DNA of 64,000 nt from Mediterraneibacter catenae (GTDB lineage Bacteria; Bacillota; Clostridia; Lachnospirales; Lachnospiraceae): NCBI RefSeq assembly GCF_008691045.1, contig NZ_VMSO01000014.1:1-64000 (forward strand). Reading direction: 5' to 3'. How positions within the stretch are numbered: position 1 is the stretch's first letter; every line of letters begins with the position of its first letter. Both the position numbers and the translations under genes were made by a program. Of the stretch, positions 1-64,000 are shown in pieces. The notes below the pieces were generated by a model, which was not told the origin of the DNA, did not search any database, and worked only from the letters and a program-made list of their open reading frames with translations.

Positions 1-25
1 AAGAGAAGAAATCTCCGCAGAGGAG

Positions 26-1843
26 ATGACTGACCAAACGGCAAAGAAGAGAGAAAACAAGGTTTTAAGGCGTAATGAATACTACGCAATTCAAGATGTG
101 TTTGATGGCTTATATGCAAAAAGTAAACAGGGTGCAATATTTACCGACCTTATGTCGCTTATAACAAGTCCGCAGAATATAGCACTTGCGTACAGGCGAA
201 TTAAGCGAAATAAGGGAAGTCGAACTCCTGGTACAAACATGGGTACAATCGAGCAGATAGCGGAACGGGGAAATGACATTTTGGTAGATTATGTTCAGCG
301 AAGACTGGCAAACTACAAGCCACATCCGGTTAGACGTGTCATGATTCCCAAGGACAATGGGAAAGAAAGACCACTAGGGATTCCAACCATTGAAGACCGC
401 TTGATTCAGCAATGTATTCTTCAAGTGATGGAGCCGATATGCGAAGCTAAGTTTCACAAACATAGCTATGGCTTCCGTCCAAACCGCAATACGCACCATG
501 CAATCAGCAGATTTCGGTTTCTGGCATTTACAGTAAAACTTGAATATGTAGTGGATATCGACATTAAAGGATTTTTCGATAATGTAGACCACTCTAAACT
601 GCTGAAACAGATATGGTCGTTGGGTATCCACGATAAAAATCTGCTATGTGTAATAAGCAAGCTCTTAAAAGCACCCATACAGGGAGAGGGAGTTCCGAGC
701 AAAGGAACACCACAAGGCGGTATTTTATCGCCGCTGCTTTCCAATATCGTGCTAAATGAACTTGATTGGTGGATTAGTAATCAGTGGGAAACATTCCCAA
801 GCAAGTTTCCATACCGTTGGGATGGAGATAGATGTGCGGCGTTGAAGAAAACGAAACTGAAAGAAATGTACCTTGTGCGGTATGCAGATGATTTTAAAAT
901 CTTCTGCAGAAACAAGAAGGATGCCAAACGAGTCAAGATAGCTGTTGAAAAGTGGCTGATGGAAAGGTTGCATCTTGAGACAAGTCCCGAAAAGAGTAAA
1001 ATAACAAATCTGTGTAGGCATTACTCTGAATTCTTAGGACTTAAAATAAAGTTAGAAGAAAGACCAAAACAGAATGTAATTATTTCTCATATGTCGGATA
1101 AAGCAAAGAAAAAGGTCACGGATAAACTCCGAAAAGCACTTTGGGACGCCAGAGGAAATGAGGATAAAGCACGTAACCTTAACATGAAAATCCGAGGAAT
1201 GCACAATTACTATTGTGTAGCAACGAGAGTAAGCAAAGATTTTTGGGAGATATATTTTCATCTACTCAAAACCCTAAAACACATAACACGGTCACATGGC
1301 AAAATAGGACCACCGCTGTCAGAATTCCAAAAGCGTAGGTATGGTAATTATCACGGCAGACGTTACCTTATAGGGACAGTTGTTATTGACCCAATATATG
1401 CGGTTACATTTACGATTCCCTATGGATTTAAACAGGAAATATGCAACTATACAGAGGAAGGAAGACAGTTGATTCACAAAAGGCTGACTCATCTAGAGGT
1501 TATTTTTCGATACCTAGCGGAGCATCCGCTACAACATGAGTCTATCGAGCTGAACGATAATCGTATTTCCAGGGTATCTGCACAGAGAGGTAAATGTGCA
1601 ATCACCAAGAAGCAACTTACAGTGTACGATATGCGAGTGCATAAAATATATCCCAATGGTGGAGATGGCTACAGAAACATAGACATCGTCTCGAGGGATG
1701 CCTATGAGCTGATTCATACGAAGGACATAGCACGAGCAAAGGAGCTGATAGAAAAGCTGTTAAGTGAAGGATTGTGGAACGAAAATGCGCTGAAAAAGAC
1801 CAATAATTATCGAATTCTAGTCGGTAATACCATTATAGAGTAA
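26..1843 (+). CDS. ltrA: Group II intron reverse transcriptase/maturase
   Basis: This 605-residue intron-encoded protein copies spliced intron RNA into DNA at the target site and helps the intron fold and splice. The N-terminal half carries reverse transcriptase blocks: GSRTPGTNMGT near residue 65, RPLGIPTIEDR near 115, SYGFRPNRNTH near 147, GTPQGGILSPLLSN near 230 and the catalytic YADD near 289. The maturase (X) domain follows. The C-terminus (CAITKKQL...VHKIYPNGG...LIH) resembles an HNH endonuclease, but the usual paired cysteines are not all present, so endonuclease activity is uncertain. The ATG at 26 follows a GAGGAG site. Only one maturase frame is seen and it is uninterrupted, so the intron may be active. 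Confidence 0.95.
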   Translation: MTDQTAKKRENKVLRRNEYYAIQDVFDGLYAKSKQGAIFTDLMSLITSPQNIALAYRRIKRNKGSRTPGTNMGTIEQIAERGNDILVDYVQRRLANYKPHPVRRVMIPKDNGKERPLGIPTIEDRLIQQCILQVMEPICEAKFHKHSYGFRPNRNTHHAISRFRFLAFTVKLEYVVDIDIKGFFDNVDHSKLLKQIWSLGIHDKNLLCVISKLLKAPIQGEGVPSKGTPQGGILSPLLSNIVLNELDWWISNQWETFPSKFPYRWDGDRCAALKKTKLKEMYLVRYADDFKIFCRNKKDAKRVKIAVEKWLMERLHLETSPEKSKITNLCRHYSEFLGLKIKLEERPKQNVIISHMSDKAKKKVTDKLRKALWDARGNEDKARNLNMKIRGMHNYYCVATRVSKDFWEIYFHLLKTLKHITRSHGKIGPPLSEFQKRRYGNYHGRRYLIGTVVIDPIYAVTFTIPYGFKQEICNYTEEGRQLIHKRLTHLEVIFRYLAEHPLQHESIELNDNRISRVSAQRGKCAITKKQLTVYDMRVHKIYPNGGDGYRNIDIVSRDAYELIHTKDIARAKELIEKLLSEGLWNENALKKTNNYRILVGNTIIE

Positions 1844-1862
1844 ATAGGTTTAATTTGATGGA

Positions 1863-1896
1863 GCGCCGTATGAGGTGAAAGTCTCACGTACGGTGC
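1863..1896 (+). ncRNA. Group II intron domain V
   Basis: The 34 bases form the expected domain V hairpin: GCGCCGTA pairs with TACGGTGC, followed by a bulge, a TGAG/CTCA helix and a GAAA tetraloop. This is the catalytic core of the ribozyme. Domain VI and the 3' splice site follow to about 1957. Confidence 0.88.
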
Positions 1897-1956
1897 GGAG
1901 CGGGGGAAAAGGTGGAAAGTGGTGTGAGAATGCCGCTCAGACCTTACCTATCGCTA

Positions 1957-2271
1957 TTTCTGCTGCTTCCGGATCGTTTTGCGCCTGAGCATCAGTTTTT
2001 AAAAGAACTGGTTCAGGATGTCAATGCAAATGAGGTAGACCCGAAAGATCGTCTTTCTGACAACGTATATCACTATGATGCAAAAGAAAGGATCTTTGAA
2101 CTGGCTGAGAAATATGAGCGCCGGATGGAAGAAAGATCACATGACAAAATGCTGGCTAAAAACAAAGAAAGACGCTCTGTATTGTCGGAACTGGGGAATA
2201 AGCAGAAAGAGTGCTCCGGATTTGAGAAGAAACAGGGATGTGCAACGAAAAAGACAGTGATGGAGATCTGA
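1957..2271 (+). CDS. 3' exon of an intron-interrupted ICE gene (DUF4316/YodL-like C-terminus)
   Basis: An open frame runs through the predicted intron end and encodes about 104 residues from the exon. The motif DRLSDNVYHYDAKERIF resembles the C-terminal part of DUF4316/YodL-type accessory proteins of clostridial ICEs; the rest is charged and rich in Lys, Arg and Glu. A GTG at 1912 gives a longer frame, but its first residues would be intron-encoded. The 5' exon is upstream of the window, so whether splicing restores a full protein cannot be judged. Family assignment is by recognition only. The function is unknown; the neighbours suggest an ICE accessory role. Confidence 0.55.
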   Translation, partial: FLLLPDRFAPEHQFLKELVQDVNANEVDPKDRLSDNVYHYDAKERIFELAEKYERRMEERSHDKMLAKNKERRSVLSELGNKQKECSGFEKKQGCATKKTVMEI

Positions 2272-2285
2272 GGGAGGAGAGAGTT

Positions 2286-2492
2286 ATGGCATACGGACAA
2301 TATTCTGAGGATAAACCGAAAGACTGCCGTTATTGTTACTTCTGGGGTGGAAAGAAAAAGGGATGTATGCTCGATTCCTGTTATTATCGCCGGAAACAGG
2401 AGAATGTAAACAGTGAGTGTTACGGCTGTCCTTACGGGCGCACTCAGCTCTGCATCGGATGGTGTACCAGAAAGATTCTCCGTAGTAAGTGA
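2286..2492 (+). CDS. Small cysteine-rich protein, putative zinc-binding
   Basis: The protein has 68 residues and eight cysteines in two clusters (CRYC...C...C near residues 14-32 and CYGC...C...C near 45-60), which would suit two zinc sites. The ATG at 2286 follows a GGGAGGAGAG site. Proteins like this often sit just upstream of repA in Tn1549-like ICEs. The role is unknown; it could be a small DNA- or protein-binding adaptor. Confidence 0.7.
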   Translation: MAYGQYSEDKPKDCRYCYFWGGKKKGCMLDSCYYRRKQENVNSECYGCPYGRTQLCIGWCTRKILRSK

Positions 2493-2536
2493 TTCGAAAC
2501 TAAAAGCAGGCATATGGAAAAGGCGGTGGAGTGAAA

Positions 2537-3427
2537 ATGGATTTTGACTTTTACTATGGGCTCCAGTCTCAGACATTCTCCTTCTACCGGATACCGAAGC
2601 TGCTGTTTACTGATTCCAGATTCTCTTCCCTGTCTGCTGAAGCAAAGACACTGTATGGGATTCTTCTGGACCGGATGGATCTGTCCATGAAAAACGGGTG
2701 GCTTGATAAACAGAACCGGGTCTATCTGTTTTTTACTGTGCAGGAGATTCAGGAATCGCTCGGGTGTGGAAAGAACAAAGCAATTCATCTGATGAAGGAA
2801 CTGGAGAAGATGGGACTGATTGAACGTAAGCGGCAGGGGATGGGAAAGCCCAGTTTCGTATATGTGAAAAATATTCTTTCCTGTCCTGAATCTGGACTCA
2901 AGAGGTTTAGAAATCAAACTTCTGGAGGTTTGGAAAATAAACTACAAGAGGTTGGAAAATCAAACCCTAATCATACTGATTATAGTCAGACTGATAATAG
3001 CAAAACCAATCTATCTTATCCGTCAAACGATGTATCAGATCATAGGGAAACTGATGCGATCAGAAAGAGAGAAGACTACCGCAGATATTTTCGTGAAGAG
3101 CTTGGTATTGATGAAATAAAAACAGAGTATCCGTCTAATGCAGAAATGATTGAGGAACTGTTTGAACTGATCGTAGATACGGTATGCAGCTCAAGGGCTT
3201 TTATCCGTATCGGGAAGGAGAATCTTCCGGCAGAGATTGTCAGAAGCAGGATGATGAAACTGAACGCAGAGCATATCCGCTATCTGATCTCCTGCCTGAA
3301 TGAAAATACGACTAAAATCCGGGATATCAGGCAGTATCTCCTGACCGCTCTCTACAATGCCCCGGCGACAATCAGCAGTTATTATAATCAGTTGGTTCAG
3401 CATGACATGGCGAATGGTCTGATATGA
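2537..3427 (+). CDS. repA: Replication initiator, RepA N-terminal domain family
   Basis: The 296-residue protein starts with the RepA_N signature (FYRIPKLLF, then LSAEAKTLYGILLDRM), a winged-helix fold that binds origin DNA in many Firmicutes plasmids and ICEs. Residues 75-110 (IQESLGCGKNKAIHLMKEL) form the recognition helix region. A poorly conserved linker rich in Asn, Thr and Ser (about 125-170) separates it from a C-terminal domain that may recruit the host helicase loader. ATG 2537 is preferred over GTG 2531 because it lies at a normal distance from the GGCGGTGG site. With parA and parB behind it, it suggests that the excised ICE circle replicates and is partitioned. Confidence 0.88.
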   Translation: MDFDFYYGLQSQTFSFYRIPKLLFTDSRFSSLSAEAKTLYGILLDRMDLSMKNGWLDKQNRVYLFFTVQEIQESLGCGKNKAIHLMKELEKMGLIERKRQGMGKPSFVYVKNILSCPESGLKRFRNQTSGGLENKLQEVGKSNPNHTDYSQTDNSKTNLSYPSNDVSDHRETDAIRKREDYRRYFREELGIDEIKTEYPSNAEMIEELFELIVDTVCSSRAFIRIGKENLPAEIVRSRMMKLNAEHIRYLISCLNENTTKIRDIRQYLLTALYNAPATISSYYNQLVQHDMANGLI

Positions 3428-3460
3428 AGAATCAGATGTATGCAGAAAAGAGGTGATATT

Positions 3461-4288
3461 GTGGCAAAGAAGGGAACGGTTACAGCCGTAGTAAACCAGA
3501 AAGGCGGAACCGGAAAAACGACTACGTGTGAGAATCTCGGAATCGGTCTTGCAATGGAGGGAAAAAAGGTGCTTCTTGTTGATACAGATCCGCAGGCATC
3601 CCTTACAATCAGTCTCGGTTATCCTATGCCGGATCGTATTTCCCCTACTCTGTCGGATCTGATGAAGAAGATTGTCTCAGATCAGCCGATTGAATCAGGC
3701 GAAGGGATTCTCCACCATCCGGAAGGTGTCGATCTTGTACCGGCAAATATTGAACTGGCGGGAATGGAAGTTTCTCTTGTGAACGTAATGAGCAGGGAGA
3801 GTGTTTTGAAACAGTATCTGGACAGTGTGAAAAAAGAGTATGATTTCATTCTTCTGGACTGTATGCCTTCTCTGGGAATGCTGACGATCAATGCGCTTAC
3901 GGCTGCTGACAATGTGATCATTCCGGTTCAGGCTCAGTATCTTCCGGCAAAGGGACTGGAACAGTTGCTGCAGACTGTAAACAAAGTGAAGCGCCAGATC
4001 AATCCGAAACTTCGAATAGAAGGAATCCTCCTGACAATGGTGGACAGCAGGACGAACTATGCAAAGGATATCAGCGCGTTGATCCGGGAGAATTACGGGG
4101 GAAAGCTGAAAGTATATCAGACAGATATTCCCCGCTCTGTCCGGGCGGAGGAAATCAGCGCGGAAGGAAAAAGTATTTTCAGGCATGACCCGAAAGGTAA
4201 AGTAGCGGAGGCATACCGTGTGCTGACAAAGGAGGTGCTGCAGAATGCCGAGAAAAGGCGCAAACGTCAGCTTGAGCAGTTACGATGA
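3461..4288 (+). CDS. parA: ParA family partition ATPase
   Basis: This 275-residue protein is a deviant-Walker P-loop ATPase that binds DNA nonspecifically and moves ParB-bound DNA. The signature VVNQKGGTGKTTT lies near residues 9-21, the second motif VDTDPQASLT near 43-52 and the LDCMPSLG motif near 130. The GTG at 3461 is preferred to the ATG at 3440 because AGGTGA lies five bases upstream of it and the family N-terminus starts there. It overlaps parB by 44 bases, so the pair is translationally coupled. Likely role: stable inheritance of the circular ICE. Confidence 0.92.
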   Translation: MAKKGTVTAVVNQKGGTGKTTTCENLGIGLAMEGKKVLLVDTDPQASLTISLGYPMPDRISPTLSDLMKKIVSDQPIESGEGILHHPEGVDLVPANIELAGMEVSLVNVMSRESVLKQYLDSVKKEYDFILLDCMPSLGMLTINALTAADNVIIPVQAQYLPAKGLEQLLQTVNKVKRQINPKLRIEGILLTMVDSRTNYAKDISALIRENYGGKLKVYQTDIPRSVRAEEISAEGKSIFRHDPKGKVAEAYRVLTKEVLQNAEKRRKRQLEQLR

Positions 4289-5171
4289 TATATTTTCTAC
4301 GGAACAGAGCCGGACGGAGGCAGGTCAGGAGCACGTGCAGGAAATCCCGTTGGAAGAGCTGCATCCCTTTGAGGGGCATCCGTTCAAGGTACTGGACAAT
4401 GAAGAGATGGATAAGACGGTGGAGAGCGTGCGGGCACTTGGAGTTGTTACGCCGCTGATCGCACGCCCTGATCCAGAGGGCGGATATGAGATCATATCCG
4501 GGCACAGGAGACATCATGCCGCAGAACTGGCAGGACAGGAAACCGTGCCGGTGATCGTCCGGGAGATGGACGATGACTCAGCAATAATCCTGATGGTTGA
4601 TGCGAATCTTCAGCGGGAAAACATTCTTCCCAGTGAGAGGGCATTTGCTTATAAGATGAAATTGGAAGCGGTAAAACATCAGGGGGAACGGTCGGATTTA
4701 ACTTCCCGACAAGTTGTCGGGAAGTTGGAAGCAGCGGATATTGTGGGAGAAAAATCCGGTGAGAGCGGCAGGCAGGTGCAGCGGTATATCCGGCTTACGG
4801 AACTGATTCCTCAGCTTTTGGATATGGTGGATTATAAGCAGTTGGCATTCAATCCTGCAGTGGAACTGTCTTATCTGAAAAAAGAAGAACAGGAGCAGTT
4901 TTTAGAAGCAATGGAATATGCACAGGCGACTCCGTCGCTTTCGCAGGCGCAGAGAGTGAAAAAGCTCAGCCAGTCCGGTGAGTGTACGCTTGATGCCATG
5001 TGCGACATTATGGATGAAGTGAAAAAGGGAGATCTTGACCGGATTACGATCAGGAATGATGTACTGAAAAAGTATTTTCCGAAATCATATACTCCGAAGC
5101 AAATGGAAGATACGATTATCCGACTGTTGGAGCAGTGGCAGAAAAAGAGACAGAGAAATCAGGAACGGTAG
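4245..5171 (+). CDS. parB: ParB family partition protein
   Basis: This 308-residue protein has the ParB/Srx N-terminal fold: PLEELHPFEGHPF near residue 34, then the CTP-binding ISGHRRHHAAELAG motif near 85 and NLQRENILPSERAF near 122. A helix-turn-helix region follows (RQVQRYIRLTELIP, near 175-190). ATG 4245 has AAGGAGGTG upstream and lies inside parA. It is predicted to load onto a centromere site and act with ParA. A perfect 27-base inverted repeat lies inside the coding sequence at 4700-4726, encoding the segment around LTSRQVVGKLEA. Confidence 0.92.
   Translation: MPRKGANVSLSSYDDIFSTEQSRTEAGQEHVQEIPLEELHPFEGHPFKVLDNEEMDKTVESVRALGVVTPLIARPDPEGGYEIISGHRRHHAAELAGQETVPVIVREMDDDSAIILMVDANLQRENILPSERAFAYKMKLEAVKHQGERSDLTSRQVVGKLEAADIVGEKSGESGRQVQRYIRLTELIPQLLDMVDYKQLAFNPAVELSYLKKEEQEQFLEAMEYAQATPSLSQAQRVKKLSQSGECTLDAMCDIMDEVKKGDLDRITIRNDVLKKYFPKSYTPKQMEDTIIRLLEQWQKKRQRNQER
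4700..4726. repeat. Perfect 27-base inverted repeat inside parB
   Basis: Arms AACTTCCCGACAA and TTGTCGGGAAGTT are exact reverse complements around a single central G at 4713. A perfect 13-base arm inside a coding sequence is far more than chance pairing. It does not resemble the chromosomal parS consensus (TGTTTCACGTGAAACA). It may be an element-specific centromere, an operator or an mRNA hairpin. Confidence 0.75.
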
Positions 5172-5225
5172 AAAGAAAGGACACCAGAGAATGGTGCTTT
5201 TATTTATGCAAAAAAAGGAGAAAGA

Positions 5226-5792
5226 ATGAGCAATAAGAATTTTACAATGTATGTAACAGGCGGTACGAATGTATTCGTTCCCGTATTATCGGATGATCCG
5301 AAGCAGGTAAGCAGGGTGTTGGACAGCCTGAAAAGATGCTATGAGGATGATGAAAGTGAAGAGGTAAAAGCGGCGCTTTCTTTTGTAAGCGATTATCTGG
5401 ATGATCTGACCGCGGAAGATGATAAAAAGAATTATAGTGGGAGCGCCGAAAAAGAAACCATGAATGGAGTTGTTATGGCGGTTGTTCCGGGGAAAGAGCC
5501 GCGGCTGATGGCTGAGGACGAATTTTATAAGAACCATACCGATTATGATGAACGCGTGCAGATACTGTGCGCATCATATCTCACGGTCATGCTCGAGTAC
5601 AATCACAGAAAAGTGCTGACTTTGGGAGAAGAAAAATATCTGGTCGGCGACGCTGCCCTCTATGGGTATGATTCGGAGAAGCATGAGGTTTATATTGACC
5701 CGGATATGGTAGAAGATCTCCTGAATGATATTGAGGAAAGAACCGTTGTGCTCAGTACAGGAAGCGAGGATTTCCCTGCCATCCGGATTTAG
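5226..5792 (+). CDS. Hypothetical ICE accessory protein
   Basis: I do not recognise a named family for this 188-residue acidic protein. It has no signal peptide or membrane segment. The region MNGVVMAVVPGKEPRLMAEDEF (about residues 81-102) separates an N-terminal helical part from a C-terminal alpha/beta-looking part. The start has AAAAAAGGAGAAAGA just upstream. It lies between parB and the coupling-protein operon on the same strand and is probably co-transcribed; a cytoplasmic accessory role is only inferred. Confidence 0.6.
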   Translation: MSNKNFTMYVTGGTNVFVPVLSDDPKQVSRVLDSLKRCYEDDESEEVKAALSFVSDYLDDLTAEDDKKNYSGSAEKETMNGVVMAVVPGKEPRLMAEDEFYKNHTDYDERVQILCASYLTVMLEYNHRKVLTLGEEKYLVGDAALYGYDSEKHEVYIDPDMVEDLLNDIEERTVVLSTGSEDFPAIRI

Positions 5793-5822
5793 ACAGATGG
5801 GCAAGAAAGCAGGTGTTTGATA

Positions 5823-6128
5823 ATGGGAAAGACCATCGGAGAACGGATTGAAGAAATGAGAATACAGGCAGGGGCAAAGAACTACAAAGGGCATGACTAT
5901 ATGGATCTGAACCGTTTTGCAGATGATACAAAGCATATGATCATATTTGATGTTGTATCAGATGATTCCCCGTGGGGAAGCAAGTGCGATAGGATGCGTC
6001 TCTATCTGAATGATACAGGGTATGGAAAAGCAGAACATTTGCAGAAAGAAGGGATGATCCGTATCCGCAGCCATGCAAAAGTTTTTGCCGGACATCTTTA
6101 TTATGATCAGAAATCAATGGACCGCTGA
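5823..6128 (+). CDS. Hypothetical small protein
   Basis: The protein has 101 residues, is soluble and of mixed charge, and matches no family I can name. ATG 5823 is chosen because AGGTG lies at 5811-5815; the TTG at 5817 is too close to that site. Motifs such as NRFADDTKHMIIFD and DRMRLYLNDTGYG suggest a compact alpha/beta fold. Its position between two ICE genes with short gaps supports its being real. Confidence 0.55.
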   Translation: MGKTIGERIEEMRIQAGAKNYKGHDYMDLNRFADDTKHMIIFDVVSDDSPWGSKCDRMRLYLNDTGYGKAEHLQKEGMIRIRSHAKVFAGHLYYDQKSMDR

Positions 6129-6159
6129 ATTTCAAATGAAACAGGAAGGGGGATAACGC

Positions 6160-6660
6160 TTGCAGGAAGAAGTTGAAAACAGGTCGGTCAATCTTGCAAT
6201 CACTACGACAAAACTGACGGCACGGGCAATTTGCAGCGGGATCAGGAAATACCTGCAGCACTGCGGAAAAGTAAAAGCGAGAAAAGCAGCAGATAAAGCG
6301 GCAAAAAAAGCTGCGCCGATCCACGGAAAGCAAACGGTGAAGCAGCTAATCCGGCAGAATCAGGGAGTGAGCAGTGTGGATATCGCAAAATCCGGGATCA
6401 GGGATTTTGAGCGGATTGCCAAACGGTACGGTGTTGATTTTGCCGTGACAAAGGATAAGTCCGTACAGCCGCCCAGATATACCGTTTTCTTTAAGGCAAA
6501 GGATGCAGATGCACTGACATCGGTTCACAAAGCATACAGTGCGAAGATTATGAAGAAACGGAGCAGACCGAGTGTACTTGCGCAGCTTCAGAAGTTCAAA
6601 GCTCTGGCTGTAGGAGTTCCGAGAAAAGTACGGGAAAAGATACAGGAGCGTGGAAGATGA
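6160..6660 (+). CDS. pcfB: PcfB-like protein (DUF3801 family)
   Basis: This 166-residue, strongly basic protein matches the PcfB/DUF3801 pattern: a Lys/Ala-rich N-terminal helix region, then VDIAKSGIRDFERIAKRYGVDFAV and a basic C-terminus. In pCF10-type systems PcfB acts beside the coupling protein PcfC. The start is TTG at 6160, seven bases after the AGGAAGGGGG site. Its stop overlaps the start of the coupling-protein gene (ATGA), so the two are translationally coupled, which fits the known pairing. Confidence 0.8.
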   Translation: MQEEVENRSVNLAITTTKLTARAICSGIRKYLQHCGKVKARKAADKAAKKAAPIHGKQTVKQLIRQNQGVSSVDIAKSGIRDFERIAKRYGVDFAVTKDKSVQPPRYTVFFKAKDADALTSVHKAYSAKIMKKRSRPSVLAQLQKFKALAVGVPRKVREKIQERGR

Positions 6661-8423
6661 TGAATACAAAAGAGATAAAACGCCTTGTGATTCTGAATAT
6701 TCCCTACGTGATTCTCGGACTTCTGGCTACAAATTTCGGGGAAGCATGGAGAATGGCGGCGGGGACAGACATTTCGGAAAAAATCCTTGCACTGTTCGGA
6801 ACAATTCCGGCGGCATTCGGAAATCCTCTTCCGAGTATGCATCCGGTAGACCTGTGCGTGGGACTGATATGCGGAGCCGTACTGCGAACTGCGGTATATC
6901 TTCGCGGTAAGAACGCAAAAAAGTACCGCCATAATGTGGAGTACGGTTCTGCACGGTGGGGAACAGCGAAAGATATCGAGCCGTTTATGGCACCAAAATT
7001 TGAGGATAATGTGATCCTTACGAAGACAGAGCGTCTGATGATGAGCAACCGACCGAAGAATCCGAAGTATGCCAGAAATAAGAATGTACTGATTGTGGGA
7101 GGCTCCGGTTCGGGAAAAACAAGGTTCTGGCTGAAACCGAATCTCCTTCAGATGCACAGTTCCTATGTGGTTACTGATCCGAAAGGAAGTATCGCTGTGG
7201 AATGTGGGAATGCGCTTTTGAAGAATGGGTATCGGATCAAGATTGTGAATACGATCAATTTTAAAAAGTCGATGCATTACAATCCGTTCGCCTATATTCA
7301 TTCGGAAAAAGATATCCTGAAACTGGTGACTACGCTGATCGCCAATACAAAGGGCGAAGGGAAAGCCGGGGATGAATTCTGGACTAAAGCGGAGACACTG
7401 CTGTATTGTGCGCTGATCGGTTATCTGCATTATGAAGCTCCGGAGGAAGAACAGAATTTTGCAACACTGATTGAGTTTATCAATGCGATGGAAGTCCGGG
7501 AAGACGACGAGGATTTCCAGAACCCGGTGGATCTGATGATGGAGGAATTGGAAAAGAAGAATCCGAACCATTTCGCAGTACGGCAATATAAGAAATACCG
7601 CTTAGCCGCGGGCAAAACTGCGAAATCGATTCTGGTGAGCTGCGGGGCAAGGCTTGCGCCCTTTGATATTCAGGAACTGCGGGAGATCACAGCTTATGAT
7701 GAGTTGGAACTGGATACACTGGGAGATCAGAAAACAGCTCTGTTTCTGATTATGTCAGATACAGACAGCACCTTTAATTTCCTGATATCCATGATCTATA
7801 CACAGCTTTTCAATCTGCTGTGTGAAAAAGCAGATGATGTGTACGGCGGCAGGCTTCCGGTCCATGTAAGATGCCTGATCGATGAGTGCGCCAATATCGG
7901 ACAGATCCCGAATCTGGAAAAGCTGGTGGCAACAATTCGTAGCCGCGAGATTTCCGCCTGTCTGGTACTGCAGGCGCAGAGCCAGTTGAAAGCGATTTAT
8001 AAGGATAACGCAGATACGATCATTGGCAATATGGATTCGCGGATTTTCTTGGGAGGATCTGAGCCGACGACGCTGAAAGAATTGAACCAGTCGCTCGGAA
8101 AAGAGACGATCGACACGTATAACACAGGAGAAAGCCGAGGACGGGAGACGTCTCATTCCTTGAATTATCAGAAACTCGGAAAAGATCTTGCTACAATTGA
8201 TGAACTGGCTGTGTTGGATGGAAGCAAATGTATTTTGCAGCTGAGAGGTGTGCGGCCATTCCTTTCGGATAAGTACGACCTGACGCAGCATCCGAACTAT
8301 AAGCTGACGTCTGACTATGATCCGAAGAACGCATTTGATATCGAGAAGTTCCTGAATCACAGGCTGAAACTTAAGGCGGATGATGTATACGATGTAGTGA
8401 ATGTGGATGAAGATGAGGTGTAG
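6657..8423 (+). CDS. virD4: VirD4/TraG-type coupling protein
   Basis: This 588-residue protein is the type IV coupling ATPase that brings the relaxase-DNA complex to the mating channel. Two N-terminal membrane segments (about residues 10-28 and 62-82) anchor it. The Walker A motif GGSGSGKTRFW is near residue 148 and the Walker B motif CLIDECANIG near 405, followed by ATIRSREISACLVLQAQSQ, typical of TraG. The start overlaps the pcfB stop. It is followed by a hairpin with a T-run and then the split maff2 gene. Confidence 0.93.
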   Translation: MMNTKEIKRLVILNIPYVILGLLATNFGEAWRMAAGTDISEKILALFGTIPAAFGNPLPSMHPVDLCVGLICGAVLRTAVYLRGKNAKKYRHNVEYGSARWGTAKDIEPFMAPKFEDNVILTKTERLMMSNRPKNPKYARNKNVLIVGGSGSGKTRFWLKPNLLQMHSSYVVTDPKGSIAVECGNALLKNGYRIKIVNTINFKKSMHYNPFAYIHSEKDILKLVTTLIANTKGEGKAGDEFWTKAETLLYCALIGYLHYEAPEEEQNFATLIEFINAMEVREDDEDFQNPVDLMMEELEKKNPNHFAVRQYKKYRLAAGKTAKSILVSCGARLAPFDIQELREITAYDELELDTLGDQKTALFLIMSDTDSTFNFLISMIYTQLFNLLCEKADDVYGGRLPVHVRCLIDECANIGQIPNLEKLVATIRSREISACLVLQAQSQLKAIYKDNADTIIGNMDSRIFLGGSEPTTLKELNQSLGKETIDTYNTGESRGRETSHSLNYQKLGKDLATIDELAVLDGSKCILQLRGVRPFLSDKYDLTQHPNYKLTSDYDPKNAFDIEKFLNHRLKLKADDVYDVVNVDEDEV

Positions 8424-8474
8424 ATGGTAATTGAATATGAAATATACTGTTCCGGCATACCGCCGTAGTGATGC

Positions 8475-8506
8475 TCCTTCCGATTGAATACCGGAAGGAT
8501 TTTTTA
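8475..8506 (+). terminator. Terminator or attenuator hairpin
   Basis: TCCTTCCG at 8475-8482 pairs with CGGAAGGA at 8492-8499, followed by a run of T. It lies between the coupling-protein gene and maff2, within what is otherwise one transfer operon, so it may attenuate rather than end transcription. Confidence 0.6.
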
Positions 8507-8556
8507 TGTCGGAAATGCAAAGAAAAAAAGTTTGAAGAAATGGGAGGAAAGACAAT

Positions 8557-8715
8557 ATGGAATTTTTCAACAGTGCAGTAACTGTATTACAGACACTTGT
8601 AGTAGCTCTTGGAGCAGGTCTTGGTATCTGGGGAGCGATCAATCTGCTTGAAGGATATGGAAATGATAATCCGGGTGCGAAGTCACAGGGGATGAAACAG
8701 CTTATGGCTAAGTAG
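8557..8715 (+). pseudogene. maff2: maff2 5' fragment, split by IME insertion
   Basis: The frame begins MEFFNSAVTVLQTLVVALG and matches the N-terminal part of the small Maff2 family membrane protein found between virD4 and the trbL-like gene in Tn1549/Tn5252-type ICEs. It reaches MKQLMA and then, two codons later, a stop supplied by the inserted IME. The remaining 26 codons are at 19870-19950. A TGGGAGGAAAG site precedes the ATG. The 52-residue truncated product keeps the first membrane segment only. Confidence 0.85.
8692..8708. repeat. attL of the IME (left insertion junction)
   Basis: ATGAAACAGCTTATGGC is repeated with two mismatches at 19870-19886 (ATGAAACAGTTGATGGC). Both encode MKQLMA in the maff2 frame, so the crossover lies within this 17-base stretch. 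Confidence 0.75.
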
Positions 8716-8781
8716 ATGTAATCAAGAGAAGAAAGGAAAAGCACAATCCAGACGGAACCGGCGGCTGTATCAAGAAATATT

Positions 8782-8810
8782 TGTGGAATAGCAAGAACTT
8801 TGATATAATG
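8782..8810 (+). promoter_or_regulatory. Promoter for the first IME regulator
   Basis: TTGTGG at 8782-8787 and a perfect TATAAT at 8805-8810 are 17 bases apart, 42 bases before the regulator gene at 8852. Confidence 0.6.
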
Positions 8811-8851
8811 GGAACAGAAACCCCGGAACCGGGAGAAAGGCAGGAGGATAA

Positions 8852-9076
8852 ATGCACATAAGCTATAAACCCCTCTGGCACACGCTGGTTGAGCGCAACA
8901 TGAGGAAAGAGGACTTGCGGATTGCCGCCGGTCTTACCACAAATATGATTGCCAACATGGGTAAGGGAAAAAATATCAGCATGGAAACGCTGGTTCGTAT
9001 CTGCGAAGCCCTGAATTGTGGCATTTTGGATGTGATTGAGCTGGAGCAGGATGAAACTGATAGCAACGGGAAATAA
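8852..9076 (+). CDS. XRE-type HTH regulator of the IME
   Basis: This 74-residue protein is a bare helix-turn-helix domain of the small Cro/CI type (LVERNMRKEDLRIAAGLTTN, then SMETLVRICEALNCGILDVIEL). It would bind DNA as a dimer. The gene lies at the left end of the IME, is read from its own promoter and starts after an AAGGCAGGAGG site. It probably controls IME excision or transfer genes. Confidence 0.85.
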   Translation: MHISYKPLWHTLVERNMRKEDLRIAAGLTTNMIANMGKGKNISMETLVRICEALNCGILDVIELEQDETDSNGK

Positions 9077-9101
9077 GTTAGTTGGCAAAGATAAAAATAT
9101 A

Positions 9102-9129
9102 TTGCTATTAGCAAGAAATATGTTATACT
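9102..9129 (+). promoter_or_regulatory. Promoter with overlapping palindromic operator
   Basis: TTGCTA at 9102-9107 and TATACT at 9124-9129 are 16 bases apart. The -35 box is inside TTGCTATTAGCAA (9102-9114), a perfect 6-base inverted repeat around one T, a likely binding site for one of the flanking HTH proteins. Confidence 0.55.
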
Positions 9130-9162
9130 GAAAAGCAGATTTTCGAGGAAGGCGGTGAGTAG

Positions 9163-9384
9163 ATGGCGGGAAAAAGCAAATACACTTTTGAGAGCAAAAT
9201 TCATGTGTACCGAGCAACCAAGCGAATGACGCAGCAGGAACTTGCCGATTTAGTCGGCGTGTCCCGCCAAACCATTATGCAGCTTGAAAGAAACCGTTAT
9301 AACCCATCTATGCTTTTAGCATACAATATCGCAAAGGTGTTTGATGTAACGATTGAAGATTTATTTGATTTTAGGGAGGTGTAA
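9163..9384 (+). CDS. XRE-type HTH regulator
   Basis: The 73-residue protein has a full helix-turn-helix (YRATKRMTQQELADLVGVSR, then QTIMQLERNRYNPSMLLAYN) and ends FDVTIEDLFDF, the usual end of YgzD-like small regulators. AAGGCGGTGAG precedes ATG 9163. It is followed after two bases by a small membrane protein, a pairing seen in many Firmicutes (HTH gene plus membrane partner). Confidence 0.85.
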   Translation: MAGKSKYTFESKIHVYRATKRMTQQELADLVGVSRQTIMQLERNRYNPSMLLAYNIAKVFDVTIEDLFDFREV

Positions 9385-9386
9385 GC

Positions 9387-9719
9387 GTGAATTTCTTGCA
9401 AGAAATAATTTGGAACGTATTTAATCAACGGATGATTTTAGTTATCGGCGCAGTGGCAGGACTTCCGCTGACACTTATTTTAATTGTTTGTTTCGCAAGG
9501 AAAAAGAATAGAGATGAACGCGGTTGGAAAATTATTGGGAAAGCAAGTGTGATTACATTTGCCTATTTTATGGTTATGGCAAATGTAATTGCAAAAATTG
9601 TCGGTTCATCTGCGTATGAAATAACATATTTATTTTATGCTAATACAATTCAATGGTTATATAACACAATGGCAATCATTGAAATAGTGTCGATACAAAT
9701 CCTCAAGCGAATAGAATGA
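9387..9719 (+). CDS. Small integral membrane protein
   Basis: The 110-residue protein has about three hydrophobic segments (near residues 16-34, 52-70 and 80-102) with a basic loop RKKNRDERGWK. It is coupled to the HTH gene upstream. It resembles the membrane partners of small HTH regulators, but I cannot name a family. The lower GC than the rest of the IME suggests that this gene pair was acquired separately. Confidence 0.6.
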   Translation: MNFLQEIIWNVFNQRMILVIGAVAGLPLTLILIVCFARKKNRDERGWKIIGKASVITFAYFMVMANVIAKIVGSSAYEITYLFYANTIQWLYNTMAIIEIVSIQILKRIE

Positions 9720-9745
9720 TATTTTTAACATGAAGTATGAAATAC

Positions 9746-9774
9746 TTGACATTTAGAAAGAAATATGATATGCT
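9746..9774 (+). promoter_or_regulatory. Consensus-like promoter
   Basis: TTGACA at 9746-9751, a 17-base spacer and TATGCT at 9769-9774, upstream of the gene at 9833. Confidence 0.65.
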
Positions 9775-9832
9775 TCTGCTATGGACATGAAAAGCCACTC
9801 ACAATTATTGTCCAAGGAAAGGAGCGCACAAA

Positions 9833-10024
9833 ATGGCTAAAGAGCGATTTGTAGAAACCTACTCACAAGGAGTGACCAATGTACGGAAAATCATCGTTGA
9901 TACGGAAACCGGCGTGAATTACCTGCTGATTTCTTCCAACATGACAAGCGGCTGCGGTATAGCCGTCCTTGTTGATAAAGACGGGAAGCCCATTGTTACG
10001 CCTATTGACACAGAAAATCAGTAA
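9833..10024 (+). CDS. DUF6440-like small protein
   Basis: This 63-residue protein contains VNYLLISSNMTSGCGIAVLVDKDGKP, the recognisable core of the DUF6440 family found in Firmicutes mobile elements and phages. It is probably a small beta-rich cytoplasmic protein of unknown function. The start follows AAGGAAAGGAG and the gene has its own promoter. Confidence 0.75.
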   Translation: MAKERFVETYSQGVTNVRKIIVDTETGVNYLLISSNMTSGCGIAVLVDKDGKPIVTPIDTENQ

Positions 10025-10139
10025 TTTCAAAGAGAGTTGACAATCATGGGGCGACAGCAAGGAGTGCTGCCGCCCCATGTGAGTATAAATGCAGCCCGTC
10101 AACTATACAAACCTTTTATGGAGGAAAGGGGGAATTTCC

Positions 10140-10586
10140 ATGACCTGTACAGAAGAATACAAAGAGCATATCGAATACACATTCCAAGCCTTTTGTAAAG
10201 TTGTCATACGCAACGCAGCAATTACTGCGGCGAGGACAAGGAGCAGGAAGTACAAAAGAGAAATATCCCTTGAATACCTCACAGATGAAAAACACTACCC
10301 TTTAGGTACAGCAGGAAAAGATTTCCGAGCGCCGGAGCCGGACGAGGAATACATCATCCAGATTTGTGGCGATACGCTCATATTGAACAACGGTTTACTT
10401 GTGGAAGCCCTCTCCCGGTTGCCGGTTTGGAAACAGGAAATGGTTTATCTTTCCTATTTCCGACGTATCCCACAGAGGGAGATCGGCAGGCGATACGGGC
10501 GGAGCCGCAGCGCAGCGGGCTACCATATCCGCAAGGCTATCCGGCAGCTTCACAAAGAAATGGAGGGAATGACGCATGAGGAATAG
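10140..10586 (+). CDS. Sigma-70-like regulator, Tn916 Orf7 type
   Basis: The 148-residue protein has a conserved N-terminus (YKEHIEYTFQAFCKVVIRNAA) and a C-terminal region-4 helix-turn-helix (LPVWKQEMVYLSYFRRIP, then RRYGRSRSAAGYHIRKAI). Proteins of this type regulate transfer genes in Tn916-like elements. ATG 10140 is preferred because GAGGAAAGGGGG lies just upstream. It overlaps the next gene, the usual partner order. Confidence 0.85.
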   Translation: MTCTEEYKEHIEYTFQAFCKVVIRNAAITAARTRSRKYKREISLEYLTDEKHYPLGTAGKDFRAPEPDEEYIIQICGDTLILNNGLLVEALSRLPVWKQEMVYLSYFRRIPQREIGRRYGRSRSAAGYHIRKAIRQLHKEMEGMTHEE

Positions 10587-10782
10587 CAGACTTCTCCCCT
10601 ATGAAACCATCGTACAGGCTACCACCGGCGAGCCGGAAGCGGTCAACGCTGTTTTACAGCACTATGGGCGCTACATACGCTTTTCGGCTCTTGTGGATGG
10701 ACAAGTAGACAAAGATGCAGAGGACTATATCACGCAGATACTACTTGCGGCGGTACTCAAGTTTCGCTTCATAACTGAATAA
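10576..10782 (+). CDS. Helix-turn-helix protein, Tn916 Orf8 type
   Basis: The 68-residue protein has the family pattern LPYETIVQATTGEPEAVNAVLQHYG...EDYITQILLAAVLKFRF. It overlaps the sigma-like gene by 11 bases and is coupled to it. In Tn916 the equivalent gene works with Orf7 in the transfer regulatory circuit. The end is followed by a two-way terminator. Confidence 0.8.
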   Translation: MRNSRLLPYETIVQATTGEPEAVNAVLQHYGRYIRFSALVDGQVDKDAEDYITQILLAAVLKFRFITE

Positions 10783-10794
10783 GGAAAGCCAAAG

Positions 10795-10834
10795 CTGCCG
10801 TTGCAGGAACACTCATTCCCACAACGGCAGTTTT
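10795..10834. terminator. Bidirectional terminator
   Basis: CTGCCGTTG at 10795-10803 pairs with CAACGGCAG at 10822-10830, with a T-run on the plus side (TTTTCATTTT) and A-rich sequence on the other. It separates the convergent genes ending at 10782 and 10834. Confidence 0.75.
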
Positions 10835-11646
10835 CATTTTCTCTTGCGCCGGAAGTTGAAGGGGCTGTTTTTGATGTTCGGGGATTTTGAAAGTATCCTT
10901 TTCAGTATCTTCTGTTCATCCGGCGGCAGCTTGTAAAAGTCAATACCGAGCATATTGAAAATGACCGCCCACACCTTTCCGAGATAATCCCCGGAAGATT
11001 GAATAGCCTTTCGGATTTCCAGAGCCATCTTCTTTGCAACGGAATAATCCGGTGTGCTGTCAATGTCATGCTCATGGGCTTTCCGTATGTCGTGGAGAAT
11101 GGCGTCCCATGTTTTGTGCGTCACATGACAGAAGAAATCTTCTTCCTTTACCTCTGCGGCAAGGATGGTCTTTGAATAGAAATCATTTTCCGCCTGCTTG
11201 TATTTCTGGATGATGGTCTGCCGCTGTTCTTCCAAAGTCTCATACAGGGTGCGAAAGGTGGAGGTTGCATGACCGTCTATGTATATCTCCGTGTCGGTCA
11301 TAAGCTGCTCAAATTTATCGTTGGTAGCAATCTCACACAGGAGCCGGTTGTTGATACGGCCACTCTTTAGCAGCGCCACCATTTCATCATTCAGGTGCAG
11401 TTCCATCAGGGGCGTGTTTATCTGCTCCCGGTTTTCTGTCCGGCAGAACAGATAATCAAGAGATACCTCATAAAAATCCGCCAGCGTGACAAGGTTGCCG
11501 TGGTTGATTTCCTTATTGTCGTTGGCTTCATAACTGGCGAGGGCTGACTTTGAAATGCCGGTTTGCTGCGCCAGTTCTTCCAGATTTAAGCCTTTATCCT
11601 TGCGTAACTCCCAAAGGCGTTCCTGTATGGTAGTCGCTTTCAGCAT
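10834..11646 (-). CDS. XRE-family regulator with long C-terminal domain
   Basis: The 270-residue protein has an N-terminal helix-turn-helix (LRKDKGLNLEELAQQTGISK, then SALASYEANDNKEINHGNLV) and a C-terminal domain of about 200 residues without an obvious enzyme motif. The start codon at 11646 follows AAAGGAGTGAG. It is read opposite to the replication and mobilisation operon and probably represses it. Such regulators are common at this point in Tn4451/Tn1549-related mobilizable elements. Confidence 0.85.
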   Translation of the reverse strand: MLKATTIQERLWELRKDKGLNLEELAQQTGISKSALASYEANDNKEINHGNLVTLADFYEVSLDYLFCRTENREQINTPLMELHLNDEMVALLKSGRINNRLLCEIATNDKFEQLMTDTEIYIDGHATSTFRTLYETLEEQRQTIIQKYKQAENDFYSKTILAAEVKEEDFFCHVTHKTWDAILHDIRKAHEHDIDSTPDYSVAKKMALEIRKAIQSSGDYLGKVWAVIFNMLGIDFYKLPPDEQKILKRILSKSPNIKNSPFNFRRKRK

Positions 11647-11778
11647 AGGGCGCTCACTCCTTTCCGGCGGCTGTTTTCCTGCCGCTAACTGGATTATACC
11701 ATACTTTCCATAATCGTGGAAATTTCCGTTTTTCGCCCCGAAATCCTACTTTGTGGATATACGGCACAGGGAACAAAA

Positions 11779-11862
11779 ATGTTCTATGATACAGGTAGTT
11801 CATCGATGGATTATTCCAATCGAATGACCGGCCTGTATGGGATATGCTCCCCGGCGATGTAG
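11779..11862 (+). CDS. Putative 27-residue leader peptide
   Basis: The frame starts MFYDTGSSSMDYSNRMTG and ends SPAM, with AGGGA upstream. The Ser/Met-rich sequence and its place in the control region suggest a leader peptide or a remnant. It is too short to be certain from one sequence. Confidence 0.3.
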   Translation: MFYDTGSSSMDYSNRMTGLYGICSPAM

Positions 11863-11979
11863 CGCAACGACTTGCGGCAGGGAAATGGAGGAACCCTGAC
11901 CGCAACGAGCGTACCAAAGGGAGCGAAACGCCGTTGTGAGAGCCAGGGGCAGGAACGACATCAGGGAGAACCGGCGAAA

Positions 11980-12042
11980 ATGAACACCGAATTGATACCG
12001 AAACACTACCATCCGATAGGGCGTAGTCTACCCTATCCGTAA
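11980..12042 (+). CDS. Putative 20-residue leader peptide
   Basis: The frame is MNTELIPKHYHPIGRSLPYP, with CAGGGAGAA upstream. It could be a leader peptide controlling the downstream operon. Support is limited to the start context. Confidence 0.3.
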   Translation: MNTELIPKHYHPIGRSLPYP

Positions 12043-12179
12043 TACTACGGGGGATTTCCGGGCGGTTCTATGGCCGCTTTTTCCCTGAAAATCGCCCCGA
12101 AACACGACACTAAAATCTGCTATCCGTCTATTGCGGCTGTTACGGCTGAAATGGGCGGATTTTTGTTTAAGGAGGCACC

Positions 12180-12371
12180 ATGCCGAGAATGCCGAAAAAG
12201 AGGAAGCTGGAACTGTCCTTCTTCCTCAATGAACGGGGGCGGGTAACGTACAACGACCTTTGCCGGAAATGTCAGCGTACTTGCAAGCAGAGTTTCCGGG
12301 CGGTCATTGTGGACTGCCCCCATTATCTTTCCAAACGCTCAAAACGAAAAGTAAAGGAGGACACCGATTGA
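12180..12371 (+). CDS. Small conserved IME protein with cysteine knuckle
   Basis: The 63-residue basic protein (MPRMPKKRKLELSFFLNERG) has CRKCQRTCKQS near residue 29 and a further Cys-Pro-His, so a small zinc-binding fold is possible. AAGGAGGCACC precedes the start. It ends one base before the next gene and heads the replication/mobilisation operon. Function unknown. Confidence 0.6.
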   Translation: MPRMPKKRKLELSFFLNERGRVTYNDLCRKCQRTCKQSFRAVIVDCPHYLSKRSKRKVKEDTD

Positions 12372-12710
12372 ATGGAAGTTGAATTTATGACCGCAGACAC
12401 CACCCTGCCGCCCTGTATGCCGCTGCCGAGAGCCATGCTGCGGCTCCCGATCAGCAGCACCGCCAAGGTCATGTACGCCCGGATGTTGGATATTGTTTTC
12501 CTGTCCGGCATAGAGGACACCAACGGGATTTTATTTATCCATTTCCCCATCGTGGAACTGGCGGCGGCACTTGCCCGCAGCACCATGACCGTGAAGCGTT
12601 CCCTGAATGAATTGGAGGACGCCGGACTGATACTGCGGGTGCGTCAGGGCTTCGGGGAACCCAACAAGATATATGTACTCATTCCCAAGAAGGAGGACAG
12701 CCGCTTATGA
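12372..12710 (+). CDS. Short RepA-like winged-helix protein
   Basis: The 112-residue protein has MPLPRAMLRLPISSTAKVMY, a short version of the RepA_N N-terminus (compare the ICE RepA at 2537), followed by a winged helix (VELAAALARSTMTVKRSLNE, then LEDAGLILRVRQGFGEPNKIY). It lacks the C-terminal domain. It is probably an IME replication initiator or regulator acting with the CHC2 and VirE-like proteins downstream. It overlaps the next gene by four bases. Confidence 0.75.
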   Translation: MEVEFMTADTTLPPCMPLPRAMLRLPISSTAKVMYARMLDIVFLSGIEDTNGILFIHFPIVELAAALARSTMTVKRSLNELEDAGLILRVRQGFGEPNKIYVLIPKKEDSRL

Positions 12711-13006
12711 ATGAAAAGCTGGAAGCACTCAATCAGGAGATAGAGAAAACGGAAAAGAAGCTGCGCTGGGCGCAACAGGAGGAAAAGCGTCTGACCCATC
12801 AGGCCAAGGCGCTGACCCGGAAGGAACGGACGCATCGGCTTTGCACCAGAGCCGCCATGCTGGAAAGCTACCTTCCCCACCCAGAAGCCATCACGGATGA
12901 ACAGGTCAGTCTATTCTTGAAGCTGCTGTTCCACAAAGACAGCACCCGTCAGCTTATGGAAAAAGTGTTTGCCGGAAACGGCACAGAGAAGGAGGGCGCA
13001 GAATGA
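12707..13006 (+). CDS. DUF3847 family protein
   Basis: The 99-residue protein starts with a coiled coil (LEALNQEIEKTEKKLRWAQQ) followed by basic KALTRKERTHRLCTRAAMLE, the DUF3847 signature, known from mobilizable elements just upstream of MobA/MobL genes. A role as a relaxosome accessory is inferred from position. It overlaps genes on both sides by four bases. Confidence 0.8.
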   Translation: MNEKLEALNQEIEKTEKKLRWAQQEEKRLTHQAKALTRKERTHRLCTRAAMLESYLPHPEAITDEQVSLFLKLLFHKDSTRQLMEKVFAGNGTEKEGAE

Positions 13007-13323
13007 AGATGAATTTTTCTAAAGACGAGTTGGCTATGGTCTATCAGTACGCCGCCGGTACAAAAGAGGACACCCTTGCGGGGCTGAAAGAAATCGTGCC
13101 GGTTATCCGTGACCGGCAGACAAGGGATATTGTGGAGAATACCATCCGAAAGCTGGACGCCATCCCGGAGCCGGAGTGCCGCCGCTTTATCGCTGATACG
13201 AAGCAGCGGTTTATCCAGAATCGGGACAATTCCATCCGGCGCAGGCTTGCCGAAGCCAAGGCACAGGCGAGGACGAAAAAGCCACATCCCAAGAGAAAAG
13301 AGCCAGACCGGGAACGGTCATAA
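13003..13323 (+). CDS. Mobilisation-operon accessory protein
   Basis: The 106-residue protein is largely helical (MNFSKDELAMVYQYAAGTKE...) with a very basic tail (KAQARTKKPHPKRKEPDRER). It somewhat resembles the transposon-transfer assisting family (compare 32628-32840 in the ICE) at its N-terminus. The basic tail could bind DNA. It overlaps the DUF3847 gene. Confidence 0.6.
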   Translation: MKMNFSKDELAMVYQYAAGTKEDTLAGLKEIVPVIRDRQTRDIVENTIRKLDAIPEPECRRFIADTKQRFIQNRDNSIRRRLAEAKAQARTKKPHPKRKEPDRERS

Positions 13324-13657
13324 TCGCTTTCAGAGCCGCAACCCGTGGACTGCCCCTCTGAAAGAGGGCGCAACTATACACCACCTGAAGGTAGTGTGTT
13401 GCGCCCTGCCGGGGGCTTCCTGCGGAAAGCGGATGATTGCCCGCAGCGTTCCGGCTCCTGTCAATCATCACAGGGGAAGCTACACTTCCCCTGCGCTGGC
13501 TGTCGCCAGCTACCCCTTTGTGGACTTGCCGCCCGGAAACACCTTGCGCTACAAGCTGTTCCCGTCCAGCAAGTTTACAATTCATCTATTCCCAAAGGCA
13601 GCCGGTCATAGTATAATAGAGCCAACGACAAATATACTTTTAGGGGGATATAGCAAT
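13324..13657. other. Hairpin-rich intergenic region, oriT candidate of the IME
   Basis: Three consecutive hairpins are seen: AGGGCGCAAC (13365-13374) with GTTGCGCCCT (13398-13407), with extra inner pairing of ACAC/GTGT; CAGGGGAAG (13471-13479) with CTTCCCCTG (13485-13493); and GCTGGC (13495-13500) with GCCAGC (13505-13510). No gene is supported. It lies about 0.5 kb upstream of the relaxase gene, where oriT is often found. Confidence 0.5.
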
Positions 13658-13849
13658 ATGAAAAGCAATAGATACTTAACTATTGGCTTATTAACAGGAT
13701 TTATTGTCGGTGGTTGCATAGGTGTATTGGCATGGGCGTTTTTGAAAAATCTTTTTGCTATTCCTATTTGTGCAGGTATCGGAATGTTGATTGGAATTGT
13801 TATAGGTACATTGATTGATTATGAAAAAAATAATCATCAAGAGAAATAG
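13658..13849 (+). CDS. Small two-segment membrane protein
   Basis: The 63-residue protein (MKSNRYLTIGLLTGFIVGGC...) has two glycine-rich membrane segments near residues 8-28 and 33-53 and a short charged tail. AGGGGGATA lies upstream of ATG 13658. It is clearly richer in AT than the genes on either side, so it looks like a small late insertion between the accessory genes and the relaxase. Function unknown. Confidence 0.6.
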   Translation: MKSNRYLTIGLLTGFIVGGCIGVLAWAFLKNLFAIPICAGIGMLIGIVIGTLIDYEKNNHQEK

Positions 13850-14035
13850 CAAAAATGTATAATGCCTTAAAGGGGAAAATAAAAATTTATCGTGCTATCC
13901 ATCATCGGGCCAACCTGACCCGAACTTTCAAAACTGAATACCAGCCGCCCACCGGCGGCACCACCGAGCAGGAAATCTTGAAACAGGTTCCCTGCTCTTT
14001 TTATGCCCGGACGCCGGGAGAAAGGAGGACACTGC

Positions 14036-15625
14036 TTGCCATGCCCGCACTTTGATGTGAAAATCATCCAGCGCAGCAAGCGCCAGTCAGCCGTTGCGTC
14101 TGCCGCCTACCAGAGCGGGGAACGGCTGTTTTCTGAATACGACCAGAAGCAGAAATACTATTCCCATAAAAGCGAAATCGTCCACACCGAAATCATGCTG
14201 CCGCCCCATGCCCCGCCGGAGTACGCAGACCGGAATACCTTGTGGAACGCCGCCGAAGCCATTGAAAAACAATGGAACTCCCAGCTTGCCCGGAGGTTCG
14301 TGCTTGCCATACCGAGGGAACTTCCCCCGGAACAGTACGCCGACCTTATCCGGGACTACTGCCGGGAGTTTTTCGTTTCCAAGGGCATGATTGCCGACTT
14401 TGCCATCCATGACAAGGGGGACGGAAATCCCCACGCCCACATCCTTCTTACCATGCGGGCGATGGACGAAACCGGGAAATGGCTCTCCAAGAGCCGGAAG
14501 GTCTACGACCTTGACGAGAACGGCGAGCGTATCCGGCTTGCGTCCGGCAGATGGAAAAGCCACAAGGAGGACACCGTGGACTGGAACGACCAGAAGTACG
14601 CCGAGATATGGCGGCAGGGTTGGGCTGACACGGCAAACCGCTATCTGGAAGCCATCGGCAGCCCGGAGCGCCTTGACCTTCGCTCCTATGCCCGACAGGG
14701 GATTGATAAAATCCCCACCGTCCACATGGGGCCAGCGGTCAGCCAGTTGGAGAAGAAAGGCATACAGACCAACATCGGCAACCTGAACCGGGACATCAAA
14801 GCCGCCAATTCCCTCATGCAGTCTATCCGGCAGATGGTACGCAGCTTAAAAGGCTGGCTATCCGGCCTGAAAGAGAAAAAGGCGGCGCTGCTGGAAGCGC
14901 TGGAACAGGCCAAGGAGCCGACCATCCCCGAACTGCTTTCCCAGTATCTGGATAAGCGGAGCGAGGAACGTACCGGCTGGACTTCCAAGGGGAAGCTAAA
15001 AGGAACCGTTGGCGATTTCAACAAGGTCATGGAAGCCCTGGACTTCCTGCGGCAGAAAGAGATTTCCACCGTGGAGAGCCTTGACGCCTATCTGGATGAA
15101 GCCAGCGCACAGGCCGTTTCCATCCGTGAGGAAATCAGGCCGATGGAGAAACGTGTGAAAGAGATTGACCGGCTGCTTTTCCATATCGGGAACTTTGAAG
15201 CAAACAAGCCGGTTCATGCGAAATATGCCGCTATCCGCTGGAAGAAACCCAAGGAGAAATATGCCGCCGACCATAAGGAGGAACTGGACGCCTACAACGC
15301 TGCCCTGCGGTATTTCAAGGTTCACCTTGATGGGACGAAGTACAGCACGAAGAAGCTGGCCGGGGAACAGGCACAGCTTTCAGAGAATATCGCTTCCAAG
15401 ATGGAAGCACTGACTGCCGTACAGGAGGATGTAAAGATTTTGCGGGATGTGCGCCACTGGCTCAATCAGGTTTTGCCATCCGAGCAGTACCGCCAGACCG
15501 CAGAGCCGGGAAAGAAACCGTCCATCCAGCAGGCGGTCAAAGGCCGGGAGCAGCGTATCCGGGAGGAACAGGCAGAGAAACGCCAGACGCCCCGCCGCCA
15601 GCAAAAACAGGATATGGAACTTTAA
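14036..15625 (+). CDS. mobA: MobA/MobL family relaxase of the IME
   Basis: The 529-residue protein nicks oriT and leads the transferred strand. The N-terminus HFDVKIIQRSKRQSAVASAA followed by YQSGERLFSEY is typical of MobA/MobL, and the metal-binding motif NPHAHILLTMR lies near residue 130. The C-terminal part is a long coiled coil. The start is TTG 14036 with AAAGGAGG seven bases upstream; the ATG at 14003 overlaps the binding site and gives a non-family N-terminus. It is transferred through the ICE-encoded channel (inference). Confidence 0.9.
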   Translation: MPCPHFDVKIIQRSKRQSAVASAAYQSGERLFSEYDQKQKYYSHKSEIVHTEIMLPPHAPPEYADRNTLWNAAEAIEKQWNSQLARRFVLAIPRELPPEQYADLIRDYCREFFVSKGMIADFAIHDKGDGNPHAHILLTMRAMDETGKWLSKSRKVYDLDENGERIRLASGRWKSHKEDTVDWNDQKYAEIWRQGWADTANRYLEAIGSPERLDLRSYARQGIDKIPTVHMGPAVSQLEKKGIQTNIGNLNRDIKAANSLMQSIRQMVRSLKGWLSGLKEKKAALLEALEQAKEPTIPELLSQYLDKRSEERTGWTSKGKLKGTVGDFNKVMEALDFLRQKEISTVESLDAYLDEASAQAVSIREEIRPMEKRVKEIDRLLFHIGNFEANKPVHAKYAAIRWKKPKEKYAADHKEELDAYNAALRYFKVHLDGTKYSTKKLAGEQAQLSENIASKMEALTAVQEDVKILRDVRHWLNQVLPSEQYRQTAEPGKKPSIQQAVKGREQRIREEQAEKRQTPRRQQKQDMEL

Positions 15626-15696
15626 CCAATCAGGCGTTTGCCATTTTCCCCGTGAGAATGACAGGCGCTTTTCTTATTTTCAGGAGGATTTGCCTA

Positions 15697-16341
15697 TTGA
15701 ACGTATTTGAAGCCGTGAAGCAGTCTGTTACCACCCGGCAGGCCGCCGAGCATTACGGTATCCGGGTAGGAAGAAACGGGATGTGCCGCTGCCCCTTCCA
15801 TGACGATAAAACCCCCAGCATGAAGGTTGACCGGCGCTTCCACTGTTTCGGCTGTCAGGTAGACGGGGATGTGATTGACTTTGTTTCCCGTCTGGAAAAC
15901 GTCAGCCCCAAGGAAGCCGCCCTCATGCTGGCGCAGGACTTCTCCATCCTCTATGAGGATAAGGAGCCGCCAAGCAGGAGCCGCCGCCCCCAGCCCCGGC
16001 AGGAAAGCCCGGAGCAGCAATTTAAGCGCATGGAGCGCCACTGTTTCCGGGTACTGTCCGATTATCACAATCTGTTGCGCCGCTGGAAGCGGGACTATGC
16101 CCCCAAGACGCCGGAGGAGGAATGGCACCCGCTTTTCGTGGAAGCCTTGCAGAAACAATCCCATGTGGAATATCTGCTGGATGTGCTGCTGTTCTCCGAC
16201 ATAGGGGAACGGGCTGCCCTGATTGCCAGCTACGGAAAGGAAGTGAGGAACCTTGAACGGAGAATGGCAGACCTTGCCGCCAGAACTGCGGCAGGCCGTG
16301 ACGGACACCATAGAAGCCGCACCCCCGCCCCGGAGCGTTGA
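15697..16341 (+). CDS. CHC2 zinc-finger (DnaG-type) protein
   Basis: The 214-residue protein has the primase zinc finger CRCPFHDDKTPSMKV and FHCFGCQVDGDVIDFV (about residues 30-65), as in DnaG, but no TOPRIM catalytic domain, so it is a DNA-binding partner rather than a full primase. TTG 15697 follows AGGAGG at 15682-15687. It overlaps the VirE-like ATPase gene by 89 bases; the two probably work as primase-helicase accessory proteins in IME replication. Confidence 0.87.
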   Translation: MNVFEAVKQSVTTRQAAEHYGIRVGRNGMCRCPFHDDKTPSMKVDRRFHCFGCQVDGDVIDFVSRLENVSPKEAALMLAQDFSILYEDKEPPSRSRRPQPRQESPEQQFKRMERHCFRVLSDYHNLLRRWKRDYAPKTPEEEWHPLFVEALQKQSHVEYLLDVLLFSDIGERAALIASYGKEVRNLERRMADLAARTAAGRDGHHRSRTPAPER

Positions 16342-17653
16342 GGAAGTGAGGGCCATGCTGGAAAGCACCGAGAAAGGCGGCGTGCGGAACAGTATCCACA
16401 ACTGCCTGACCGTGTTCCAGTATGACCCCGTCCTTTCCGGGGCGGTTGCGAAAAATCTCCTGACCGAGCGCATTGACCTTCTAAAGCCCATCGGCAGGAA
16501 ACGCAGAACCGGCAGCAAGGCCATGACCGACACGGATATGAAATATATCCGGCTGTATCTGGAAGATACCTACGGCCTGACAAGCGAGAAAAAGATAGCA
16601 GACGCCGCCGATCTGGCCGCAGACGCCAACAGCTACCATCCCATCCGGGACTACCTGAACGGCCTTGTCTGGGACGGGAAAGAGCGTATCCGCTACTGCC
16701 TGCGGCACTTTCTGGGAGCCGACACGGACAACTTCACTTACCATTCCCTGCGGCTGTTCCTTCTGGGAGCCATCCACCGGGCTTTCTGCCCCGGCTGTAA
16801 GTTTGAGGTCATGCTCTGTCTGGTAGGCGGCCAGGGAGCCGGGAAATCCACCTTCTTCCGGCTGCTGGCTGTAAAAGACGAGTGGTTTTCCGATGATTTG
16901 CGGAAGCTGGACGATGATAACGTGTACCGGAAGTTACAAGGCCACTGGATAATTGAAATGTCGGAGATGATTGCCACCGCCAACGCCAAGAGCATAGAGG
17001 AAATCAAGTCTTTCCTCAGCCGTCAGAAGGAGGTCTATAAAATCCCCTACGAAACCCACCCGGAGGACAGGCTGCGGCAATGCGTGTTTGGCGGGACTTC
17101 CAATGCGCTGGACTTCCTGCCCCTTGACCGTTCCGGGAACCGGCGTTTCCTGCCGGTCATGGTCTACCCCGGACAGGCCGAGGTACACATTTTGGACGAT
17201 GAAGCCGCTTCCAGAGCCTATCTGGAACAGGTATGGGCGGAAGCCATGACAACCTACAAAAGCGGCGATTTTAAGCTGTCTTTTACACCCGAAATGATAC
17301 AGTACCTCAAAGAACACCAGCGGGATTTTATGCCGGAGGACACCAAGGCCGGGATGATACAGGCGTACCTTGACCGCTACACTGGCAGCGCCGTCTGTTC
17401 CAAGCAGCTTTTCAAGGAAGCCCTGAACCACCCCTTTGACGAGCCGAAACAATGGGAAATCCGGGAGGTCAACGACATCATGAACCACTGTATCACGGGA
17501 TGGAAGTATTTCTCCAATCCCCGGATATTTGAAGGATACGGCAGGCAAAAGGGCTGGGAACGGGAAGCCCCGGCAACGGGCGCTGACAACGGGCGTGAAA
17601 AAACGCCGGACGGATTTGTGGAAGTGACCGAGCAGATGGAACTTCCCTTTTGA
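16253..17653 (+). CDS. VirE family (PF05272-like) replication ATPase
   Basis: The 466-residue protein has a central P-loop (LCLVGGQGAGKSTFFRLLAV, near residue 190), a downstream acidic motif (HWIIEMSEM) and the arginine-rich segment FLPLDRSGNRRFLPV typical of virulence-associated E proteins, which act as SF3-like helicases in mobile elements. TTG 16253 follows GGAAGTGAGG. With the CHC2 protein it forms the IME replication module. Tandem GTTGCCG repeats follow its stop. Confidence 0.87.
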   Translation: MNGEWQTLPPELRQAVTDTIEAAPPPRSVEEVRAMLESTEKGGVRNSIHNCLTVFQYDPVLSGAVAKNLLTERIDLLKPIGRKRRTGSKAMTDTDMKYIRLYLEDTYGLTSEKKIADAADLAADANSYHPIRDYLNGLVWDGKERIRYCLRHFLGADTDNFTYHSLRLFLLGAIHRAFCPGCKFEVMLCLVGGQGAGKSTFFRLLAVKDEWFSDDLRKLDDDNVYRKLQGHWIIEMSEMIATANAKSIEEIKSFLSRQKEVYKIPYETHPEDRLRQCVFGGTSNALDFLPLDRSGNRRFLPVMVYPGQAEVHILDDEAASRAYLEQVWAEAMTTYKSGDFKLSFTPEMIQYLKEHQRDFMPEDTKAGMIQAYLDRYTGSAVCSKQLFKEALNHPFDEPKQWEIREVNDIMNHCITGWKYFSNPRIFEGYGRQKGWEREAPATGADNGREKTPDGFVEVTEQMELPF

Positions 17654-17674
17654 AAAATCCGGGGAAACCACAGC

Positions 17675-17720
17675 CGGTTGCCGACCCCGTTGCTATCCCG
17701 TTGCCGAGCCGGTTGCCGGG
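17675..17720. repeat. Iteron-like GTTGC repeats
   Basis: Four units of 11-12 bases, each with CGTTGC or CGGTTGC (GTTGCC at 17677, GTTGCT at 17689, GTTGCC at 17700 and 17712), follow the VirE-like gene. Two more GTTGCCG copies are at 17843 and 17856. Regular spacing near one helical turn suggests a binding array, possibly a replication origin. Confidence 0.45.
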
Positions 17721-17721
17721 A

Positions 17722-17747
17722 AAAAGCCCATAACTGCGGGCTTTTCT
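17722..17747 (+). terminator. Terminator after the replication genes
   Basis: AAAAGCCC at 17722-17729 pairs with GGGCTTTT at 17738-17745, followed by CT-rich sequence. Confidence 0.6.
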
Positions 17748-17906
17748 ACCCTCTGACAACCAAAGCAACAGAAAAATAAAAGAAAAAGTAATAAATAACC
17801 CAACCGCCAGACAGAGATTGTTTTCGAGGTTTTTTGAAGCCCGTTGCCGGACTTCGTTGCCGCCCCTCTCCTGTCTGGCTTATTTCATTTATGGAGGTAA
17901 CTGCCT

Positions 17907-18104
17907 ATGGCAAAAAACAAAACTGAAATCCATGTCACAACGGTATTTGACGGCGAACTGGACGCTACGGACGTTTTCGTGAGCCTGATTGTACAGAAAT
18001 ACAGCCGGAGAAACGATAAAGAATATCTTGCGAAAAAGCAAGATTTAGAGTATAATAAAGACAAGGTTCAGAGTGACCGTGTTCCGTCTGGATTGTGCGG
18101 GTAA
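17907..18104 (+). CDS. tnpW: TnpW-like protein
   Basis: The 65-residue protein begins MAKNKTEIHVTTVFDGELDA and contains DVFVSLIVQKYS, matching transposon-encoded TnpW, which sits directly upstream of TnpX-like recombinases. ATGGAGGTAACTGCC precedes the start. Its role is not established; small size and position suggest a regulator or excision accessory. It ends six bases before the recombinase gene. Confidence 0.85.
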   Translation: MAKNKTEIHVTTVFDGELDATDVFVSLIVQKYSRRNDKEYLAKKQDLEYNKDKVQSDRVPSGLCG

Positions 18105-18110
18105 ACGGTT

Positions 18111-19775
18111 ATGATGAACGGAATGGAATATACAGGCATGGACGCAATACTGGCGGGCAGCTTCCGGGCGGCTATCTATTGCAGGCTTTCCAAGGACGAT
18201 GACCTTGACGGGGAGAGCGCCAGCATTGCAAACCAGCGGGATATGCTGGAAACCTACTGCGAGAAGCAGGGATGGGAGGTTGTTGCAGTTTATCAGGACG
18301 ATGGCTACACGGGGCTGAACATGGAGCGTCCCGACCTGAAACGGATGTTGAAAGCCATCGAGCGCAGGCAGGCCAACCTTGTGATAACGAAAGATTTATC
18401 CAGACTGGGTAGGAATTACTTGCAGACCGGCTTCCTGATTGAAGATTTCTTCCCCCGCCACGGCGTCCGGTATATCGCCATGAATGACGGTATCGACACC
18501 ATGCGGGACAACAACGACATTGCGCCGTTCAAGAACATCCTCAACGAGATGTACAGCAAGGACATTTCCAAGAAGGTTCATTCCTCTTATCTGCTGAAAG
18601 CGCAGAAAGGCCAGTTTACCGGCTGCCTTGCCCCCTTCGGCTACCAGAAAGACCCGGAGGATAAAAACCACCTGCTGATTGACGAGGAAACGGCTCCCAT
18701 TGTCCGGCGTCTGTTTGCGTGGGCGCTGGAAGGACACGGCCCCAACTACATCCGGCGCAGGCTGGAAGAAGAAAAAATCCCCTGCCCGACCTACTGGAAC
18801 CGGGTTCGGGGCTTTCGGAACGTGTCAACCAAGTGGGAAAAGAAAGACCCGGTAAACGGGCGGTATATCTGGGACTTTACCGTGATTAAGGACATCCTGA
18901 TGAACCCCGTCTATACCGGCGCTATCGCTTCCCAGAAGAAGGAATACCGCTTCAAAATCGGCACCATCGGGGAGAAGAAGCCGGAGGAATGGATTGTCGT
19001 GGAGAACCAGCATGAGCCGCTTGTTGACCGCAAGACCTTTGACATCGTGCAGCGCAAGCTGAAATCCCGGCAGCGCCCCCGCCAGACCGGGGAAATCAGC
19101 CTGTTTGCGGGGCTTATCAAATGCGGCGAGTGCGGGAAGTCGCTGACTATCCGCTATACCAATGAGAAGCACCCGAAGCAGATTTATTCCTGTAAGACCT
19201 ACAATGCCTACGGGAAACAGCACTGTTCCCAGCACCGGGTTGAGTACGACACCCTGTACCGGCTTGTACTGAACAAAATCCGGGAGTGCGCCAGAGCCGC
19301 CCTGATGGACGGGGAAGCCGTTGCCGGGAAGCTGTCCGACACCTGCGAAGCCGAGCAGAAAGGCCAGCGGGAAGCGTTGGAACGCTCCCTTGCCAAAGAC
19401 GAGGAACGCATTGACGTTCTGGAAAAGATGGTTCTGCGGCTGTATGAGGACATGGTTGCCGGACGTATCAGCGAAGCGAACTTCAATCTGCTGATGGAAA
19501 AGACGCAGAAGGAACAGGCCGAGTTGAAAGCAAGGGTTGAGGAAGGCCGGAAGAAGCTGGCCGATGAAATCCGGCTTGCGTATGACGCCCGCCAGTGGGT
19601 AGAAGCCATTCAGGAATACGCCGACATCACGGAACTGGACGCAGCCACCCTAAACCGCCTGATTAAAGAAATCGTTGTTCATGAGAGCATAGACAGCGAT
19701 AAGACAAGACACATTTCTATCGAAATTCATTTCAATCTCAAACCCATCCCGGAAGTGGAGCAGGTCACAGCCTGA
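18111..19775 (+). CDS. tnpX: TnpX-like large serine recombinase of the IME
   Basis: The 554-residue protein integrates and excises the IME. The catalytic domain begins FRAAIYCRLSKDDDLDGESA, with the nucleophile Ser in CRLSKDD near residue 25, and VITKDLSRLGRNYLQTGFLI near 94. The recombinase domain covers about 170-300 and the zinc ribbon CGECGKS...C...HCSQH is near 345-375, followed by a coiled coil. The gene ends 94 bases from the right junction, as expected for an integrase near an attachment site. Its target is the maff2 MKQLMA codons. Confidence 0.93.
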   Translation: MMNGMEYTGMDAILAGSFRAAIYCRLSKDDDLDGESASIANQRDMLETYCEKQGWEVVAVYQDDGYTGLNMERPDLKRMLKAIERRQANLVITKDLSRLGRNYLQTGFLIEDFFPRHGVRYIAMNDGIDTMRDNNDIAPFKNILNEMYSKDISKKVHSSYLLKAQKGQFTGCLAPFGYQKDPEDKNHLLIDEETAPIVRRLFAWALEGHGPNYIRRRLEEEKIPCPTYWNRVRGFRNVSTKWEKKDPVNGRYIWDFTVIKDILMNPVYTGAIASQKKEYRFKIGTIGEKKPEEWIVVENQHEPLVDRKTFDIVQRKLKSRQRPRQTGEISLFAGLIKCGECGKSLTIRYTNEKHPKQIYSCKTYNAYGKQHCSQHRVEYDTLYRLVLNKIRECARAALMDGEAVAGKLSDTCEAEQKGQREALERSLAKDEERIDVLEKMVLRLYEDMVAGRISEANFNLLMEKTQKEQAELKARVEEGRKKLADEIRLAYDARQWVEAIQEYADITELDAATLNRLIKEIVVHESIDSDKTRHISIEIHFNLKPIPEVEQVTA

Positions 19776-19821
19776 CCTGCCCCGCCGGGGCGGTTCTTAA
19801 AAAACTCCATAGATATTTCTT

Positions 19822-19899
19822 GACACGCCGCCGCCCGCCATCGAGCCGGTTTCCTACACCTATTTGGGTATGAAACAGTTGATGGCGGGCGGCGGTGTC
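19822..19899. repeat. Inverted repeat spanning the right IME junction
   Basis: GACACGCCGCCGCCCGCCATC without two bases (19822-19842) is the reverse complement of the maff2 stretch 19881-19899, which starts GATGGCGGGC. The left arm is inside the IME and the right arm is in the target gene. It could be a recombinase recognition structure. Confidence 0.6.
19870..19886. repeat. attR of the IME (right insertion junction)
   Basis: ATGAAACAGTTGATGGC matches 15 of 17 bases of the left junction at 8692-8708. It restarts the maff2 frame at MKQLMA. Confidence 0.75.
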
Positions 19900-19950
19900 G
19901 CTCTGATCGGTATGGTGCTTGTACCGTTGCTGTCCGGGCTGTTCAGCTAG
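19870..19950 (+). pseudogene. maff2: maff2 3' fragment
   Basis: The 26 codons (MKQLMAGGGVALIGMVLV...) supply the second hydrophobic segment of Maff2 that is missing from 8557-8715. Together the two pieces give a normal-length Maff2 protein of about 73 residues, so precise IME excision would restore the gene. An ATG is present at the junction by coincidence of the repeated sequence, but no ribosome binding site is obvious. Confidence 0.85.
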
Positions 19951-19970
19951 GATACGGGAGGTAGTTGCCC

Positions 19971-20837
19971 ATGAACAGCTTGTTCGACAAAATAACGGAT
20001 TGGCTGAAAGAAATGCTTGTGGGCGGCATTATGGATAATCTTTCGGGGCTGTTCGATTCCGTCAATGATCAGGTTGGCGAGATCGCGGGCAATGTAGGGG
20101 CATCTCCGGCGAGCTTTTCGCCGGAGGTGTTCAGCCTGATCCGCAACATCTCCGAATCAGTGATCATTCCGATTGCAGGACTGATCCTGACATTCATAGC
20201 CTGTTATGAGCTGATTCAGCTAATTATCGAGCATAACAATCTGGCAAACTTTGAGACTTGGATTTTCTTCAAATGGATCTTTAAAACGTTTGTCGCGGTT
20301 ATGCTCATCACAAACACATTTAATATTACGATGGCAGTATTCGACGTATCGCAGCACGTCGTGACGTCAGCGGCCGGAATTATCTCAGGGTCTACAGCGG
20401 TAGATGCTTCGGCTCTGGAAAATCTGGAAGAAACACTGATGGACATGGATCTTGGCCCTTTGCTCGGACTGTGGCTGCAGAGTATTATCGTGCAGATTAC
20501 GATGTCAGCGCTTTCGATTCTTATCTTCGTGATTGTGTACGGTCGTATGATAGAAATTTATCTGATGGTCAGTCTTGCGCCGATTCCGTTTTCCACATTC
20601 GGCAGCCGGGAACAGAGCCAGATCGGACAGAACTATCTGCGTTCTCTGCTTGCCCTTGGTTTTCAGGGATTCCTGATACTGATCTGTGTGGGAATTTATG
20701 CAGTTATGGTGCAGGGGATCGCTTTTACAGATGATGTGATCGGTTCCATCTGGGGTGTAATGGGATACACGGTGCTGCTTTGTTTCACGCTGTTTAAGAC
20801 AGGAACTCTGGCGAAAGGAGTGTTTAACTGTCATTAG
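19971..20837 (+). CDS. TrbL/VirB6-like mating channel protein
   Basis: The 288-residue protein starts NSLFDKITDWLKEMLVGGIM and has about six membrane segments (near residues 62-86, 100-125, 165-190, 198-215, 222-245, 258-280). It matches the polytopic protein that follows maff2 in Tn1549/CTn ICEs and would form the inner part of the mating channel. ATG 19971 is used because GGGAGGT lies upstream. It lies directly behind the IME, so its transcription may depend on read-through or IME promoters. Confidence 0.87.
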   Translation: MNSLFDKITDWLKEMLVGGIMDNLSGLFDSVNDQVGEIAGNVGASPASFSPEVFSLIRNISESVIIPIAGLILTFIACYELIQLIIEHNNLANFETWIFFKWIFKTFVAVMLITNTFNITMAVFDVSQHVVTSAAGIISGSTAVDASALENLEETLMDMDLGPLLGLWLQSIIVQITMSALSILIFVIVYGRMIEIYLMVSLAPIPFSTFGSREQSQIGQNYLRSLLALGFQGFLILICVGIYAVMVQGIAFTDDVIGSIWGVMGYTVLLCFTLFKTGTLAKGVFNCH

Positions 20838-20861
20838 CGATTTACAAGAGAGGTGATTTGA

Positions 20862-21329
20862 ATAAGCGCATATATTTCAATTCCCCGTGATCTTACGAGG
20901 GTAAAATCAAAAGTTCTGTTTAATTTGACGAAGAGGCAGTTGATCTGCTTCGGAGCGGCGGCATTCATCGGAGTGCCTTTTTTCTTTCTTCTGAAAGCTG
21001 CCGGAAATGTGAGTCTTGCGGCACTTGGAATGATTCTGGTCATGCTGCCTCTGTTTTTTCTGGCGATGTATGAAAAGGACGGGCAGCCTTTGGAAGTTGT
21101 GGCAAAGCATTTCATTCAGGCGAAGTTTCTCCGCCCGAAAGTCAGACCGTATCAGACAGACAACTATTATGCCGCTGTCCTGCGGCAGCATGAAGTATAC
21201 AGGGAGGTAGCAGAGATTGTTCGGAAAGCAGAAGAAAAATCAGACGGAAAGCGTAAAAATACCTGCAAATTTAGACAGGTGGGAAAAGAAGCAGATCAGA
21301 CAGGTGGTCGAAAAAGCGCGGAAAGATAA
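20862..21329 (+). CDS. prgI: PrgI family protein with apparent ATA start
   Basis: This 155-residue PrgI-like protein has two membrane segments (near residues 28-50 and 54-72) and is a small channel component that precedes VirB4 in Gram-positive ICEs. The family N-terminus (SAYISIPRDLTRVKSKVLFN) is fully present, but the codon in start position is ATA at 20862, six bases after AGAGGTG; a TGA lies immediately upstream in frame. The first standard start is TTG 20925, which would remove 21 conserved residues and has no binding site. It overlaps virB4 by 113 bases. Confidence 0.8.
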   Translation: MSAYISIPRDLTRVKSKVLFNLTKRQLICFGAAAFIGVPFFFLLKAAGNVSLAALGMILVMLPLFFLAMYEKDGQPLEVVAKHFIQAKFLRPKVRPYQTDNYYAAVLRQHEVYREVAEIVRKAEEKSDGKRKNTCKFRQVGKEADQTGGRKSAER

Positions 21330-23652
21330 CGGGATTCCGCGGACGGCACAGCAGTCGATTCCTTTTGACCGGATGTTTCAGGACGGTATCTGCAGAGTGA
21401 GAGACGGCTATTACACGAAGACAATTCAGTTTCAGGATATCAATTATCAGCTGGCACAGCAGGAAGACCGGGCAGCGATCTTTGAAGAATGGTGCAGCTT
21501 CCTGAACTTTTTCGACAGCTCTGTCCGTTTTGAACTGTCTTTTGTGAATATGTGTACAGCTTCGGATGCTTTTGAAAAGACAGTGAGGATTCCGTTTCAG
21601 CAGGACGGTTTTGATTCAGTACGAAGCGAGTACAGTTCCATGCTGAAAAAACAGTTGGCGCAGGGAAATAACGGACTGACAAAGACAAAATACCTGACAT
21701 TCGGGATTGAGGCGGAGACTATGCGTCAGGCAAAGCCGAAGTTGGAACACGTGGAGACGGATCTGCTCAACAACTTTAAAAGACTGGGAGTGTCAGCCAG
21801 AGTGCTGAACGGCAGAGACAGGCTGCATCTGATGCATGATATGTTCCACATGGGGGATGATGATAAGTTTCATTTTGACTGGAAATGGCTTGTGTCCTCC
21901 GGCCTGTCCGTAAAAGATTTCATTGCGCCGACTTCCTTTGCGTTCAATGGCAGCCGAACATTCCAGATGGGGAAAATGTATGGGGCAATGTCCTACCTTT
22001 CTATCACAGCTTCCGATCTGAGCGACCGGGTTCTGGCGGATTTTCTGGATATGGATTCAAGTCAGATCGTGACGATCCATGTGCAGTCCGTAGACCAGAC
22101 AAAAGCAATCAAAACAGTGAAACGGACGATTACGGAACTGGACCGTTCCAAGATCGAGGAACAGAAAAAGGCGGTCCGTTCCGGATATGATATGGATATC
22201 ATTCCATCTGATCTCGCCACTTATGGGAAGGATGCGAAAGCACTTCTGAAAGAACTGCAGAGCCAGAATGAGAGGATGTTTCTTATTACGTTCCTGATTA
22301 TGAATACAGGCAGTACGGAGCAGGAACTGGAGAATAATGTGTTTCAGGCATCCAGTATTGCGCAGAAACACAACTGTAATCTGCGGAGGTTGGATTTTCA
22401 GCAGGAGCAGGGACTTATGAGCAGCCTCCCGCTTGCACAGAACCAGATCGAGATTCAGCGCGGGCTGACGACCAGTTCCACGGCGATCTTTGTACCTTTT
22501 ACCACGCAGGAGCTGTTTCAGGATGGAAAGGAAGCGCTCTATTATGGTCTGAATGCCCTCTCCAATAACCTGATCATGGTTGACCGGAAGAAGCTGAAGA
22601 ATCCGAACGGTCTGATTCTCGGAACGCCCGGTTCGGGAAAATCCTTCTCAGCGAAACGGGAGATTGCAAATGCATTTCTGGTGACGGACGATGATGTGAT
22701 CATTTGCGATCCGGAGGCAGAGTATACGGCTCTGGTGCAGAAGTTCAACGGACAGGTGATTGAGCTCGGACCGTCGAGTAATCAGTTTATCAATCCGATG
22801 GACATCAACGCCAACTATTCGGAAGAGGATAATCCGATTGCGCTGAAAGCAGACTTCATCATTTCCTTATGTGAGCTGATTGCAGGGGGAAAAGAGGGAC
22901 TGCAGCCGATTGAGAAAACCGTGATTGACCGCTGTGTCAGACAGATCTATCAGGAATATTTCAAAGATCCGCAACCGGAAAATATGCCGATTCTGGAAGA
23001 TCTGTATGATGCACTTTTAGCGCAGGAAGAAAAAGAAGCGCGCCGTGTGGCTACGGCTCTGGAAATTTACGTTAAGGGTTCGCTGAGCCAGTTCAACCGG
23101 CGGACAAATGTAGACATTACAAACCGTCTGGTGAGCTATAACATCAAAGGGCTCGGCAAGCAGATGAAGAAAATCGGAATGCTTGCGGTTCAGGATCAGG
23201 TGTGGGGACGTGTGACGGCGAACCGGAATGCCGGAAAAGCAACTCGCTATTATATGGACGAGTTCCATCTGCTTCTGAAAGAAGAACAGACCGCAGCCTA
23301 TTCTGTGGAGATCTGGAAGCGGTTCAGGAAGTGGGGCGGCATTCCCACCGGAATCACGCAGAATGTAAAAGATCTGCTTTCTTCCCGTGAGGTAGAGAAC
23401 ATTTTCGAGAACAGCGACTTCATCTATATGCTGAATCAGGCGTCCGGTGACCGGGCGATTCTGTCAAAGCAGCTTAATATCTCCCCGCATCAGCTCTCCT
23501 ATGTGACGCATTCAGGAGAAGGCGAAGGGCTTCTGTTCTATGGAAATGTAATCCTGCCTTTCGTTGATCATTTTCCGAAAGATCTGGAGCTGTACCGTTA
23601 TTTAACGACCAAATTGTCGGAGGTGACGGCATTGTCCGGAGGTGGTGTCTGA
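21217..23652 (+). CDS. virB4: VirB4/TraE-type conjugation ATPase
   Basis: The 811-residue ATPase powers assembly of the mating channel. The Walker A motif LGTPGSGKSFSAKRE is near residue 470, followed by DDVIICDPEAEYTALV, typical of VirB4, and the Walker B region ATRYYMDEFHLLL near 675. The start is TTG 21217, with GGGAGGTAG upstream inside prgI, so the two are coupled. The stop is two bases before the next gene. Confidence 0.94.
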   Translation: MFGKQKKNQTESVKIPANLDRWEKKQIRQVVEKARKDNGIPRTAQQSIPFDRMFQDGICRVRDGYYTKTIQFQDINYQLAQQEDRAAIFEEWCSFLNFFDSSVRFELSFVNMCTASDAFEKTVRIPFQQDGFDSVRSEYSSMLKKQLAQGNNGLTKTKYLTFGIEAETMRQAKPKLEHVETDLLNNFKRLGVSARVLNGRDRLHLMHDMFHMGDDDKFHFDWKWLVSSGLSVKDFIAPTSFAFNGSRTFQMGKMYGAMSYLSITASDLSDRVLADFLDMDSSQIVTIHVQSVDQTKAIKTVKRTITELDRSKIEEQKKAVRSGYDMDIIPSDLATYGKDAKALLKELQSQNERMFLITFLIMNTGSTEQELENNVFQASSIAQKHNCNLRRLDFQQEQGLMSSLPLAQNQIEIQRGLTTSSTAIFVPFTTQELFQDGKEALYYGLNALSNNLIMVDRKKLKNPNGLILGTPGSGKSFSAKREIANAFLVTDDDVIICDPEAEYTALVQKFNGQVIELGPSSNQFINPMDINANYSEEDNPIALKADFIISLCELIAGGKEGLQPIEKTVIDRCVRQIYQEYFKDPQPENMPILEDLYDALLAQEEKEARRVATALEIYVKGSLSQFNRRTNVDITNRLVSYNIKGLGKQMKKIGMLAVQDQVWGRVTANRNAGKATRYYMDEFHLLLKEEQTAAYSVEIWKRFRKWGGIPTGITQNVKDLLSSREVENIFENSDFIYMLNQASGDRAILSKQLNISPHQLSYVTHSGEGEGLLFYGNVILPFVDHFPKDLELYRYLTTKLSEVTALSGGGV

Positions 23653-23653
23653 T

Positions 23654-25378
23654 ATGGCGAAGAAAGCGACACGCCTGCATTTTACAGAAGATGATCTGAA
23701 AGACAGTAAGGTGCGCAGGGCAGCAAAAAAAGCAGAGAAAGCGGCGGACAAAGCAGACCGAGCCATAGAGAAGCTTCCGAAGAAACGGAAACTGAGAGCG
23801 GAGTCGCAGGGAGCTGTCAGCAGAAAGAAAAAGTTCCGAGGTGAGAAAACAGAGAACGGAAAACCGTCCAGAGCAAAGAGGATTGTCACCCATGCCCCGA
23901 TGACGGCTGCATCCGGCAAGATTCATCACGAAGTATCAAAGCATGAAGATGAAAATGTGGGAGTAGAAGCTGCCCACAAAGGGGAAGAAGCAGTTGAAAC
24001 GGGAGCGCGTACTGCATCATATGTAAAGTATTCTGGGAAAATGAGGGCGTATAAGAAAGCTGATAAACTTGAAAAGAAGTCGGATAAGGCGAATATAGAT
24101 GCGCTCTGGCAGAAACAGAAAGCAGAGTATCCGCAGACTTCTACGAATCCCCTTTCCCGTTGGAGGCAGAAGCAGGAAATCAAAAAACAGTATGCAGCTG
24201 CAAAGGCAGGGAAAGCCGGGACAGGAAGTGCGGCTGCCGGGAGCAAAGGAGCACAGGGAGCGGGCAAGACAGCGAAAAAGTCAGGAAATATCGTAGAAAA
24301 GACGATGGACTTCGTGAAGAGCCATCCAAAAGGAATCATCTTCATTCTGATATTTGCAGTCCTGATTATGATAGTGGCAGGAGGATTGTCCTCCTGCTCT
24401 GCTTTATTTCAGGGAGGCGGCGGTGCTGTGATCGGTTCATCATTCACGGCAGAAGATGAAGACATCATAGGAGCGAATGATGATTATAAAGCTCTGGAAA
24501 CGGCTCTGAGAAACCGGATCAATGGCATAGAGGAAGAATATCCGGGATATGACGAGTACCGCTACCATGTGGATGAGATCAATCATAATCCCTATGAACT
24601 GACTGCCTATCTGACGGTATTGTTTGAAGATTACACGCGAGAAGAAGTCCAGAGTACACTCAGCAGTCTTTTCGACCGGCAGTATGAACTGAGCACCCGG
24701 GAGGAAGTGGAGATCCGCACCAGAGAGGTAGAGGTGACGGTAACAGATCCGGAAACCGGGGAAGAAACAACGGAGATGCAGACCGAAGAATATGAGTATT
24801 ATATCCTTCATGTTACGCTCACAAACAAAGGAATGGGGAGTGCGATCCTGTCTTCCGGGCTGACAGATGATCAGAAAGAGCGGTATCAGCTTCTTCTGGA
24901 GACGAAAGGAAACCGTCCTTATCTGTTTGAAGATGATATCTATGCAAATTCCGGTGGGGAATATACGGATTATGATATTCCGGGCGAGGCGCTCTCTAAT
25001 GAGCGGTTTGCAAATATGATCCGGGAAGCGGAAAAGTATCTGGGCTATCCCTATGTGTGGGGCGGAAGCAATCCGAGCACCAGCTTCGACTGTTCGGGAT
25101 TTGTATGTTGGGTGATTAACAACTGCGGAAACGGATGGTCGGTAGGGCGTACTACAGCAGACGGTCTGATGGCATACTGCGATATCATTCCCGCAGAGGA
25201 AGCGCAGCCGGGCGATCTGATATTCTTTCAGGGGACGTATGCGACGGCAGGCGCAAGCCATGTGGGAATCTATGTCGGCAGCGGTATGATGATCCATTGC
25301 GGAAATCCGATCTCATACGCCTCGGTGGAGACGAGCTACTGGCAGTCTCATTTTTATTGTTACGGAAGGATTCGTTAG
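23654..25378 (+). CDS. CD1108-like NlpC/P60 cell wall hydrolase
   Basis: The 574-residue protein opens with a basic, Lys/Ala-rich cytoplasmic part (to about 215), one membrane segment (GIIFILIFAVLIMIVAGGLS, near 226-246) and an external region. The C-terminal NlpC/P60 domain has the catalytic Cys in SFDCSGFVCW (near 478) and His in ASHVGIY (near 534), followed by HCGNPI. It cuts peptidoglycan so the channel can cross the wall (VirB1-like role). ATG 23654 is preferred because the GTG at 23642 lies in the GGAGGTGG site. Confidence 0.9.
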   Translation: MAKKATRLHFTEDDLKDSKVRRAAKKAEKAADKADRAIEKLPKKRKLRAESQGAVSRKKKFRGEKTENGKPSRAKRIVTHAPMTAASGKIHHEVSKHEDENVGVEAAHKGEEAVETGARTASYVKYSGKMRAYKKADKLEKKSDKANIDALWQKQKAEYPQTSTNPLSRWRQKQEIKKQYAAAKAGKAGTGSAAAGSKGAQGAGKTAKKSGNIVEKTMDFVKSHPKGIIFILIFAVLIMIVAGGLSSCSALFQGGGGAVIGSSFTAEDEDIIGANDDYKALETALRNRINGIEEEYPGYDEYRYHVDEINHNPYELTAYLTVLFEDYTREEVQSTLSSLFDRQYELSTREEVEIRTREVEVTVTDPETGEETTEMQTEEYEYYILHVTLTNKGMGSAILSSGLTDDQKERYQLLLETKGNRPYLFEDDIYANSGGEYTDYDIPGEALSNERFANMIREAEKYLGYPYVWGGSNPSTSFDCSGFVCWVINNCGNGWSVGRTTADGLMAYCDIIPAEEAQPGDLIFFQGTYATAGASHVGIYVGSGMMIHCGNPISYASVETSYWQSHFYCYGRIR

Positions 25379-25390
25379 GAGGGAGATACG

Positions 25391-25645
25391 ATGGGAGCGA
25401 AGTTAGAAAAGATCGGTGCAGAGCTTGAAAAAGCCAGAGCAAAACGGGCGGCACTGGATGTAAAGATCAAAAATCTGGAACAGAAGTATCAGGAAGAAGA
25501 GAATACGGAGATCCACGATATGGTTCATGCAGCAAATCTGACGCCGGATCAGTTGGCAGAGCTGCTCCGTATGGCAGCGAAGGCTGCACCGAATCCGCAG
25601 ATGCTCATGGAAACAGTGAAGGAGGATGAACAGAATGAAGATTAA
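25391..25645 (+). CDS. DUF4315 family protein
   Basis: The 84-residue protein is a coiled coil (LEKIGAELEKARAKRAALDV...) followed by LTPDQLAELLRMAAKA, the DUF4315 pattern. It always lies between the NlpC/P60 gene and the DUF4366 gene in CTn-type ICEs. GGAGGGAG precedes the start. The function is unknown; it overlaps the next gene by 11 bases. Confidence 0.88.
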   Translation: MGAKLEKIGAELEKARAKRAALDVKIKNLEQKYQEEENTEIHDMVHAANLTPDQLAELLRMAAKAAPNPQMLMETVKEDEQNED

Positions 25646-26351
25646 AAAAGTGATGCTTAGTCTGATGACGGCAGTAATGATAACAGGGACATTTTCAATG
25701 ACAGCTTTCGCAAATGCAGAAGAGACTGTGGATGAAACAGAGAAGACGGTGAAAGAAGAGCAGACGGAGGACGCAGAAGAATCTGCGGAGACAGGAGATG
25801 TTCTTACACCGGATGGCAATATGACTCTTGTAGATGATGTAGGATCTGAAACAGAAGCCGGGAAACAGTTTATCACGATGGTTACAAAGTCAGGGAACTA
25901 TTTTTATTTGATCATTGATCGGGATGATGCGGGAGAGCAGACGGTGCATTTCCTGAATCAGGTGGATGAAGCAGATCTGATGGCGCTTATGGATGAAGAA
26001 CAGACAGCAGGATTGACGCAGGGTGAAGAGACGGCGAATACGGAAACTGAAACGGAGACTGTGACGCCAGATCAGGAGACAATGGAAGAAACAGAGCCTG
26101 CAGAGGAAGAGTCTGTGGAAGAATCGACAGCAGAGAAGCAGGAAGAAAAGAAATCCGGCAATATGCTTCCGGCGATAATTTTACTCGCTGCGGTGGTAAT
26201 CGGCGGCGGAGTGTTTGCGTTTATGAAGCTGAAAGGGAAAAAGGAGCAGGAAAAGGAAAAGCCTGATCCCGATGATGAGTATCAGGATGAGGACGATGAG
26301 GAATATCTGATTCTGGATGATTTTGCGGATAAGCAAGGCGATGAAGATTAG
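25635..26351 (+). CDS. DUF4366 membrane-anchored secreted protein
   Basis: The 238-residue protein has a signal peptide (MKIKKVMLSLMTAVMITGTF, then AFA), an acidic Glu/Thr-rich external region, a small folded part (KSGNYFYLIIDRDDAGEQTV), a membrane segment near 175-195 and an acidic cytoplasmic tail. This is the DUF4366 arrangement seen in CTn-type ICEs. ATG 25635 is preferred because AAGGAGG at about 25619 is too close to ATG 25626. Probably a surface component of the transfer machine. Confidence 0.87.
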   Translation: MKIKKVMLSLMTAVMITGTFSMTAFANAEETVDETEKTVKEEQTEDAEESAETGDVLTPDGNMTLVDDVGSETEAGKQFITMVTKSGNYFYLIIDRDDAGEQTVHFLNQVDEADLMALMDEEQTAGLTQGEETANTETETETVTPDQETMEETEPAEEESVEESTAEKQEEKKSGNMLPAIILLAAVVIGGGVFAFMKLKGKKEQEKEKPDPDDEYQDEDDEEYLILDDFADKQGDED

Positions 26352-26385
26352 ATGTAACATGGCTACAGCTTTGTAATTTTGTGGA

Positions 26386-26403
26386 GGGCAGCAAAGTCTG
26401 CCC
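26386..26403 (+). terminator. Weak hairpin after DUF4366 gene
   Basis: GGGCAG and CTGCCC pair around CAAAGT. There is no T-run, so its role in ending the transfer operon is uncertain. Confidence 0.3.
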
Positions 26404-26422
26404 TAATACATAGAGACCTATG

Positions 26423-26451
26423 TTGTTTACAGTCAGACGTTCTGATATAAT
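26423..26451 (+). promoter_or_regulatory. Promoter of the HD-GHKL cargo gene
   Basis: TTGTTT at 26423-26428 and TATAAT at 26446-26451 are 17 bases apart, 26 bases before the cargo gene start. This gives the gene its own expression, independent of the transfer operon. Confidence 0.55.
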
Positions 26452-26476
26452 TTGACATATACGGAGGCGTGAGAAT

Positions 26477-29400
26477 ATGGGATTTAGAGATGAAAAGCTG
26501 TGGACAATACTGAAGACAAAAGCAGAGGAGGAAGAAGAACGCTGCGGAGAACGGGAGAATAAGGATAATTACCTGAAAGCGGTTGCAGACATTTGCCAGT
26601 ATGGCGTGGACCGCGCAAAAACGATCCGGGATACATTTCCCTTTTATACTCTCCATGACGAAGTCCATATCTGTAATGTCATGCGCCTGATGGCGGAACT
26701 GCTGGGCGACGGGCTCAGCTTTCTGACCCGGGATGAGGCGGCGCTGCTGGTGATGGCTGCGTGCTGCCATGATATTGGTATGAGCTACACTGAGGGCGAA
26801 AAGAAAGAACTGCTGAATAATAAAGATCCTGTGAGGCGTTATCTGGATAAGAATCCTTCGGAATACATGAAAGCATATGCCGCAGGCAGGGAAGAGCCGG
26901 ATCTGTCGGATGAAATAAAGATGAATTTCTTCCGCAATATCCACCACGAAAGAATCAGAGAACTGCTGCAGAAAAAAGAATGGCCGAGAGCGCTGAGAGG
27001 AAGAATTGACAAAGAGGATCTGATTCGGGTATGTAGAAGTCACGGCGAAGAGGTCAGCGAGCTTACTGCCTTGGATCCGGTCCATTCTCTGGACAGGAGA
27101 TTCTGCGCAATCCTGCTCCGTCTTGCGGATATCCTTGATTTTAATGACAGCAGGGCGCCTCAGGCAATCTATGAATATAATGAATTTGACGAAAGAACCT
27201 CTTACAGCGAACAGTACAGTGAGGAAGAATGGGAAAAACATCTTTCCTCCTCCGGATTTCGTTTTGAAAGCGTGGCGGATCGCTCTTATCCTTACCCGTT
27301 GGACTACACGGCAGAATGCCGTTCAATTCAGATTGAGCAGAAAGTAAAATGCTATCTGGACTGGGTTGACCGGGAGCTAGATGACTGTAGCAAAGTGATC
27401 CGCAGATTTGCAGGAAGATGGAACGATTTTGTACTTCCAGCAAAGGTGGAACGCCATATTCAGTCAGATGGGTATTTATCTGGACAGTACCGTATTACGC
27501 TTGACCAGGACCAGGTGATGGAATTATTCGTCGGTGAGAATCTGTACAGTGATCCTGCAGTATTTGTAAGGGAACTGATCCAGAATGCGATTGATGCCGT
27601 CAGGACGAGAAAGCAGTTGGATCGTTCTTTGCCGTCTGATTGGACGGGACAGATCAACATAAGGACATGGAGCGAGCGAGGATATCATTGGTTCCGTATT
27701 GAGGACAACGGGATTGGGATGACGGAGGAGATTATCAGGAATTATTTTCTGAAAGTAGGACGCTCCTACTATAATTCAGATGAATTCCGGCAGGAAAAAC
27801 ACCGGTGTAAAGCAGATCCAGATTACACTCCTGTGAGCAGGTTCGGGATCGGAATTCTCTCTTGTTTTATGGGAGATAAAAAGACAAATCAAGTGGAAGT
27901 GAGCACCAAGCATTTCAGTGAAAACGGAATTTACTATCCAGCACTGAGGCTGAGTATGCATGGCATCAACGGTTATTATTATATGACAGATCAGGAGAAA
28001 GGACATAGGGCGGAACCTATGCCGGGGGTAACGGAGGAAGAAAAGACGCCCTATCACACTGAACCGGGCACGATTATTGCCGTCCGAACAAATCTCTATC
28101 AGACTGGAAAGTACAGAGGATTTCGGGAGATCATCGATCAGTATGTCCTGTGTCCGGAAGTGCCGATCCATTTTGAAAGTGTGGAAGAAGGCAGTTATGA
28201 CTATCTTACAGAGAAAGAGTTTATGGATAGAATCCATAGACTGAAGAAAGCGGAAGGAACAGACGAGAACGGTGGATTCGAATTTTTACTTTCCGATGAG
28301 GATATGAAGACTTTGTCTGAAAGAGTACCGGGATTGACCTGCAGGAAAAGACCGGGAGTCATTATTCGCTGTGTAGCATTAGATGATTATATGCAGTCCC
28401 CATATTTGACAGGGGCTACTCTGTATGCAGAAGCGATTGGAGAGTTCGAGCCGCTTAAGGTGACGCTAGGTGCGATTCATACAAAAGTAAAGGTTGTACC
28501 AGGAATCATGAATGTCCCTGGTACTCCAGCTACACTTTGTTGCAAAATCTCTTTATGTTTTTCCGAGGAAATAGAGGAACAGATAAAAGCAATTGTAGAA
28601 AGTAATTTTCCTGGAATAACTTTTGAACGGTGGAAAGGAGATCACGAATACGACCTTAGAATAATGAAAGTGACAGATTTAAGTGACAGGCTTACATTAG
28701 CCAGATACAGGCAATTAAAGGAACCTCTGTGTTTCAGGAATGTGGATTTACAATACGTACAGCAAAGACTGGAAGATTCCGTAGCCATTTTACCTGGAAA
28801 TATAATTGAGGGGTTCAATAGAGAAGTATTTATCCTTTCCCATAATGGGATCATTTGTTATAAAAATATAAGGGGCATTTATAAATCGTCTTATCTGGAT
28901 GATCCGGAAATCGGCAGTAGATTTTTAAGTATTATTATGTTGAAAGATAAGTATCGGCCTATGATAAATCTCTCGCGGAATAATATAGAGCAACTGAATC
29001 TTGAGACTGCATGTGCACTTAGGATTTTTGATAAAATAGTATCATATGGTGTACTCGAAGACGACATATATCAGATGATAAATAAAAATTGCAGTTATTT
29101 ACCTATGAAGAACTATCTGCAGATGCTAGCAGATTATCCGGAATGGGAAAGGGTGCTTATATTTAACTCTGAAGCAGGAAAAATAACAGCAGAAGAATTA
29201 GAGCGTGTTATTGATGAAAAAGGAATTTGTGTTTTAAATTTTCTGTGTATACGTTCGCAAAGAAATCTCTATTCAGAATTATGCTTTGCATATTTAAAAA
29301 ACAACTATACTCTGTATTTAAATTGTGAAAAAGCTGAACATTCCGTTTTCTATCTGGAAAGATTTACAGTTGTAAAGAAACAAGTCGGGGATGAAAGTGA

Positions 29401-29719
29401 TGCTGCAGTGTTTCCACCGTCGTTTTGCTTTGAATTTTCAGAGGATGGACCAAACTATGATATGGTAAAAAATTGTATAAAAATTAAGACACATTGTAAT
29501 AAAGAACATCGACTGGTAAAATTCCTGGAGAAAAACAGCAAGATTTTAGAGGATAAGGTTCCCGGACTCTGGCATAAAATGCTGAGCTTTTTAATGAATG
29601 AATACGGAACTACCTTGGTTCGGGATGTCAATCTTATACTGAATGATCTGAGAAAGATTACAGACTTGGAAATCCCCATACCGGATAGTCTGTTTTTGTC
29701 AGAGGCTGATGTGATTTAA
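26477..29719 (+). CDS. HD domain plus Hsp90-like GHKL ATPase fusion
   Basis: This 1080-residue protein is cargo between DUF4366 and topB. Residues 50-225 look like an HD phosphohydrolase: LHDEVH (59-64), CCHDIG (97-101), HHERI (156-160) and LADILDFND (216-224). Residues 340-480 carry the GHKL ATP-binding boxes: RELIQNAIDA (365-374), EDNGIGM (409-415) and RFGIGI (455-460), as in HtpG/Hsp90. The last 500 residues match nothing I know. An HD-plus-Hsp90 layout is known from proposed bacterial conflict systems; a defence role is inferred, not shown. Base composition changes inside the gene, from about 57% GC (line at 27061) to 25% (line at 29281), with the break near 28.5 kb. Confidence 0.85.
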   Translation: MGFRDEKLWTILKTKAEEEEERCGERENKDNYLKAVADICQYGVDRAKTIRDTFPFYTLHDEVHICNVMRLMAELLGDGLSFLTRDEAALLVMAACCHDIGMSYTEGEKKELLNNKDPVRRYLDKNPSEYMKAYAAGREEPDLSDEIKMNFFRNIHHERIRELLQKKEWPRALRGRIDKEDLIRVCRSHGEEVSELTALDPVHSLDRRFCAILLRLADILDFNDSRAPQAIYEYNEFDERTSYSEQYSEEEWEKHLSSSGFRFESVADRSYPYPLDYTAECRSIQIEQKVKCYLDWVDRELDDCSKVIRRFAGRWNDFVLPAKVERHIQSDGYLSGQYRITLDQDQVMELFVGENLYSDPAVFVRELIQNAIDAVRTRKQLDRSLPSDWTGQINIRTWSERGYHWFRIEDNGIGMTEEIIRNYFLKVGRSYYNSDEFRQEKHRCKADPDYTPVSRFGIGILSCFMGDKKTNQVEVSTKHFSENGIYYPALRLSMHGINGYYYMTDQEKGHRAEPMPGVTEEEKTPYHTEPGTIIAVRTNLYQTGKYRGFREIIDQYVLCPEVPIHFESVEEGSYDYLTEKEFMDRIHRLKKAEGTDENGGFEFLLSDEDMKTLSERVPGLTCRKRPGVIIRCVALDDYMQSPYLTGATLYAEAIGEFEPLKVTLGAIHTKVKVVPGIMNVPGTPATLCCKISLCFSEEIEEQIKAIVESNFPGITFERWKGDHEYDLRIMKVTDLSDRLTLARYRQLKEPLCFRNVDLQYVQQRLEDSVAILPGNIIEGFNREVFILSHNGIICYKNIRGIYKSSYLDDPEIGSRFLSIIMLKDKYRPMINLSRNNIEQLNLETACALRIFDKIVSYGVLEDDIYQMINKNCSYLPMKNYLQMLADYPEWERVLIFNSEAGKITAEELERVIDEKGICVLNFLCIRSQRNLYSELCFAYLKNNYTLYLNCEKAEHSVFYLERFTVVKKQVGDESDAAVFPPSFCFEFSEDGPNYDMVKNCIKIKTHCNKEHRLVKFLEKNSKILEDKVPGLWHKMLSFLMNEYGTTLVRDVNLILNDLRKITDLEIPIPDSLFLSEADVI

Positions 29720-29871
29720 GAATGATATGTTTAGTATATTTCTCTAGGATAACTGCAAATTTGAATGATACCAGCGGGTTATAAGCATCGGAGGGAAGAG
29801 CAATCTTTTATATAAAAGTGTAAAAATATTGGGAAAAGGATACAGAGCTAAAAAATAATTGTAATTTACAT

Positions 29872-29916
29872 AATAAACAGTTTTATACCTTGCAGGAGGT
29901 ATAAGGCTGTTTTATT
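29872..29916 (+). terminator. Hairpin upstream of topB
   Basis: AATAAACAG and TTATACC on the left pair with GGTATAA and CTGTTTTATT on the right, ending in a T-rich stretch. It probably ends transcription from the cargo gene before topB. Confidence 0.6.
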
Positions 29917-29947
29917 ATGCTCAAAAATACGAAAGGAGTGACCAACC

Positions 29948-32032
29948 GTGCCTAAACTTGTAATTACCGAGAAGCCCTCAGTGGCACAATCTATTGCAAA
30001 AGTCTTATCCGCAACAAAACGTTGTAACGGCTATCTCGAAGGAAACGGCTATCTCGTCAGTTGGTGCATCGGACATCTGGTAGAGCTTGCTCCACCAGAT
30101 TATTATGACGAACGCTATGGAAAATGGAAAAAGGAAGATCTTCCGATCCTTCCTGCCAACTGGAAGTATACCGTATCCCCCGGCACGAAAAAGCAGTTCA
30201 ACATTTTAAAAGAGCTGATGAACCGAGACGATGTGGACAGTCTGATCTGTGCTACTGACGCCGGACGGGAGGGGGAACTGATCTTCCGGCTTGTGTATCA
30301 TCAGTGCAGATGCAGGAAGCCTTTTGAACGTCTGTGGATTTCTTCGCTGGAAGACAGTGCGATCCGGGAGGGATTCCGGCATCTGAAACCGGGAATTGAA
30401 TATGATGCTTTATATGAAGCAGCTTTATGCCGGGAGCGTTCCGACTGGATTGTGGGAATCAACGCTACCCGGCTTTTTTCTGTCCTGTACGGAAATACAC
30501 TGAACATAGGACGTGTCATGTCCCCGACACTTGCGCTGACTGTTATGCGGGAAGCGGCGATTGCAGCGTTCATCTCCGAACCGTTTTATACGGTGAAGAT
30601 TCAGATGGATGGATTCACAGCGTCCAGTGAGCGGATCAAATCAAAGGAAGAAGCAGAAAAACTGGCGGCTGACTGTAAAGAAGCGTCTGCTGTTGTGACA
30701 AAAGTGGAACGGAAGAATCGTAAGGAAAAGCCTCCGCTGCTCTATGATCTGACGACGCTTCAGAGAGAAGCAAACAAGATCATGGGATACACGGCACAGC
30801 AGACCTTGGATTATACTCAGAGTCTTTATGAGAAAAAGATGGTGACGTATCCCCGGACAGACAGCCGGTATCTGACGGAAGATATGGCTGCCCTGATTCC
30901 GGATCTGGTGCAGAAGACGGTGAAAAAGTTCTTTGTCAGTGACGAAACTGTACCAGTCCGGACAGGGCAGGTTATCAATAATAAGAAAGTAACAGATCAT
31001 CATGCCATTATTCCTACGAAAACGGCTGCTGAAACAGATTTGACTGCACTTCCGGCCGGAGAGCGGGCTGTGCTTGAGCTGATCGCGCGCAGGCTTGTGT
31101 GCGCTGTCGGAATCCCTTGTGAATCTGATGAGACGGCGGTGGAGCTGAGCTGTGCAGATGCAGTATTCAAGGCGAAAGGCAGCATAGTTACCGAGCCGGG
31201 ATGGAAAGCCTTTATTTCCGGTGTAGAGAGCGGAAATGAAGATAAGGAAGAGGATGCTTCGTCTATCCCTGATATTCAGAATGGAATGGAGCTAACGGTG
31301 AGAGAAGCTGTCTGCAAAGAAGGAAAGACTGTACCGCCGAAACACTATACCGAAGCCACGCTCCTGCAGGCGATGGAGAATGCCGGTGCAGAAGAAATGC
31401 CGGAAGATGCGGAAAGAAAAGGACTTGGCACTCCGGCGACCCGCGCGGGGATTATTGAAAAACTGGTGCGGACCGAATTTCTTGAGAGGACGGGGAGCAA
31501 GAAGACAAAGTATCTGATTCCTACTCAGAAAGGCACGGCGTTGGTTACAATTCTCCCGGAGCAGATTCAGTCTGCATCTATGACTGCAGAGTGGGAAGAA
31601 AAGCTGTTAGAGATTGAGCGTGGTGAGTACAGTGGCGACGCATTTATGGGAGAGATCGAGGCTATGATATCCGATCTGGTGAAGAACTATCAGATTGTGC
31701 CAGATGCAGAAATCCTTATGCCAAAACAGAAAAGTCAGAAAATCGGGAAATGCCCTGTGTGTGGGAATGATGTTATTGAGGGAGCGAAAGGCTGGTTCTG
31801 CGCAAACCGATCCTGCCCGTTCGCCTTATGGAAACAGAACCGCTATTTTGAAAGCATCGGCAAAAAACTCACTGCTTCTATGGCGGAAAAACTTCTGGCA
31901 AATGGAAAGGTGCGGATGAAAGGCTGTAAATCTGCAAAGACAGGGAAAACCTTTGACGCGGTATTGATTCTGGAGACAGATGCATATGGAAAAGCACGGT
32001 TTCGTCTGGATTTTGAGGGAGGAAAGAAATGA
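29948..32032 (+). CDS. topB: DNA topoisomerase III
   Basis: The 694-residue type IA topoisomerase opens with the TOPRIM segment KLVITEKPSVAQSIAKVL, has the acidic motif DAGREGELIFRLVY near residue 100 and the catalytic tyrosine in VTYPRTDSRYL near 300. A C-terminal zinc-finger-like part (CPVCGND...CANRSCPF) is present. The GTG start follows GAAAGGAGTG. Topoisomerase III is standard in this ICE group and helps process transferred DNA. Its stop overlaps the next start (ATGA). Confidence 0.94.
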   Translation: MPKLVITEKPSVAQSIAKVLSATKRCNGYLEGNGYLVSWCIGHLVELAPPDYYDERYGKWKKEDLPILPANWKYTVSPGTKKQFNILKELMNRDDVDSLICATDAGREGELIFRLVYHQCRCRKPFERLWISSLEDSAIREGFRHLKPGIEYDALYEAALCRERSDWIVGINATRLFSVLYGNTLNIGRVMSPTLALTVMREAAIAAFISEPFYTVKIQMDGFTASSERIKSKEEAEKLAADCKEASAVVTKVERKNRKEKPPLLYDLTTLQREANKIMGYTAQQTLDYTQSLYEKKMVTYPRTDSRYLTEDMAALIPDLVQKTVKKFFVSDETVPVRTGQVINNKKVTDHHAIIPTKTAAETDLTALPAGERAVLELIARRLVCAVGIPCESDETAVELSCADAVFKAKGSIVTEPGWKAFISGVESGNEDKEEDASSIPDIQNGMELTVREAVCKEGKTVPPKHYTEATLLQAMENAGAEEMPEDAERKGLGTPATRAGIIEKLVRTEFLERTGSKKTKYLIPTQKGTALVTILPEQIQSASMTAEWEEKLLEIERGEYSGDAFMGEIEAMISDLVKNYQIVPDAEILMPKQKSQKIGKCPVCGNDVIEGAKGWFCANRSCPFALWKQNRYFESIGKKLTASMAEKLLANGKVRMKGCKSAKTGKTFDAVLILETDAYGKARFRLDFEGGKK

Positions 32033-32628
32033 ACAGGATTGAGAAATGGAATGAGATTACAGGTGCAGAGCAGGAACAGGGTATGATGGAAGCTTTTCTG
32101 GAAAGCAGAACAGACAGTTATGCGATCCTTCAGCTCCGTGATATTGATGAAACCAGACAGGAACGTTTCGCTTCGTTGGATTATCTGCACAGGCAGGGGA
32201 AAGAACCTCACATTGACCATTATGAGATCATGTATACGGCTGATCTTCCGACATTTACAGACAGGGATACTATGCTTGAGTCTCTTTATACAAAGTTTAA
32301 CATTGATCATCCGGCGGATTTTACCGGGCACAGCCTGTCTGTCAGCGACATCGTGGCATTGAAGACGGGCGGCGTGGTATCCTGTCATTATGTGGATTCC
32401 GTGGGATTTACGGAGCTGAAGGATTTCTTACGAGAAGGAAACCATCTGAAAAATGCAGAAATGACACTGGAAGATGATTACGGAATGATCGACGGCATTA
32501 TCAACAATGGTAAGGCAGGGGCAGAAAGAGAGCGCCCGTCTGTACTGGAAAAGCTGAAAGCAGCTTCCGATACAGAGCATGGTCTGCCGGTTCATTTTGG
32601 AAGAACAGAGGAAAGGGAACTGGAATAA
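32029..32628 (+). CDS. YodL-like / DUF4316 ICE protein
   Basis: The 199-residue protein has SYAILQLRDIDETRQERFAS and TGHSLSVSDIVALK with VSCHYVDSVGFTEL, the recognisable YodL-type core, then a short DUF4316-like tail (PSVLEKLKAA). It is coupled to topB upstream and to the TTRAP gene downstream by overlapping start/stop codons. The function is unknown. The 3' exon at 1957-2271 may belong to a paralogous family. Confidence 0.8.
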   Translation: MNRIEKWNEITGAEQEQGMMEAFLESRTDSYAILQLRDIDETRQERFASLDYLHRQGKEPHIDHYEIMYTADLPTFTDRDTMLESLYTKFNIDHPADFTGHSLSVSDIVALKTGGVVSCHYVDSVGFTELKDFLREGNHLKNAEMTLEDDYGMIDGIINNGKAGAERERPSVLEKLKAASDTEHGLPVHFGRTEERELE

Positions 32629-32840
32629 TGGATTTCACACAGGAGGAACGTATGCTGATGATGATTTATAATCCCGGAAGTCGGGAGAAATTAGTGGTAG
32701 AACTGGAAACAATGAAGGGGCAGCTTCGCCCCGAAGAGAGACGGCTTCTGCGTTTGACAGATACCGTGATCGGTAAGCTCCGGAAAATAACGGATGAAGA
32801 GTTTGACCGGATTGATTTGTACCCTGATGTAGAAGAGTAA
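32628..32840 (+). CDS. TTRAP family (transposon-transfer assisting) protein
   Basis: The 70-residue protein MDFTQEERMLMMIYNPGSRE...TVIGKLRKITDEEFDRIDLYP matches the small TTRAP family found beside the methylase-helicase gene in CTn elements. The start overlaps the preceding stop (TAATG). The biochemical role is not known. Confidence 0.83.
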   Translation: MDFTQEERMLMMIYNPGSREKLVVELETMKGQLRPEERRLLRLTDTVIGKLRKITDEEFDRIDLYPDVEE

Positions 32841-32857
32841 ACCAAATGGAGGCATAA

Positions 32858-35800
32858 ATGTCAAAACTTCTGTATTTTTCAGCTCTGGCGGAACATTCGG
32901 CAGAGCAGCTCACAAAAAGCCGGGAACAGTGGACTGCCTTTCTTACCACTGTTGCCCGGCTTTATAAGTACCCCTATTACGATCAGCTTTTGATCCATGC
33001 ACAGCGGCCGCAGGCGACAGCCTGTGCAGAATATGACTTCTGGCGGAATCGGATGAACCGTTATGTGAAACGTGGTTCTCATGGAATCGGCCTCATAGAT
33101 GTGTCGGGAATGAAACCGCGGCTTCATTATGTATTCGACGTGGCAGATACAGGAGAACGCGCGGATTCCAGACCTGTGCAGTTGTGGAAGATGGAGGAAG
33201 CGCACAGGAAGCCGATAGAGGCGGCACTGGAGTACCGGTTCGGAACAGATGCAGAGCTTGGACTTGCACAACAGATCAGCATGATCACGGACAGGCTTGC
33301 GTTGGATTACTGGTCAAACTGCGGAAAACAGGTGCTCGACATCATTGCAGACAGTTATCTTGAAGGGTATGATGAGAGAAAGATCGAAAATGAATTCCGA
33401 ATGACGGCATCAGTCAGTGCATCTTATGCACTATACAGTCGTTGTATGGATCATCCCGACGATTATATTGACAAGGAAGATTTCCGAGAGATTTTCGATT
33501 TTAATACTGCAGGTACAGTAAATGCACTGGGAACGGCTGTCAGCGAGATTTCCGCAGAAGTATTCCGGGAGATTGAGATCGCCGTCCGAAACTATGAAAA
33601 GAGCAGGCAGGAAGAAAGGAGCAGCCGCCATGATGAAAGAACTGACATACACGAAACAGGGAGAGTATTATCTTCCGAATCTGACATTGGGAGAAACGAG
33701 AGAGCAGCCTCTGGGCAAATACGGGATGATGCGCAGGAGCTTCCTGCAGGAGAACAAGCCGATTATTTACAACGACCTGATCCTGAAAGGGAAGCTGTTC
33801 GACCATCTGCGGGAGATAGAAGAGACAGCGAACCGGAGAATGGAGCAGATGATGAAAGAACTGTTAGAGAAGAATCCGGCTCCCGACAAGAAGACGCATC
33901 AGATGGAATGGGTGCAGCATATGAACGCCCTGAAAGCGCAGGCGGAGGAAGTGATCCTGAACGACCTTATCAACAGTTAAGCCTTGATCTGACCCTATCG
34001 CCGGAAACTGAGAATATTACAGTGAGAACAGAGGAAGCAGCGAGTGAAGAGCCCGCTGCTTTTTCTGTGGGTAAAGTACAGTCTTCTGATTCCGAACCGG
34101 AGGATAGATCGGGTGATCAACAGGAAGAACCACGGAAGGAAGAATCAAAGGAACCTGTATTTTCAGGAGACAGCACGATACCTGAAAACTTTCACATTAC
34201 GGATGAACATCTCGGTGAGGGTGGAGCAAAGACAAAGTACCGTAGAAATGTGGAAGCAATCCGCGTTCTGCAACAGATTGAAGCAAGTGACAGGTATGCA
34301 ACACCGGGAGAGCAACAGATCCTTTCCCGGTACGTGGGATGGGGCGGGCTTGCGGATGCGTTTGACAGCAGAAAGGACAATTGGGCGTCAGAATATCAAG
34401 AGTTAAGAAACCTACTGTCTGAAGAGGAATACGCTTCTGCCAGAGCATCGACACTCAATGCGCACTATACGAGTCCTGCGGTCATAGGGGCGATCTATGA
34501 AGCCGTGGAGCGGATGGGATTTAACCACGGAAATATTTTAGAGCCGTCTATGGGGATCGGAAATTTCTTCGGAATGCTTCCGGAGTCGATGCATGAGAGC
34601 AGGCTTTACGGAGTAGAGCTGGATTCTATTACCGGACGGATTGCGAAGCAGCTTTATCCTCTGGCTGATATTACCGTGGCGGGATTCGAGACAACAGACC
34701 GCAGGGATTTCTTTGATCTGGCAGTGGGAAATGTGCCGTTCGGCAATTATAAAGTGAGAGATAAAGGCTACGACAGGCTGAATTTTTCTATTCACAATTA
34801 CTTTTTTGCAAAGACTCTGGATCAGGTACGTCCCGGCGGAATCATTGCCTTTGTGACAAGCCGTTATACGATGGACGCAAAAGATCCGTCTGCAAGAAAG
34901 TATCTGGCGCAGAGAGCGGAGCTGTTAGGCGCAATCCGGCTTCCGAACAATGCATTCCGGGCAAATGCGGGAACTGATGTTGTGTCAGATATTCTCTTTT
35001 TACAGAAAAGAAATCATCCAGTGGACATCGAGCCGGACTGGGTGCATCTTGGCATGACGCCGGATGGATTTCCCATCAACAGTTATTTTACAGAGCATCC
35101 GGAGATGATGTTGGGAGAACTGACATCGGAAAGCACGCAGTACGGAAAAGAGGAATGTACGGTTGTCCCGATTCCGGGAAGGGAACTTTCAGAGCAGCTT
35201 CGGGAGGCGGTCGGGCGTCTGTATGGAAGATATCTGGAGCCAGAGCTTGCGAACAGTGAAGCAGATGAAATTTTGCAGGATGTAATACCCGCGGACCCGG
35301 ATGTAAAAAACTATTCCTATACGGTAGTTGACGGCGAGGTGTATTACAGAGAGAATTCGGCAATGCGCCGGATGGAGCTGAATGATACGGCAAAAGAGCG
35401 TGTCAAAGGGATGGTACAGCTCCGTGAGATTGTCGGGGAACTGATGGAGTATCAGTTGGAGGACTATCCGGATGAAATGATCCGGGAAAAGCAGGAAGAA
35501 CTGAACCGGGCTTATGATGAATTTACCGGGAAATACGGGATTATCAACTCTCGGGGAAATGCACAGGCGTTTTCAGATGATTCCTCTTACTATCTGCTCT
35601 GCTCTTTGGAAAACATTGATGAAGACGGCAAGATGGAAAGCAAGGCGGATATGTTTACGAAACGGACGATCCGGCCGGAACGGAAAGTAACTTCCGTAGA
35701 TACGCCGGAAGAAGCCCTTGCCATTTCTATCGGAGAGCATGGAAAAGTGGATCTGTCGTATATGTCGGAGCTTCTAGGGACACCTGGCGAGTATGACCGG

Positions 35801-38800
35801 ATCACAGGGGAACTGAGTGGCGTAATCTTTAAAGATCCCCTTGCACCAGAAGAGCCGGAGACAGGATGGCAGACGACGGATGAATACCTTTCCGGCGATG
35901 TGCGGAGCAAGCTGAGGATCGCACAGATGGCGGCAGAGAAAAATCCGGATTTTTCTGTGAATGTGGAAGCGCTCAGAAAGGCGCAGCCGAAAGATCTGGA
36001 TGCATCGGAAATAGATGTGCAGCTCGGCGCCACATGGATTGACCGGGACTATATTCAGCAGTTTATGGAAGAGACATTCGATACGCCTTTTTACCTGCAG
36101 AGGAATATTCAAGTCAATTTCTCTTCTGCTACAGCAGAGTGGCGGATTACCGGAAAAAGCGCACCCAGTACCCATGACGTCAACGCATATGTCACTTACG
36201 GCACAAACCGGGCGAATGCGTATAAGATTCTGGAGGAAACACTCAATCTGAAAGATATCCGTATTTATGACACGTATGAAGACGCCGATGGGAAAAAGAA
36301 AAGAGTCCTGAACAAAAAGGAGACGACCCTTGCACAGCAGAAACAGCAGGCAATCAAAGACGCCTTTGCCAACTGGATCTGGCGCGATCCGCAGAGAAGG
36401 GAAGAACTTGTAACGCGCTACAACGAGCTTTTCAACTCCACCCGTCCGAGAGAATATGACGGCAGCCATATCCGCTTCGGAGGGATGAATCCGGACATTA
36501 AGCTCCGCCTTCATCAGTTAAATGCTATTGCCCATGTGCTTTACGGCGGAAATACGCTGCTTGCCCATGAAGTGGGTGCAGGGAAGACATTTGAGATGGC
36601 GGCTTCCGCAATGGAATCGAAGCGGTTGGGGCTGTGCCAGAAGAGTATGTTTGTCGTGCCGAATCATCTGACGCTCCAGTGGGCAAATGAATTTCTGCGG
36701 CTGTATCCGGGTGCAAAGCTGCTTGTCGCGACGAAAAAGGATTTCGAGACTGCCAGAAGGAAAAAGTTCTGCGCCCGGATCGCCACAGGGGATTATGATG
36801 CAGTCATTATCGGGCACTCACAGTTTGAGAAAATCCCGATTTCCGCAGAACGTCAGGAGCGGCTCTTACAGGAGCAGATCGACGATATTGAGGACGCGAT
36901 CGCTGAATTAAAATACAGTAAGGGCGAGACATTTACCATTAAACAGATGGAAAAGACGAGAAAAACGCTGCAGACCCGGTTGGATAAACTGATGGCAGAA
37001 GAGAAGAAAGACGATGTGGTGACATTCGAGCAGTTAGGCGTAGACAGGCTCTTTGTGGATGAGAGCCATGCGTTCAAAAATTTGTTCCTTTATACAAAAA
37101 TGAGAAACGTAGCAGGGCTTTCCACCTCAGAAGCACAGAAGTCTTCCGATATGTTTATGAAGTGCAGATATATGGATGAGATCACCGGAGGGCGGGGGAT
37201 CGTTTTTGCCACGGGAACGCCGGTGAGCAATTCCATGTCAGAGCTTTATACGGTGATGCGTTATCTTCAATACGGTACACTCCAGAAAATGGGACTGACA
37301 CATTTTGACTGTTGGGCGTCTACTTTTGGGGAGACGACGACAGCCATCGAGCTTGCACCGGAGGGAACCGGATACAGGGCGAGGACGAGGTTTGCAAAGT
37401 TCTTCAATCTTCCGGAGCTGATGAATCTGTTCAAAGAGGTTGCGGATATTAAGACGGCAGATCAGCTCAACCTTCCTGTGCCGGAGGCAAAGTTTGAGAC
37501 AATTGTGGTGCAGCCGTCAGAGATTCAGAAGGAAATGGTGGCAGAGCTGTCACAGAGAGCGGCGGATGTTCACAGCGGTTCGGTTGATCCGAGCATCGAC
37601 AATATGCTGCGTATCACTTCTGACGGACGCAAGATCGGGCTTGACCAGAGACTGATGAATCCGCTTCTTCCGGATGATCCGGGAAGCAAGCTGAATGCCT
37701 GTGTAGAAAATGTACTGCGAATATGGGAGGAAAGAAAAGCCGACCGTCTGACGCAGCTTCTTTTCTGTGATCTGTCTACGCCGAAGAATGACGGCAGCTT
37801 CAATGTCTATGATGATATCCGGGACAAACTGGAAAAAGCAGGAGTGCCCACGGAAGAGATCGCTTATGTCCATGATGCGAATACGGAGACAAAGAAGAAA
37901 GAACTGTTCGCGAAAGTCCGGATAGGACAGGTGCGGGTGCTTATGGGAAGCACACAGAAAATGGGTGCGGGGACGAACGTACAGGACCGATTAGTTGCAG
38001 TTCATCATCTTGATGTGGGGTGGCGTCCGTCCGATATGACACAGAGGAACGGTCGTATCATCCGGCAGGGAAACCGGAACAAAGAAGTACAGGTCTATAA
38101 TTACGTGACAGAGGGAACATTTGATGCTTATTTGTTTCAGACACTGGAGAATAAACAGCGGTTCATCAGCCAGATTATGACAAGTAAAAGTCCGGTTCGT
38201 TCCTGTGAGGATGTGGATGAACAGGCTCTTTCCTATGCTGAGATCAAAGCGCTCTGTGCGGGGAACCCGTTGATTAAAGAAAAAATGGATCTGGACGTAG
38301 ACGTGGCAAGACTGAAAGTTCTGAGAGCTGACCATATGAGTCAGCAGTACCGTCTGGAAGATCAGCTTCTCAAATATTTTCCCGCCGAGATCAAAAGTCA
38401 GGAGAGCCTGATCCGGGGGATGGAAGCAGATATGCGTACAGCAGCATCCCATCCGCAGGTGAAAGACGGATTCTGCGGGATAGAGATAATGGGAAAAAGT
38501 TATGCGGAAAAAGAAGCGGCAGGAGAAGCAATTCTTGCTGCCTGTAAAGGGATGAAAAGCACAGACTCTCTGCAGATCGGTTCGTACCGTGGATTTTCTG
38601 TAGAGCTTACGTTTGACAGTTTTAGTAAAGATTTTTCTGCTGTGCTGAAAGGCGCGGTGAGCCATAAGGCTGTGTTGGGAACAGATGCGAGAGGAAATAT
38701 TACGAGAATGGATAACGTTCTGTCTAATATTTCTGCCCGAATGGAACGGGCGGAAGAGAAGCTGACGGATTTAGTATCACAGCAGGAATCGGCAAAAGCT

Positions 38801-39028
38801 GAACTTGGGAAGCCGTTCCCGCAGGAAAAGGAGCTCACAGAGAAAAGCGTACGTCTGGCAGAACTGGATTCTCTGCTGAACATGGAAGAACGCGCAGGCG
38901 AACAGAAATGTGAAAGCGTGGATACCGAAAGATGCGGGAAAAGGACTTCCGTGTTGGCACAGCTGAAAGAAAAAGCGGAGACGGTACAGCCTCAGAGCCG
39001 CAGGATAGAACGGGAGGAAGTATTGTAA
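32858..39028 (+). CDS. Giant DNA methylase-SNF2 helicase protein
   Basis: The 2056-residue protein is the LtrC/SNF2-like protein of Tn1549-type ICEs. An N-terminal domain (LYFSALAEHSAEQLTKSREQ) and a charged linker (about 250-380) precede an adenine-methylase fold with EPSMGIGNFFG (near 561) and a variant NPPF motif, GNVPFGNY (near 622). The helicase part has LAHEVGAGKTFEMA (near 1233), DESHAFKNL (near 1402) and RIIRQGNRNKEV (near 1734). It may protect or process incoming DNA. The linker is also read in another frame as tnpV (33630-33980). AAATGGAGGCATAA precedes the start. Confidence 0.9.
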   Translation: MSKLLYFSALAEHSAEQLTKSREQWTAFLTTVARLYKYPYYDQLLIHAQRPQATACAEYDFWRNRMNRYVKRGSHGIGLIDVSGMKPRLHYVFDVADTGERADSRPVQLWKMEEAHRKPIEAALEYRFGTDAELGLAQQISMITDRLALDYWSNCGKQVLDIIADSYLEGYDERKIENEFRMTASVSASYALYSRCMDHPDDYIDKEDFREIFDFNTAGTVNALGTAVSEISAEVFREIEIAVRNYEKSRQEERSSRHDERTDIHETGRVLSSESDIGRNERAASGQIRDDAQELPAGEQADYLQRPDPEREAVRPSAGDRRDSEPENGADDERTVREESGSRQEDASDGMGAAYERPESAGGGSDPERPYQQLSLDLTLSPETENITVRTEEAASEEPAAFSVGKVQSSDSEPEDRSGDQQEEPRKEESKEPVFSGDSTIPENFHITDEHLGEGGAKTKYRRNVEAIRVLQQIEASDRYATPGEQQILSRYVGWGGLADAFDSRKDNWASEYQELRNLLSEEEYASARASTLNAHYTSPAVIGAIYEAVERMGFNHGNILEPSMGIGNFFGMLPESMHESRLYGVELDSITGRIAKQLYPLADITVAGFETTDRRDFFDLAVGNVPFGNYKVRDKGYDRLNFSIHNYFFAKTLDQVRPGGIIAFVTSRYTMDAKDPSARKYLAQRAELLGAIRLPNNAFRANAGTDVVSDILFLQKRNHPVDIEPDWVHLGMTPDGFPINSYFTEHPEMMLGELTSESTQYGKEECTVVPIPGRELSEQLREAVGRLYGRYLEPELANSEADEILQDVIPADPDVKNYSYTVVDGEVYYRENSAMRRMELNDTAKERVKGMVQLREIVGELMEYQLEDYPDEMIREKQEELNRAYDEFTGKYGIINSRGNAQAFSDDSSYYLLCSLENIDEDGKMESKADMFTKRTIRPERKVTSVDTPEEALAISIGEHGKVDLSYMSELLGTPGEYDRITGELSGVIFKDPLAPEEPETGWQTTDEYLSGDVRSKLRIAQMAAEKNPDFSVNVEALRKAQPKDLDASEIDVQLGATWIDRDYIQQFMEETFDTPFYLQRNIQVNFSSATAEWRITGKSAPSTHDVNAYVTYGTNRANAYKILEETLNLKDIRIYDTYEDADGKKKRVLNKKETTLAQQKQQAIKDAFANWIWRDPQRREELVTRYNELFNSTRPREYDGSHIRFGGMNPDIKLRLHQLNAIAHVLYGGNTLLAHEVGAGKTFEMAASAMESKRLGLCQKSMFVVPNHLTLQWANEFLRLYPGAKLLVATKKDFETARRKKFCARIATGDYDAVIIGHSQFEKIPISAERQERLLQEQIDDIEDAIAELKYSKGETFTIKQMEKTRKTLQTRLDKLMAEEKKDDVVTFEQLGVDRLFVDESHAFKNLFLYTKMRNVAGLSTSEAQKSSDMFMKCRYMDEITGGRGIVFATGTPVSNSMSELYTVMRYLQYGTLQKMGLTHFDCWASTFGETTTAIELAPEGTGYRARTRFAKFFNLPELMNLFKEVADIKTADQLNLPVPEAKFETIVVQPSEIQKEMVAELSQRAADVHSGSVDPSIDNMLRITSDGRKIGLDQRLMNPLLPDDPGSKLNACVENVLRIWEERKADRLTQLLFCDLSTPKNDGSFNVYDDIRDKLEKAGVPTEEIAYVHDANTETKKKELFAKVRIGQVRVLMGSTQKMGAGTNVQDRLVAVHHLDVGWRPSDMTQRNGRIIRQGNRNKEVQVYNYVTEGTFDAYLFQTLENKQRFISQIMTSKSPVRSCEDVDEQALSYAEIKALCAGNPLIKEKMDLDVDVARLKVLRADHMSQQYRLEDQLLKYFPAEIKSQESLIRGMEADMRTAASHPQVKDGFCGIEIMGKSYAEKEAAGEAILAACKGMKSTDSLQIGSYRGFSVELTFDSFSKDFSAVLKGAVSHKAVLGTDARGNITRMDNVLSNISARMERAEEKLTDLVSQQESAKAELGKPFPQEKELTEKSVRLAELDSLLNMEERAGEQKCESVDTERCGKRTSVLAQLKEKAETVQPQSRRIEREEVL
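33630..33980 (+). CDS. tnpV: TnpV-like protein overprinted in the methylase-helicase gene
   Basis: The 116-residue protein MMKELTYTKQGEYYLPNLTL...QPLGKYGMMRRSFLQENKP...HQMEWVQHMNALKAQAEEVI matches transposon-encoded TnpV in full. It is read in a different frame from the 2056-residue protein, wholly inside its linker, on the same strand. AAAGGAG at 33615-33621 precedes ATG 33630. The host protein has a low-complexity Arg/Glu/Ser linker here, as expected if the tnpV frame is the constrained one. TnpV function is not established. Confidence 0.8.
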   Translation: MMKELTYTKQGEYYLPNLTLGETREQPLGKYGMMRRSFLQENKPIIYNDLILKGKLFDHLREIEETANRRMEQMMKELLEKNPAPDKKTHQMEWVQHMNALKAQAEEVILNDLINS

Positions 39029-39360
39029 TGGAGAAGAGAAACCGGCAGATGCATTTCCGTCTGACTGCAAGCGAGATGGAACGTGTGGAAGCGAAAATGA
39101 AAGAACTCGGTATCAAAAGTCTCTGCGCATATCTGAGAAAAATGGCTCTGGACGGGTACTGCGTAAAACTCGATCTGCAGGACGTGAAAGAACTGGTCAG
39201 CCTGCTCCGGCGATGCAGCAACAATTTGAATCAGTATGCAAAAAAGGCAAATGAAAACGGGAGCATTTATGAGGCTGATATCAAAGATCTGAGAGTGCGT
39301 CTGGATGAAATATGGGATGGTGTGAAAGAAATCCTTGAACGGCTTGCAGGGATTTCGTAA
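39028..39360 (+). CDS. mobC: MobC-like relaxosome protein
   Basis: The 110-residue protein has a ribbon-helix-helix-like start (QMHFRLTASEMERVEAKMKE) and the MobC pattern LRRCSNNLNQYAKKANENGS. It would bind near oriT and help the relaxase open the DNA. ATG 39028 shares a base with the preceding stop (TAATG). Confidence 0.88.
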   Translation: MEKRNRQMHFRLTASEMERVEAKMKELGIKSLCAYLRKMALDGYCVKLDLQDVKELVSLLRRCSNNLNQYAKKANENGSIYEADIKDLRVRLDEIWDGVKEILERLAGIS

Positions 39361-39525
39361 GAGGGAGCAGATGCAGTGCGATGCTGTGTCTGCTACATAA
39401 CAGATTCACAGCAGAAAAATGTTATATACAATAGTGAAAGAATGTTAAATACTGGGCTTGACATCCTTGTGGAAACAGTTTGGGTATAGTAGAATCAAAA
39501 CATAGAGGACAGGAGGTGCATAGAG

Positions 39526-39822
39526 ATGATGTGGCTGATAAAATTTCCGTTTCGGCTTTTGGCGATTCCGGTATTTCTGACAGCATGGCTGTTTCTGATT
39601 GTAATAAAACTGCTGTCCTATCTCGGGAATCTGGCGGGCGGTCTGGTGATATTGATCGTGGCAGGAGGAATCATTTTCTATATTTATAAAATGCAGTGGA
39701 CGAACCTCTTCCTGTCAGTCTTGGTCGGAGTTTTGGTTCTGGCTGCGATGTTTTGCGCCACAATCATTGAGATGACGATGGAACGGATCTGCACCGCAAT
39801 CGGGGATTTTATTCGTTACTAA
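39526..39822 (+). CDS. Small ICE membrane protein
   Basis: The 98-residue protein has three hydrophobic segments (near 8-30, 36-52 and 57-80), with almost no soluble part. CAGGAGGTG precedes ATG 39526. Similar small membrane proteins lie between mobC and the relaxase gene in related ICEs. No function is known. Confidence 0.7.
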   Translation: MMWLIKFPFRLLAIPVFLTAWLFLIVIKLLSYLGNLAGGLVILIVAGGIIFYIYKMQWTNLFLSVLVGVLVLAAMFCATIIEMTMERICTAIGDFIRY

Positions 39823-39848
39823 AAAACAAATATAAAGAATAGATGCAT

Positions 39849-39875
39849 GAGCTGCCAACCGGCGGCTCTTTTTTC
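39849..39875 (+). terminator. Rho-independent terminator
   Basis: GAGCTGCC pairs with GGCGGCTC around AACC, followed by six T. Confidence 0.8.
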
Positions 39876-39943
39876 TTGTAACGGCAACCGGCAGTCATGC
39901 TTGCCGGAGTAGCATTTGTTGGAGAAGGGAGACGTAAACAAGA

Positions 39944-41368
39944 ATGGCAGTGACACGTTTGATTCCACTGCATATTAACAAAGGAAAGACGATAGCGCAG
40001 TGTCTTACAGACCGATTGGAGTATGGAAAGAACGGTAGAAAAACAGAAGACGGAAAATATATCAGCTCCTATGAGTGCGATCCTCGGACTGCAGATGAAG
40101 AATTCCTTCTTGCAAAACGACAGTATCTTCATATTACCGGGAGAAAGCAGGAGAAGGATGTGATCGCCTATCAGATCAGACAGTCTTTCAAGCCGGGAGA
40201 AATCTCGCCCGAGAAAGCGAATGAGATCGGCTATGAACTGGCAAAGCGTTTTACAAAAGAGCGTCATGCATTTATCGTAGCAACCCATACGGACCGGGCG
40301 CATATCCACAATCATATTTATTTCAATTCTACATCTCTGGACTGTAAGAGAAAGTTCCGGGATTTCCGTTTTTCATGGAAAGCGCTCAGCCGGATCAGCG
40401 ACCGTATTTGTCTGGAGCATGGATTATCCATCGTAGAACCGAAGCGCAGAAAAACTAAGAAACAGATCGATCGTCCGAAGCGGCCATCGCTCAGAGACGG
40501 TCTTCGCGCTGCCATAGATGCTGCACTGGAAAAGAAGCCGAAAGACTTTGATGAACTGATAAAACTTCTTGAAGCAGACGGTTATGAATTTAAAGATGGG
40601 AAACATCCAGCATTCCGCGGAACAGGACAAAAGCGTTTTCTGCGTCTGCGGTCATTGGGGGATGGATACAGCGAAGAAGAGCTTCGGGCAGTTATTTCCG
40701 GAAAAGCCGAATCAAGAAGAAAAGAGAAAAAGCCGCAATGCCGAATTAAGCCGGGGCTGAATCTTTTGATTGATATTCAGGAGAAGTTGAAGCAGGGGAA
40801 AGGTGCAGGATATGAGAGGTGGGCAAAAGTCTTTAATCTGAAACAGATGGCGCAGGTCATGTGCTTTCTGCAGGAGAACGGACTGACGAGCTATGAAGAA
40901 CTGTCAAAGAAGACAGATGAAATGACGGCACGTTTCAATCAGCTTTCGGAGATGATTAAAATATCAGAAAAACGTCTTGCAGAGATTGCTGTGTTAAGGA
41001 CACATATCATAAATTATTCTAAGACGAGAAATGTTTATGTAGCATATCGGAAAGCAGGGTACAGCAGAAAGTTTTATGAGGCGCACCGGGAAGAGATCAT
41101 GCTTCATAAAGCTGCGAAAGAGGCATTCAATCAACTGAATGTGAAAAAGATTCCTCGGGTGAAAGAGCTGAATATGGAGTATGCAGAAGTGATGGAGCAG
41201 AAGAAAGCCGCATATACAGAGTATCGCTCTGTGAGAAAGGAAATGCAGGATTATGTGATCGCAAGAAAGACTGCAGCGACAATACTGGAGATCGACCTCG
41301 AAGCCAAAGTTCGGAAAAGGCAGGAGCAGGAAAAAGAAAAAGATACGAAAAGGGATACCGGCAGGTAA
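39944..41368 (+). CDS. MobP-type relaxase of the ICE
   Basis: The 474-residue protein cuts the ICE oriT and pilots the strand. The relaxase motif III, RAHIHNHIYFNS, is near residue 120; residues 1-60 (IPLHINKGKTIAQCLTDRLE, then SYECDP) fit the mobilization nuclease family of Tn1549-like ICEs. The C-terminal half is basic and partly coiled coil. GGAGAAGGGAG precedes the ATG. The palindrome-rich stretch after it may be the oriT. Confidence 0.91.
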   Translation: MAVTRLIPLHINKGKTIAQCLTDRLEYGKNGRKTEDGKYISSYECDPRTADEEFLLAKRQYLHITGRKQEKDVIAYQIRQSFKPGEISPEKANEIGYELAKRFTKERHAFIVATHTDRAHIHNHIYFNSTSLDCKRKFRDFRFSWKALSRISDRICLEHGLSIVEPKRRKTKKQIDRPKRPSLRDGLRAAIDAALEKKPKDFDELIKLLEADGYEFKDGKHPAFRGTGQKRFLRLRSLGDGYSEEELRAVISGKAESRRKEKKPQCRIKPGLNLLIDIQEKLKQGKGAGYERWAKVFNLKQMAQVMCFLQENGLTSYEELSKKTDEMTARFNQLSEMIKISEKRLAEIAVLRTHIINYSKTRNVYVAYRKAGYSRKFYEAHREEIMLHKAAKEAFNQLNVKKIPRVKELNMEYAEVMEQKKAAYTEYRSVRKEMQDYVIARKTAATILEIDLEAKVRKRQEQEKEKDTKRDTGR

Positions 41369-41373
41369 GATGA

Positions 41374-41423
41374 ACCGGAGCAGATGTCATGGAAATGTAT
41401 GACGTCTGCTCCGGTCTTTTTCT
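41374..41423 (+). terminator. Strong terminator after relaxase gene
   Basis: ACCGGAGCAGATGTCAT pairs with ATGACGTCTGCTCCGGT (one G-T pair), followed by CTTTTTCTTTG. Confidence 0.85.
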
Positions 41424-41442
41424 TTGTGCCTGCGGCGGAAAA

Positions 41443-41576
41443 GCGTTCGGAACGAACGCGCAGCCATCATCGGAGATGATGAATATGAGGGGCTTGGGGA
41501 GACTTCACCAACAAGCAGAATGACGGAAAGACGCCGGAGGGCGGTGAACGGAATGAGCAGAGTGGTACCACTCTGC
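41443..41576. other. Palindrome cluster, oriT candidate of the ICE
   Basis: Three perfect inverted repeats lie in 134 bases: GCGTTCG/CGAACGC (41443-41459), CATCATC/GATGATG (41465-41481) and the 20-base palindrome GCAGAGTGGTACCACTCTGC (41557-41576). An imperfect TTGGGGA/TCACCAA pair lies between. No gene is present here. The position directly after the relaxase gene fits an oriT or the end of the transfer module. Confidence 0.55.
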
Positions 41577-41638
41577 CCTGCTTGCTAAGTTGTGAAAATC
41601 TGAACATCAAGAATTTGGGTATCTAAGGAATAGTACTT

Positions 41639-41863
41639 TCATATCTTTCTCGGATAGGGTTTCTTTTCGTTTGTAAGTCCAACTATATAATCTATACTGA
41701 CATTATATAACAGCGAAAGTTGTATTAACATATCGACAGGAATTTGTCGTGTTCCTTTTTCATATCTTCTATATACTTCACGCTGACAACCTAGATATTC
41801 AGCAATCTCGGCTTGAGTTTGATCATTATCAATTCTTAAGTCTTCTAAACGATGAAATTGCAT
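41639..41863 (-). CDS. XRE-type HTH regulator
   Basis: The 74-residue protein has NDQTQAEIAEYLGCQREVYR, then RYEKGTRQIPVDMLIQLSLL, a standard Cro/CI helix-turn-helix. The start at 41863 follows GAGGTGAT; the longer frame from 41923 has no such site. It is read against the relaxase operon and stands at the edge of the accessory region. It may regulate its neighbour at 42045. Confidence 0.82.
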   Translation of the reverse strand: MQFHRLEDLRIDNDQTQAEIAEYLGCQREVYRRYEKGTRQIPVDMLIQLSLLYNVSIDYIVGLTNEKKPYPRKI

Positions 41864-42044
41864 TATATCACCTCTTCGAAATGCTATCATATAGTTGCTT
41901 TTCAAAAGTGGATATGCTACCATATGGTTGTATTATGTGCGCTAGAAATTGAAAAAATTAGCAAAAAAGTAAGTAAGAATAATGCGCCTAGAGAACGGGA
42001 AATGATGAGTGCCACAAAGTAATATTGTGAAGGAGGAAATGAAA

Positions 42045-42542
42045 ATGTCGACGGATTATTATTGTAAATGTAAGGATTGTGAATATATTGATCCGACTGA
42101 GAAATATGGATATAAGTGGTATTGTACCTATCGAAAAACATATGAAGATCCAGATGAAGTAAAAGAATGTAGATATTATAAACAACGTGGCAGTGGTAGT
42201 GGGGGATGTTTTCTCACAACAGTTTGTTGTGAAGAAAAAGGCCTTCCAGACGATTGTTATGAGTTGACAATGATGCGAAAGTATAGAGATGAGATATTGA
42301 AAAAAACGGTTTTGGGTGAAAAGATTATCAAATTCTATTATAATGAAGCCCCTCGTATAGTGCAGCAAATAAAAGGATCTGATAAAAGGGAAGAAATATG
42401 TACATGGATATATAATGAAATTCGGAAAGTGATACATGATTATGAAAATGGAAATCTGAATGAAGCAGGTAGTAGGTATTTATTTATGATGTATCAGGCA
42501 GATTTAGTATCTGCAAATAGCAATAAGTTATTCATAGATTGA
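42045..42542 (+). CDS. CFI-box-CTERM domain protein
   Basis: The 165-residue AT-rich gene encodes a cysteine-containing N-terminus (CKCKDCEYIDPTEKYGYKWY, then C and ECRYY), a Gly/Ser linker and a C-terminal CFI-box-like region starting GGCFLTTVCCEEKGLPDDCY and then TMMRKYRDEILKKT. The N-terminal cysteines may bind zinc. ATG 42045 has AGGAGG eight bases upstream. It lies next to a Sel1-repeat gene of similar composition; the two look like one cargo unit. The function of CFI-box proteins is not settled. Confidence 0.75.
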   Translation: MSTDYYCKCKDCEYIDPTEKYGYKWYCTYRKTYEDPDEVKECRYYKQRGSGSGGCFLTTVCCEEKGLPDDCYELTMMRKYRDEILKKTVLGEKIIKFYYNEAPRIVQQIKGSDKREEICTWIYNEIRKVIHDYENGNLNEAGSRYLFMMYQADLVSANSNKLFID

Positions 42543-42607
42543 ATATTTATTATAAAATCTTGGTTTGAATTAAGTAATATAATTGACTATTTTAAGGGGA
42601 ATGTACG

Positions 42608-44365
42608 ATGAATAAAGATATTTTATTAAATAATGACTTACCGATAGTAACAGAATACGATAAAGTATACGAAACAGCGAATTTAGACGATGTAATAGCC
42701 GAAGTTAACAAAAATAATCCTACGGCAATGTATGAACTGGCTAGAAGGTATCAATTCGGAGAGTCAGGAGCAGAAAAAAATACGAGTAAAGCTATGGAGT
42801 TATATAAAAAAATTCTTCAATACCAACGAAATACTTGTGCAATGTATAGGCTGGCATATGCATATTTAGATGAAGAATTCGGAGAAGATCAGCGTGAAGA
42901 AGGTATAGGGTATTATGAAGCAGCAGTAGAATTGGGCGATGCAGATGCGGCGGTTCAGTTAGGAATTATGTATGAGTTTGGTGACTTAATCGAACAGGAT
43001 TATGAAAAAGCACTTAAACTGTACGAATTTTCTGTAGAACATGGACGTTCAGATGTTTATTATAATATTGGAGAAATTTATAGACATAAAGGGATGTGGG
43101 CACAGGCAATAGAGAGTTATGAAAAAGCCATTAATGCAGGTGCTTTGCAGGCGGCATTACCATTAGGCACATTTTATGAACAAGGAATCGGTGTTGAAGA
43201 AAATGCAGAAAAAGCTTTTGAGCTATACAGCTTAGCGCACTCTGATGAAGATCCTGATCCAAATAGTGCTTTTTTCTTGGGAACAATGTATTATCTAGGG
43301 AAAGGAACTGAGGAAAACGAAGCTAAAGCATTCCAATTATTAAAGGAGGCATCGGACCAAAATGATGAGAGAGCAAATTTATTTTTAGGAGATTTGTATA
43401 GAAGGGGTGTACCTGATTATGTAGAAAAAGACTTGAACAAGGCAATGAAATGTTTATCTCAAGTTGATGTATCACAAGAACCGACTGCATGGTATATAAA
43501 AGGATTGATATACTTAGAACAAAATGATGATCAAGCTGTTGAATGTTTGAGGCGAGCAGCAGATGGCGGCAATGATAATGCTAAGCAGATGTTGGAGCTA
43601 TTTACAGGAGAAGATATCGACATAATTGAGAATGAGATCCCTGATCTGGTAAAAGATGCAATAAGAGGAAATGAAAAATCTTGTATGTGCTTGGCAGTAA
43701 TTTATATGGGGGATTCATCATTTGGACCGGATTTCTATAATTTTGAAAAAATGAAATTCTGGACAAATAGATGCTTAAGTCTACATACGTCAAAAGGTGA
43801 TTTATACTATGCCGAATGTTTATCCAGATGGGCAAAAGTACGGAGAAAGAATCGAATTTATGACAGCGATGTTCTTAGCGACTTACAAAAATCAAATGAA
43901 ATGCTGTTGCAATTAAAAGATTCTGGAGAATGTAATATTGATGAAATTAACGAGATTTATTATCAGAATGAGTGGGAAATGGGTTGGGTTATTTGTTATT
44001 CTGATTTAAAGGATGCCGCTAATTTATCGAAAGCGTACAGTTATTTTGAAGATGTATGTAAAAATTATCTATGTTCAGATGCTCTACATGGAATGGCGGT
44101 AGTGTCTTTATTTAAAGATGATACATTCGGGTTTGCTCAGTATACGGCAAAAGCATTGGAGTATGATAAATGGTTAGATAATGAAATGTATGCAAACTGT
44201 CTACACAATATGGGAGGAATTTTTTTGGCGCAGACAAATTCAAAGGATAATTTGGAAAATGCATATCAACATTTTTCTAAGGCAGCTGAATTGGGATATG
44301 AAGATTCAAAAAAAGAATTATCACATTTCCATAGAACTTTATTTGGAAAGCTGAAGTATGATTAA
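42608..44365 (+). CDS. Sel1-like repeat (TPR-related) protein
   Basis: The 585-residue protein is built of Sel1-like repeats of about 36 residues, for example AMYELARRYQFGESGAEKNT, AAVQLGIMYEFGDLIEQDYE and AFFLGTMYYLGKGTEENEAK. Such solenoids bind partner proteins. There is no signal peptide, so it is cytoplasmic. TTTTAAGGGG precedes the ATG. The gene is AT-rich compared with the ICE backbone. Together with the CFI-box gene it may form a two-gene accessory system; the function is unknown. Confidence 0.88.
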   Translation: MNKDILLNNDLPIVTEYDKVYETANLDDVIAEVNKNNPTAMYELARRYQFGESGAEKNTSKAMELYKKILQYQRNTCAMYRLAYAYLDEEFGEDQREEGIGYYEAAVELGDADAAVQLGIMYEFGDLIEQDYEKALKLYEFSVEHGRSDVYYNIGEIYRHKGMWAQAIESYEKAINAGALQAALPLGTFYEQGIGVEENAEKAFELYSLAHSDEDPDPNSAFFLGTMYYLGKGTEENEAKAFQLLKEASDQNDERANLFLGDLYRRGVPDYVEKDLNKAMKCLSQVDVSQEPTAWYIKGLIYLEQNDDQAVECLRRAADGGNDNAKQMLELFTGEDIDIIENEIPDLVKDAIRGNEKSCMCLAVIYMGDSSFGPDFYNFEKMKFWTNRCLSLHTSKGDLYYAECLSRWAKVRRKNRIYDSDVLSDLQKSNEMLLQLKDSGECNIDEINEIYYQNEWEMGWVICYSDLKDAANLSKAYSYFEDVCKNYLCSDALHGMAVVSLFKDDTFGFAQYTAKALEYDKWLDNEMYANCLHNMGGIFLAQTNSKDNLENAYQHFSKAAELGYEDSKKELSHFHRTLFGKLKYD

Positions 44366-44412
44366 AGGGTAAAAAATAGTCGGAACTTTGGTTTTTAAAG
44401 TAAAATTTATAT

Positions 44413-44460
44413 TAAAGAGCAGTGGAAATAGACAAAATAAAATATTTTCACTGCTCTTCT
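44413..44460. terminator. Bidirectional terminator between convergent genes
   Basis: AAGAGCAGTGGAAATA pairs with TATTTTCACTGCTCTT across an A-rich loop. Confidence 0.75.
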
Positions 44461-44497
44461 TATGGAGTATTATATAAAGGTTATGAGAAATCCAAGG

Positions 44498-45400
44498 TTA
44501 GATATCCTCTTCGGTAAACATATTCATCTGCTCGCCTGCATCCATCTCCGGCTCTTCCACCATTTCATCACGGTCTGCTTGTATCCCCTCCTGATCAATC
44601 CGTCCTTTTCCCACCTTAGTAGTATAAAGAACATTCCACTCCAACGCAGTTGCATGAGTTTTTTTGTTGTAAAAGATCAGCATCGCTTCTGCAAATCCTA
44701 GTGATCCGGCTCTGCGTTCATTTGCGGCCCGGACAAGTTCTTTGATAGAGACTCTGCTCAGTTTTTCTTTGAACATATCTTCTTTCAGACTATCGCCATA
44801 AGCATAGACCAGACGGGCGAGCCCATTCAGCATATTTGCGCTGAGTGACTGAGTAACTCCTTCCCATGTACCGACCATAAGGCGGAGAACCCGGTCGAGG
44901 ACGTGATACCCATACCGGTCATAGATGGATTCCAAAGTGGCGACAGCACAGATGTGACCGGGAGCGGATTTAGAAGAAATCTTCAATCCATAGGATTCTA
45001 CCAGATCACGTATAATTAGCTGTTTATCACTTCCGGCTTCAATATTTGCCATGAATATTTCATAGGGAAGAAGAGGCTTTACATATTTTTGCTGATTGGC
45101 AAAGATATCTGCTTCGTGTTCGTATTCCAGATCATCATAAATCATGCACCATACCGGTGTCTCCCGGGAGTTTGATACGAGGGCTACAATCTCGATGGTA
45201 TGCTGTCCGTTGAATACATAGTTCACACCATCCCGGCGACTGACTTTTACGGGATTGATCTGATATGGATCAAAATGAGCGGCAGCCCTCTGCACGTGTT
45301 TGATGGAAATGTTACGCTGATATTCCTGATTGGAAACAAGATTTTTGATCGGGATTTGTTCAAAATGTACTTTTGGAACAAACTGTGATAAATCATCCAT
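44498..45400 (-). CDS. ParB-like protein (DUF6551-like)
   Basis: The 300-residue protein has VSNQEYQRNISIKHVQRAAA, then VFNGQHTIEIVALV, a ParB-fold version of the GxxR box with GQHT, as in DUF6551. There is no helix-turn-helix of the ParB type that I can see. It is the last gene of a five-gene minus-strand operon, immediately after a second ParB-like gene. A partition role is doubtful because the ICE already has parA/parB; a regulatory or enzymatic role is possible. Confidence 0.75.
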   Translation of the reverse strand: MDDLSQFVPKVHFEQIPIKNLVSNQEYQRNISIKHVQRAAAHFDPYQINPVKVSRRDGVNYVFNGQHTIEIVALVSNSRETPVWCMIYDDLEYEHEADIFANQQKYVKPLLPYEIFMANIEAGSDKQLIIRDLVESYGLKISSKSAPGHICAVATLESIYDRYGYHVLDRVLRLMVGTWEGVTQSLSANMLNGLARLVYAYGDSLKEDMFKEKLSRVSIKELVRAANERRAGSLGFAEAMLIFYNKKTHATALEWNVLYTTKVGKGRIDQEGIQADRDEMVEEPEMDAGEQMNMFTEEDI

Positions 45401-46345
45401 TTATTCATTCTCCTTCACTGCATTTAGAAGCGTAGCGGTCGTGCTACTAAGCTGATACAACTGTACTTTAATTCGCTCACGGGCACCGGCTGAGATTAGC
45501 TGCAAGTTTGTCATAGATTGTGCACGTTCGATAGAGCTGATCCATGAGGGAATAGTCAGAGCAAGACTGGCGATTTCAGCATCAGGATCATAGCGTGGCA
45601 TTTCTTTGATTTCAGCCCGGATTGTCTCTGACTGTTTTTGAGGAATCCTAGCTTCTGGATGTTGGCTTCCGGAGCTCCGAGTCTGTAATTCATGCTCAAT
45701 GTGTGAATACAGGATATGATCCTGTCGGTTGTCAGAAAGATAGCGGTTGAGGCTTCGCAGCTTGTCTTTTGGAAGTTTGGAAACCGCTCTGATATTTGCA
45801 TAAGACCCTTTGATCTGTTCAGAAAGAATCCTGTGCGCCAGTTCCGGCTCTTTGGTAAAGATTACATCTATGGCATCCGCCATCGTTCCATATTTATACA
45901 CGGCATGGTGAGAAAAACTGTACCCTTCTGCAATTTTTGCCGCTGCCAGATATCGAGCGCTAAGAAATTTTCCATTTATATTAATTTCTCCGTGTTCCCG
46001 GGAAATGACGGCTCTCCCGGCATTGAAATATTTGCCGATCAGATATCGCTGATTGGTTGCTGTAAGGTACTGCTTTTTAAGATGTCGCCTGCAGATCCAT
46101 ATAATAGCGTCTTCCCGGGATGGGAAATTGATTTTTTCAACAGGAAACGGGATATCCCATTTATGGCAAAGATTGTATCTGTAATGCCCGTCAATAATAT
46201 AATCGTTCCATATCAGAAGAGGATCTCTGCAGCCGTGGTCAACAAGGTTTTCTTCCAGACTGTCATATTGTTCCTGCGGCATATCTGGGGAAAGATTGCC
46301 AAATTCAAAATCAATATTCAGGTCACGTAAGGCAATTTTAATCAT
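45401..46345 (-). CDS. ParB N-terminal-like protein
   Basis: The 314-residue protein has a short ParB fold (QYDSLEENLVDHGCRDPLLI, then DYIIDGHYRYNLCHKWDIPF), in which IDGHYR is the nucleotide-binding-like box, followed by a helical part. The start at 46345 follows GGGAGGG and overlaps the preceding stop (ATGA); a longer frame from 46465 is not needed. It is adjacent to the DUF6551-like gene; two different ParB-like proteins in one operon is unusual. Confidence 0.75.
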   Translation of the reverse strand: MIKIALRDLNIDFEFGNLSPDMPQEQYDSLEENLVDHGCRDPLLIWNDYIIDGHYRYNLCHKWDIPFPVEKINFPSREDAIIWICRRHLKKQYLTATNQRYLIGKYFNAGRAVISREHGEININGKFLSARYLAAAKIAEGYSFSHHAVYKYGTMADAIDVIFTKEPELAHRILSEQIKGSYANIRAVSKLPKDKLRSLNRYLSDNRQDHILYSHIEHELQTRSSGSQHPEARIPQKQSETIRAEIKEMPRYDPDAEIASLALTIPSWISSIERAQSMTNLQLISAGARERIKVQLYQLSSTTATLLNAVKENE

Positions 46346-46734
46346 TTGTCCTGCCCTCCCTTCTGCGTATTGTTTACAGGAATGGAATCCTTCATAGAAA
46401 ACTGGACGAGATTGCAGGATTCTATCAGCGTTCCATATATGAGATATGTCGCCTTGTCTGTCCATCCGGAACTTGTGGCGCGGAGCGCTTTTAGAAAATC
46501 ACGGCTGTATAATTCGCAACATTTATGGTGTAGTAATTCATTTTCTGGTATCCGGTGGGAAAGATGATCATATTCGGATGTGCGCTTTACAGCAATTGTC
46601 CGCGAATCTGGGTTTACAAGAAGCTGAATATGGGTTGGATTTCCAAGCATTTGTAAGGTGCGCCTGTGAATCCTGATCCGGCTTTTTTTCATATCAATAA
46701 AAATGGTCGGTCTGCTTTCAGGTTTATGTGACAT
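46342..46734 (-). CDS. Stand-alone recombinase C-terminal domain, copy 2
   Basis: The 130-residue protein shares the pattern HIQLLVNPDSRTIAVKRT ... CCELYSRDFLKAL ... WTDKATYLIYGTLIES with the next gene and with the C-terminal part of the recombinase at 47373. It is a shorter, more diverged copy. The start at 46734 has AGGAGA upstream and overlaps the preceding gene. Its function is unknown; it is probably a partner or modulator of the recombinase. Confidence 0.65.
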   Translation of the reverse strand: MSHKPESRPTIFIDMKKSRIRIHRRTLQMLGNPTHIQLLVNPDSRTIAVKRTSEYDHLSHRIPENELLHHKCCELYSRDFLKALRATSSGWTDKATYLIYGTLIESCNLVQFSMKDSIPVNNTQKGGQDK

Positions 46735-47413
46735 TGTTTGTTTTCTCCTGTGAATCAGCATATTTTGGGTGCGTAGGCGCAGATTCGGCGGCTGTGCTCT
46801 GAATATCAAAAATGGCGTATCCATCGAATATATTTACCTGCAAAGTCTTTTGATGTTCTTCCATAGAGATGCCAAACTGATTTTTCCAACTCTCGGGGTA
46901 GTTTGGTAGCTGAGAGCTCTTTGCATCTCCGGTTTTTACCGTGCGGGGATAGATTTCAGGTGTCTTCAGGTCAAAGATAAAAAGCAGTTCTCCGTTGCTC
47001 TGGATCAATTTACCGAGCAGTTTATACCGGTATTGCGGATTCCATCCCATGAGTGAGAAGATTTTTGCATAGAATACGCGGCAGGTGATCTGTTTCGGCC
47101 CGCGTTTTTTAGCGTTTTTAGTACACCAACGGAATGAATCTTTTTCTTCCTCTTTGCAGGGGCGGACGGCAAGTCTTTTTTCTTCTGGGTGAACTAAGAT
47201 CTGTACATATTCTGTTTGGGGCAGCTTCCGTATACAAGCCATGTTCAGATATACCTTGTTGTTGTTAAAAGTAAAGGATGGCTCATGGATATGGGCAAAA
47301 AATTCTCCGCGAACTACTTGATAGCCGTCATAGCTGAATGAATTATCCTCAACAATCTCCATAGAGTTATGTTCAGGTGGAGTAAATGTCTGGATATAGT
47401 TGTCTGGTGTCAT
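46724..47413 (-). CDS. Stand-alone recombinase C-terminal domain, copy 1
   Basis: The 229-residue protein aligns by eye with residues of about 385-515 of the recombinase encoded next to it: EYVQILVHPEEKRLAVRPCK against KYVELLVHPGKLLLAVRPCT, and FSLMGWNPQYRYKLLGKLIQ against FSLFNWKKELRYRIIGQLFQ. It lacks a catalytic serine domain. It overlaps the recombinase gene by 41 bases. It probably forms mixed complexes with the recombinase or binds the same DNA. Confidence 0.7.
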   Translation of the reverse strand: MTPDNYIQTFTPPEHNSMEIVEDNSFSYDGYQVVRGEFFAHIHEPSFTFNNNKVYLNMACIRKLPQTEYVQILVHPEEKRLAVRPCKEEEKDSFRWCTKNAKKRGPKQITCRVFYAKIFSLMGWNPQYRYKLLGKLIQSNGELLFIFDLKTPEIYPRTVKTGDAKSSQLPNYPESWKNQFGISMEEHQKTLQVNIFDGYAIFDIQSTAAESAPTHPKYADSQEKTNNVT

Positions 47414-49262
47414 TTGTGATCTCCTGTTTCATATCATGTATAATGGATGAAATCGCCTTTTTCACCTCATCCGGATGAGTTACCTTCAGATCAGATTCTT
47501 TATATGGCACACTGGGAAGGCTACTGTTCCAGTCACCCTCTGAAAGACGTATTTGATCATTCTCAAGTTGTTTAGAATAATAGTTTTTGCCGAAATTATT
47601 ACTCCAACTGACAGGATATCCAATAATGTTTTTATGCGTTTTATCTGACACATTTTCTGGAACAGGAGTTTTATTTGTTTTCTCCTGTTTATCTCCAGAA
47701 GAGATGTTTACCTGTGTGTCGTGCAGATCAAATAAAAGAAACGACTCATTTTCTTTTTGAAAAAGTTGCCCGATTATGCGGTATCTCAGCTCTTTTTTCC
47801 AGTTAAAAAGGGAAAAAAGTGTTGAGATATATGCCATACACCAAATATTTGCAGGCTGATCATTTGCTGTTGTCCACTGAACTGCATTCCGAGTATCTTT
47901 TGTGCAGGGACGGACAGCGAGCAGAAGTTTTCCCGGATGGACAAGCAACTCAACGTATTTCTGCTTTGGAAATTTTTTCAATGAATACGAACTGAATCGG
48001 ATATAGTTGCCTGCAAATGTGACTGCTGGTTTATCAGGTACGCTGAAAAATTCAGCCCGAGCGACCTCAAACCCTCTCAGATCAAAAGTGCCGTCCGTTA
48101 CTTCGATTTTTTGGGATTCTGCCGAGACGTCTTTCTCACCACAGACACTTGCCGAGGCAGCACGATAGTCGTCAGCCGTAAATCCTGCCCATCGTGGGTT
48201 GATAGAGACATATCCTTTCAGAATTCCGCTTGAGATTACCTGTAATTCAGGAAGAAAGCCTTTGTTCCCATATTTTGCATTACTGATCATCCGTTGTACA
48301 GCGATAAAATCATCCCGGGAGATGATTGCCTCGTGATGATCCTTTTGACGGTACTGTGTCCGGTTGAAGCGGTTTTTCTTTGATTTATGGTCGAGGTAAC
48401 TGGGAGTCCATGTCTTATGCGCAAGAACATCACCGCAATGCCGCTCATTTTGCAGAATTTGAATAATCGAATTTGACGACCAGACGGTATTCCCTTTTTT
48501 GGTCCTGCGCTTAAGCTTCGTGAACGTATCCGCGATCTGCTGTGAACTGTATCCGTACAAATACATAAAAAATGCGAGACGGACAGTTTTTGCTTCTTCT
48601 TCGTTAATCACCAGATTCCCATCTTCGTCCTGATCGTATCCGAGAAGTGGTGGGGTAAGAAAGATCCCACGTTTAAAACGCATTTCGATAGATGCATTCA
48701 TAATCTCACTTTTATTGTGGCTTTCCTCTTGCGCAAATGTAGAAATAAATGAAAGGCTCATTTCGCTGTTGCGGTCCAGTGTGTAGATACTTTCTGCTTC
48801 AAAAAATACGCCTACAGGAGAAGGAAGTGCTTTCAGTTCCCGGACATATTTAATGCAATCAACGACATTCCGTGCAAAGCGCGAGACGCTCTTTGTTACG
48901 ATTAGATCAAGTTTCCCCCGTTTGCAGTCTGCGATCATGCGGATAAAGGCGTCCCTGTGTTTTAAAGAGGTGCCTGATATACCTTCATCAGCATAGATTT
49001 CAACTAATTTCCACCCGGGGCGGTGTGTGACAAGATCTTCATAATGATTTTTTTGCAGTTCATAGGATGTGGTCTGCCGGGGATCGTCTGTGGATACACG
49101 GACATAGGCACCGACTCTCTTTTCACGGGTATCGTCATAGAGGCTTTCCTGTGGTTTCGCGGGAATCACATCTAGTTCATCAGGATTAATGCCTTTATAG
49201 CGCTCCCGTATTTTTGCTTTTTGGAGATGCGCATCGTGAATCCTTTCTTCGCTTTCTTTCAT
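47373..49262 (-). CDS. Serine recombinase with extra C-terminal domain
   Basis: The 629-residue protein has a resolvase domain (RVGAYVRVSTDDPRQTTSYE, catalytic Ser in VRVSTDD near residue 57, and TKSVSRFARNVVDCIKY near 122) and a recombinase domain (to about 350). No clear zinc ribbon follows; instead a domain (about 385-515) that also exists as two separate proteins downstream. AAAGGAGCAGG precedes the start. It is not close in sequence to the three recombinases at 57-62 kb. It heads the operon with two ParB-like genes. Confidence 0.85.
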   Translation of the reverse strand: MKESEERIHDAHLQKAKIRERYKGINPDELDVIPAKPQESLYDDTREKRVGAYVRVSTDDPRQTTSYELQKNHYEDLVTHRPGWKLVEIYADEGISGTSLKHRDAFIRMIADCKRGKLDLIVTKSVSRFARNVVDCIKYVRELKALPSPVGVFFEAESIYTLDRNSEMSLSFISTFAQEESHNKSEIMNASIEMRFKRGIFLTPPLLGYDQDEDGNLVINEEEAKTVRLAFFMYLYGYSSQQIADTFTKLKRRTKKGNTVWSSNSIIQILQNERHCGDVLAHKTWTPSYLDHKSKKNRFNRTQYRQKDHHEAIISRDDFIAVQRMISNAKYGNKGFLPELQVISSGILKGYVSINPRWAGFTADDYRAASASVCGEKDVSAESQKIEVTDGTFDLRGFEVARAEFFSVPDKPAVTFAGNYIRFSSYSLKKFPKQKYVELLVHPGKLLLAVRPCTKDTRNAVQWTTANDQPANIWCMAYISTLFSLFNWKKELRYRIIGQLFQKENESFLLFDLHDTQVNISSGDKQEKTNKTPVPENVSDKTHKNIIGYPVSWSNNFGKNYYSKQLENDQIRLSEGDWNSSLPSVPYKESDLKVTHPDEVKKAISSIIHDMKQEITNDTRQLYPDIYST

Positions 49263-49448
49263 AACCTGCTCCTTTGTATTTGCGTTCGGATATAACTATT
49301 ATATAATTCCCGGAAAATATAAAAAGAAACTGTAAGTGAAAGACTTCACACTCTGTGAAAAACAGTGGAGATAAATTGCAAATTTCCCATATAAAGCAAA
49401 AGACATTTCCACCTGCTATGATTAGCGGGGGAAGGAGGTGGAAATGTA

Positions 49449-49814
49449 ATGGAAGTAAATTTTCGATTGATCGGAAGGAGGATTCACGAGATCCGTCAAG
49501 ATAGCGAACTCTCACAGATGGATTTAGCGGAAAAGGCAGGGCTGTCCGTATCCTATGTCAATATGATTGAAAATGGAAGACGAAGAGTAAGTCTGGATGC
49601 ACTGATCCGTATTACAAATATCTTAGGAGTAACAGTGGACGAGCTGCTGAACGGGAATCAAATGTATAATCCGACAGAATATCAGACAGACATGGACTTG
49701 CTCTTAGCAGACTGCAGTAGCTATGAAAAACGGATTATATATGAAGTGGCAAAAGCGGTCAAGAAAATACTAAGAGACAATTATGAATTGTCGAAAGCAT
49801 CTACCATGCGGTAA
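49449..49814 (+). CDS. XRE-type HTH regulator
   Basis: The 121-residue protein has IRQDSELSQMDLAEKAGLSV, then SYVNMIENGRRRVSLDALIR, a strong helix-turn-helix, followed by a short helical domain. It is divergent from the recombinase operon across 186 bases and so is a good candidate for its regulator. GGAAGGAGGTGG precedes ATG 49449. Its last 34 bases overlap the convergent gene at 49781. Confidence 0.87.
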   Translation: MEVNFRLIGRRIHEIRQDSELSQMDLAEKAGLSVSYVNMIENGRRRVSLDALIRITNILGVTVDELLNGNQMYNPTEYQTDMDLLLADCSSYEKRIIYEVAKAVKKILRDNYELSKASTMR

Positions 49815-50089
49815 ACAGCGTCTTTCTGTTCCGGTGTTAATGATATCCATTTGTCAAATAAGTTTTTTAACTCAGGTGTAAGCTCAACCATTTCGTCTTC
49901 AGCGAAAAACTGAGACAAAGTAATACCGAAACCATTGCAGATTGCTTCCAGTGTTGTGATGGATGGCATTGTATTCCGGCGGAAAATGTTAGCCAATGTG
50001 GACTCAGACAGACCGCATTTTTTAGAGAGCCGGTATTCTGTCCATCCGCGTTCATTCAGTAATTGCCGAAGTCTTTTGTGTACATCCAT
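49781..50089 (-). CDS. XRE-type HTH regulator, paralogue A
   Basis: The 102-residue protein has LLNERGWTEYRLSKKCGLSE, then STLANIFRRNTMPSITTLEA, and a tail (LTPEQKDAVYRMVDAF). The start at 50089 follows GGGTGAT. It resembles the protein at 50376 in both domains, so the two are paralogues, read divergently from a 286-base shared region. Confidence 0.85.
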   Translation of the reverse strand: MDVHKRLRQLLNERGWTEYRLSKKCGLSESTLANIFRRNTMPSITTLEAICNGFGITLSQFFAEDEMVELTPELKNLFDKWISLTPEQKDAVYRMVDAFDNS

Positions 50090-50375
50090 GATATCACCCA
50101 CCTTTTTGTAATTATTTTACCGTTTGATTGAGTGATAATATACAAAATGCTTGTACTGAAAATACCGTTATGTTAAACTGTAAATATCATCCCAGAGCTA
50201 GAAAGTATTTATGATTGAATCTGGACTGGTGTGATATACTAAGCAGTAGCTCTTATTTTTTTGTCCAAGTATGACGCAATAATTAAGTATTATATATCGT
50301 TATATAGAATCTGATAATGAAATATTTTTCAAAGTAAAATATACATATCAGGTTCAGAAATGAGGTGTATAATAC

Positions 50376-50699
50376 TTGCTTACTGAGAACTATATTATTG
50401 AGCGGATCGAGCAGCTTTGTGAGCAAAAGCATATAAGCAGATACCGACTTGCACAGCGGTCAGGAATTGCTCAATCGTCTTTATCAACGTTACTTAACAG
50501 AAAGAGTGTACCTACTTTTCAGACGTTGGAAAAAATTTGTGAGGGATTTGACATTTCACTGGCGCAGTTCTTTTCTGAAGATGATGAATTTCCAAATCTG
50601 ACGGAGGAGCAGAAAGAGTTGTTGGTGAAATGGAACAAAATGGACCGGCATCAGAAAGAATTAGTCAGTGCGTATATAGAGGGCATAATCAGTAAATAA
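50376..50699 (+). CDS. XRE-type HTH regulator, paralogue B
   Basis: The 107-residue protein has LCEQKHISRYRLAQRSGIAQ, then SSLSTLLNRKSVPTFQTLEK, and FFSEDDEFPNLTEEQKELLVK. It is a paralogue of the gene at 49781. The TTG start at 50376 follows GAGGTG. The gene ends at a terminator and precedes a lipoprotein gene. Confidence 0.85.
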   Translation: MLTENYIIERIEQLCEQKHISRYRLAQRSGIAQSSLSTLLNRKSVPTFQTLEKICEGFDISLAQFFSEDDEFPNLTEEQKELLVKWNKMDRHQKELVSAYIEGIISK

Positions 50700-50742
50700 G
50701 GGCAGTCTGTAATTGATAGGTTACAGGGCTGCCCTTGTTTTT
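50700..50742 (+). terminator. Rho-independent terminator
   Basis: GGGCAGTCTGTAA pairs with TTACAGGGCTGCCC, followed by TTGTTTTT. Confidence 0.8.
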
Positions 50743-50752
50743 GGAGGAAATA

Positions 50753-51436
50753 ATGAAACAAAAGACAATTTCTCTTGCAGTGATTTCGGTATGCCTTTTG
50801 ATAGGAGGCTGCGCTAATGTGGGAATATCTGAAGATGATATCAGCATAGAAGAGGGGAGTATACAGAAAGAATCTACAATTTCTCCAGATCAATGTTTTG
50901 TTTGTGGAGATATGACCAGAAGTTTGATGTCATATTATTCGGGGCGTGACTCCATAGGAATTATTCACTGGAATAATCAATCGGTCTTTGATACGGAAGT
51001 CAGGCTGTACAATGATGATGGAAACGAATTATTTGACACTGACGGATCAAGTACGCGACATAATTCATTTGGAGACAGTGGCGGTAGTATTACTATTCGC
51101 GGAACGCCGGAAAGGGGCTTCAGTTCAGTTTCTGTATATGCCGGTGAGGATGACGAGGCAGATCTGGATCAACTGTCAGATGTACTGTGTCAGGATTGTC
51201 TGGATGAAGTCTGTGGATTCTATGAAGACGAGGTAAACAGCGGCGACGAAGAGAATATAAGCTCCACCGGATATTGTCTGGTAGATTTTGAGGAAAAACA
51301 GTTATATACACTCTCAGATCCGTACCGTGGGTATTTCATTCGGGATTATAGAATCAGATATGATATTGAGCCGGAAACTGAGGAAGGGCGAAGAATACAG
51401 ATTGATATTGTTTATGTTCCCATAAGAGATATTTAA
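50753..51436 (+). CDS. Lipoprotein with cysteine pairs
   Basis: The 227-residue protein has a lipoprotein signal (MKQKTISLAVISVCLLIGGC, lipobox LIGGC), so it would be anchored outside the membrane by Cys20. The mature part has CFVCGD near 50 and LCQDCLDEVC near 144, suggesting a metal site or disulfides, and is acidic. GGAGGAAATA precedes ATG 50753. No family is recognised. It is followed closely by the gene at 51475. Confidence 0.7.
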   Translation: MKQKTISLAVISVCLLIGGCANVGISEDDISIEEGSIQKESTISPDQCFVCGDMTRSLMSYYSGRDSIGIIHWNNQSVFDTEVRLYNDDGNELFDTDGSSTRHNSFGDSGGSITIRGTPERGFSSVSVYAGEDDEADLDQLSDVLCQDCLDEVCGFYEDEVNSGDEENISSTGYCLVDFEEKQLYTLSDPYRGYFIRDYRIRYDIEPETEEGRRIQIDIVYVPIRDI

Positions 51437-51474
51437 TCGTGAATACAAGGAAATTCACATATAGGAGTAAGAAA

Positions 51475-52074
51475 ATGCAAAGTATAGATCAGATCTTTGA
51501 GAGAGCCACAATTAGAGGAATCGTAGATTATCTTCTGTTTGGTATCGGACCGAATGCGGATCACAGAAGTTATGAGGAACGGTTGGAAGAACCTTATGCA
51601 CGATTTGAAAAAGAGGTAGCAAAACATGATCCGAGTCCCAGTTCTAAATTACTGGATTTATCGAATGAACTTACAAGCGAGACGGCAAGTGTATATACTG
51701 AAATCGGTCTGCAGATCGCAATGGTGCTGATGAAGGATGTAATAAAAAATGTCAGCGAAGATACACAGGATACCCTTGAGAGAATCACCCTGGAATCATC
51801 TGCATTTAACACGAATACAACGATTTTAGAGGGAATGTATAAGGTGCGCGTAGAGCGGGCGCTGAAAGAGGTACTGGAAAAAGACGAAAAGTACTGTAGA
51901 GTAAACGAGGAAACAAAGCAGAAGATTAAAGATATAGACCAGATAGAGCTTACCAAAGAAGAATGGGAGATTATTGATACTGCCTTGTCTGCAGTAAATG
52001 CGAGAAGTGCAGAATATGGAAGGGTGGCTTATCAGCAGGGATTTCTGGATGCGGTAAGTTTACTGAGAAAATAG
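51475..52074 (+). CDS. DUF6809-like protein
   Basis: The 199-residue protein is helical and acidic, with no membrane segment. The start MQSIDQIFERATIRGIVDYL and the end YGRVAYQQGFLDAVSLL suggest the small DUF6809 group, but this is a weak recognition. ATG 51475 is preferred because TAGGAG lies upstream. A hairpin follows the stop. The function is unknown. Confidence 0.5.
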   Translation: MQSIDQIFERATIRGIVDYLLFGIGPNADHRSYEERLEEPYARFEKEVAKHDPSPSSKLLDLSNELTSETASVYTEIGLQIAMVLMKDVIKNVSEDTQDTLERITLESSAFNTNTTILEGMYKVRVERALKEVLEKDEKYCRVNEETKQKIKDIDQIELTKEEWEIIDTALSAVNARSAEYGRVAYQQGFLDAVSLLRK

Positions 52075-52080
52075 TATTTT

Positions 52081-52122
52081 GAAGGAACATGGAAGTATGT
52101 AAGTTTTTCCATGTCCCTTCCT
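52081..52122. terminator. Hairpin terminator between convergent genes
   Basis: GAAGGAACATGGAA pairs with TTTCCATGTCCCTTC. Confidence 0.65.
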
Positions 52123-52147
52123 GTGTCCTGGATGGTGGCAATATTCA

Positions 52148-52660
52148 TTATTTTGCCAGAAATCTGCTGTTTATTCCCTGCGGCAGATTATAGGCATGAC
52201 CGCGCCGGATCAGGCTGAATAACTTGAAGCTCATAAAATCCGGCGTGACATAGAGTGCCTTGCACATATTGAAATAGTCCATGTCTTCATCCTGCGACAA
52301 TTTATGTATTTCTTCATCATCAAGCAGCAGATCCGCGGCAAAAAGATTTGCTTCATACTCTGTCTGAGACGCCATATCGTAAAGAACCGTATCTTTCATA
52401 GGAGCTATTTTCAACTGGTTTCGGTGCAGAATAATATGTGCCAGTTCGTGCGCTGCAACGATCTGTTTCACTGCATCTGCAAGAAACGTATTGACGACAA
52501 CATAGGTTGTCTGGCAGCTTATAAAGCAGAATCCTTTTAGGGATTTAAACCGATCCGATTCTATGACAATCACATTCATATTTTCTAAAATCTTAAATGG
52601 ATCACGGGTATGATGCTTTTTGATTAATTTCTGTACCCGATCATAAATATAGTTGCTCGT
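52148..52660 (-). CDS. immA: ImmA/IrrE-type metallopeptidase with apparent ACG start
   Basis: The 170-residue reading frame has the zinc peptidase motif AAHELAHIILH and a downstream glutamate region (YEANLFAADLLL), typical of ImmA/IrrE, which cleaves an XRE repressor after stress. The family N-terminus (NYIYDRVQKLIKKHHTRDPF, then KILEN) is present in frame upstream of the ATG at 52579, but the codon in start position is ACG at 52660, eight bases after GGAGGT; an in-frame TGA lies just before. Either ACG is used, or a truncated protein starts at 52579. The repressor gene lies upstream in the same direction. Confidence 0.82.
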   Translation of the reverse strand, partial: TSNYIYDRVQKLIKKHHTRDPFKILENMNVIVIESDRFKSLKGFCFISCQTTYVVVNTFLADAVKQIVAAHELAHIILHRNQLKIAPMKDTVLYDMASQTEYEANLFAADLLLDDEEIHKLSQDEDMDYFNMCKALYVTPDFMSFKLFSLIRRGHAYNLPQGINSRFLAK

Positions 52661-52741
52661 AAAGTATCACCTCCAACGGCGAATAATTTCAGGATAGATA
52701 AACCTTAACATATAGGATGTCCAAAAAAACGGACAGTCAGT

Positions 52742-53158
52742 TTATTCGCTGTCAGCAGAGCGGTATTTTTTTGGAGTAAATTTCTTGGCACGTTTTTTCG
52801 AGTCAAGGTAGAGGGTCTGGATTTCGTTCAGGAATTCGATCTGATCTTCATCGCTTAAATCCCCTCCTGCAAACATTGCAGCGGTCTGTTCTAATATCAT
52901 CTGAGCCTGTTTTGCACCACGGCTTCCGTACTGTTCAGAAGCTTCTGTAATAAAGTTTTCTTCTTCACTCATCAGATAAGAAATATCACAGCCTAAAATT
53001 TCAGCCAGTTTATAATACAGATCTTTATGTCTGGGGTAACGTCCTTCTACTTCCCATCCGCGGACTGTGCGGAGAGATACTCCGACTGCTTTCCCTAACT
53101 CTGTCTGAGACATTTTTTTCTGTGTGCGCAGTTCTTTGATTTTCTCACCGAATTTCAT
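52742..53158 (-). CDS. immR: ImmR-like XRE repressor
   Basis: The 138-residue protein has LRTQKKMSQTELGKAVGVSL, then RTVRGWEVEGRYPRHKDLYY, and a C-terminal tail that may be the cleavage or dimer region. GGAGGTG precedes the start. With the peptidase gene behind it and the polymerase gene facing it across a region full of TTGCCTAT repeats, it is the likely repressor of the DNA polymerase and of itself. Confidence 0.87.
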   Translation of the reverse strand: MKFGEKIKELRTQKKMSQTELGKAVGVSLRTVRGWEVEGRYPRHKDLYYKLAEILGCDISYLMSEEENFITEASEQYGSRGAKQAQMILEQTAAMFAGGDLSDEDQIEFLNEIQTLYLDSKKRAKKFTPKKYRSADSE

Positions 53159-53175
53159 CTTTTACACCTCCAAAT

Positions 53176-53191
53176 AGGAAATATATTTCCT
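53176..53191. promoter_or_regulatory. Palindromic operator near the repressor start
   Basis: AGGAAATATATTTCCT is a perfect 16-base palindrome 18 bases upstream of the repressor gene, where it could serve autoregulation. Confidence 0.55.
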
Positions 53192-53203
53192 TTATCTCGC
53201 GAA

Positions 53204-53292
53204 TTGCCTCTTGACATCGGCAATCGGATTGCCTATAATCAAAGCCAACAAGAGGAAATTACTTGCCTATAAAATATCATTTAATTGCCTAT
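53204..53292. promoter_or_regulatory. Four TTGCCT direct repeats (operator array)
   Basis: TTGCCT occurs at 53204, and TTGCCTAT at 53229, 53263 and 53285. The second copy overlaps the -10 box of the polymerase promoter. Spacing is 25, 34 and 22 bases. These are probable binding sites of the XRE repressor. Confidence 0.6.
53211..53239 (+). promoter_or_regulatory. Perfect consensus promoter of the polymerase gene
   Basis: TTGACA at 53211-53216, exactly 17 bases, and TATAAT at 53234-53239. Such an ideal promoter for a mutagenic polymerase implies tight repression in normal conditions. Confidence 0.8.
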
Positions 53293-53313
53293 TTGTCAAG
53301 CGGAGGTGTGAGT

Positions 53314-54582
53314 ATGAAAAGGACTATTCTTCATTCAGATATGAATAACTGTTACGCAAGTATTGAGCTGCTGCATCGTCCGGAACTGCGGGGCAAACCA
53401 TTAGCAGTGGGAGGTGATCCGGAGGCGCGGCATGGTATTGTACTTGCCAAAGATCAGCTTGCGAAGAAGGCGGGCGTGAAAACCGGGATGGCTCTGTGGC
53501 AGGCGAAGCAGGTCTGTCCCGATATAGTGTTTGTACCGCCGCGGATGGATTTGTATTTAAGGTTTTCTCGTCTGGCACATGAAATATACAGTGATTATAC
53601 GGACCGTCAGGAGGCATTCGGTATTGACGAATCATGGCTTGATGTAACAGAGAGCTGTTCTCTGAAAGGTTCGGGGGAAAAGATAGCGGAGGAAATCAGC
53701 CGCCGGATCAAGAAAGAACTGGGAATTACGGTCAGTATAGGAGTGAGTTGGAATAAGATTTTTGCAAAGCTCGGGTCTGATTATAAGAAGCCGGACGCGA
53801 TCACAGTGATTAATCAGGAAAATTATAAAAATATCGTCTGGCCGCTGCCGGTTGAAGATCTGCTTTTTGTGGGGCGTGCAACTAAGAAGAAATTGAACAA
53901 ACTCGGCATCTATACGATCGGCGCTCTTGCGGAAACTGATTCGGATATATTAAAAATCCATCTAGGAAAAGTAGGGATGATCCTTTCCTATTTTGCAAAT
54001 GGAAACGATAATACGCCGGTTTGTTATCAGGATGAAAATGCGCCGATTAAAAGCATCGGGAACAGCACGACAACGCCCCGGGATTTGACAACAGAAACAG
54101 ATGTGTCTATTATTGTCTGGCTGTTGGCAGAGAGTGTTTCCGCCAGACTGCGTGAACATCATTTTGTTGGAAATGTAGTAGAGATATCTGTCCGGGACAA
54201 GGATCTGTTCAGCTTTACCCGGCAGAAGAAAGTGTCGCTTTCCACTAATATTACCAGTGAAATAGCCACATATGCAATGGAGCTGTTCCGGGCAAATTAT
54301 AATTGGCAGAAGCCGATCCGCAGTGTTGGCGTTCGTGTTTCAGATCTGCAGATAGATACTGCACCTGTGCAGCTTTCACTATTCAGCGATCAGGAACGGC
54401 GCGAGCGGTATCACAGAATGGATCAGACAGTTGATATAATACGAAAGCGCTTCGGGTTTTATTCGATTCAGAGAGGAATCATGTATCAGGACAGAAAACT
54501 TTCTGCACTGAATGCGAAAGAGGATAATATCGTTCATCCCTGCGGTTATATGCAGAGAGGAAATTTAACCGGAGTGCGGTGA
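53314..54582 (+). CDS. dinB: Y-family DNA polymerase (DinB/UmuC type)
   Basis: The 422-residue error-prone polymerase copies damaged DNA. It begins TILHSDMNNCYASIELLHRP (first catalytic Asp), has FGIDESWLDVTES (second acidic pair) near 103 and SIGVSWNKIFAKLGSDYKKP near 143, a little-finger domain and a clamp-binding motif QLSLF near residue 361. ATG 53314 follows CGGAGGTGTGAG. It is driven by a consensus promoter with repressor-like sites. Such genes occur on mobile elements and may help a host survive DNA stress during transfer. Confidence 0.92.
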   Translation: MKRTILHSDMNNCYASIELLHRPELRGKPLAVGGDPEARHGIVLAKDQLAKKAGVKTGMALWQAKQVCPDIVFVPPRMDLYLRFSRLAHEIYSDYTDRQEAFGIDESWLDVTESCSLKGSGEKIAEEISRRIKKELGITVSIGVSWNKIFAKLGSDYKKPDAITVINQENYKNIVWPLPVEDLLFVGRATKKKLNKLGIYTIGALAETDSDILKIHLGKVGMILSYFANGNDNTPVCYQDENAPIKSIGNSTTTPRDLTTETDVSIIVWLLAESVSARLREHHFVGNVVEISVRDKDLFSFTRQKKVSLSTNITSEIATYAMELFRANYNWQKPIRSVGVRVSDLQIDTAPVQLSLFSDQERRERYHRMDQTVDIIRKRFGFYSIQRGIMYQDRKLSALNAKEDNIVHPCGYMQRGNLTGVR

Positions 54583-54605
54583 TGAAGTGATGGAGGCAGA
54601 GCAGC

Positions 54606-54866
54606 ATGGGAGATGAAAGTTCATGCAAAGTATACGTCAGCACGGCGGCGGAATTTTCCGCAGATGGTTTTTTGCGTCCGCTGTGGATTATATGGAAGGA
54701 CGGGCGGCGTTTCGATATCGACCGTGTGGTTCAGGTTGAACGGGCGGCGAGCAGGAAAGCGGGCGGCGTCGGTCTGCGCTATACGGTGATGATAGGCGGG
54801 AAAAGACATCATCTGTATTATGAAGACAATTTTAAGTGGTTTGTAGAAGCCAAATCATCAGTTTAG
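54606..54866 (+). CDS. Small protein following the Y-family polymerase
   Basis: The 86-residue protein has PLWIIWKDGRRFDIDRVVQV ... LRYTVMIGGKRHHLYYED ... WFVEA, a beta-rich pattern reminiscent of DUF6504-type polymerase partners, though the resemblance is weak. GGAGGC precedes the start and it follows the polymerase by 23 bases, so it is co-transcribed and may assist it. Confidence 0.6.
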   Translation: MGDESSCKVYVSTAAEFSADGFLRPLWIIWKDGRRFDIDRVVQVERAASRKAGGVGLRYTVMIGGKRHHLYYEDNFKWFVEAKSSV

Positions 54867-55016
54867 TTATATCGCAGGCAGCGGAACTTTTCCGCGTCGG
54901 AACTTGCCGGCGTTATGATATTGCGGAACCGTCCGGTTTACTTTCCCTTTGACGGACGGGGATGCTTAGAAAGGATTTTTAAGTGGAGTGTTGCCATTGA
55001 AGGGAGGACTACAGGG

Positions 55017-55247
55017 ATGGAAAGCTCAAAAAAGTATATTGTTACGTGCCCGGTGTGCGGGAAGATTTTATTTCGCTGTACAGCGAGTAATGCGGAGATA
55101 CAGTGCCATAAATGTCATAGTGATCTGACGATAGAAGTTGAAGGCAGCCGCATTACCGTTACGGAGACAGCAGATCGTTGTGGTGGATCAATAGAGGGAA
55201 TGGCACGGCGTGTAAAGAGTTATAAGCAGTGTCTGGAACAGGGCTGA
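55017..55247 (+). CDS. Small zinc-ribbon protein
   Basis: The 76-residue protein has CPVCGK near residue 11 and CHKC near 30, a typical four-cysteine zinc ribbon, with a basic C-terminus. GGGAGGACTACAGGG precedes ATG 55017. It is on the same strand as the polymerase unit and may bind DNA or RNA. Confidence 0.65.
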   Translation: MESSKKYIVTCPVCGKILFRCTASNAEIQCHKCHSDLTIEVEGSRITVTETADRCGGSIEGMARRVKSYKQCLEQG

Positions 55248-55372
55248 ATTGATACAAAAACTGAATAGGGTGAGATCTCCGGAGGAACTGCCAGATTGGA
55301 CAGCAGAATCCTCAGAGGCAGCGCCGGAGATCAAGAGTTTGTGAATGGACTGAACTTGACGAAATAATCATT

Positions 55373-55439
55373 AAGAGCCTGACAAAACGGAAGCAATCGT
55401 TTTTGAAATGATTGTGTTCATTTTGTCAGGCTCTTTTTT
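55373..55439 (+). terminator. Long terminator
   Basis: AAGAGCCTGACAAAA pairs with TTTTGTCAGGCTCTT with inner CAATC/GATTG pairing, followed by a T-run. Confidence 0.85.
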
Positions 55440-55488
55440 GGCTTGCTGAAAACAGGCTTCCGTTTTCGTGGCTCGGAAAGGAAGCCGA

Positions 55489-55986
55489 ATGAGTTTTAAC
55501 TATGCAAGTGAAAAGAGGAAGTTTGATGCAATGTGGACAAAGCTGCGTGTGGAATATCGCGAAGCAGGGATGGAGGAATCTGCAATCGCCGCTATGTATG
55601 AGTTCGACTGCGAAGTATTCCGGAAGAATCGTACTTATGGTATCCATAATACTTATTTTTCAACTGTGATGCCGGACGGGGAAGAGGTCGCAGATGACCG
55701 TTCTTCTTTTATGAAGAAATTTTCCTCCAGATTTAGCATACAGGCTGAAGAATATGATTCGGACCGAAGATATGGATGGATTGATGAAATCGAAAATCCT
55801 GTTCTGAGTGAAATTTTACAAAAGATGCCGGAAAAAGACAAAGAGCTGTTGACGCTTTACGTGATCGAGGGCTATACGGTGACGGATATCGCAAAGATGG
55901 AAGGCAGTACTCATCAGAATATCAGTAAGAAAATCCGGCGGTTAAAAAATATTTTGAAAAATTTTCAGAATCAGGTTGCGGATTGA
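55489..55986 (+). CDS. Sigma factor-like protein
   Basis: The 165-residue protein ends with a sigma region-4 helix-turn-helix: LSEILQKMPEKDKELLTLYV, then EGYTVTDIAKMEGSTHQNIS and KKIRRLKNIL. The N-terminal 90 residues are not a clear region 2, so it is more likely a transcription regulator of the element than a full sigma factor. AAAGGAAG precedes ATG 55489. Confidence 0.78.
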   Translation: MSFNYASEKRKFDAMWTKLRVEYREAGMEESAIAAMYEFDCEVFRKNRTYGIHNTYFSTVMPDGEEVADDRSSFMKKFSSRFSIQAEEYDSDRRYGWIDEIENPVLSEILQKMPEKDKELLTLYVIEGYTVTDIAKMEGSTHQNISKKIRRLKNILKNFQNQVAD

Positions 55987-56459
55987 GGCTTCCCGCTGCC
56001 TATCCCCTGAGAGGACAACTTCTCGGGGAAATCCGAAGGGATGGATGGAGATGGAGTTTTCTCATTGTACATTGAAAACTTCATATACATTCATCAGGTA
56101 CGTTCCTGCCCGTCGCTTCTGCGAAAGCCATGCAGCCGTGCGCCATGATCTCTGTCAGGAGGGAGCGGTTTTTACGAGCTGTGGATTCCGGTTTTGCATC
56201 CGGAAGGGCGATGATCCGGGCAGGGGATAATGATACTTCTGTAACTCGCAGCCCGGCCGTAAGGAAGGCGGGGAGGTTAGATTCCTATGGAGCGGTTCGC
56301 AAGCCGCCGCCTGATGATTTCCCACTGGAGTTATCCTCCGTATTCTCAGGGGTGTCGTGGACAAATGTGAGAAAGATCATAACTTTTGTGGAAAAGTCGC
56401 CGGAGATTTCATTTTCAGCGGCTTTTCATTACATCCCGCACACATAAGGAGGAAGATAG
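55987..56459. other. 473-base region without a supported gene
   Basis: A hairpin (CCCC-T-GAGA with TCTC-GGGG, about 56006-56030) follows the sigma-like gene, and AAAAGTCGC/GCGGCTTTT pair near 56391-56425. Open frames here lack family likeness and good start sites. It may hold an RNA or a decayed gene. Confidence 0.4.
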
Positions 56460-56843
56460 ATGATGAAAGAAAACTGGGTTTACCGCAGAGGGGATATTTA
56501 TATGGCAAATCTGAATCCATTTAAGGGTTCAGAGCAGGGAGGCACCCGCCCGGTGCTTGTGCTTCAGAATAATACAGGCAATTTGTTTTGTCCGACACTG
56601 ATTGTTGCGCCGCTGACTACGCAGGTCAATAAGAAAAAGGATCAGCCGACACATTATCTGCTTTCAGGAGTCCGCGGACTTCCGGAAGATTCGGTTGCAC
56701 TGTTGGAGCAGATCAAGACCATTGATAAGTCGAGGATTATAAGCTATCTCGGGAAGGTGTCAAAGGAAGAAATGAAGGGCGTGGATGAGGCTCTTAAGAT
56801 CAGCTTGGGGATTTATATTTCTGAAGATGTGGAAGCACCGTGA
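56460..56843 (+). CDS. mazF: MazF/PemK-like toxin
   Basis: The 127-residue protein has RRGDIYMANLNPFKGSEQGG, then TRPVLVLQNNTGN and PTLIVAPLTTQV, the PemK/MazF endoribonuclease fold, with the later LLEQIKTIDKSRI motif. It would cleave mRNA. AAGGAGGAAGATAG precedes the start. No antitoxin gene lies directly upstream; the gene at 56910 is only a possible partner. Confidence 0.87.
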   Translation: MMKENWVYRRGDIYMANLNPFKGSEQGGTRPVLVLQNNTGNLFCPTLIVAPLTTQVNKKKDQPTHYLLSGVRGLPEDSVALLEQIKTIDKSRIISYLGKVSKEEMKGVDEALKISLGIYISEDVEAP

Positions 56844-56909
56844 GATTGTCATGCATATTCTGAAGGAATTAACAGTAATTATGAATAAAGAAAAAATCGG
56901 GGTGTTGAT

Positions 56910-57152
56910 ATGAGCTTAGAGGAAATGAGAGATGTGGACATCCGGCAGGTGGACAGGTCTTCTCTGGCTGATCTGCGGGATATTCATGTGAAGAAAGACA
57001 GCCATAATCAACCGGACATTCAGGACCTCCTGAAACAGACAGCGAATCTTTATATGTACCGAGTGGGGGAGATAGTTGTTGCATTTGATTACTCAAATAA
57101 CGGGAAAACAGTGAATGATACGTTTGCTTTAATGGTTCAGTCAGGAATGTGA
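56910..57152 (+). CDS. DUF6870-like small protein
   Basis: The 80-residue protein has MRDVDIRQVDRSSLADLRDI, then HVKKD and LYMYRVGEIVVAFDY, close to the DUF6870 proteins common in Lachnospiraceae mobile elements. The C-terminal part seems shorter or changed. It follows the toxin gene by 66 bases. The function is unknown. Confidence 0.65.
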   Translation: MSLEEMRDVDIRQVDRSSLADLRDIHVKKDSHNQPDIQDLLKQTANLYMYRVGEIVVAFDYSNNGKTVNDTFALMVQSGM

Positions 57153-57157
57153 CATCC

Positions 57158-57187
57158 TTGAGTAATTAAACTGTTTCGGGATATAGT
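57158..57187 (+). promoter_or_regulatory. Possible promoter of the recombinase operon
   Basis: TTGAGT at 57158-57163 and TATAGT at 57182-57187 are 18 bases apart. Confidence 0.45.
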
Positions 57188-57214
57188 ATCTGTGAAACCT
57201 GACAGAATCACGCT

Positions 57215-57244
57215 GCCGATGCAGGGCTGCCACTCTGCATCGGC
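57215..57244. repeat. Perfect hairpin upstream of the recombinase trio
   Basis: GCCGATGCAG at 57215-57224 pairs with CTGCATCGGC at 57235-57244, with no T-run after it. It lies in the leader between promoter and gene and could act in control or as a recombinase site. Confidence 0.6.
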
Positions 57245-57290
57245 GTTTGCCGGAATCCATTTGATAATACAAATAAGGGAGAGGATGCAT

Positions 57291-58946
57291 ATGCAGCGGA
57301 AGGACAAGTACAGCGGCGGCGTCTACCTGAGATTGTCAAAGGAAGACGGGGACGTAGTAGTAGGAACAAAAAGTGAGAGCAACAGTATATCGAATCAGAA
57401 AAGTCTGATTACAGAATTTCTGAAATCAAAGCCGGAGATTCATGCTGTGTCATTTTATGAAGACGATGGTTACAGCGGCGTGAATTTCGAGAGGCCGGCA
57501 TTTCAGAGGATGATGGCGGATATAAAGGAAGGGAAAATTGACTGTATCATTGTAAAGGACCTTTCACGATTCGGCAGAAATTATATCGAGGTTGGACGAT
57601 ATCTGGAAAAACTCTTTCCCATGTTGGGTGTCAGATTCATTGCAGTGAATGACAATTATGACAGTCTGAATACAGACACAGCGCATGATATTGTCATGCC
57701 ATTTAAAAACCTCATTAACGACTCTTACTGCAGGGACCTGTCTGTAAAGATCAGGAGTCATCTGGATGTGAAAAGGAAGAACGGTGAATTTGTCGGAGCA
57801 TTTGCCTGTTATGGATACCTGAAAGATCCACAGAATAAAAACCGTCTTATTATAGATACATACGCCGGTCAGATCGTACAGGATATTTTCAGAATGAAAA
57901 TAAACGGATTCAGCCAGAACAGGATCGCAGATGTACTGAACAAAGAAGGGATTCTCTCGCCGATGGAGTATAAGCGCAGTCTCGGTATTCGTTTTTCTAC
58001 TGCCTTTAAGATAAATCCGAAGGCAGTATGGAGCGCAAAAGCTGTCTCCAGAATCCTGTCAAATGAGATCTATACCGGTGTATTGGTTCAAGGGAAGCAG
58101 ACGACTCCGAATCATAAGGTGAAGACCAGACAGGCAGTTGAGGAAAAAGACTGGATCAGGATCGAGGATGCACATCCGGCACTGATTGACAGATATCTGT
58201 TCGATATCGTTCAGACACTTTTAGAACGAGATACCCGTACGTCACCGGATGAAAAGACCGTGTTTGCACTTGCGGGACTTGTTTTTTGTGGTGACTGCGG
58301 ACAGCCAATGGTGAGAAAGACGGCTGTTTATAAAGGAAAAAACGGTAAAAGGCAGACTTACAGTTATTTTGTCTGTAATGGAAAGTGTCATGGGAGTAAA
58401 TGCTCATGGCATAGAATCAATGAAAAAGAACTGATGGATGCAGTTTTTCAGTCTGTAAATCTTCATATAGAAAATGTATTGGATACAGAGAGAGCTCTTC
58501 AGGAAATCGCTGACGCACCATCCTCGCAACTTCTGATTCGAAAATTAAGAGACCGTATTATTAAAAAGAAGGAAGAGCTTGCCCGTACAGAACGGTTGAA
58601 GATTGGCGCATATGAAGACTTTAAGGATGAACTTCTGGACAGGCAGGAATATATAAAGCTGAAGCAGGAGTTTGATCACAGACTGGAGGAAGCACGGAGC
58701 ACGATAGAAGATCTGAATAGACAGATCGCTGAATTAGAGCAGGATAGTTCCGACTGCTTCAAATGGATGAAGTATTATAAATCATTTGGAAAACTGGAAG
58801 AATTGACGCGGTTTGCTGCGGCAATCGCAATCAACCGGATTCTGATCTACGAGGACAGGAGAATCAAAATTATTTTCAATTTCGAGGATTCTTTCAGACA
58901 GGCAAAAGAAATGATAGAAAGTACCAGACAGCAGGAGGTTATATAA
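57291..58946 (+). CDS. Large serine recombinase 1 of the ICE trio
   Basis: The 551-residue protein has a catalytic Ser in GVYLRLSKEDGD (near residue 16), VKDLSRFGRNYIEVGRYL, a recombinase domain, a zinc ribbon (CGDCGQP ... CHGSKCSWH) and a coiled coil. AAGGGAGAGG precedes ATG 57291; a longer frame from 57192 covers the leader hairpin and is unlikely. It overlaps the next gene by one base. Together the trio probably integrates and excises the ICE. Confidence 0.92.
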   Translation: MQRKDKYSGGVYLRLSKEDGDVVVGTKSESNSISNQKSLITEFLKSKPEIHAVSFYEDDGYSGVNFERPAFQRMMADIKEGKIDCIIVKDLSRFGRNYIEVGRYLEKLFPMLGVRFIAVNDNYDSLNTDTAHDIVMPFKNLINDSYCRDLSVKIRSHLDVKRKNGEFVGAFACYGYLKDPQNKNRLIIDTYAGQIVQDIFRMKINGFSQNRIADVLNKEGILSPMEYKRSLGIRFSTAFKINPKAVWSAKAVSRILSNEIYTGVLVQGKQTTPNHKVKTRQAVEEKDWIRIEDAHPALIDRYLFDIVQTLLERDTRTSPDEKTVFALAGLVFCGDCGQPMVRKTAVYKGKNGKRQTYSYFVCNGKCHGSKCSWHRINEKELMDAVFQSVNLHIENVLDTERALQEIADAPSSQLLIRKLRDRIIKKKEELARTERLKIGAYEDFKDELLDRQEYIKLKQEFDHRLEEARSTIEDLNRQIAELEQDSSDCFKWMKYYKSFGKLEELTRFAAAIAINRILIYEDRRIKIIFNFEDSFRQAKEMIESTRQQEVI

Positions 58947-60700
58947 TGGCACGAAAGAAAAGGTTAAATGCAGATGCAATAATCGGAAATCAAGGAAGCT
59001 GTGCGCTTGGTCAGGATGAAACAAAGAATCATCGTGGGGGAATTTACCAGACGGCTGCCTATATCAGATTGTCGGCAGAAGACAGCGGGAAAAAAGATGG
59101 ATACAGTCTCCAGAATCAGGAGATGCTTGTTCTGGATTATATTGGCAGACATCCGGAATTGAATCTGTACAGGGAATATATAGACAACGGATTTTCGGGA
59201 ACGTGCTTTGACCGTCCGGCATTTGATGAAATGATGCAGGATATGAGGGACGGCAGGATAAATTGTATCGTGGTGAAAGATTTATCCCGCTTGGGGAGAA
59301 ATTATCTGGAAGCCGGAAACTATCTGGAGCAGATATTTCCGTTTTTTAAAGTGAGATTCATCTCCATCAATGATGGATATGACAGTACCGCACCGAACAG
59401 CGCCGATGAATCGCTGATTATACCACTGAAAAATATCATTAATGAAGGATATGCAAAAGATATATCTGTGAAAGTATCAACAGCTTTGGAAACCAGAAAG
59501 AAACAGGGAAAATTTACCGGGAAATATGCACCGTACGGATATCTGAAAGATCCGGCGGACAAGAATCATCTGATTATAGATGAAGAGACAAAAGATATCG
59601 TCAAACGGATTTTCCAAATGCGTGCAGATGGTATGTCGATGAGTGGAATTGCTGCGCAGTTGAATCAAGAGGGTATCCCGTCACCGGCTGCCTATCTTTT
59701 ATTGAAAGGAATCTCTAAGGAAAAATCTTTTCAGAATTCATATTGGAATCGGACAAATGTAAAACGGCTGCTGACGAACAGAATGTATCTTGGAAATCTG
59801 GTCTATGGAAAAGAACAGAGTTTGTTTGCGAAAGGAATCACCAGACACCGTCTGCCGGAAGAACAGTGGAAAGAAGTTGAGAATACTCATGAACCCATTA
59901 TTGACCGTAAACTTTTTGATCTTGTGCAGGAAAAGCAGGAGGAAAGCAGAAAAGAATTTTTTGACAGAACAGGAATTAATAATGACTATCAGCCTGAAAA
60001 TCTGTTCCGCGGGCTGATTCACTGTTCAGACTGCGGCGGCGCGATGAAGATGTCAAAATTTGTGACCACCTTAAAATCAGGTGAAAAGAGTCGGTTTGCT
60101 GTATATCAGTGCTGCCGAAGAAAAAGCATGAAGAATTATTCTTGCCCGCCCAGAAGTATTCGAAAAACGCAGCTCGACCAGACGGTGGCGGAAGCAATCC
60201 GATATCATATCAGTCTGCTTATGGATACGGAAAAGGTGATTGAGACGTTGAACCAGAAAGCAGAGATGCGACAGGCGGTTGCGTCATTGAAAAATCAAAT
60301 TCGGGAAATGCAGAGGCAGGCGGCACGCTATGAACGGATGAACACGGGTATCTATGAAGATTATCGTGATGGCATTCTGGATGAATCAGAGTATCTTGCC
60401 ATGAGAAAGCATTACTCAGAGGAAGCTGACAGACTTCGGGAAGAAATTGACCGGATGATCACTGAGCAGGATTCTTATGCGGAGGATTACAGACTGAATG
60501 ATACACTCTCCGATCTGGTTAGAAAATATGCGGAATTTTCGACTTTAACCAGAGAAATTGTGGAGGCATTCATAGCCGATATCAGAGTACATACCGGAGG
60601 TGGACTGAAAATTGTGTTCAGATTCGAGGATGAACTGAAACAACTGACGGATCTTGCAGAAAAGAGAAAGGAGAAAGTACAGCATGATGATACAGAATAA
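58946..60700 (+). CDS. Large serine recombinase 2 of the ICE trio
   Basis: The 584-residue protein has TAAYIRLSAEDSGKKDGYSL (catalytic Ser near residue 44) after a 35-residue extension, VVKDLSRLGRNYLEAGNYLE, the recombinase domain, a zinc ribbon (CSDCGGA ... CCRRKSM ... CPP) and a coiled coil. GCAGGAGG precedes the start. It overlaps the third gene by 17 bases. Confidence 0.92.
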   Translation: MARKKRLNADAIIGNQGSCALGQDETKNHRGGIYQTAAYIRLSAEDSGKKDGYSLQNQEMLVLDYIGRHPELNLYREYIDNGFSGTCFDRPAFDEMMQDMRDGRINCIVVKDLSRLGRNYLEAGNYLEQIFPFFKVRFISINDGYDSTAPNSADESLIIPLKNIINEGYAKDISVKVSTALETRKKQGKFTGKYAPYGYLKDPADKNHLIIDEETKDIVKRIFQMRADGMSMSGIAAQLNQEGIPSPAAYLLLKGISKEKSFQNSYWNRTNVKRLLTNRMYLGNLVYGKEQSLFAKGITRHRLPEEQWKEVENTHEPIIDRKLFDLVQEKQEESRKEFFDRTGINNDYQPENLFRGLIHCSDCGGAMKMSKFVTTLKSGEKSRFAVYQCCRRKSMKNYSCPPRSIRKTQLDQTVAEAIRYHISLLMDTEKVIETLNQKAEMRQAVASLKNQIREMQRQAARYERMNTGIYEDYRDGILDESEYLAMRKHYSEEADRLREEIDRMITEQDSYAEDYRLNDTLSDLVRKYAEFSTLTREIVEAFIADIRVHTGGGLKIVFRFEDELKQLTDLAEKRKEKVQHDDTE

Positions 60701-62234
60701 AAATGAGGAATATGTGATCGCACTGTATATCCGACTTTCAAAAGAAGACGAGGATGTCGGCATCCGGTATGGTAAGGAAGAGAGTAACAGTATCAGTAAT
60801 CAGAGGATGCTGATCTATGATTTTATCCGGCAGCATTCGGAATTTCAGGGCTGCAGGATCATAGAGAAATGTGATGATGGATTCACCGGGAAACGGTTTG
60901 ACCGTCCTGCATTTACAGAGCTGATTGATCTTGCAAAAAAAGGAAGGATAGACTGTATCATAGTAAAAGATCTGTCCAGATTCGGGCGTGATTATATTGA
61001 GCTTGGAGATTATCTTGAGCAGCTGTTTCCTTTCCTCGGGATTCGTTTTATCGCAGTTAATGATCATTATGACAGCAAGGATGGCGGTCAGGAGACGGCA
61101 GGACTGGAGGTAGCCTTTAAGAATTTTATCTATGATTTTTACAGCCGTGATACTTCCAAAAAGATCCGTAATGTCAGAAAGAAGATGGCACAGTCCGGAC
61201 AGTTTGCAAGTGCTAATGCGCCGTATGGTTATCAGAAGTCTGCAGAGGACAAGCATAAGTTGGTGGTTGATGAAGAGGCGGCACAGGTTGTACGGGAGAT
61301 CTTTCAGATGAAGATTGCCGGAAGGTCTGCAAAGAAAATTACGGAAAACTTGAATGCCAGACAGATTCCATCCCCAGCACAGTATGCTTTGAATCATAAA
61401 CGGGGGATGGACTGGCGGAAAGTAAATGAAAAGACAGCTTGGGATGCGACGAAAGTTGTTGCTATTCTGAAAGATGAAAGGTATGCCGGAAATATGGTAT
61501 CTCTTCGTAGAACATTGAAAGGTATCTACGGAAAAGACACACCTATGGACAGCAGCGACTGGATAAGAGTTGAAGGTACGCATGAGGGGATTGTCTCAAT
61601 AGAAGATTTTCAGAAAGCGCAGGCCACGTTTCTTAAATATGAAAAAAGTCAGCCGAGTACGATCAACAGATACAATGCTTTTGTATGCGGACATTGTGGG
61701 CGAAAGTTGTCTTACAGTAAAGACAGAAAGAAGCTGATCTGCAGATATGGGGAAAGCAATCCGAATGCAAGCTGCTATAAGGCGGCGTATTCGGCAGAGA
61801 AGATCAGAGGCGCGGTACTTGAAGCGTTGAAATGGCATTTTGAACAGTTTATAGACTGGGAAAAGATGCAGGAAAGATTGGAGAAAAACGTTCATGCGGA
61901 ACAGGACAGTCAGGATTATGAAAAAGTTCTGGAACAGATCGAGAATGGGAAGATTATTCTGTATGAGAAATATAAGGATGGACAGCTTGACAGAGATGAG
62001 TTTGTTGCTGGGAGGAATGAACTGAATGCACAGGCGGTAGAGATTCAGGAGAAGCTGAAAGAGGCTGCGCTGCGGCAGGAGGGGAATGATGAAGTAAAGA
62101 GGATCGGGGAGATCGTGAGGAAGTATAGGGAGGCGAAGGAGCTGACGAAAGCGATGGAGGAAATGTTTGTGGAGAGGGTGGAGGTGTATGATGGGGAGTA
62201 TATTAAAGTGAAGTGGAAGTTTAAAAAAGTTTAA
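60684..62234 (+). CDS. Large serine recombinase 3 of the ICE trio
   Basis: The 516-residue protein has ALYIRLSKEDEDVGIRYGKE (catalytic Ser near 20), VKDLSRFGRDYIELGDYLEQ, recombinase domain, zinc ribbon (CGHCGRK ... C ... C) and a coiled coil. AAAGGAG precedes ATG 60684 within the second gene. It is the last gene that clearly belongs to the ICE, so an attachment site is expected just beyond. Confidence 0.92.
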   Translation: MMIQNKNEEYVIALYIRLSKEDEDVGIRYGKEESNSISNQRMLIYDFIRQHSEFQGCRIIEKCDDGFTGKRFDRPAFTELIDLAKKGRIDCIIVKDLSRFGRDYIELGDYLEQLFPFLGIRFIAVNDHYDSKDGGQETAGLEVAFKNFIYDFYSRDTSKKIRNVRKKMAQSGQFASANAPYGYQKSAEDKHKLVVDEEAAQVVREIFQMKIAGRSAKKITENLNARQIPSPAQYALNHKRGMDWRKVNEKTAWDATKVVAILKDERYAGNMVSLRRTLKGIYGKDTPMDSSDWIRVEGTHEGIVSIEDFQKAQATFLKYEKSQPSTINRYNAFVCGHCGRKLSYSKDRKKLICRYGESNPNASCYKAAYSAEKIRGAVLEALKWHFEQFIDWEKMQERLEKNVHAEQDSQDYEKVLEQIENGKIILYEKYKDGQLDRDEFVAGRNELNAQAVEIQEKLKEAALRQEGNDEVKRIGEIVRKYREAKELTKAMEEMFVERVEVYDGEYIKVKWKFKKV

Positions 62235-62427
62235 ATAAGTGCGGTGCTTTTTAAGATGTAAGAGCGACAGACGGGTATATTGAATCATACTGATATTTAT
62301 ATTATAATTGCTTTATTGATAAAAAATCTCAGAAATGTAGGCGATTTGAAGAAAGATGTCATTTCCCCTATTTGAATAACAATATGTAGAAAATAAAGTA
62401 CGGAATTGGGTTAGTGAGGAAAAAAAT
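62235..62427. other. Probable ICE right-end region
   Basis: GC falls sharply and no gene is seen. No terminator with a clear T-run was found. The ICE attachment site is probably here, but its partner end is outside the window so it cannot be proved. Confidence 0.4.
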
Positions 62428-64000
62428 ATGGATCTTCCGAAGGCAAAAATAGAGGATCGAGCTATTAGATCATTGGAAAACATAGTTGATGATCATTTTA
62501 CTATGCAGAGCCAATTCAATCGTTTGGATAAAGAAATGAGTTGGGATGGCTATATTGAGATATTCAAAAAAAATGCAGAGCAAAGTAAAGAAAATTATGA
62601 TGATAAGGTACCTGTACAGATAAAAGGACATATAGATAAAGAACAAAACTATATCAATAAAAAGCGCATTACATATCCTGTTAAAATTGCTGATCTGAAA
62701 GTATATTTTAGGGATAGAGGCGTTTTATATTTTGAAATATTTATGTCGGAAGATGGAAAAAGAAGGGAAATTTTTTATTCGTCGTTATTTCCATCAAAAA
62801 TTAAATCATATTTAGAAACAGCTGAGAAAAAAGGAAATAAAGGCTCTATTAATATATCCTTTTCTAAATTAGAAAAGACAGCTGATAGATTATATATTAT
62901 TGTTAAACAGTTCAGCAATGAGAGTAGGAAACAAGGATTTGGTATCGGACCTACTGTTCAGAACACGATAATGATAAAGGATATAGAAAAAGTAACATCC
63001 ATAACAGCATCAGCTGTAGGTGCATCAAATCAATTTGAATTTTTGCAGAGACTTTCAGAGGGAGATGTTTGTTTATATGGTACATTAGAAGGTTGTCCTA
63101 TACCTCTTCCGTTAGAATGGCACGATGATAGTACATATGTTATCAGAGAAAGGGTTCATAAGACGCTCGGTATTGAAAGCAGAGTTTTTTATAAAGAGTA
63201 TGAAGCGGAAACCATTTTTAATGAAGGAATAATTCTAATTCTGAGTGAAAACCTTGAAATAGACTTAGTTAAGGGTAAAGTTAGATTTAAAGAAAAGTCG
63301 GGAATAAAGCAACTGCGTATAGATGCAGAATTTTTGTTGTGTGCAAAGCAGAATGCAAGTTTTACTATTGAAGATAGAAATTTCCAATTTGGAAAGTTGG
63401 ATATGCCAAAAAGGTTGGAGGATAAATTAAATTTTTATATACAGTTAGACGATGTGTTACAAATGATTGAATTCGATTTTAAAAAGCCGTTTAAAATTAT
63501 ATCTAAACAAACAAAGCAACAATTGGAAAGTATAGTGGCTATGAGAAATGGCTTGTATAATGAGGATTTGACAGATAAACAACATATTTTTAACTGGAAA
63601 ATAGAAGATAAATATATGCCAATTATTGTATCAAGACATGAAAATGATGAAAAAAATGATCTTATGAATGCAATATACACAAGGAAATATCAAACCTTTG
63701 ATTCTGATGAAAAAGGGAACTATTTTAAAGTCCCATTATTTGTAATTTTAGATCAGTATGTTTTAAATGACTTGTATTATTATGATTATACATATATTAG
63801 AGAACAAATAGATAAAGCAGATGTAAATGAATATACTGTAGGTACATTGAATCAAGCTGCATTAAGTTTGATAAATGCTTATGACGCAACTAACAATTTA
63901 GAATTATTGGATTTAGCTGAATATCAATTAAACCGAATTGAGATATTAGAGAAAGGAAAAAGCTATTATGTATTAAATTGCTTGCAGATTAAATACCGAA
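62428..64000 (+). CDS. DUF4365-like (putative nuclease) protein, open at window end
   Basis: At least 524 codons are open from ATG 62428 to the end, with TTAGTGAGGA upstream. The N-terminus IEDRAIRSLENIVDDHFTMQ ... SWDGYIEIF ... VPVQIKGHI has the acid and QxK pattern of a PD-(D/E)XK nuclease and resembles DUF4365. The rest, about 430 residues, is unknown to me, with helical repeats near the end (LNQAALSLINAYDATNNLEL). The gene is very AT-rich compared with the ICE. DUF4365 domains often occur in defence islands; a defence role is inferred. Confidence 0.7.
   Translation, partial: MDLPKAKIEDRAIRSLENIVDDHFTMQSQFNRLDKEMSWDGYIEIFKKNAEQSKENYDDKVPVQIKGHIDKEQNYINKKRITYPVKIADLKVYFRDRGVLYFEIFMSEDGKRREIFYSSLFPSKIKSYLETAEKKGNKGSINISFSKLEKTADRLYIIVKQFSNESRKQGFGIGPTVQNTIMIKDIEKVTSITASAVGASNQFEFLQRLSEGDVCLYGTLEGCPIPLPLEWHDDSTYVIRERVHKTLGIESRVFYKEYEAETIFNEGIILILSENLEIDLVKGKVRFKEKSGIKQLRIDAEFLLCAKQNASFTIEDRNFQFGKLDMPKRLEDKLNFYIQLDDVLQMIEFDFKKPFKIISKQTKQQLESIVAMRNGLYNEDLTDKQHIFNWKIEDKYMPIIVSRHENDEKNDLMNAIYTRKYQTFDSDEKGNYFKVPLFVILDQYVLNDLYYYDYTYIREQIDKADVNEYTVGTLNQAALSLINAYDATNNLELLDLAEYQLNRIEILEKGKSYYVLNCLQIKYR

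Follow-up and report, generated by a model that had tools for sequence, protein, structure and literature searches.

The plus-strand gene at 26477..29719 of the window (the whole 64,000-nucleotide stretch of Mediterraneibacter catenae contig NZ_VMSO01000014.1 analyzed here) encodes a single protein in which an HD-CE phosphohydrolase domain is fused to an Hsp90-type ATPase. On balance, the protein is best read as an HD effector gated by ATP, in which a variable half would serve recognition; its target is probably phages or mobile DNA. Its make-up, its spread, and its fast-changing tail together suggest that this one protein may act in immunity to viruses or to other mobile DNA.

The gene is one open frame of 1080 codons, from an ATG at 26477 to a stop codon ending at 29719 in the open-frame reading of the window. 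The frame, the motifs, and the Pfam matches bear out the 1080-residue HD and GHKL fusion described in an earlier note on this DNA. A minus-strand reading was rejected: its frame 1 is stop-rich, and the longest opposite-strand frames (26363-27241, 292 aa, and 27776-28237, 153 aa) are without support. A putative promoter, TTGTTT-17 nt-TGaTATAAT with an extended −10 TG (26423..26451, +), was read by eye, and a ribosome binding site, GGAGG (26463..26467, +), was read from the sequence. TGnTATAAT and GGAGG are also found 5′ of the copies L060 and L055, which sit in other contexts. A promoter belonging to the gene itself, as the earlier note proposed, is plausible from this promoter-like sequence, though a consensus promoter scan does not list it. 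A strong terminator-like hairpin lies 3′ of the gene (29869..29919, +; −25.9 kcal/mol, z −7.0) and is not among the listings of a terminator scan.

The HD-CE domain occupies residues 54-302 (26636..27382, +). The match to Pfam PF24391 scores 163.5 bits against a curated cut-off of 27 and covers profile positions 1-262 of 263, making the protein a clear member over the full domain. HD phosphohydrolases bind metal through an H...HD...D motif. The ligand pattern of the superfamily is present as H60, H64, H98, D99, and D218, with H156 and H189 as extra putative metal/acid residues; the HD dyad at residues 98-99 and HHERI from residue 156 are where they had been placed before. H60, H64, H98, D99, and H189 are kept in 49/49 aligned sequences, D218 in 48/49, and H156 in 46/49. 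The N-terminal part is best read as a putative two-metal phosphohydrolase or phosphodiesterase. The alignment consists of the window protein and 48 of 79 relative loci, the 79 coming from the best 80 of 318 relatives. Loci whose frames are truncated, split, or partial (e.g. L063, L064, L083, L084, L086, L087, L090, L093, L094, L109, L110, L113, L114, and L116-L119) and distant or ATPase-only relatives (L124-L134 and L136-L138) were omitted.

The GHKL (Hsp90-type) ATP-binding domain follows at residues ~341-545 (27497..28111, +), with a HATPase_c_3 match at residues 362-466 (27.8 bits against the Pfam cut-off of 25). The N box FVRELIQNAIDA (residues 363-374) contains E366 and N370, and is followed by DNGIGM (410-415) and the G2 box SRFGIG (454-459). 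E366, N370, D410, G412, G414, G457, and G459 are found in 49/49 aligned sequences, so the complete set of GHKL boxes reported earlier at 365-460 is all present and near invariant. The structure match and conservation place an Hsp90 middle-domain-like S5 transducer at residues ~546-858 (28112..29050, +). The model spanning residues 341-858 (pLDDT 87.0) best matches the closed state of human HSP90B (8eob_B; Z 22.6, rmsd 4.7 Å, 306 aligned). In Hsp90, the catalytic residues are E, N, D, GxxG, and a middle-domain arginine. R834 (codon 28976-28978; 46/49 aligned sequences, with P828 in 48/49) is the putative catalytic arginine, judging from its conservation, its place in the Hsp90-matching span, and the Hsp90 motif. 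The N box E/N, DxGxG, GxxG, and S5 with a putative basic residue that mark Hsp90-type GHL ATPases are thus all found. A catalytic role of the S5 basic residue in GHL ATPases is described in PMC2292703, which also names a specific motif of MORC ATPases, GhXhhpXXRhl. The C-terminal 500 residues had been taken as wholly unknown; this is contradicted by the S5 transducer, since the Hsp90 match extends to residue 858, and the description still applies to residues 859-1080, to which no fold is assigned.

The HD-ATPase fusion lies far beyond chance, because its catalytic residues are kept in 46-49 of the 49 aligned sequences. Lack of conservation of the HD and GHKL residues among relatives had been named as grounds for abandoning the defense idea, and that objection fails outright. 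In the same alignment, the sequences diverge throughout the part past about residue 600, whereas the residues of HD and ATPase hardly vary. Two fast-evolving parts can be delimited: an insertion in S5 (residues ~601-780; 28277..28816, +) and the C-terminal part outside the Hsp90 match (residues 859-1080; 29051..29716, +). Identity to the nearest relative is 81% in HD, 88% in GHKL, and 48-49% in the later parts; the insertion is 48% identical, against 80-88% before it, and has a mean pairwise identity of 21% among the 14 closest sequences. The dN value is 0.38-0.41 in the later parts (0.38 for residues 859-1080) versus 0.07-0.10 before residue 600, a difference of ~4-6 times, while pS is similar on the two sides of residue 600 (0.49-0.69 before, 0.62-0.70 after). 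NG86 dN/dS against L060, a relative at 66% identity, is 0.10 for HD and 0.04 for GHKL, indicating purifying selection; in the second half it is 0.20-0.31, i.e. not above 1, with dS near saturation. The faster change of the second half can also reflect weaker constraint.

The gene forms a cassette of its own (26413-29925), placed in an ICE slot whose content varies. To its left lies a CD1107-like ICE gene (25626..26351, +; Pfam PF14283), which we take to be the DUF4366 gene of the earlier note, and to its right the ICE topoisomerase gene topB (29948..32032, +), in agreement with the cargo position between these two genes proposed there. In the nearest related ICE the slot is empty, with 173 bp between the matches. 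Across 299 family genomes, CD1107 is upstream at at least 78 of 82 topB places (the window's own left out; 79 CD1107 places among the matches listed). The CD1107-topB gap, measured from the Pfam match to topB and not from gene to gene, exceeds 1.3 kb in 20/78 and is 1.3 kb or less in 58/78 among the matches listed. Other cargo of the slot in the family includes AbiEi/AbiEii, ArdC, RadC+ArdC+HEPN, AlbA_2, and adhesin genes.

Counting the window's own genome, the gene occurs in 8 of 58 genomes of the genus, two of which have only a remnant, and in 10 of 299 of the family. Its distribution is patchy across several phyla, and the fusion layout is common among the relatives found in gut Clostridia. 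No conserved partner gene recurs at the 59 of 79 loci included in the neighbor analysis, beyond generic families and the synteny of near relatives. The recurring neighbor clusters, labeled partly by eye, look like response regulators, ABC transporters, histidine kinases, HTH proteins, and serine recombinases; L102, L103, L104, and L120 are related loci, three of which share a Uma2 gene. Housekeeping contexts of the homologues had been named as another possible refutation, and here the picture is mixed: several chromosomal relatives adjoin ordinary metabolic genes (seen among the 25 of 97 neighbor families listed), but neighbors vary, presence is patchy, and some contexts are mobile. Since neighbors vary by locus, presence is patchy, and prophage-like and plasmid copies exist, the gene is accessory.

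With the single protein as query, no relatives were found in viral contigs, and the 49-row profile gave 29 loci. HD-CE is above the cut-off in all seven wide-match IMG/VR prophage-like contigs, four with an integrase and two with Baseplate_J; by their ranges, the other viral-contig matches center on the ATPase region, with L187 starting at residue 191. By eye, the 1076-aa gene of L183 is downstream of tail-type genes, and those of L184 and L185 are amid regulator and integrase-type genes. Next to the L185 gene, a frame of 556 aa was considered by eye as a conflict-system ATPase and dropped when a PDB sequence search came back empty. Among GenBank phages, the window protein matched 10 records and the L183 protein three, all in the ATPase part only, with the HD part uncovered by the window protein matches; DNA around L185 gave no match.

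Five plasmid records cover HD and ATPase together, and the four viewed are all near defense-type genes: HsdS and Shedu; recombinases and AbiEii; SIR2 and HNH; and an Abi gene. These plasmid contexts, like the prophage-like ones, were observed without a control set. L101 adjoins a PADLOC nuclease effector. A PADLOC tally of 100 immediate neighbors at the 59 loci (no more than one on each side, 120-1400 aa long and within 3 kb) contains few true defense genes and no clear enrichment, because the distant control set (drawn from 129 genes, with 99 distinct members and one duplicate entry) also holds some defense models (SduA in two, AbiLi in one). In both sets unrelated proteins were aligned only for joint scanning, and 25 of 136 PADLOC families were displayed. 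The MTase_I match among the 100 neighbors was taken as L071:13174-14703 from its sequence. GajB/RTasHel matches were not counted as defense because they all come from one UvrD-type helicase (L116, 48 models), which is probably the housekeeping PcrA. PADLOC 2.0.0 gives no good match to the protein itself, the best being RT_UG24 (E 3.5e-4, residues 56-235 only), and neither DUF4263 in Pfam nor SduA in PADLOC was found up to E 1, which places the protein outside Shedu. Tested defense activity was not found in literature searches. The gene is mobile cargo of an ICE slot, prophage-like contigs, and plasmids, a property that by itself is not specific to defense. The single-gene defense idea of the earlier note retains the ICE cargo position, the strong constraint, and the lack of a partner, and gains no clear enrichment of defense genes from the PADLOC neighbors.

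A regulatory role is rather unlikely, though several observations point to it. The Hsp90-type ATPase would control HD turnover of a second messenger or nucleotide in stress signaling, and the gene would be a mobile fitness gene. Some members of Pfam HD-CE (PF24391) share the HD and HATPase layout of the window protein; HD-CE also occurs with MatE and HATPase_c_2, another GHKL type, in L035, an arrangement that looks more like signaling, and alone in L032 and L036. A literature search on HD-CE found no functional account of the family. The nearest solved folds of the HD model (residues 1-325; pLDDT 93.7), with Z of 10-12, are the PPX/GppA HD-like domain (8jgx_B; Z 12.2, 188 aligned, 3.8 Å) and class I cyclic nucleotide phosphodiesterases (1taz; Z 11.2, 225 aligned, 5.0 Å). 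These matches, however, are moderate, with 8-16% identity, and Foldseek gave zero matches with E ≤ 0.001. A substrate was considered from this ranking and dropped, and none is claimed, because the scores are moderate. The metabolic neighbors fit regulation, whereas the patchy presence, the lack of conserved neighbors, the slot cargo, the prophage-like contexts, and the fast second half do not.

It is improbable that the gene serves the element itself, by exclusion of rival elements or as counter-defense for an incoming element. Related ICE slots do hold anti-restriction ArdC (assigned by Pfam in L175 and L172, and in L176-L178 through their 58-60% identity to L175), the window cassette is surrounded by conjugation genes, and relatives are found in prophage-like contigs. 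Against this, only 6/59 loci have ICE or serine-recombinase genes like those of the window within the flanks examined, and most ICE copies are without the gene: it has no match at 16/16 fetched genus topB loci (16 of 17 other matches, G578:C60 left out; L146 and L148 under 5 kb) or in the 20 family slots above 1.3 kb, and the other 58 of 78 slots are 1.3 kb or less, among the matches listed.

A specialized Hsp90-type chaperone with HD as a non-catalytic scaffold is very improbable. The protein does resemble Hsp90, HtpG, and TRAP1 strongly over its GHKL domain and the start of the middle domain, where it shares the catalytic E, N, D, and GxxG and the arginine (E366, N370, and R834 among them). 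It differs from them in the HD domain in front, the S5 insertion, and the unassigned C-terminal part outside the Hsp90 match. Its whole-protein family scores are far below the HtpG/Hsp90 cut-offs (63.3 versus 371 and 82.9 versus 455 bits), excluding membership, and its HD ligands are kept in 46-49/49. That the gene is a passenger, selfish or in decay and with no lasting function, is scarcely credible, since the 384-bp remnant common to two other genus genomes and the split or short frames at 8/59 loci, some cut by contig ends, stand against dN/dS of 0.04-0.31 and frames of at least 900 residues at 51/59 loci.

As an ATP-gated immune effector, the protein would be mobile and complete in one gene, with the HD domain as its weapon. 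GHKL and the S5 transducer would form an ATP-driven dimer clamp that holds HD off or on; the ATP-driven switch on an HD enzyme suggested in the earlier note is kept as the natural reading. The variable second half (the S5 insertion and residues 859-1080) may recognize a product or activity of a phage or mobile element that enters the cell. This recognition would then close the clamp and release the HD enzyme, whose target may be a nucleotide, a nucleotide signal, or nucleic acid; destroying it would stop the invader and probably cell growth too. A more specific version would have the Hsp90 cycle reused as an immune switch within one gene: the S5 insertion and the C-terminal part of an Hsp90-type sensor would bind a phage protein in the manner of a client, and ATP-dependent dimer closure would activate HD to destroy a nucleotide or signal. 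It is put forward tentatively and is less likely than not to hold in this form.

The protein would work like the GHKL-nuclease Shedu VcSduA, yet it is not a member of that group. According to PMC12137116, VcSduA, a GHKL ATPase with a nuclease, blocks phages, variants meant to disrupt either activity lose defense, and its authors hypothesize that the ATPase controls the effector. Both VcSduA (Shedu type I-D) and the window protein are single proteins that combine a GHKL ATPase, its middle domain clamp-like, with a fused hydrolase. In the former, this hydrolase is a C-terminal DUF4263 PD-(D/E)xK nuclease, and in the latter an N-terminal HD phosphohydrolase; VcSduA-like proteins are annotated paraMORC3, whereas the best fold match here is Hsp90, with a variable second half. 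CloA of Clover is an HD protein. As a dGTPase effector, it resembles the proposed role as a tightly controlled nucleotide-pool hydrolase in phage defense, but its control is by dTTP and p3diT, as PMC12265719 describes, in place of a fused Hsp90-type ATPase.

Tests of GHKL ATPase-effector fusions in phage defense are at an early stage, with VcSduA, and an Hsp90-type clamp on an HD hydrolase would be a distinct layout. A single gene whose catalytic residues are clear lends itself readily to experiment. Should the variable half be a sensor, it would show a chaperone-type ATPase cycle turned into an infection switch. The CD1107-topB slot of gut ICEs is also a place to seek more defense and anti-defense genes.

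The studied gene (window 26477–29719, forward strand) is an uninterrupted frame of 1080 codons. Pfam places HD-CE at residues 54–302 (163.5 bits against a cut-off of 27) and assigns residues 362–466 to HATPase_c_3 (27.8 bits against a cut-off of 25), confirming the fusion of HD and GHKL domains claimed in an earlier note. The sole NCBIfam match is the N-terminal part of HtpG, far under the HtpG cut-offs, and a PDB sequence search matched the N-terminal domains of HtpG and TRAP1, the best at residues 345–489 (E 1.5e-9). The HD-CE count in its own genome (3.18 Mb, 63 contigs) is one, while the ATPase part matched one other frame besides the studied gene (E 2.4e-10).

The HD and GHKL residues are conserved among relatives, so that one of the two refuting conditions set by that note fails. 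In an alignment of 49 sequences (the window protein and 48 relatives), H60, H64, H98, D99, H189, E366, N370, D410, G412, G414, G457, and G459 are invariant (12 positions, 49/49), and D218 (48/49), H156 (46/49), P828 (48/49), and R834 (46/49) are nearly so. In two-metal HD enzymes the ligands follow the order H..HD..H..H..D, as here, and H60xxxH64 resembles the two histidines that act as acid and metal ligand in class I phosphodiesterases.

The AlphaFold2 model (mean pLDDT 87.0, pTM 0.78) has TRAP1 and Hsp90 as its top Foldseek matches in the PDB (E 1.1e-12). In VIA-align, residues 341–858 superpose on the N-terminal domain and first middle-domain part of Hsp90; the best match, 8eob_B (Z 22.6, 306 aligned, 4.7 Å), exceeds Topo VI-B (Z 18.1) and Topo II (Z 17.9). 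The segment SRNNIEQL (residues 833–840) is inside the Hsp90-matched span and is similar to the Hsp90 catalytic loop SRExLQ; given this position and likeness, R834 of the model is likely the catalytic arginine of the S5 region. The S5 domain is described as the usual supplier of the basic catalytic residue (PMC2292703). Modeled on its own, the HD part (pLDDT 93.7) gave 0 Foldseek matches at E ≤ 0.001, and its VIA matches to PPX (Z 12.2, 188 aligned, 3.8 Å) and the class I phosphodiesterase 1taz (Z 11.2, 225 aligned, 5.0 Å) have Z values of a size that can reflect a common arrangement in helical folds.

The window carries an integrative and conjugative element (ICE), with genes for a VirD4-type coupling protein, TrbL, PrgI, a VirB4/TraG-like ATPase, NlpC/P60, DUF4315, a CD1107-like protein, topB, YodL/DUF4316, a MobA/VirD2-type relaxase, and serine recombinases. 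The cargo position proposed earlier, between DUF4366 and topB, holds. The slot of the closest related ICE (L141; topB 64% identical) is empty of the gene. Its CD1107 and topB matches are 173 bp apart, and the gap holds a small hairpin resembling window 26386–26403 by eye. Comparison with this gap places the extra DNA of the window at about 26413–29925; along with the studied gene, this stretch has a putative extended −10 promoter and a strong hairpin (−25.9 kcal/mol, z −7.0). DNA likeness to the copy in L060, the nearest relative, begins 39 bp upstream of the ATG, and the two copies share both the −10 box and the ribosome site; ICE genes like those of the window were not found at the L060 locus. 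By tblastn, none of 16 topB loci (15 in other genus genomes, one in its own genome) has a copy of the gene.

Other parts of the window should be noted. Between the VirD4-type gene (6657–8423) and TrbL (19965), MobA/MobL relaxase, VapE-like, and serine recombinase genes (14003–19775) form a set resembling a nested mobilizable element. A 605-aa reverse transcriptase (RVT_1; 26–1843) is probably from a group II intron. Three successive serine-recombinase-like frames lie at 57192–62234, the first assigned by Pfam and the others matching the same recombinase loci; a similar row is found near the HD–Hsp90 gene of the relative locus L107.

Among the matches listed for 299 family genomes, CD1107 is upstream at 78 of 82 other topB places; the gaps are within 600 bp (38), 601–1300 bp (20), 1301–3000 bp (7), or >3000 bp (13), and none of the 20 gaps >1.3 kb, all of which had their genes listed, contains the studied gene. 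Pfam and PADLOC on chosen genes, and tblastn with them, gave AbiEi/AbiEii in L162, its near copy L163, and, within the genus, L147; ArdC in L175, with 58–60% relatives in L172 and L176–L178; RadC fused to ArdC, alongside a separate HEPN gene, in L172; AlbA_2 in L160; and a TED/SpaA/sortase-type adhesin in L162 that matches 10 of 20 loci, L162 included. These contents make the slot a cargo site, with genes for defence and anti-restriction among others. Elsewhere in the family, in a different genus, the slot holds a 475-aa protein (L174:607–2034) with 0 Pfam/PADLOC matches at E 0.001. A second topB-type region in the genome of the window itself (L156; G000:C1:210035–223540) has AbiEii upstream (PADLOC E 3.4e-108).

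A scan of the GTDB collection gave 318 relatives, of which the best 80 (79 loci, L060–L138) were retained. Lachnospiraceae and Oscillospiraceae predominate among these 80; other hosts are Paractinoplanes, Phytohabitans, Olsenella, and a cyanobacterium, remoter relatives come from Chloroflexi, Verrucomicrobia, proteobacteria, and others, and the closest is L060 from Mediterraneibacter glycyrrhizinilyticus (66%). This protein also appeared, with identical coordinates, among the matches within the genus (L051), and the window is accordingly probably from Mediterraneibacter or a near relative. Presence is patchy in the genus (8/58 genomes, two with a remnant only) and the family (10/299), both at E 1e-15 with its own genome included. 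HD-CE in any architecture occurs in 49 of 246 genomes of the order at E 0.001, 35 above cut-off. A quick tree nests the row from Olsenella within Bacillota (SH-aLRT 98) and puts the one from the cyanobacterium next to a Paractinoplanes (SH-aLRT 97), placements compatible with transfer, though not proof of it.

Layouts vary among relatives. Two adjacent frames are found at L179:8926–11747, L114:9857–13287, L116:8936–12008, and L090:9965–13059, reflecting either natural fission or frame errors. L035:1423–3684 (−) is a single frame with MatE, HATPase_c_2, and HD-CE, and HD-CE stands alone in L032 and L036, the latter with a separate upstream frame slightly overlapping the HD-CE gene; from these layouts, two kinds of GHKL domain accompany HD-CE. 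The relative L022:46–2457 (−) also matches iHD-CE (PF24401), to judge by the name a family sister to HD-CE. Two other genus genomes retain a 384-bp 5′ remnant of the gene (L055:196–576 and L056:209–592), with 94 and 91% DNA identity, respectively, to window 26421–26804 up to one common point. Both remnants are directly downstream of the 23S rRNA 3′ end and flanked by direct repeats (81 bp in L055; 52 + 31 bp in L056), and this end is possibly a second insertion site of the module.

Identity to L060 is 81% in the HD part (30–310), 88% in the GHKL part (341–545), and 80% at 546–600, whereas it is 48% at 601–780 and 49% at both 781–858 and 859–1080. Before residue 600, dN is 0.07–0.10 and pS 0.49–0.69; beyond it, dN is 0.38–0.41 and pS 0.62–0.70. 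This contrast indicates, at the sequence level, that the catalytic engine is frozen while the second half is drifting or diversifying. Among the 14 closest sequences, mean pairwise identity is 63% (GHKL) and 51% (HD), dropping to 21–31%. The dN/dS of the second half (0.20–0.31, with dS close to saturation) does not demonstrate positive selection; the pattern would fit a recognition region.

Neighbor clusters present in at least three loci include no recurring partner, being generic or synteny among near relatives, in agreement with the single-gene layout suggested earlier. Serine recombinases or VirD4 like those of the window occur at 6 of 59 loci. Apparent Type I restriction genes (by eye) follow the relative in L071, with one MTase_I match in the neighbor tally, and a PADLOC nuclease effector is upstream in L101. 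Among the matches listed, PADLOC tallies of the 100 nearest and 99 distant neighbors show no clear difference when one UvrD-type helicase is left out.

Prophage-like and plasmid contexts, counted without a control set, are also found. Scanning IMG/VR with a profile yielded 29 loci; in seven searched further, HD-CE is above cut-off in 7/7, with phage-type integrase in 4/7 and Baseplate_J in 2/7, though these relatives are all possibly fragments and the contigs may include host DNA. By eye, a 1076-aa relative (L183:6213–9443) is downstream of tail- and lysin-like genes, and those in L184:7914–10325 (803 aa) and L185:3775–6378 (867 aa) are in regulator/integrase-type regions; the records of these three carry Baseplate_J or integrase genes. 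Four of five plasmid records covering HD and ATPase were viewed: the Aliarcobacter relative (two annotated frames) is close to HsdS and a Shedu nuclease, that of Hymenobacter is flanked by recombinases with AbiEii nearby, that of Lysinibacillus is a broken-up copy close to SIR2 and HNH genes, and a distant relative in Lachnospira eligens is close to an Abi gene.

The observation of the earlier note is confirmed, and its reading of the protein as a possible defence switch is plausible. Counted against defence are that neighbor tallies lack clear enrichment and that HD-CE also occurs in signaling-looking proteins (MatE, HATPase_c_2, and HD-CE). The main text of the DefensePredictor paper (PMC13092281) has HATPase in one figure legend and lacks GHKL, HSP90, and HD domain; a literature search that took in few subscription papers and not bioRxiv itself found no paper on HD-CE function and no Hsp90–HD defence protein. 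Defence is favored by mobility (ICE, plasmid, and prophage-like DNA), the lack of a partner, the slot and plasmid company, the two-speed evolution, and the tested precedent of VcSduA, a Shedu-type protein in which ATPase and nuclease variants are each described as abolishing phage defence (PMC12137116). The studied protein is of a known kind, the GHKL–effector fusions, and its defence function is predicted. The most economical account, a plausible one, is that an HD phosphohydrolase would be gated by an Hsp90-type ATPase clamp, that recognition would be located in the variable half, and that the gated enzyme and this half together would serve defence.
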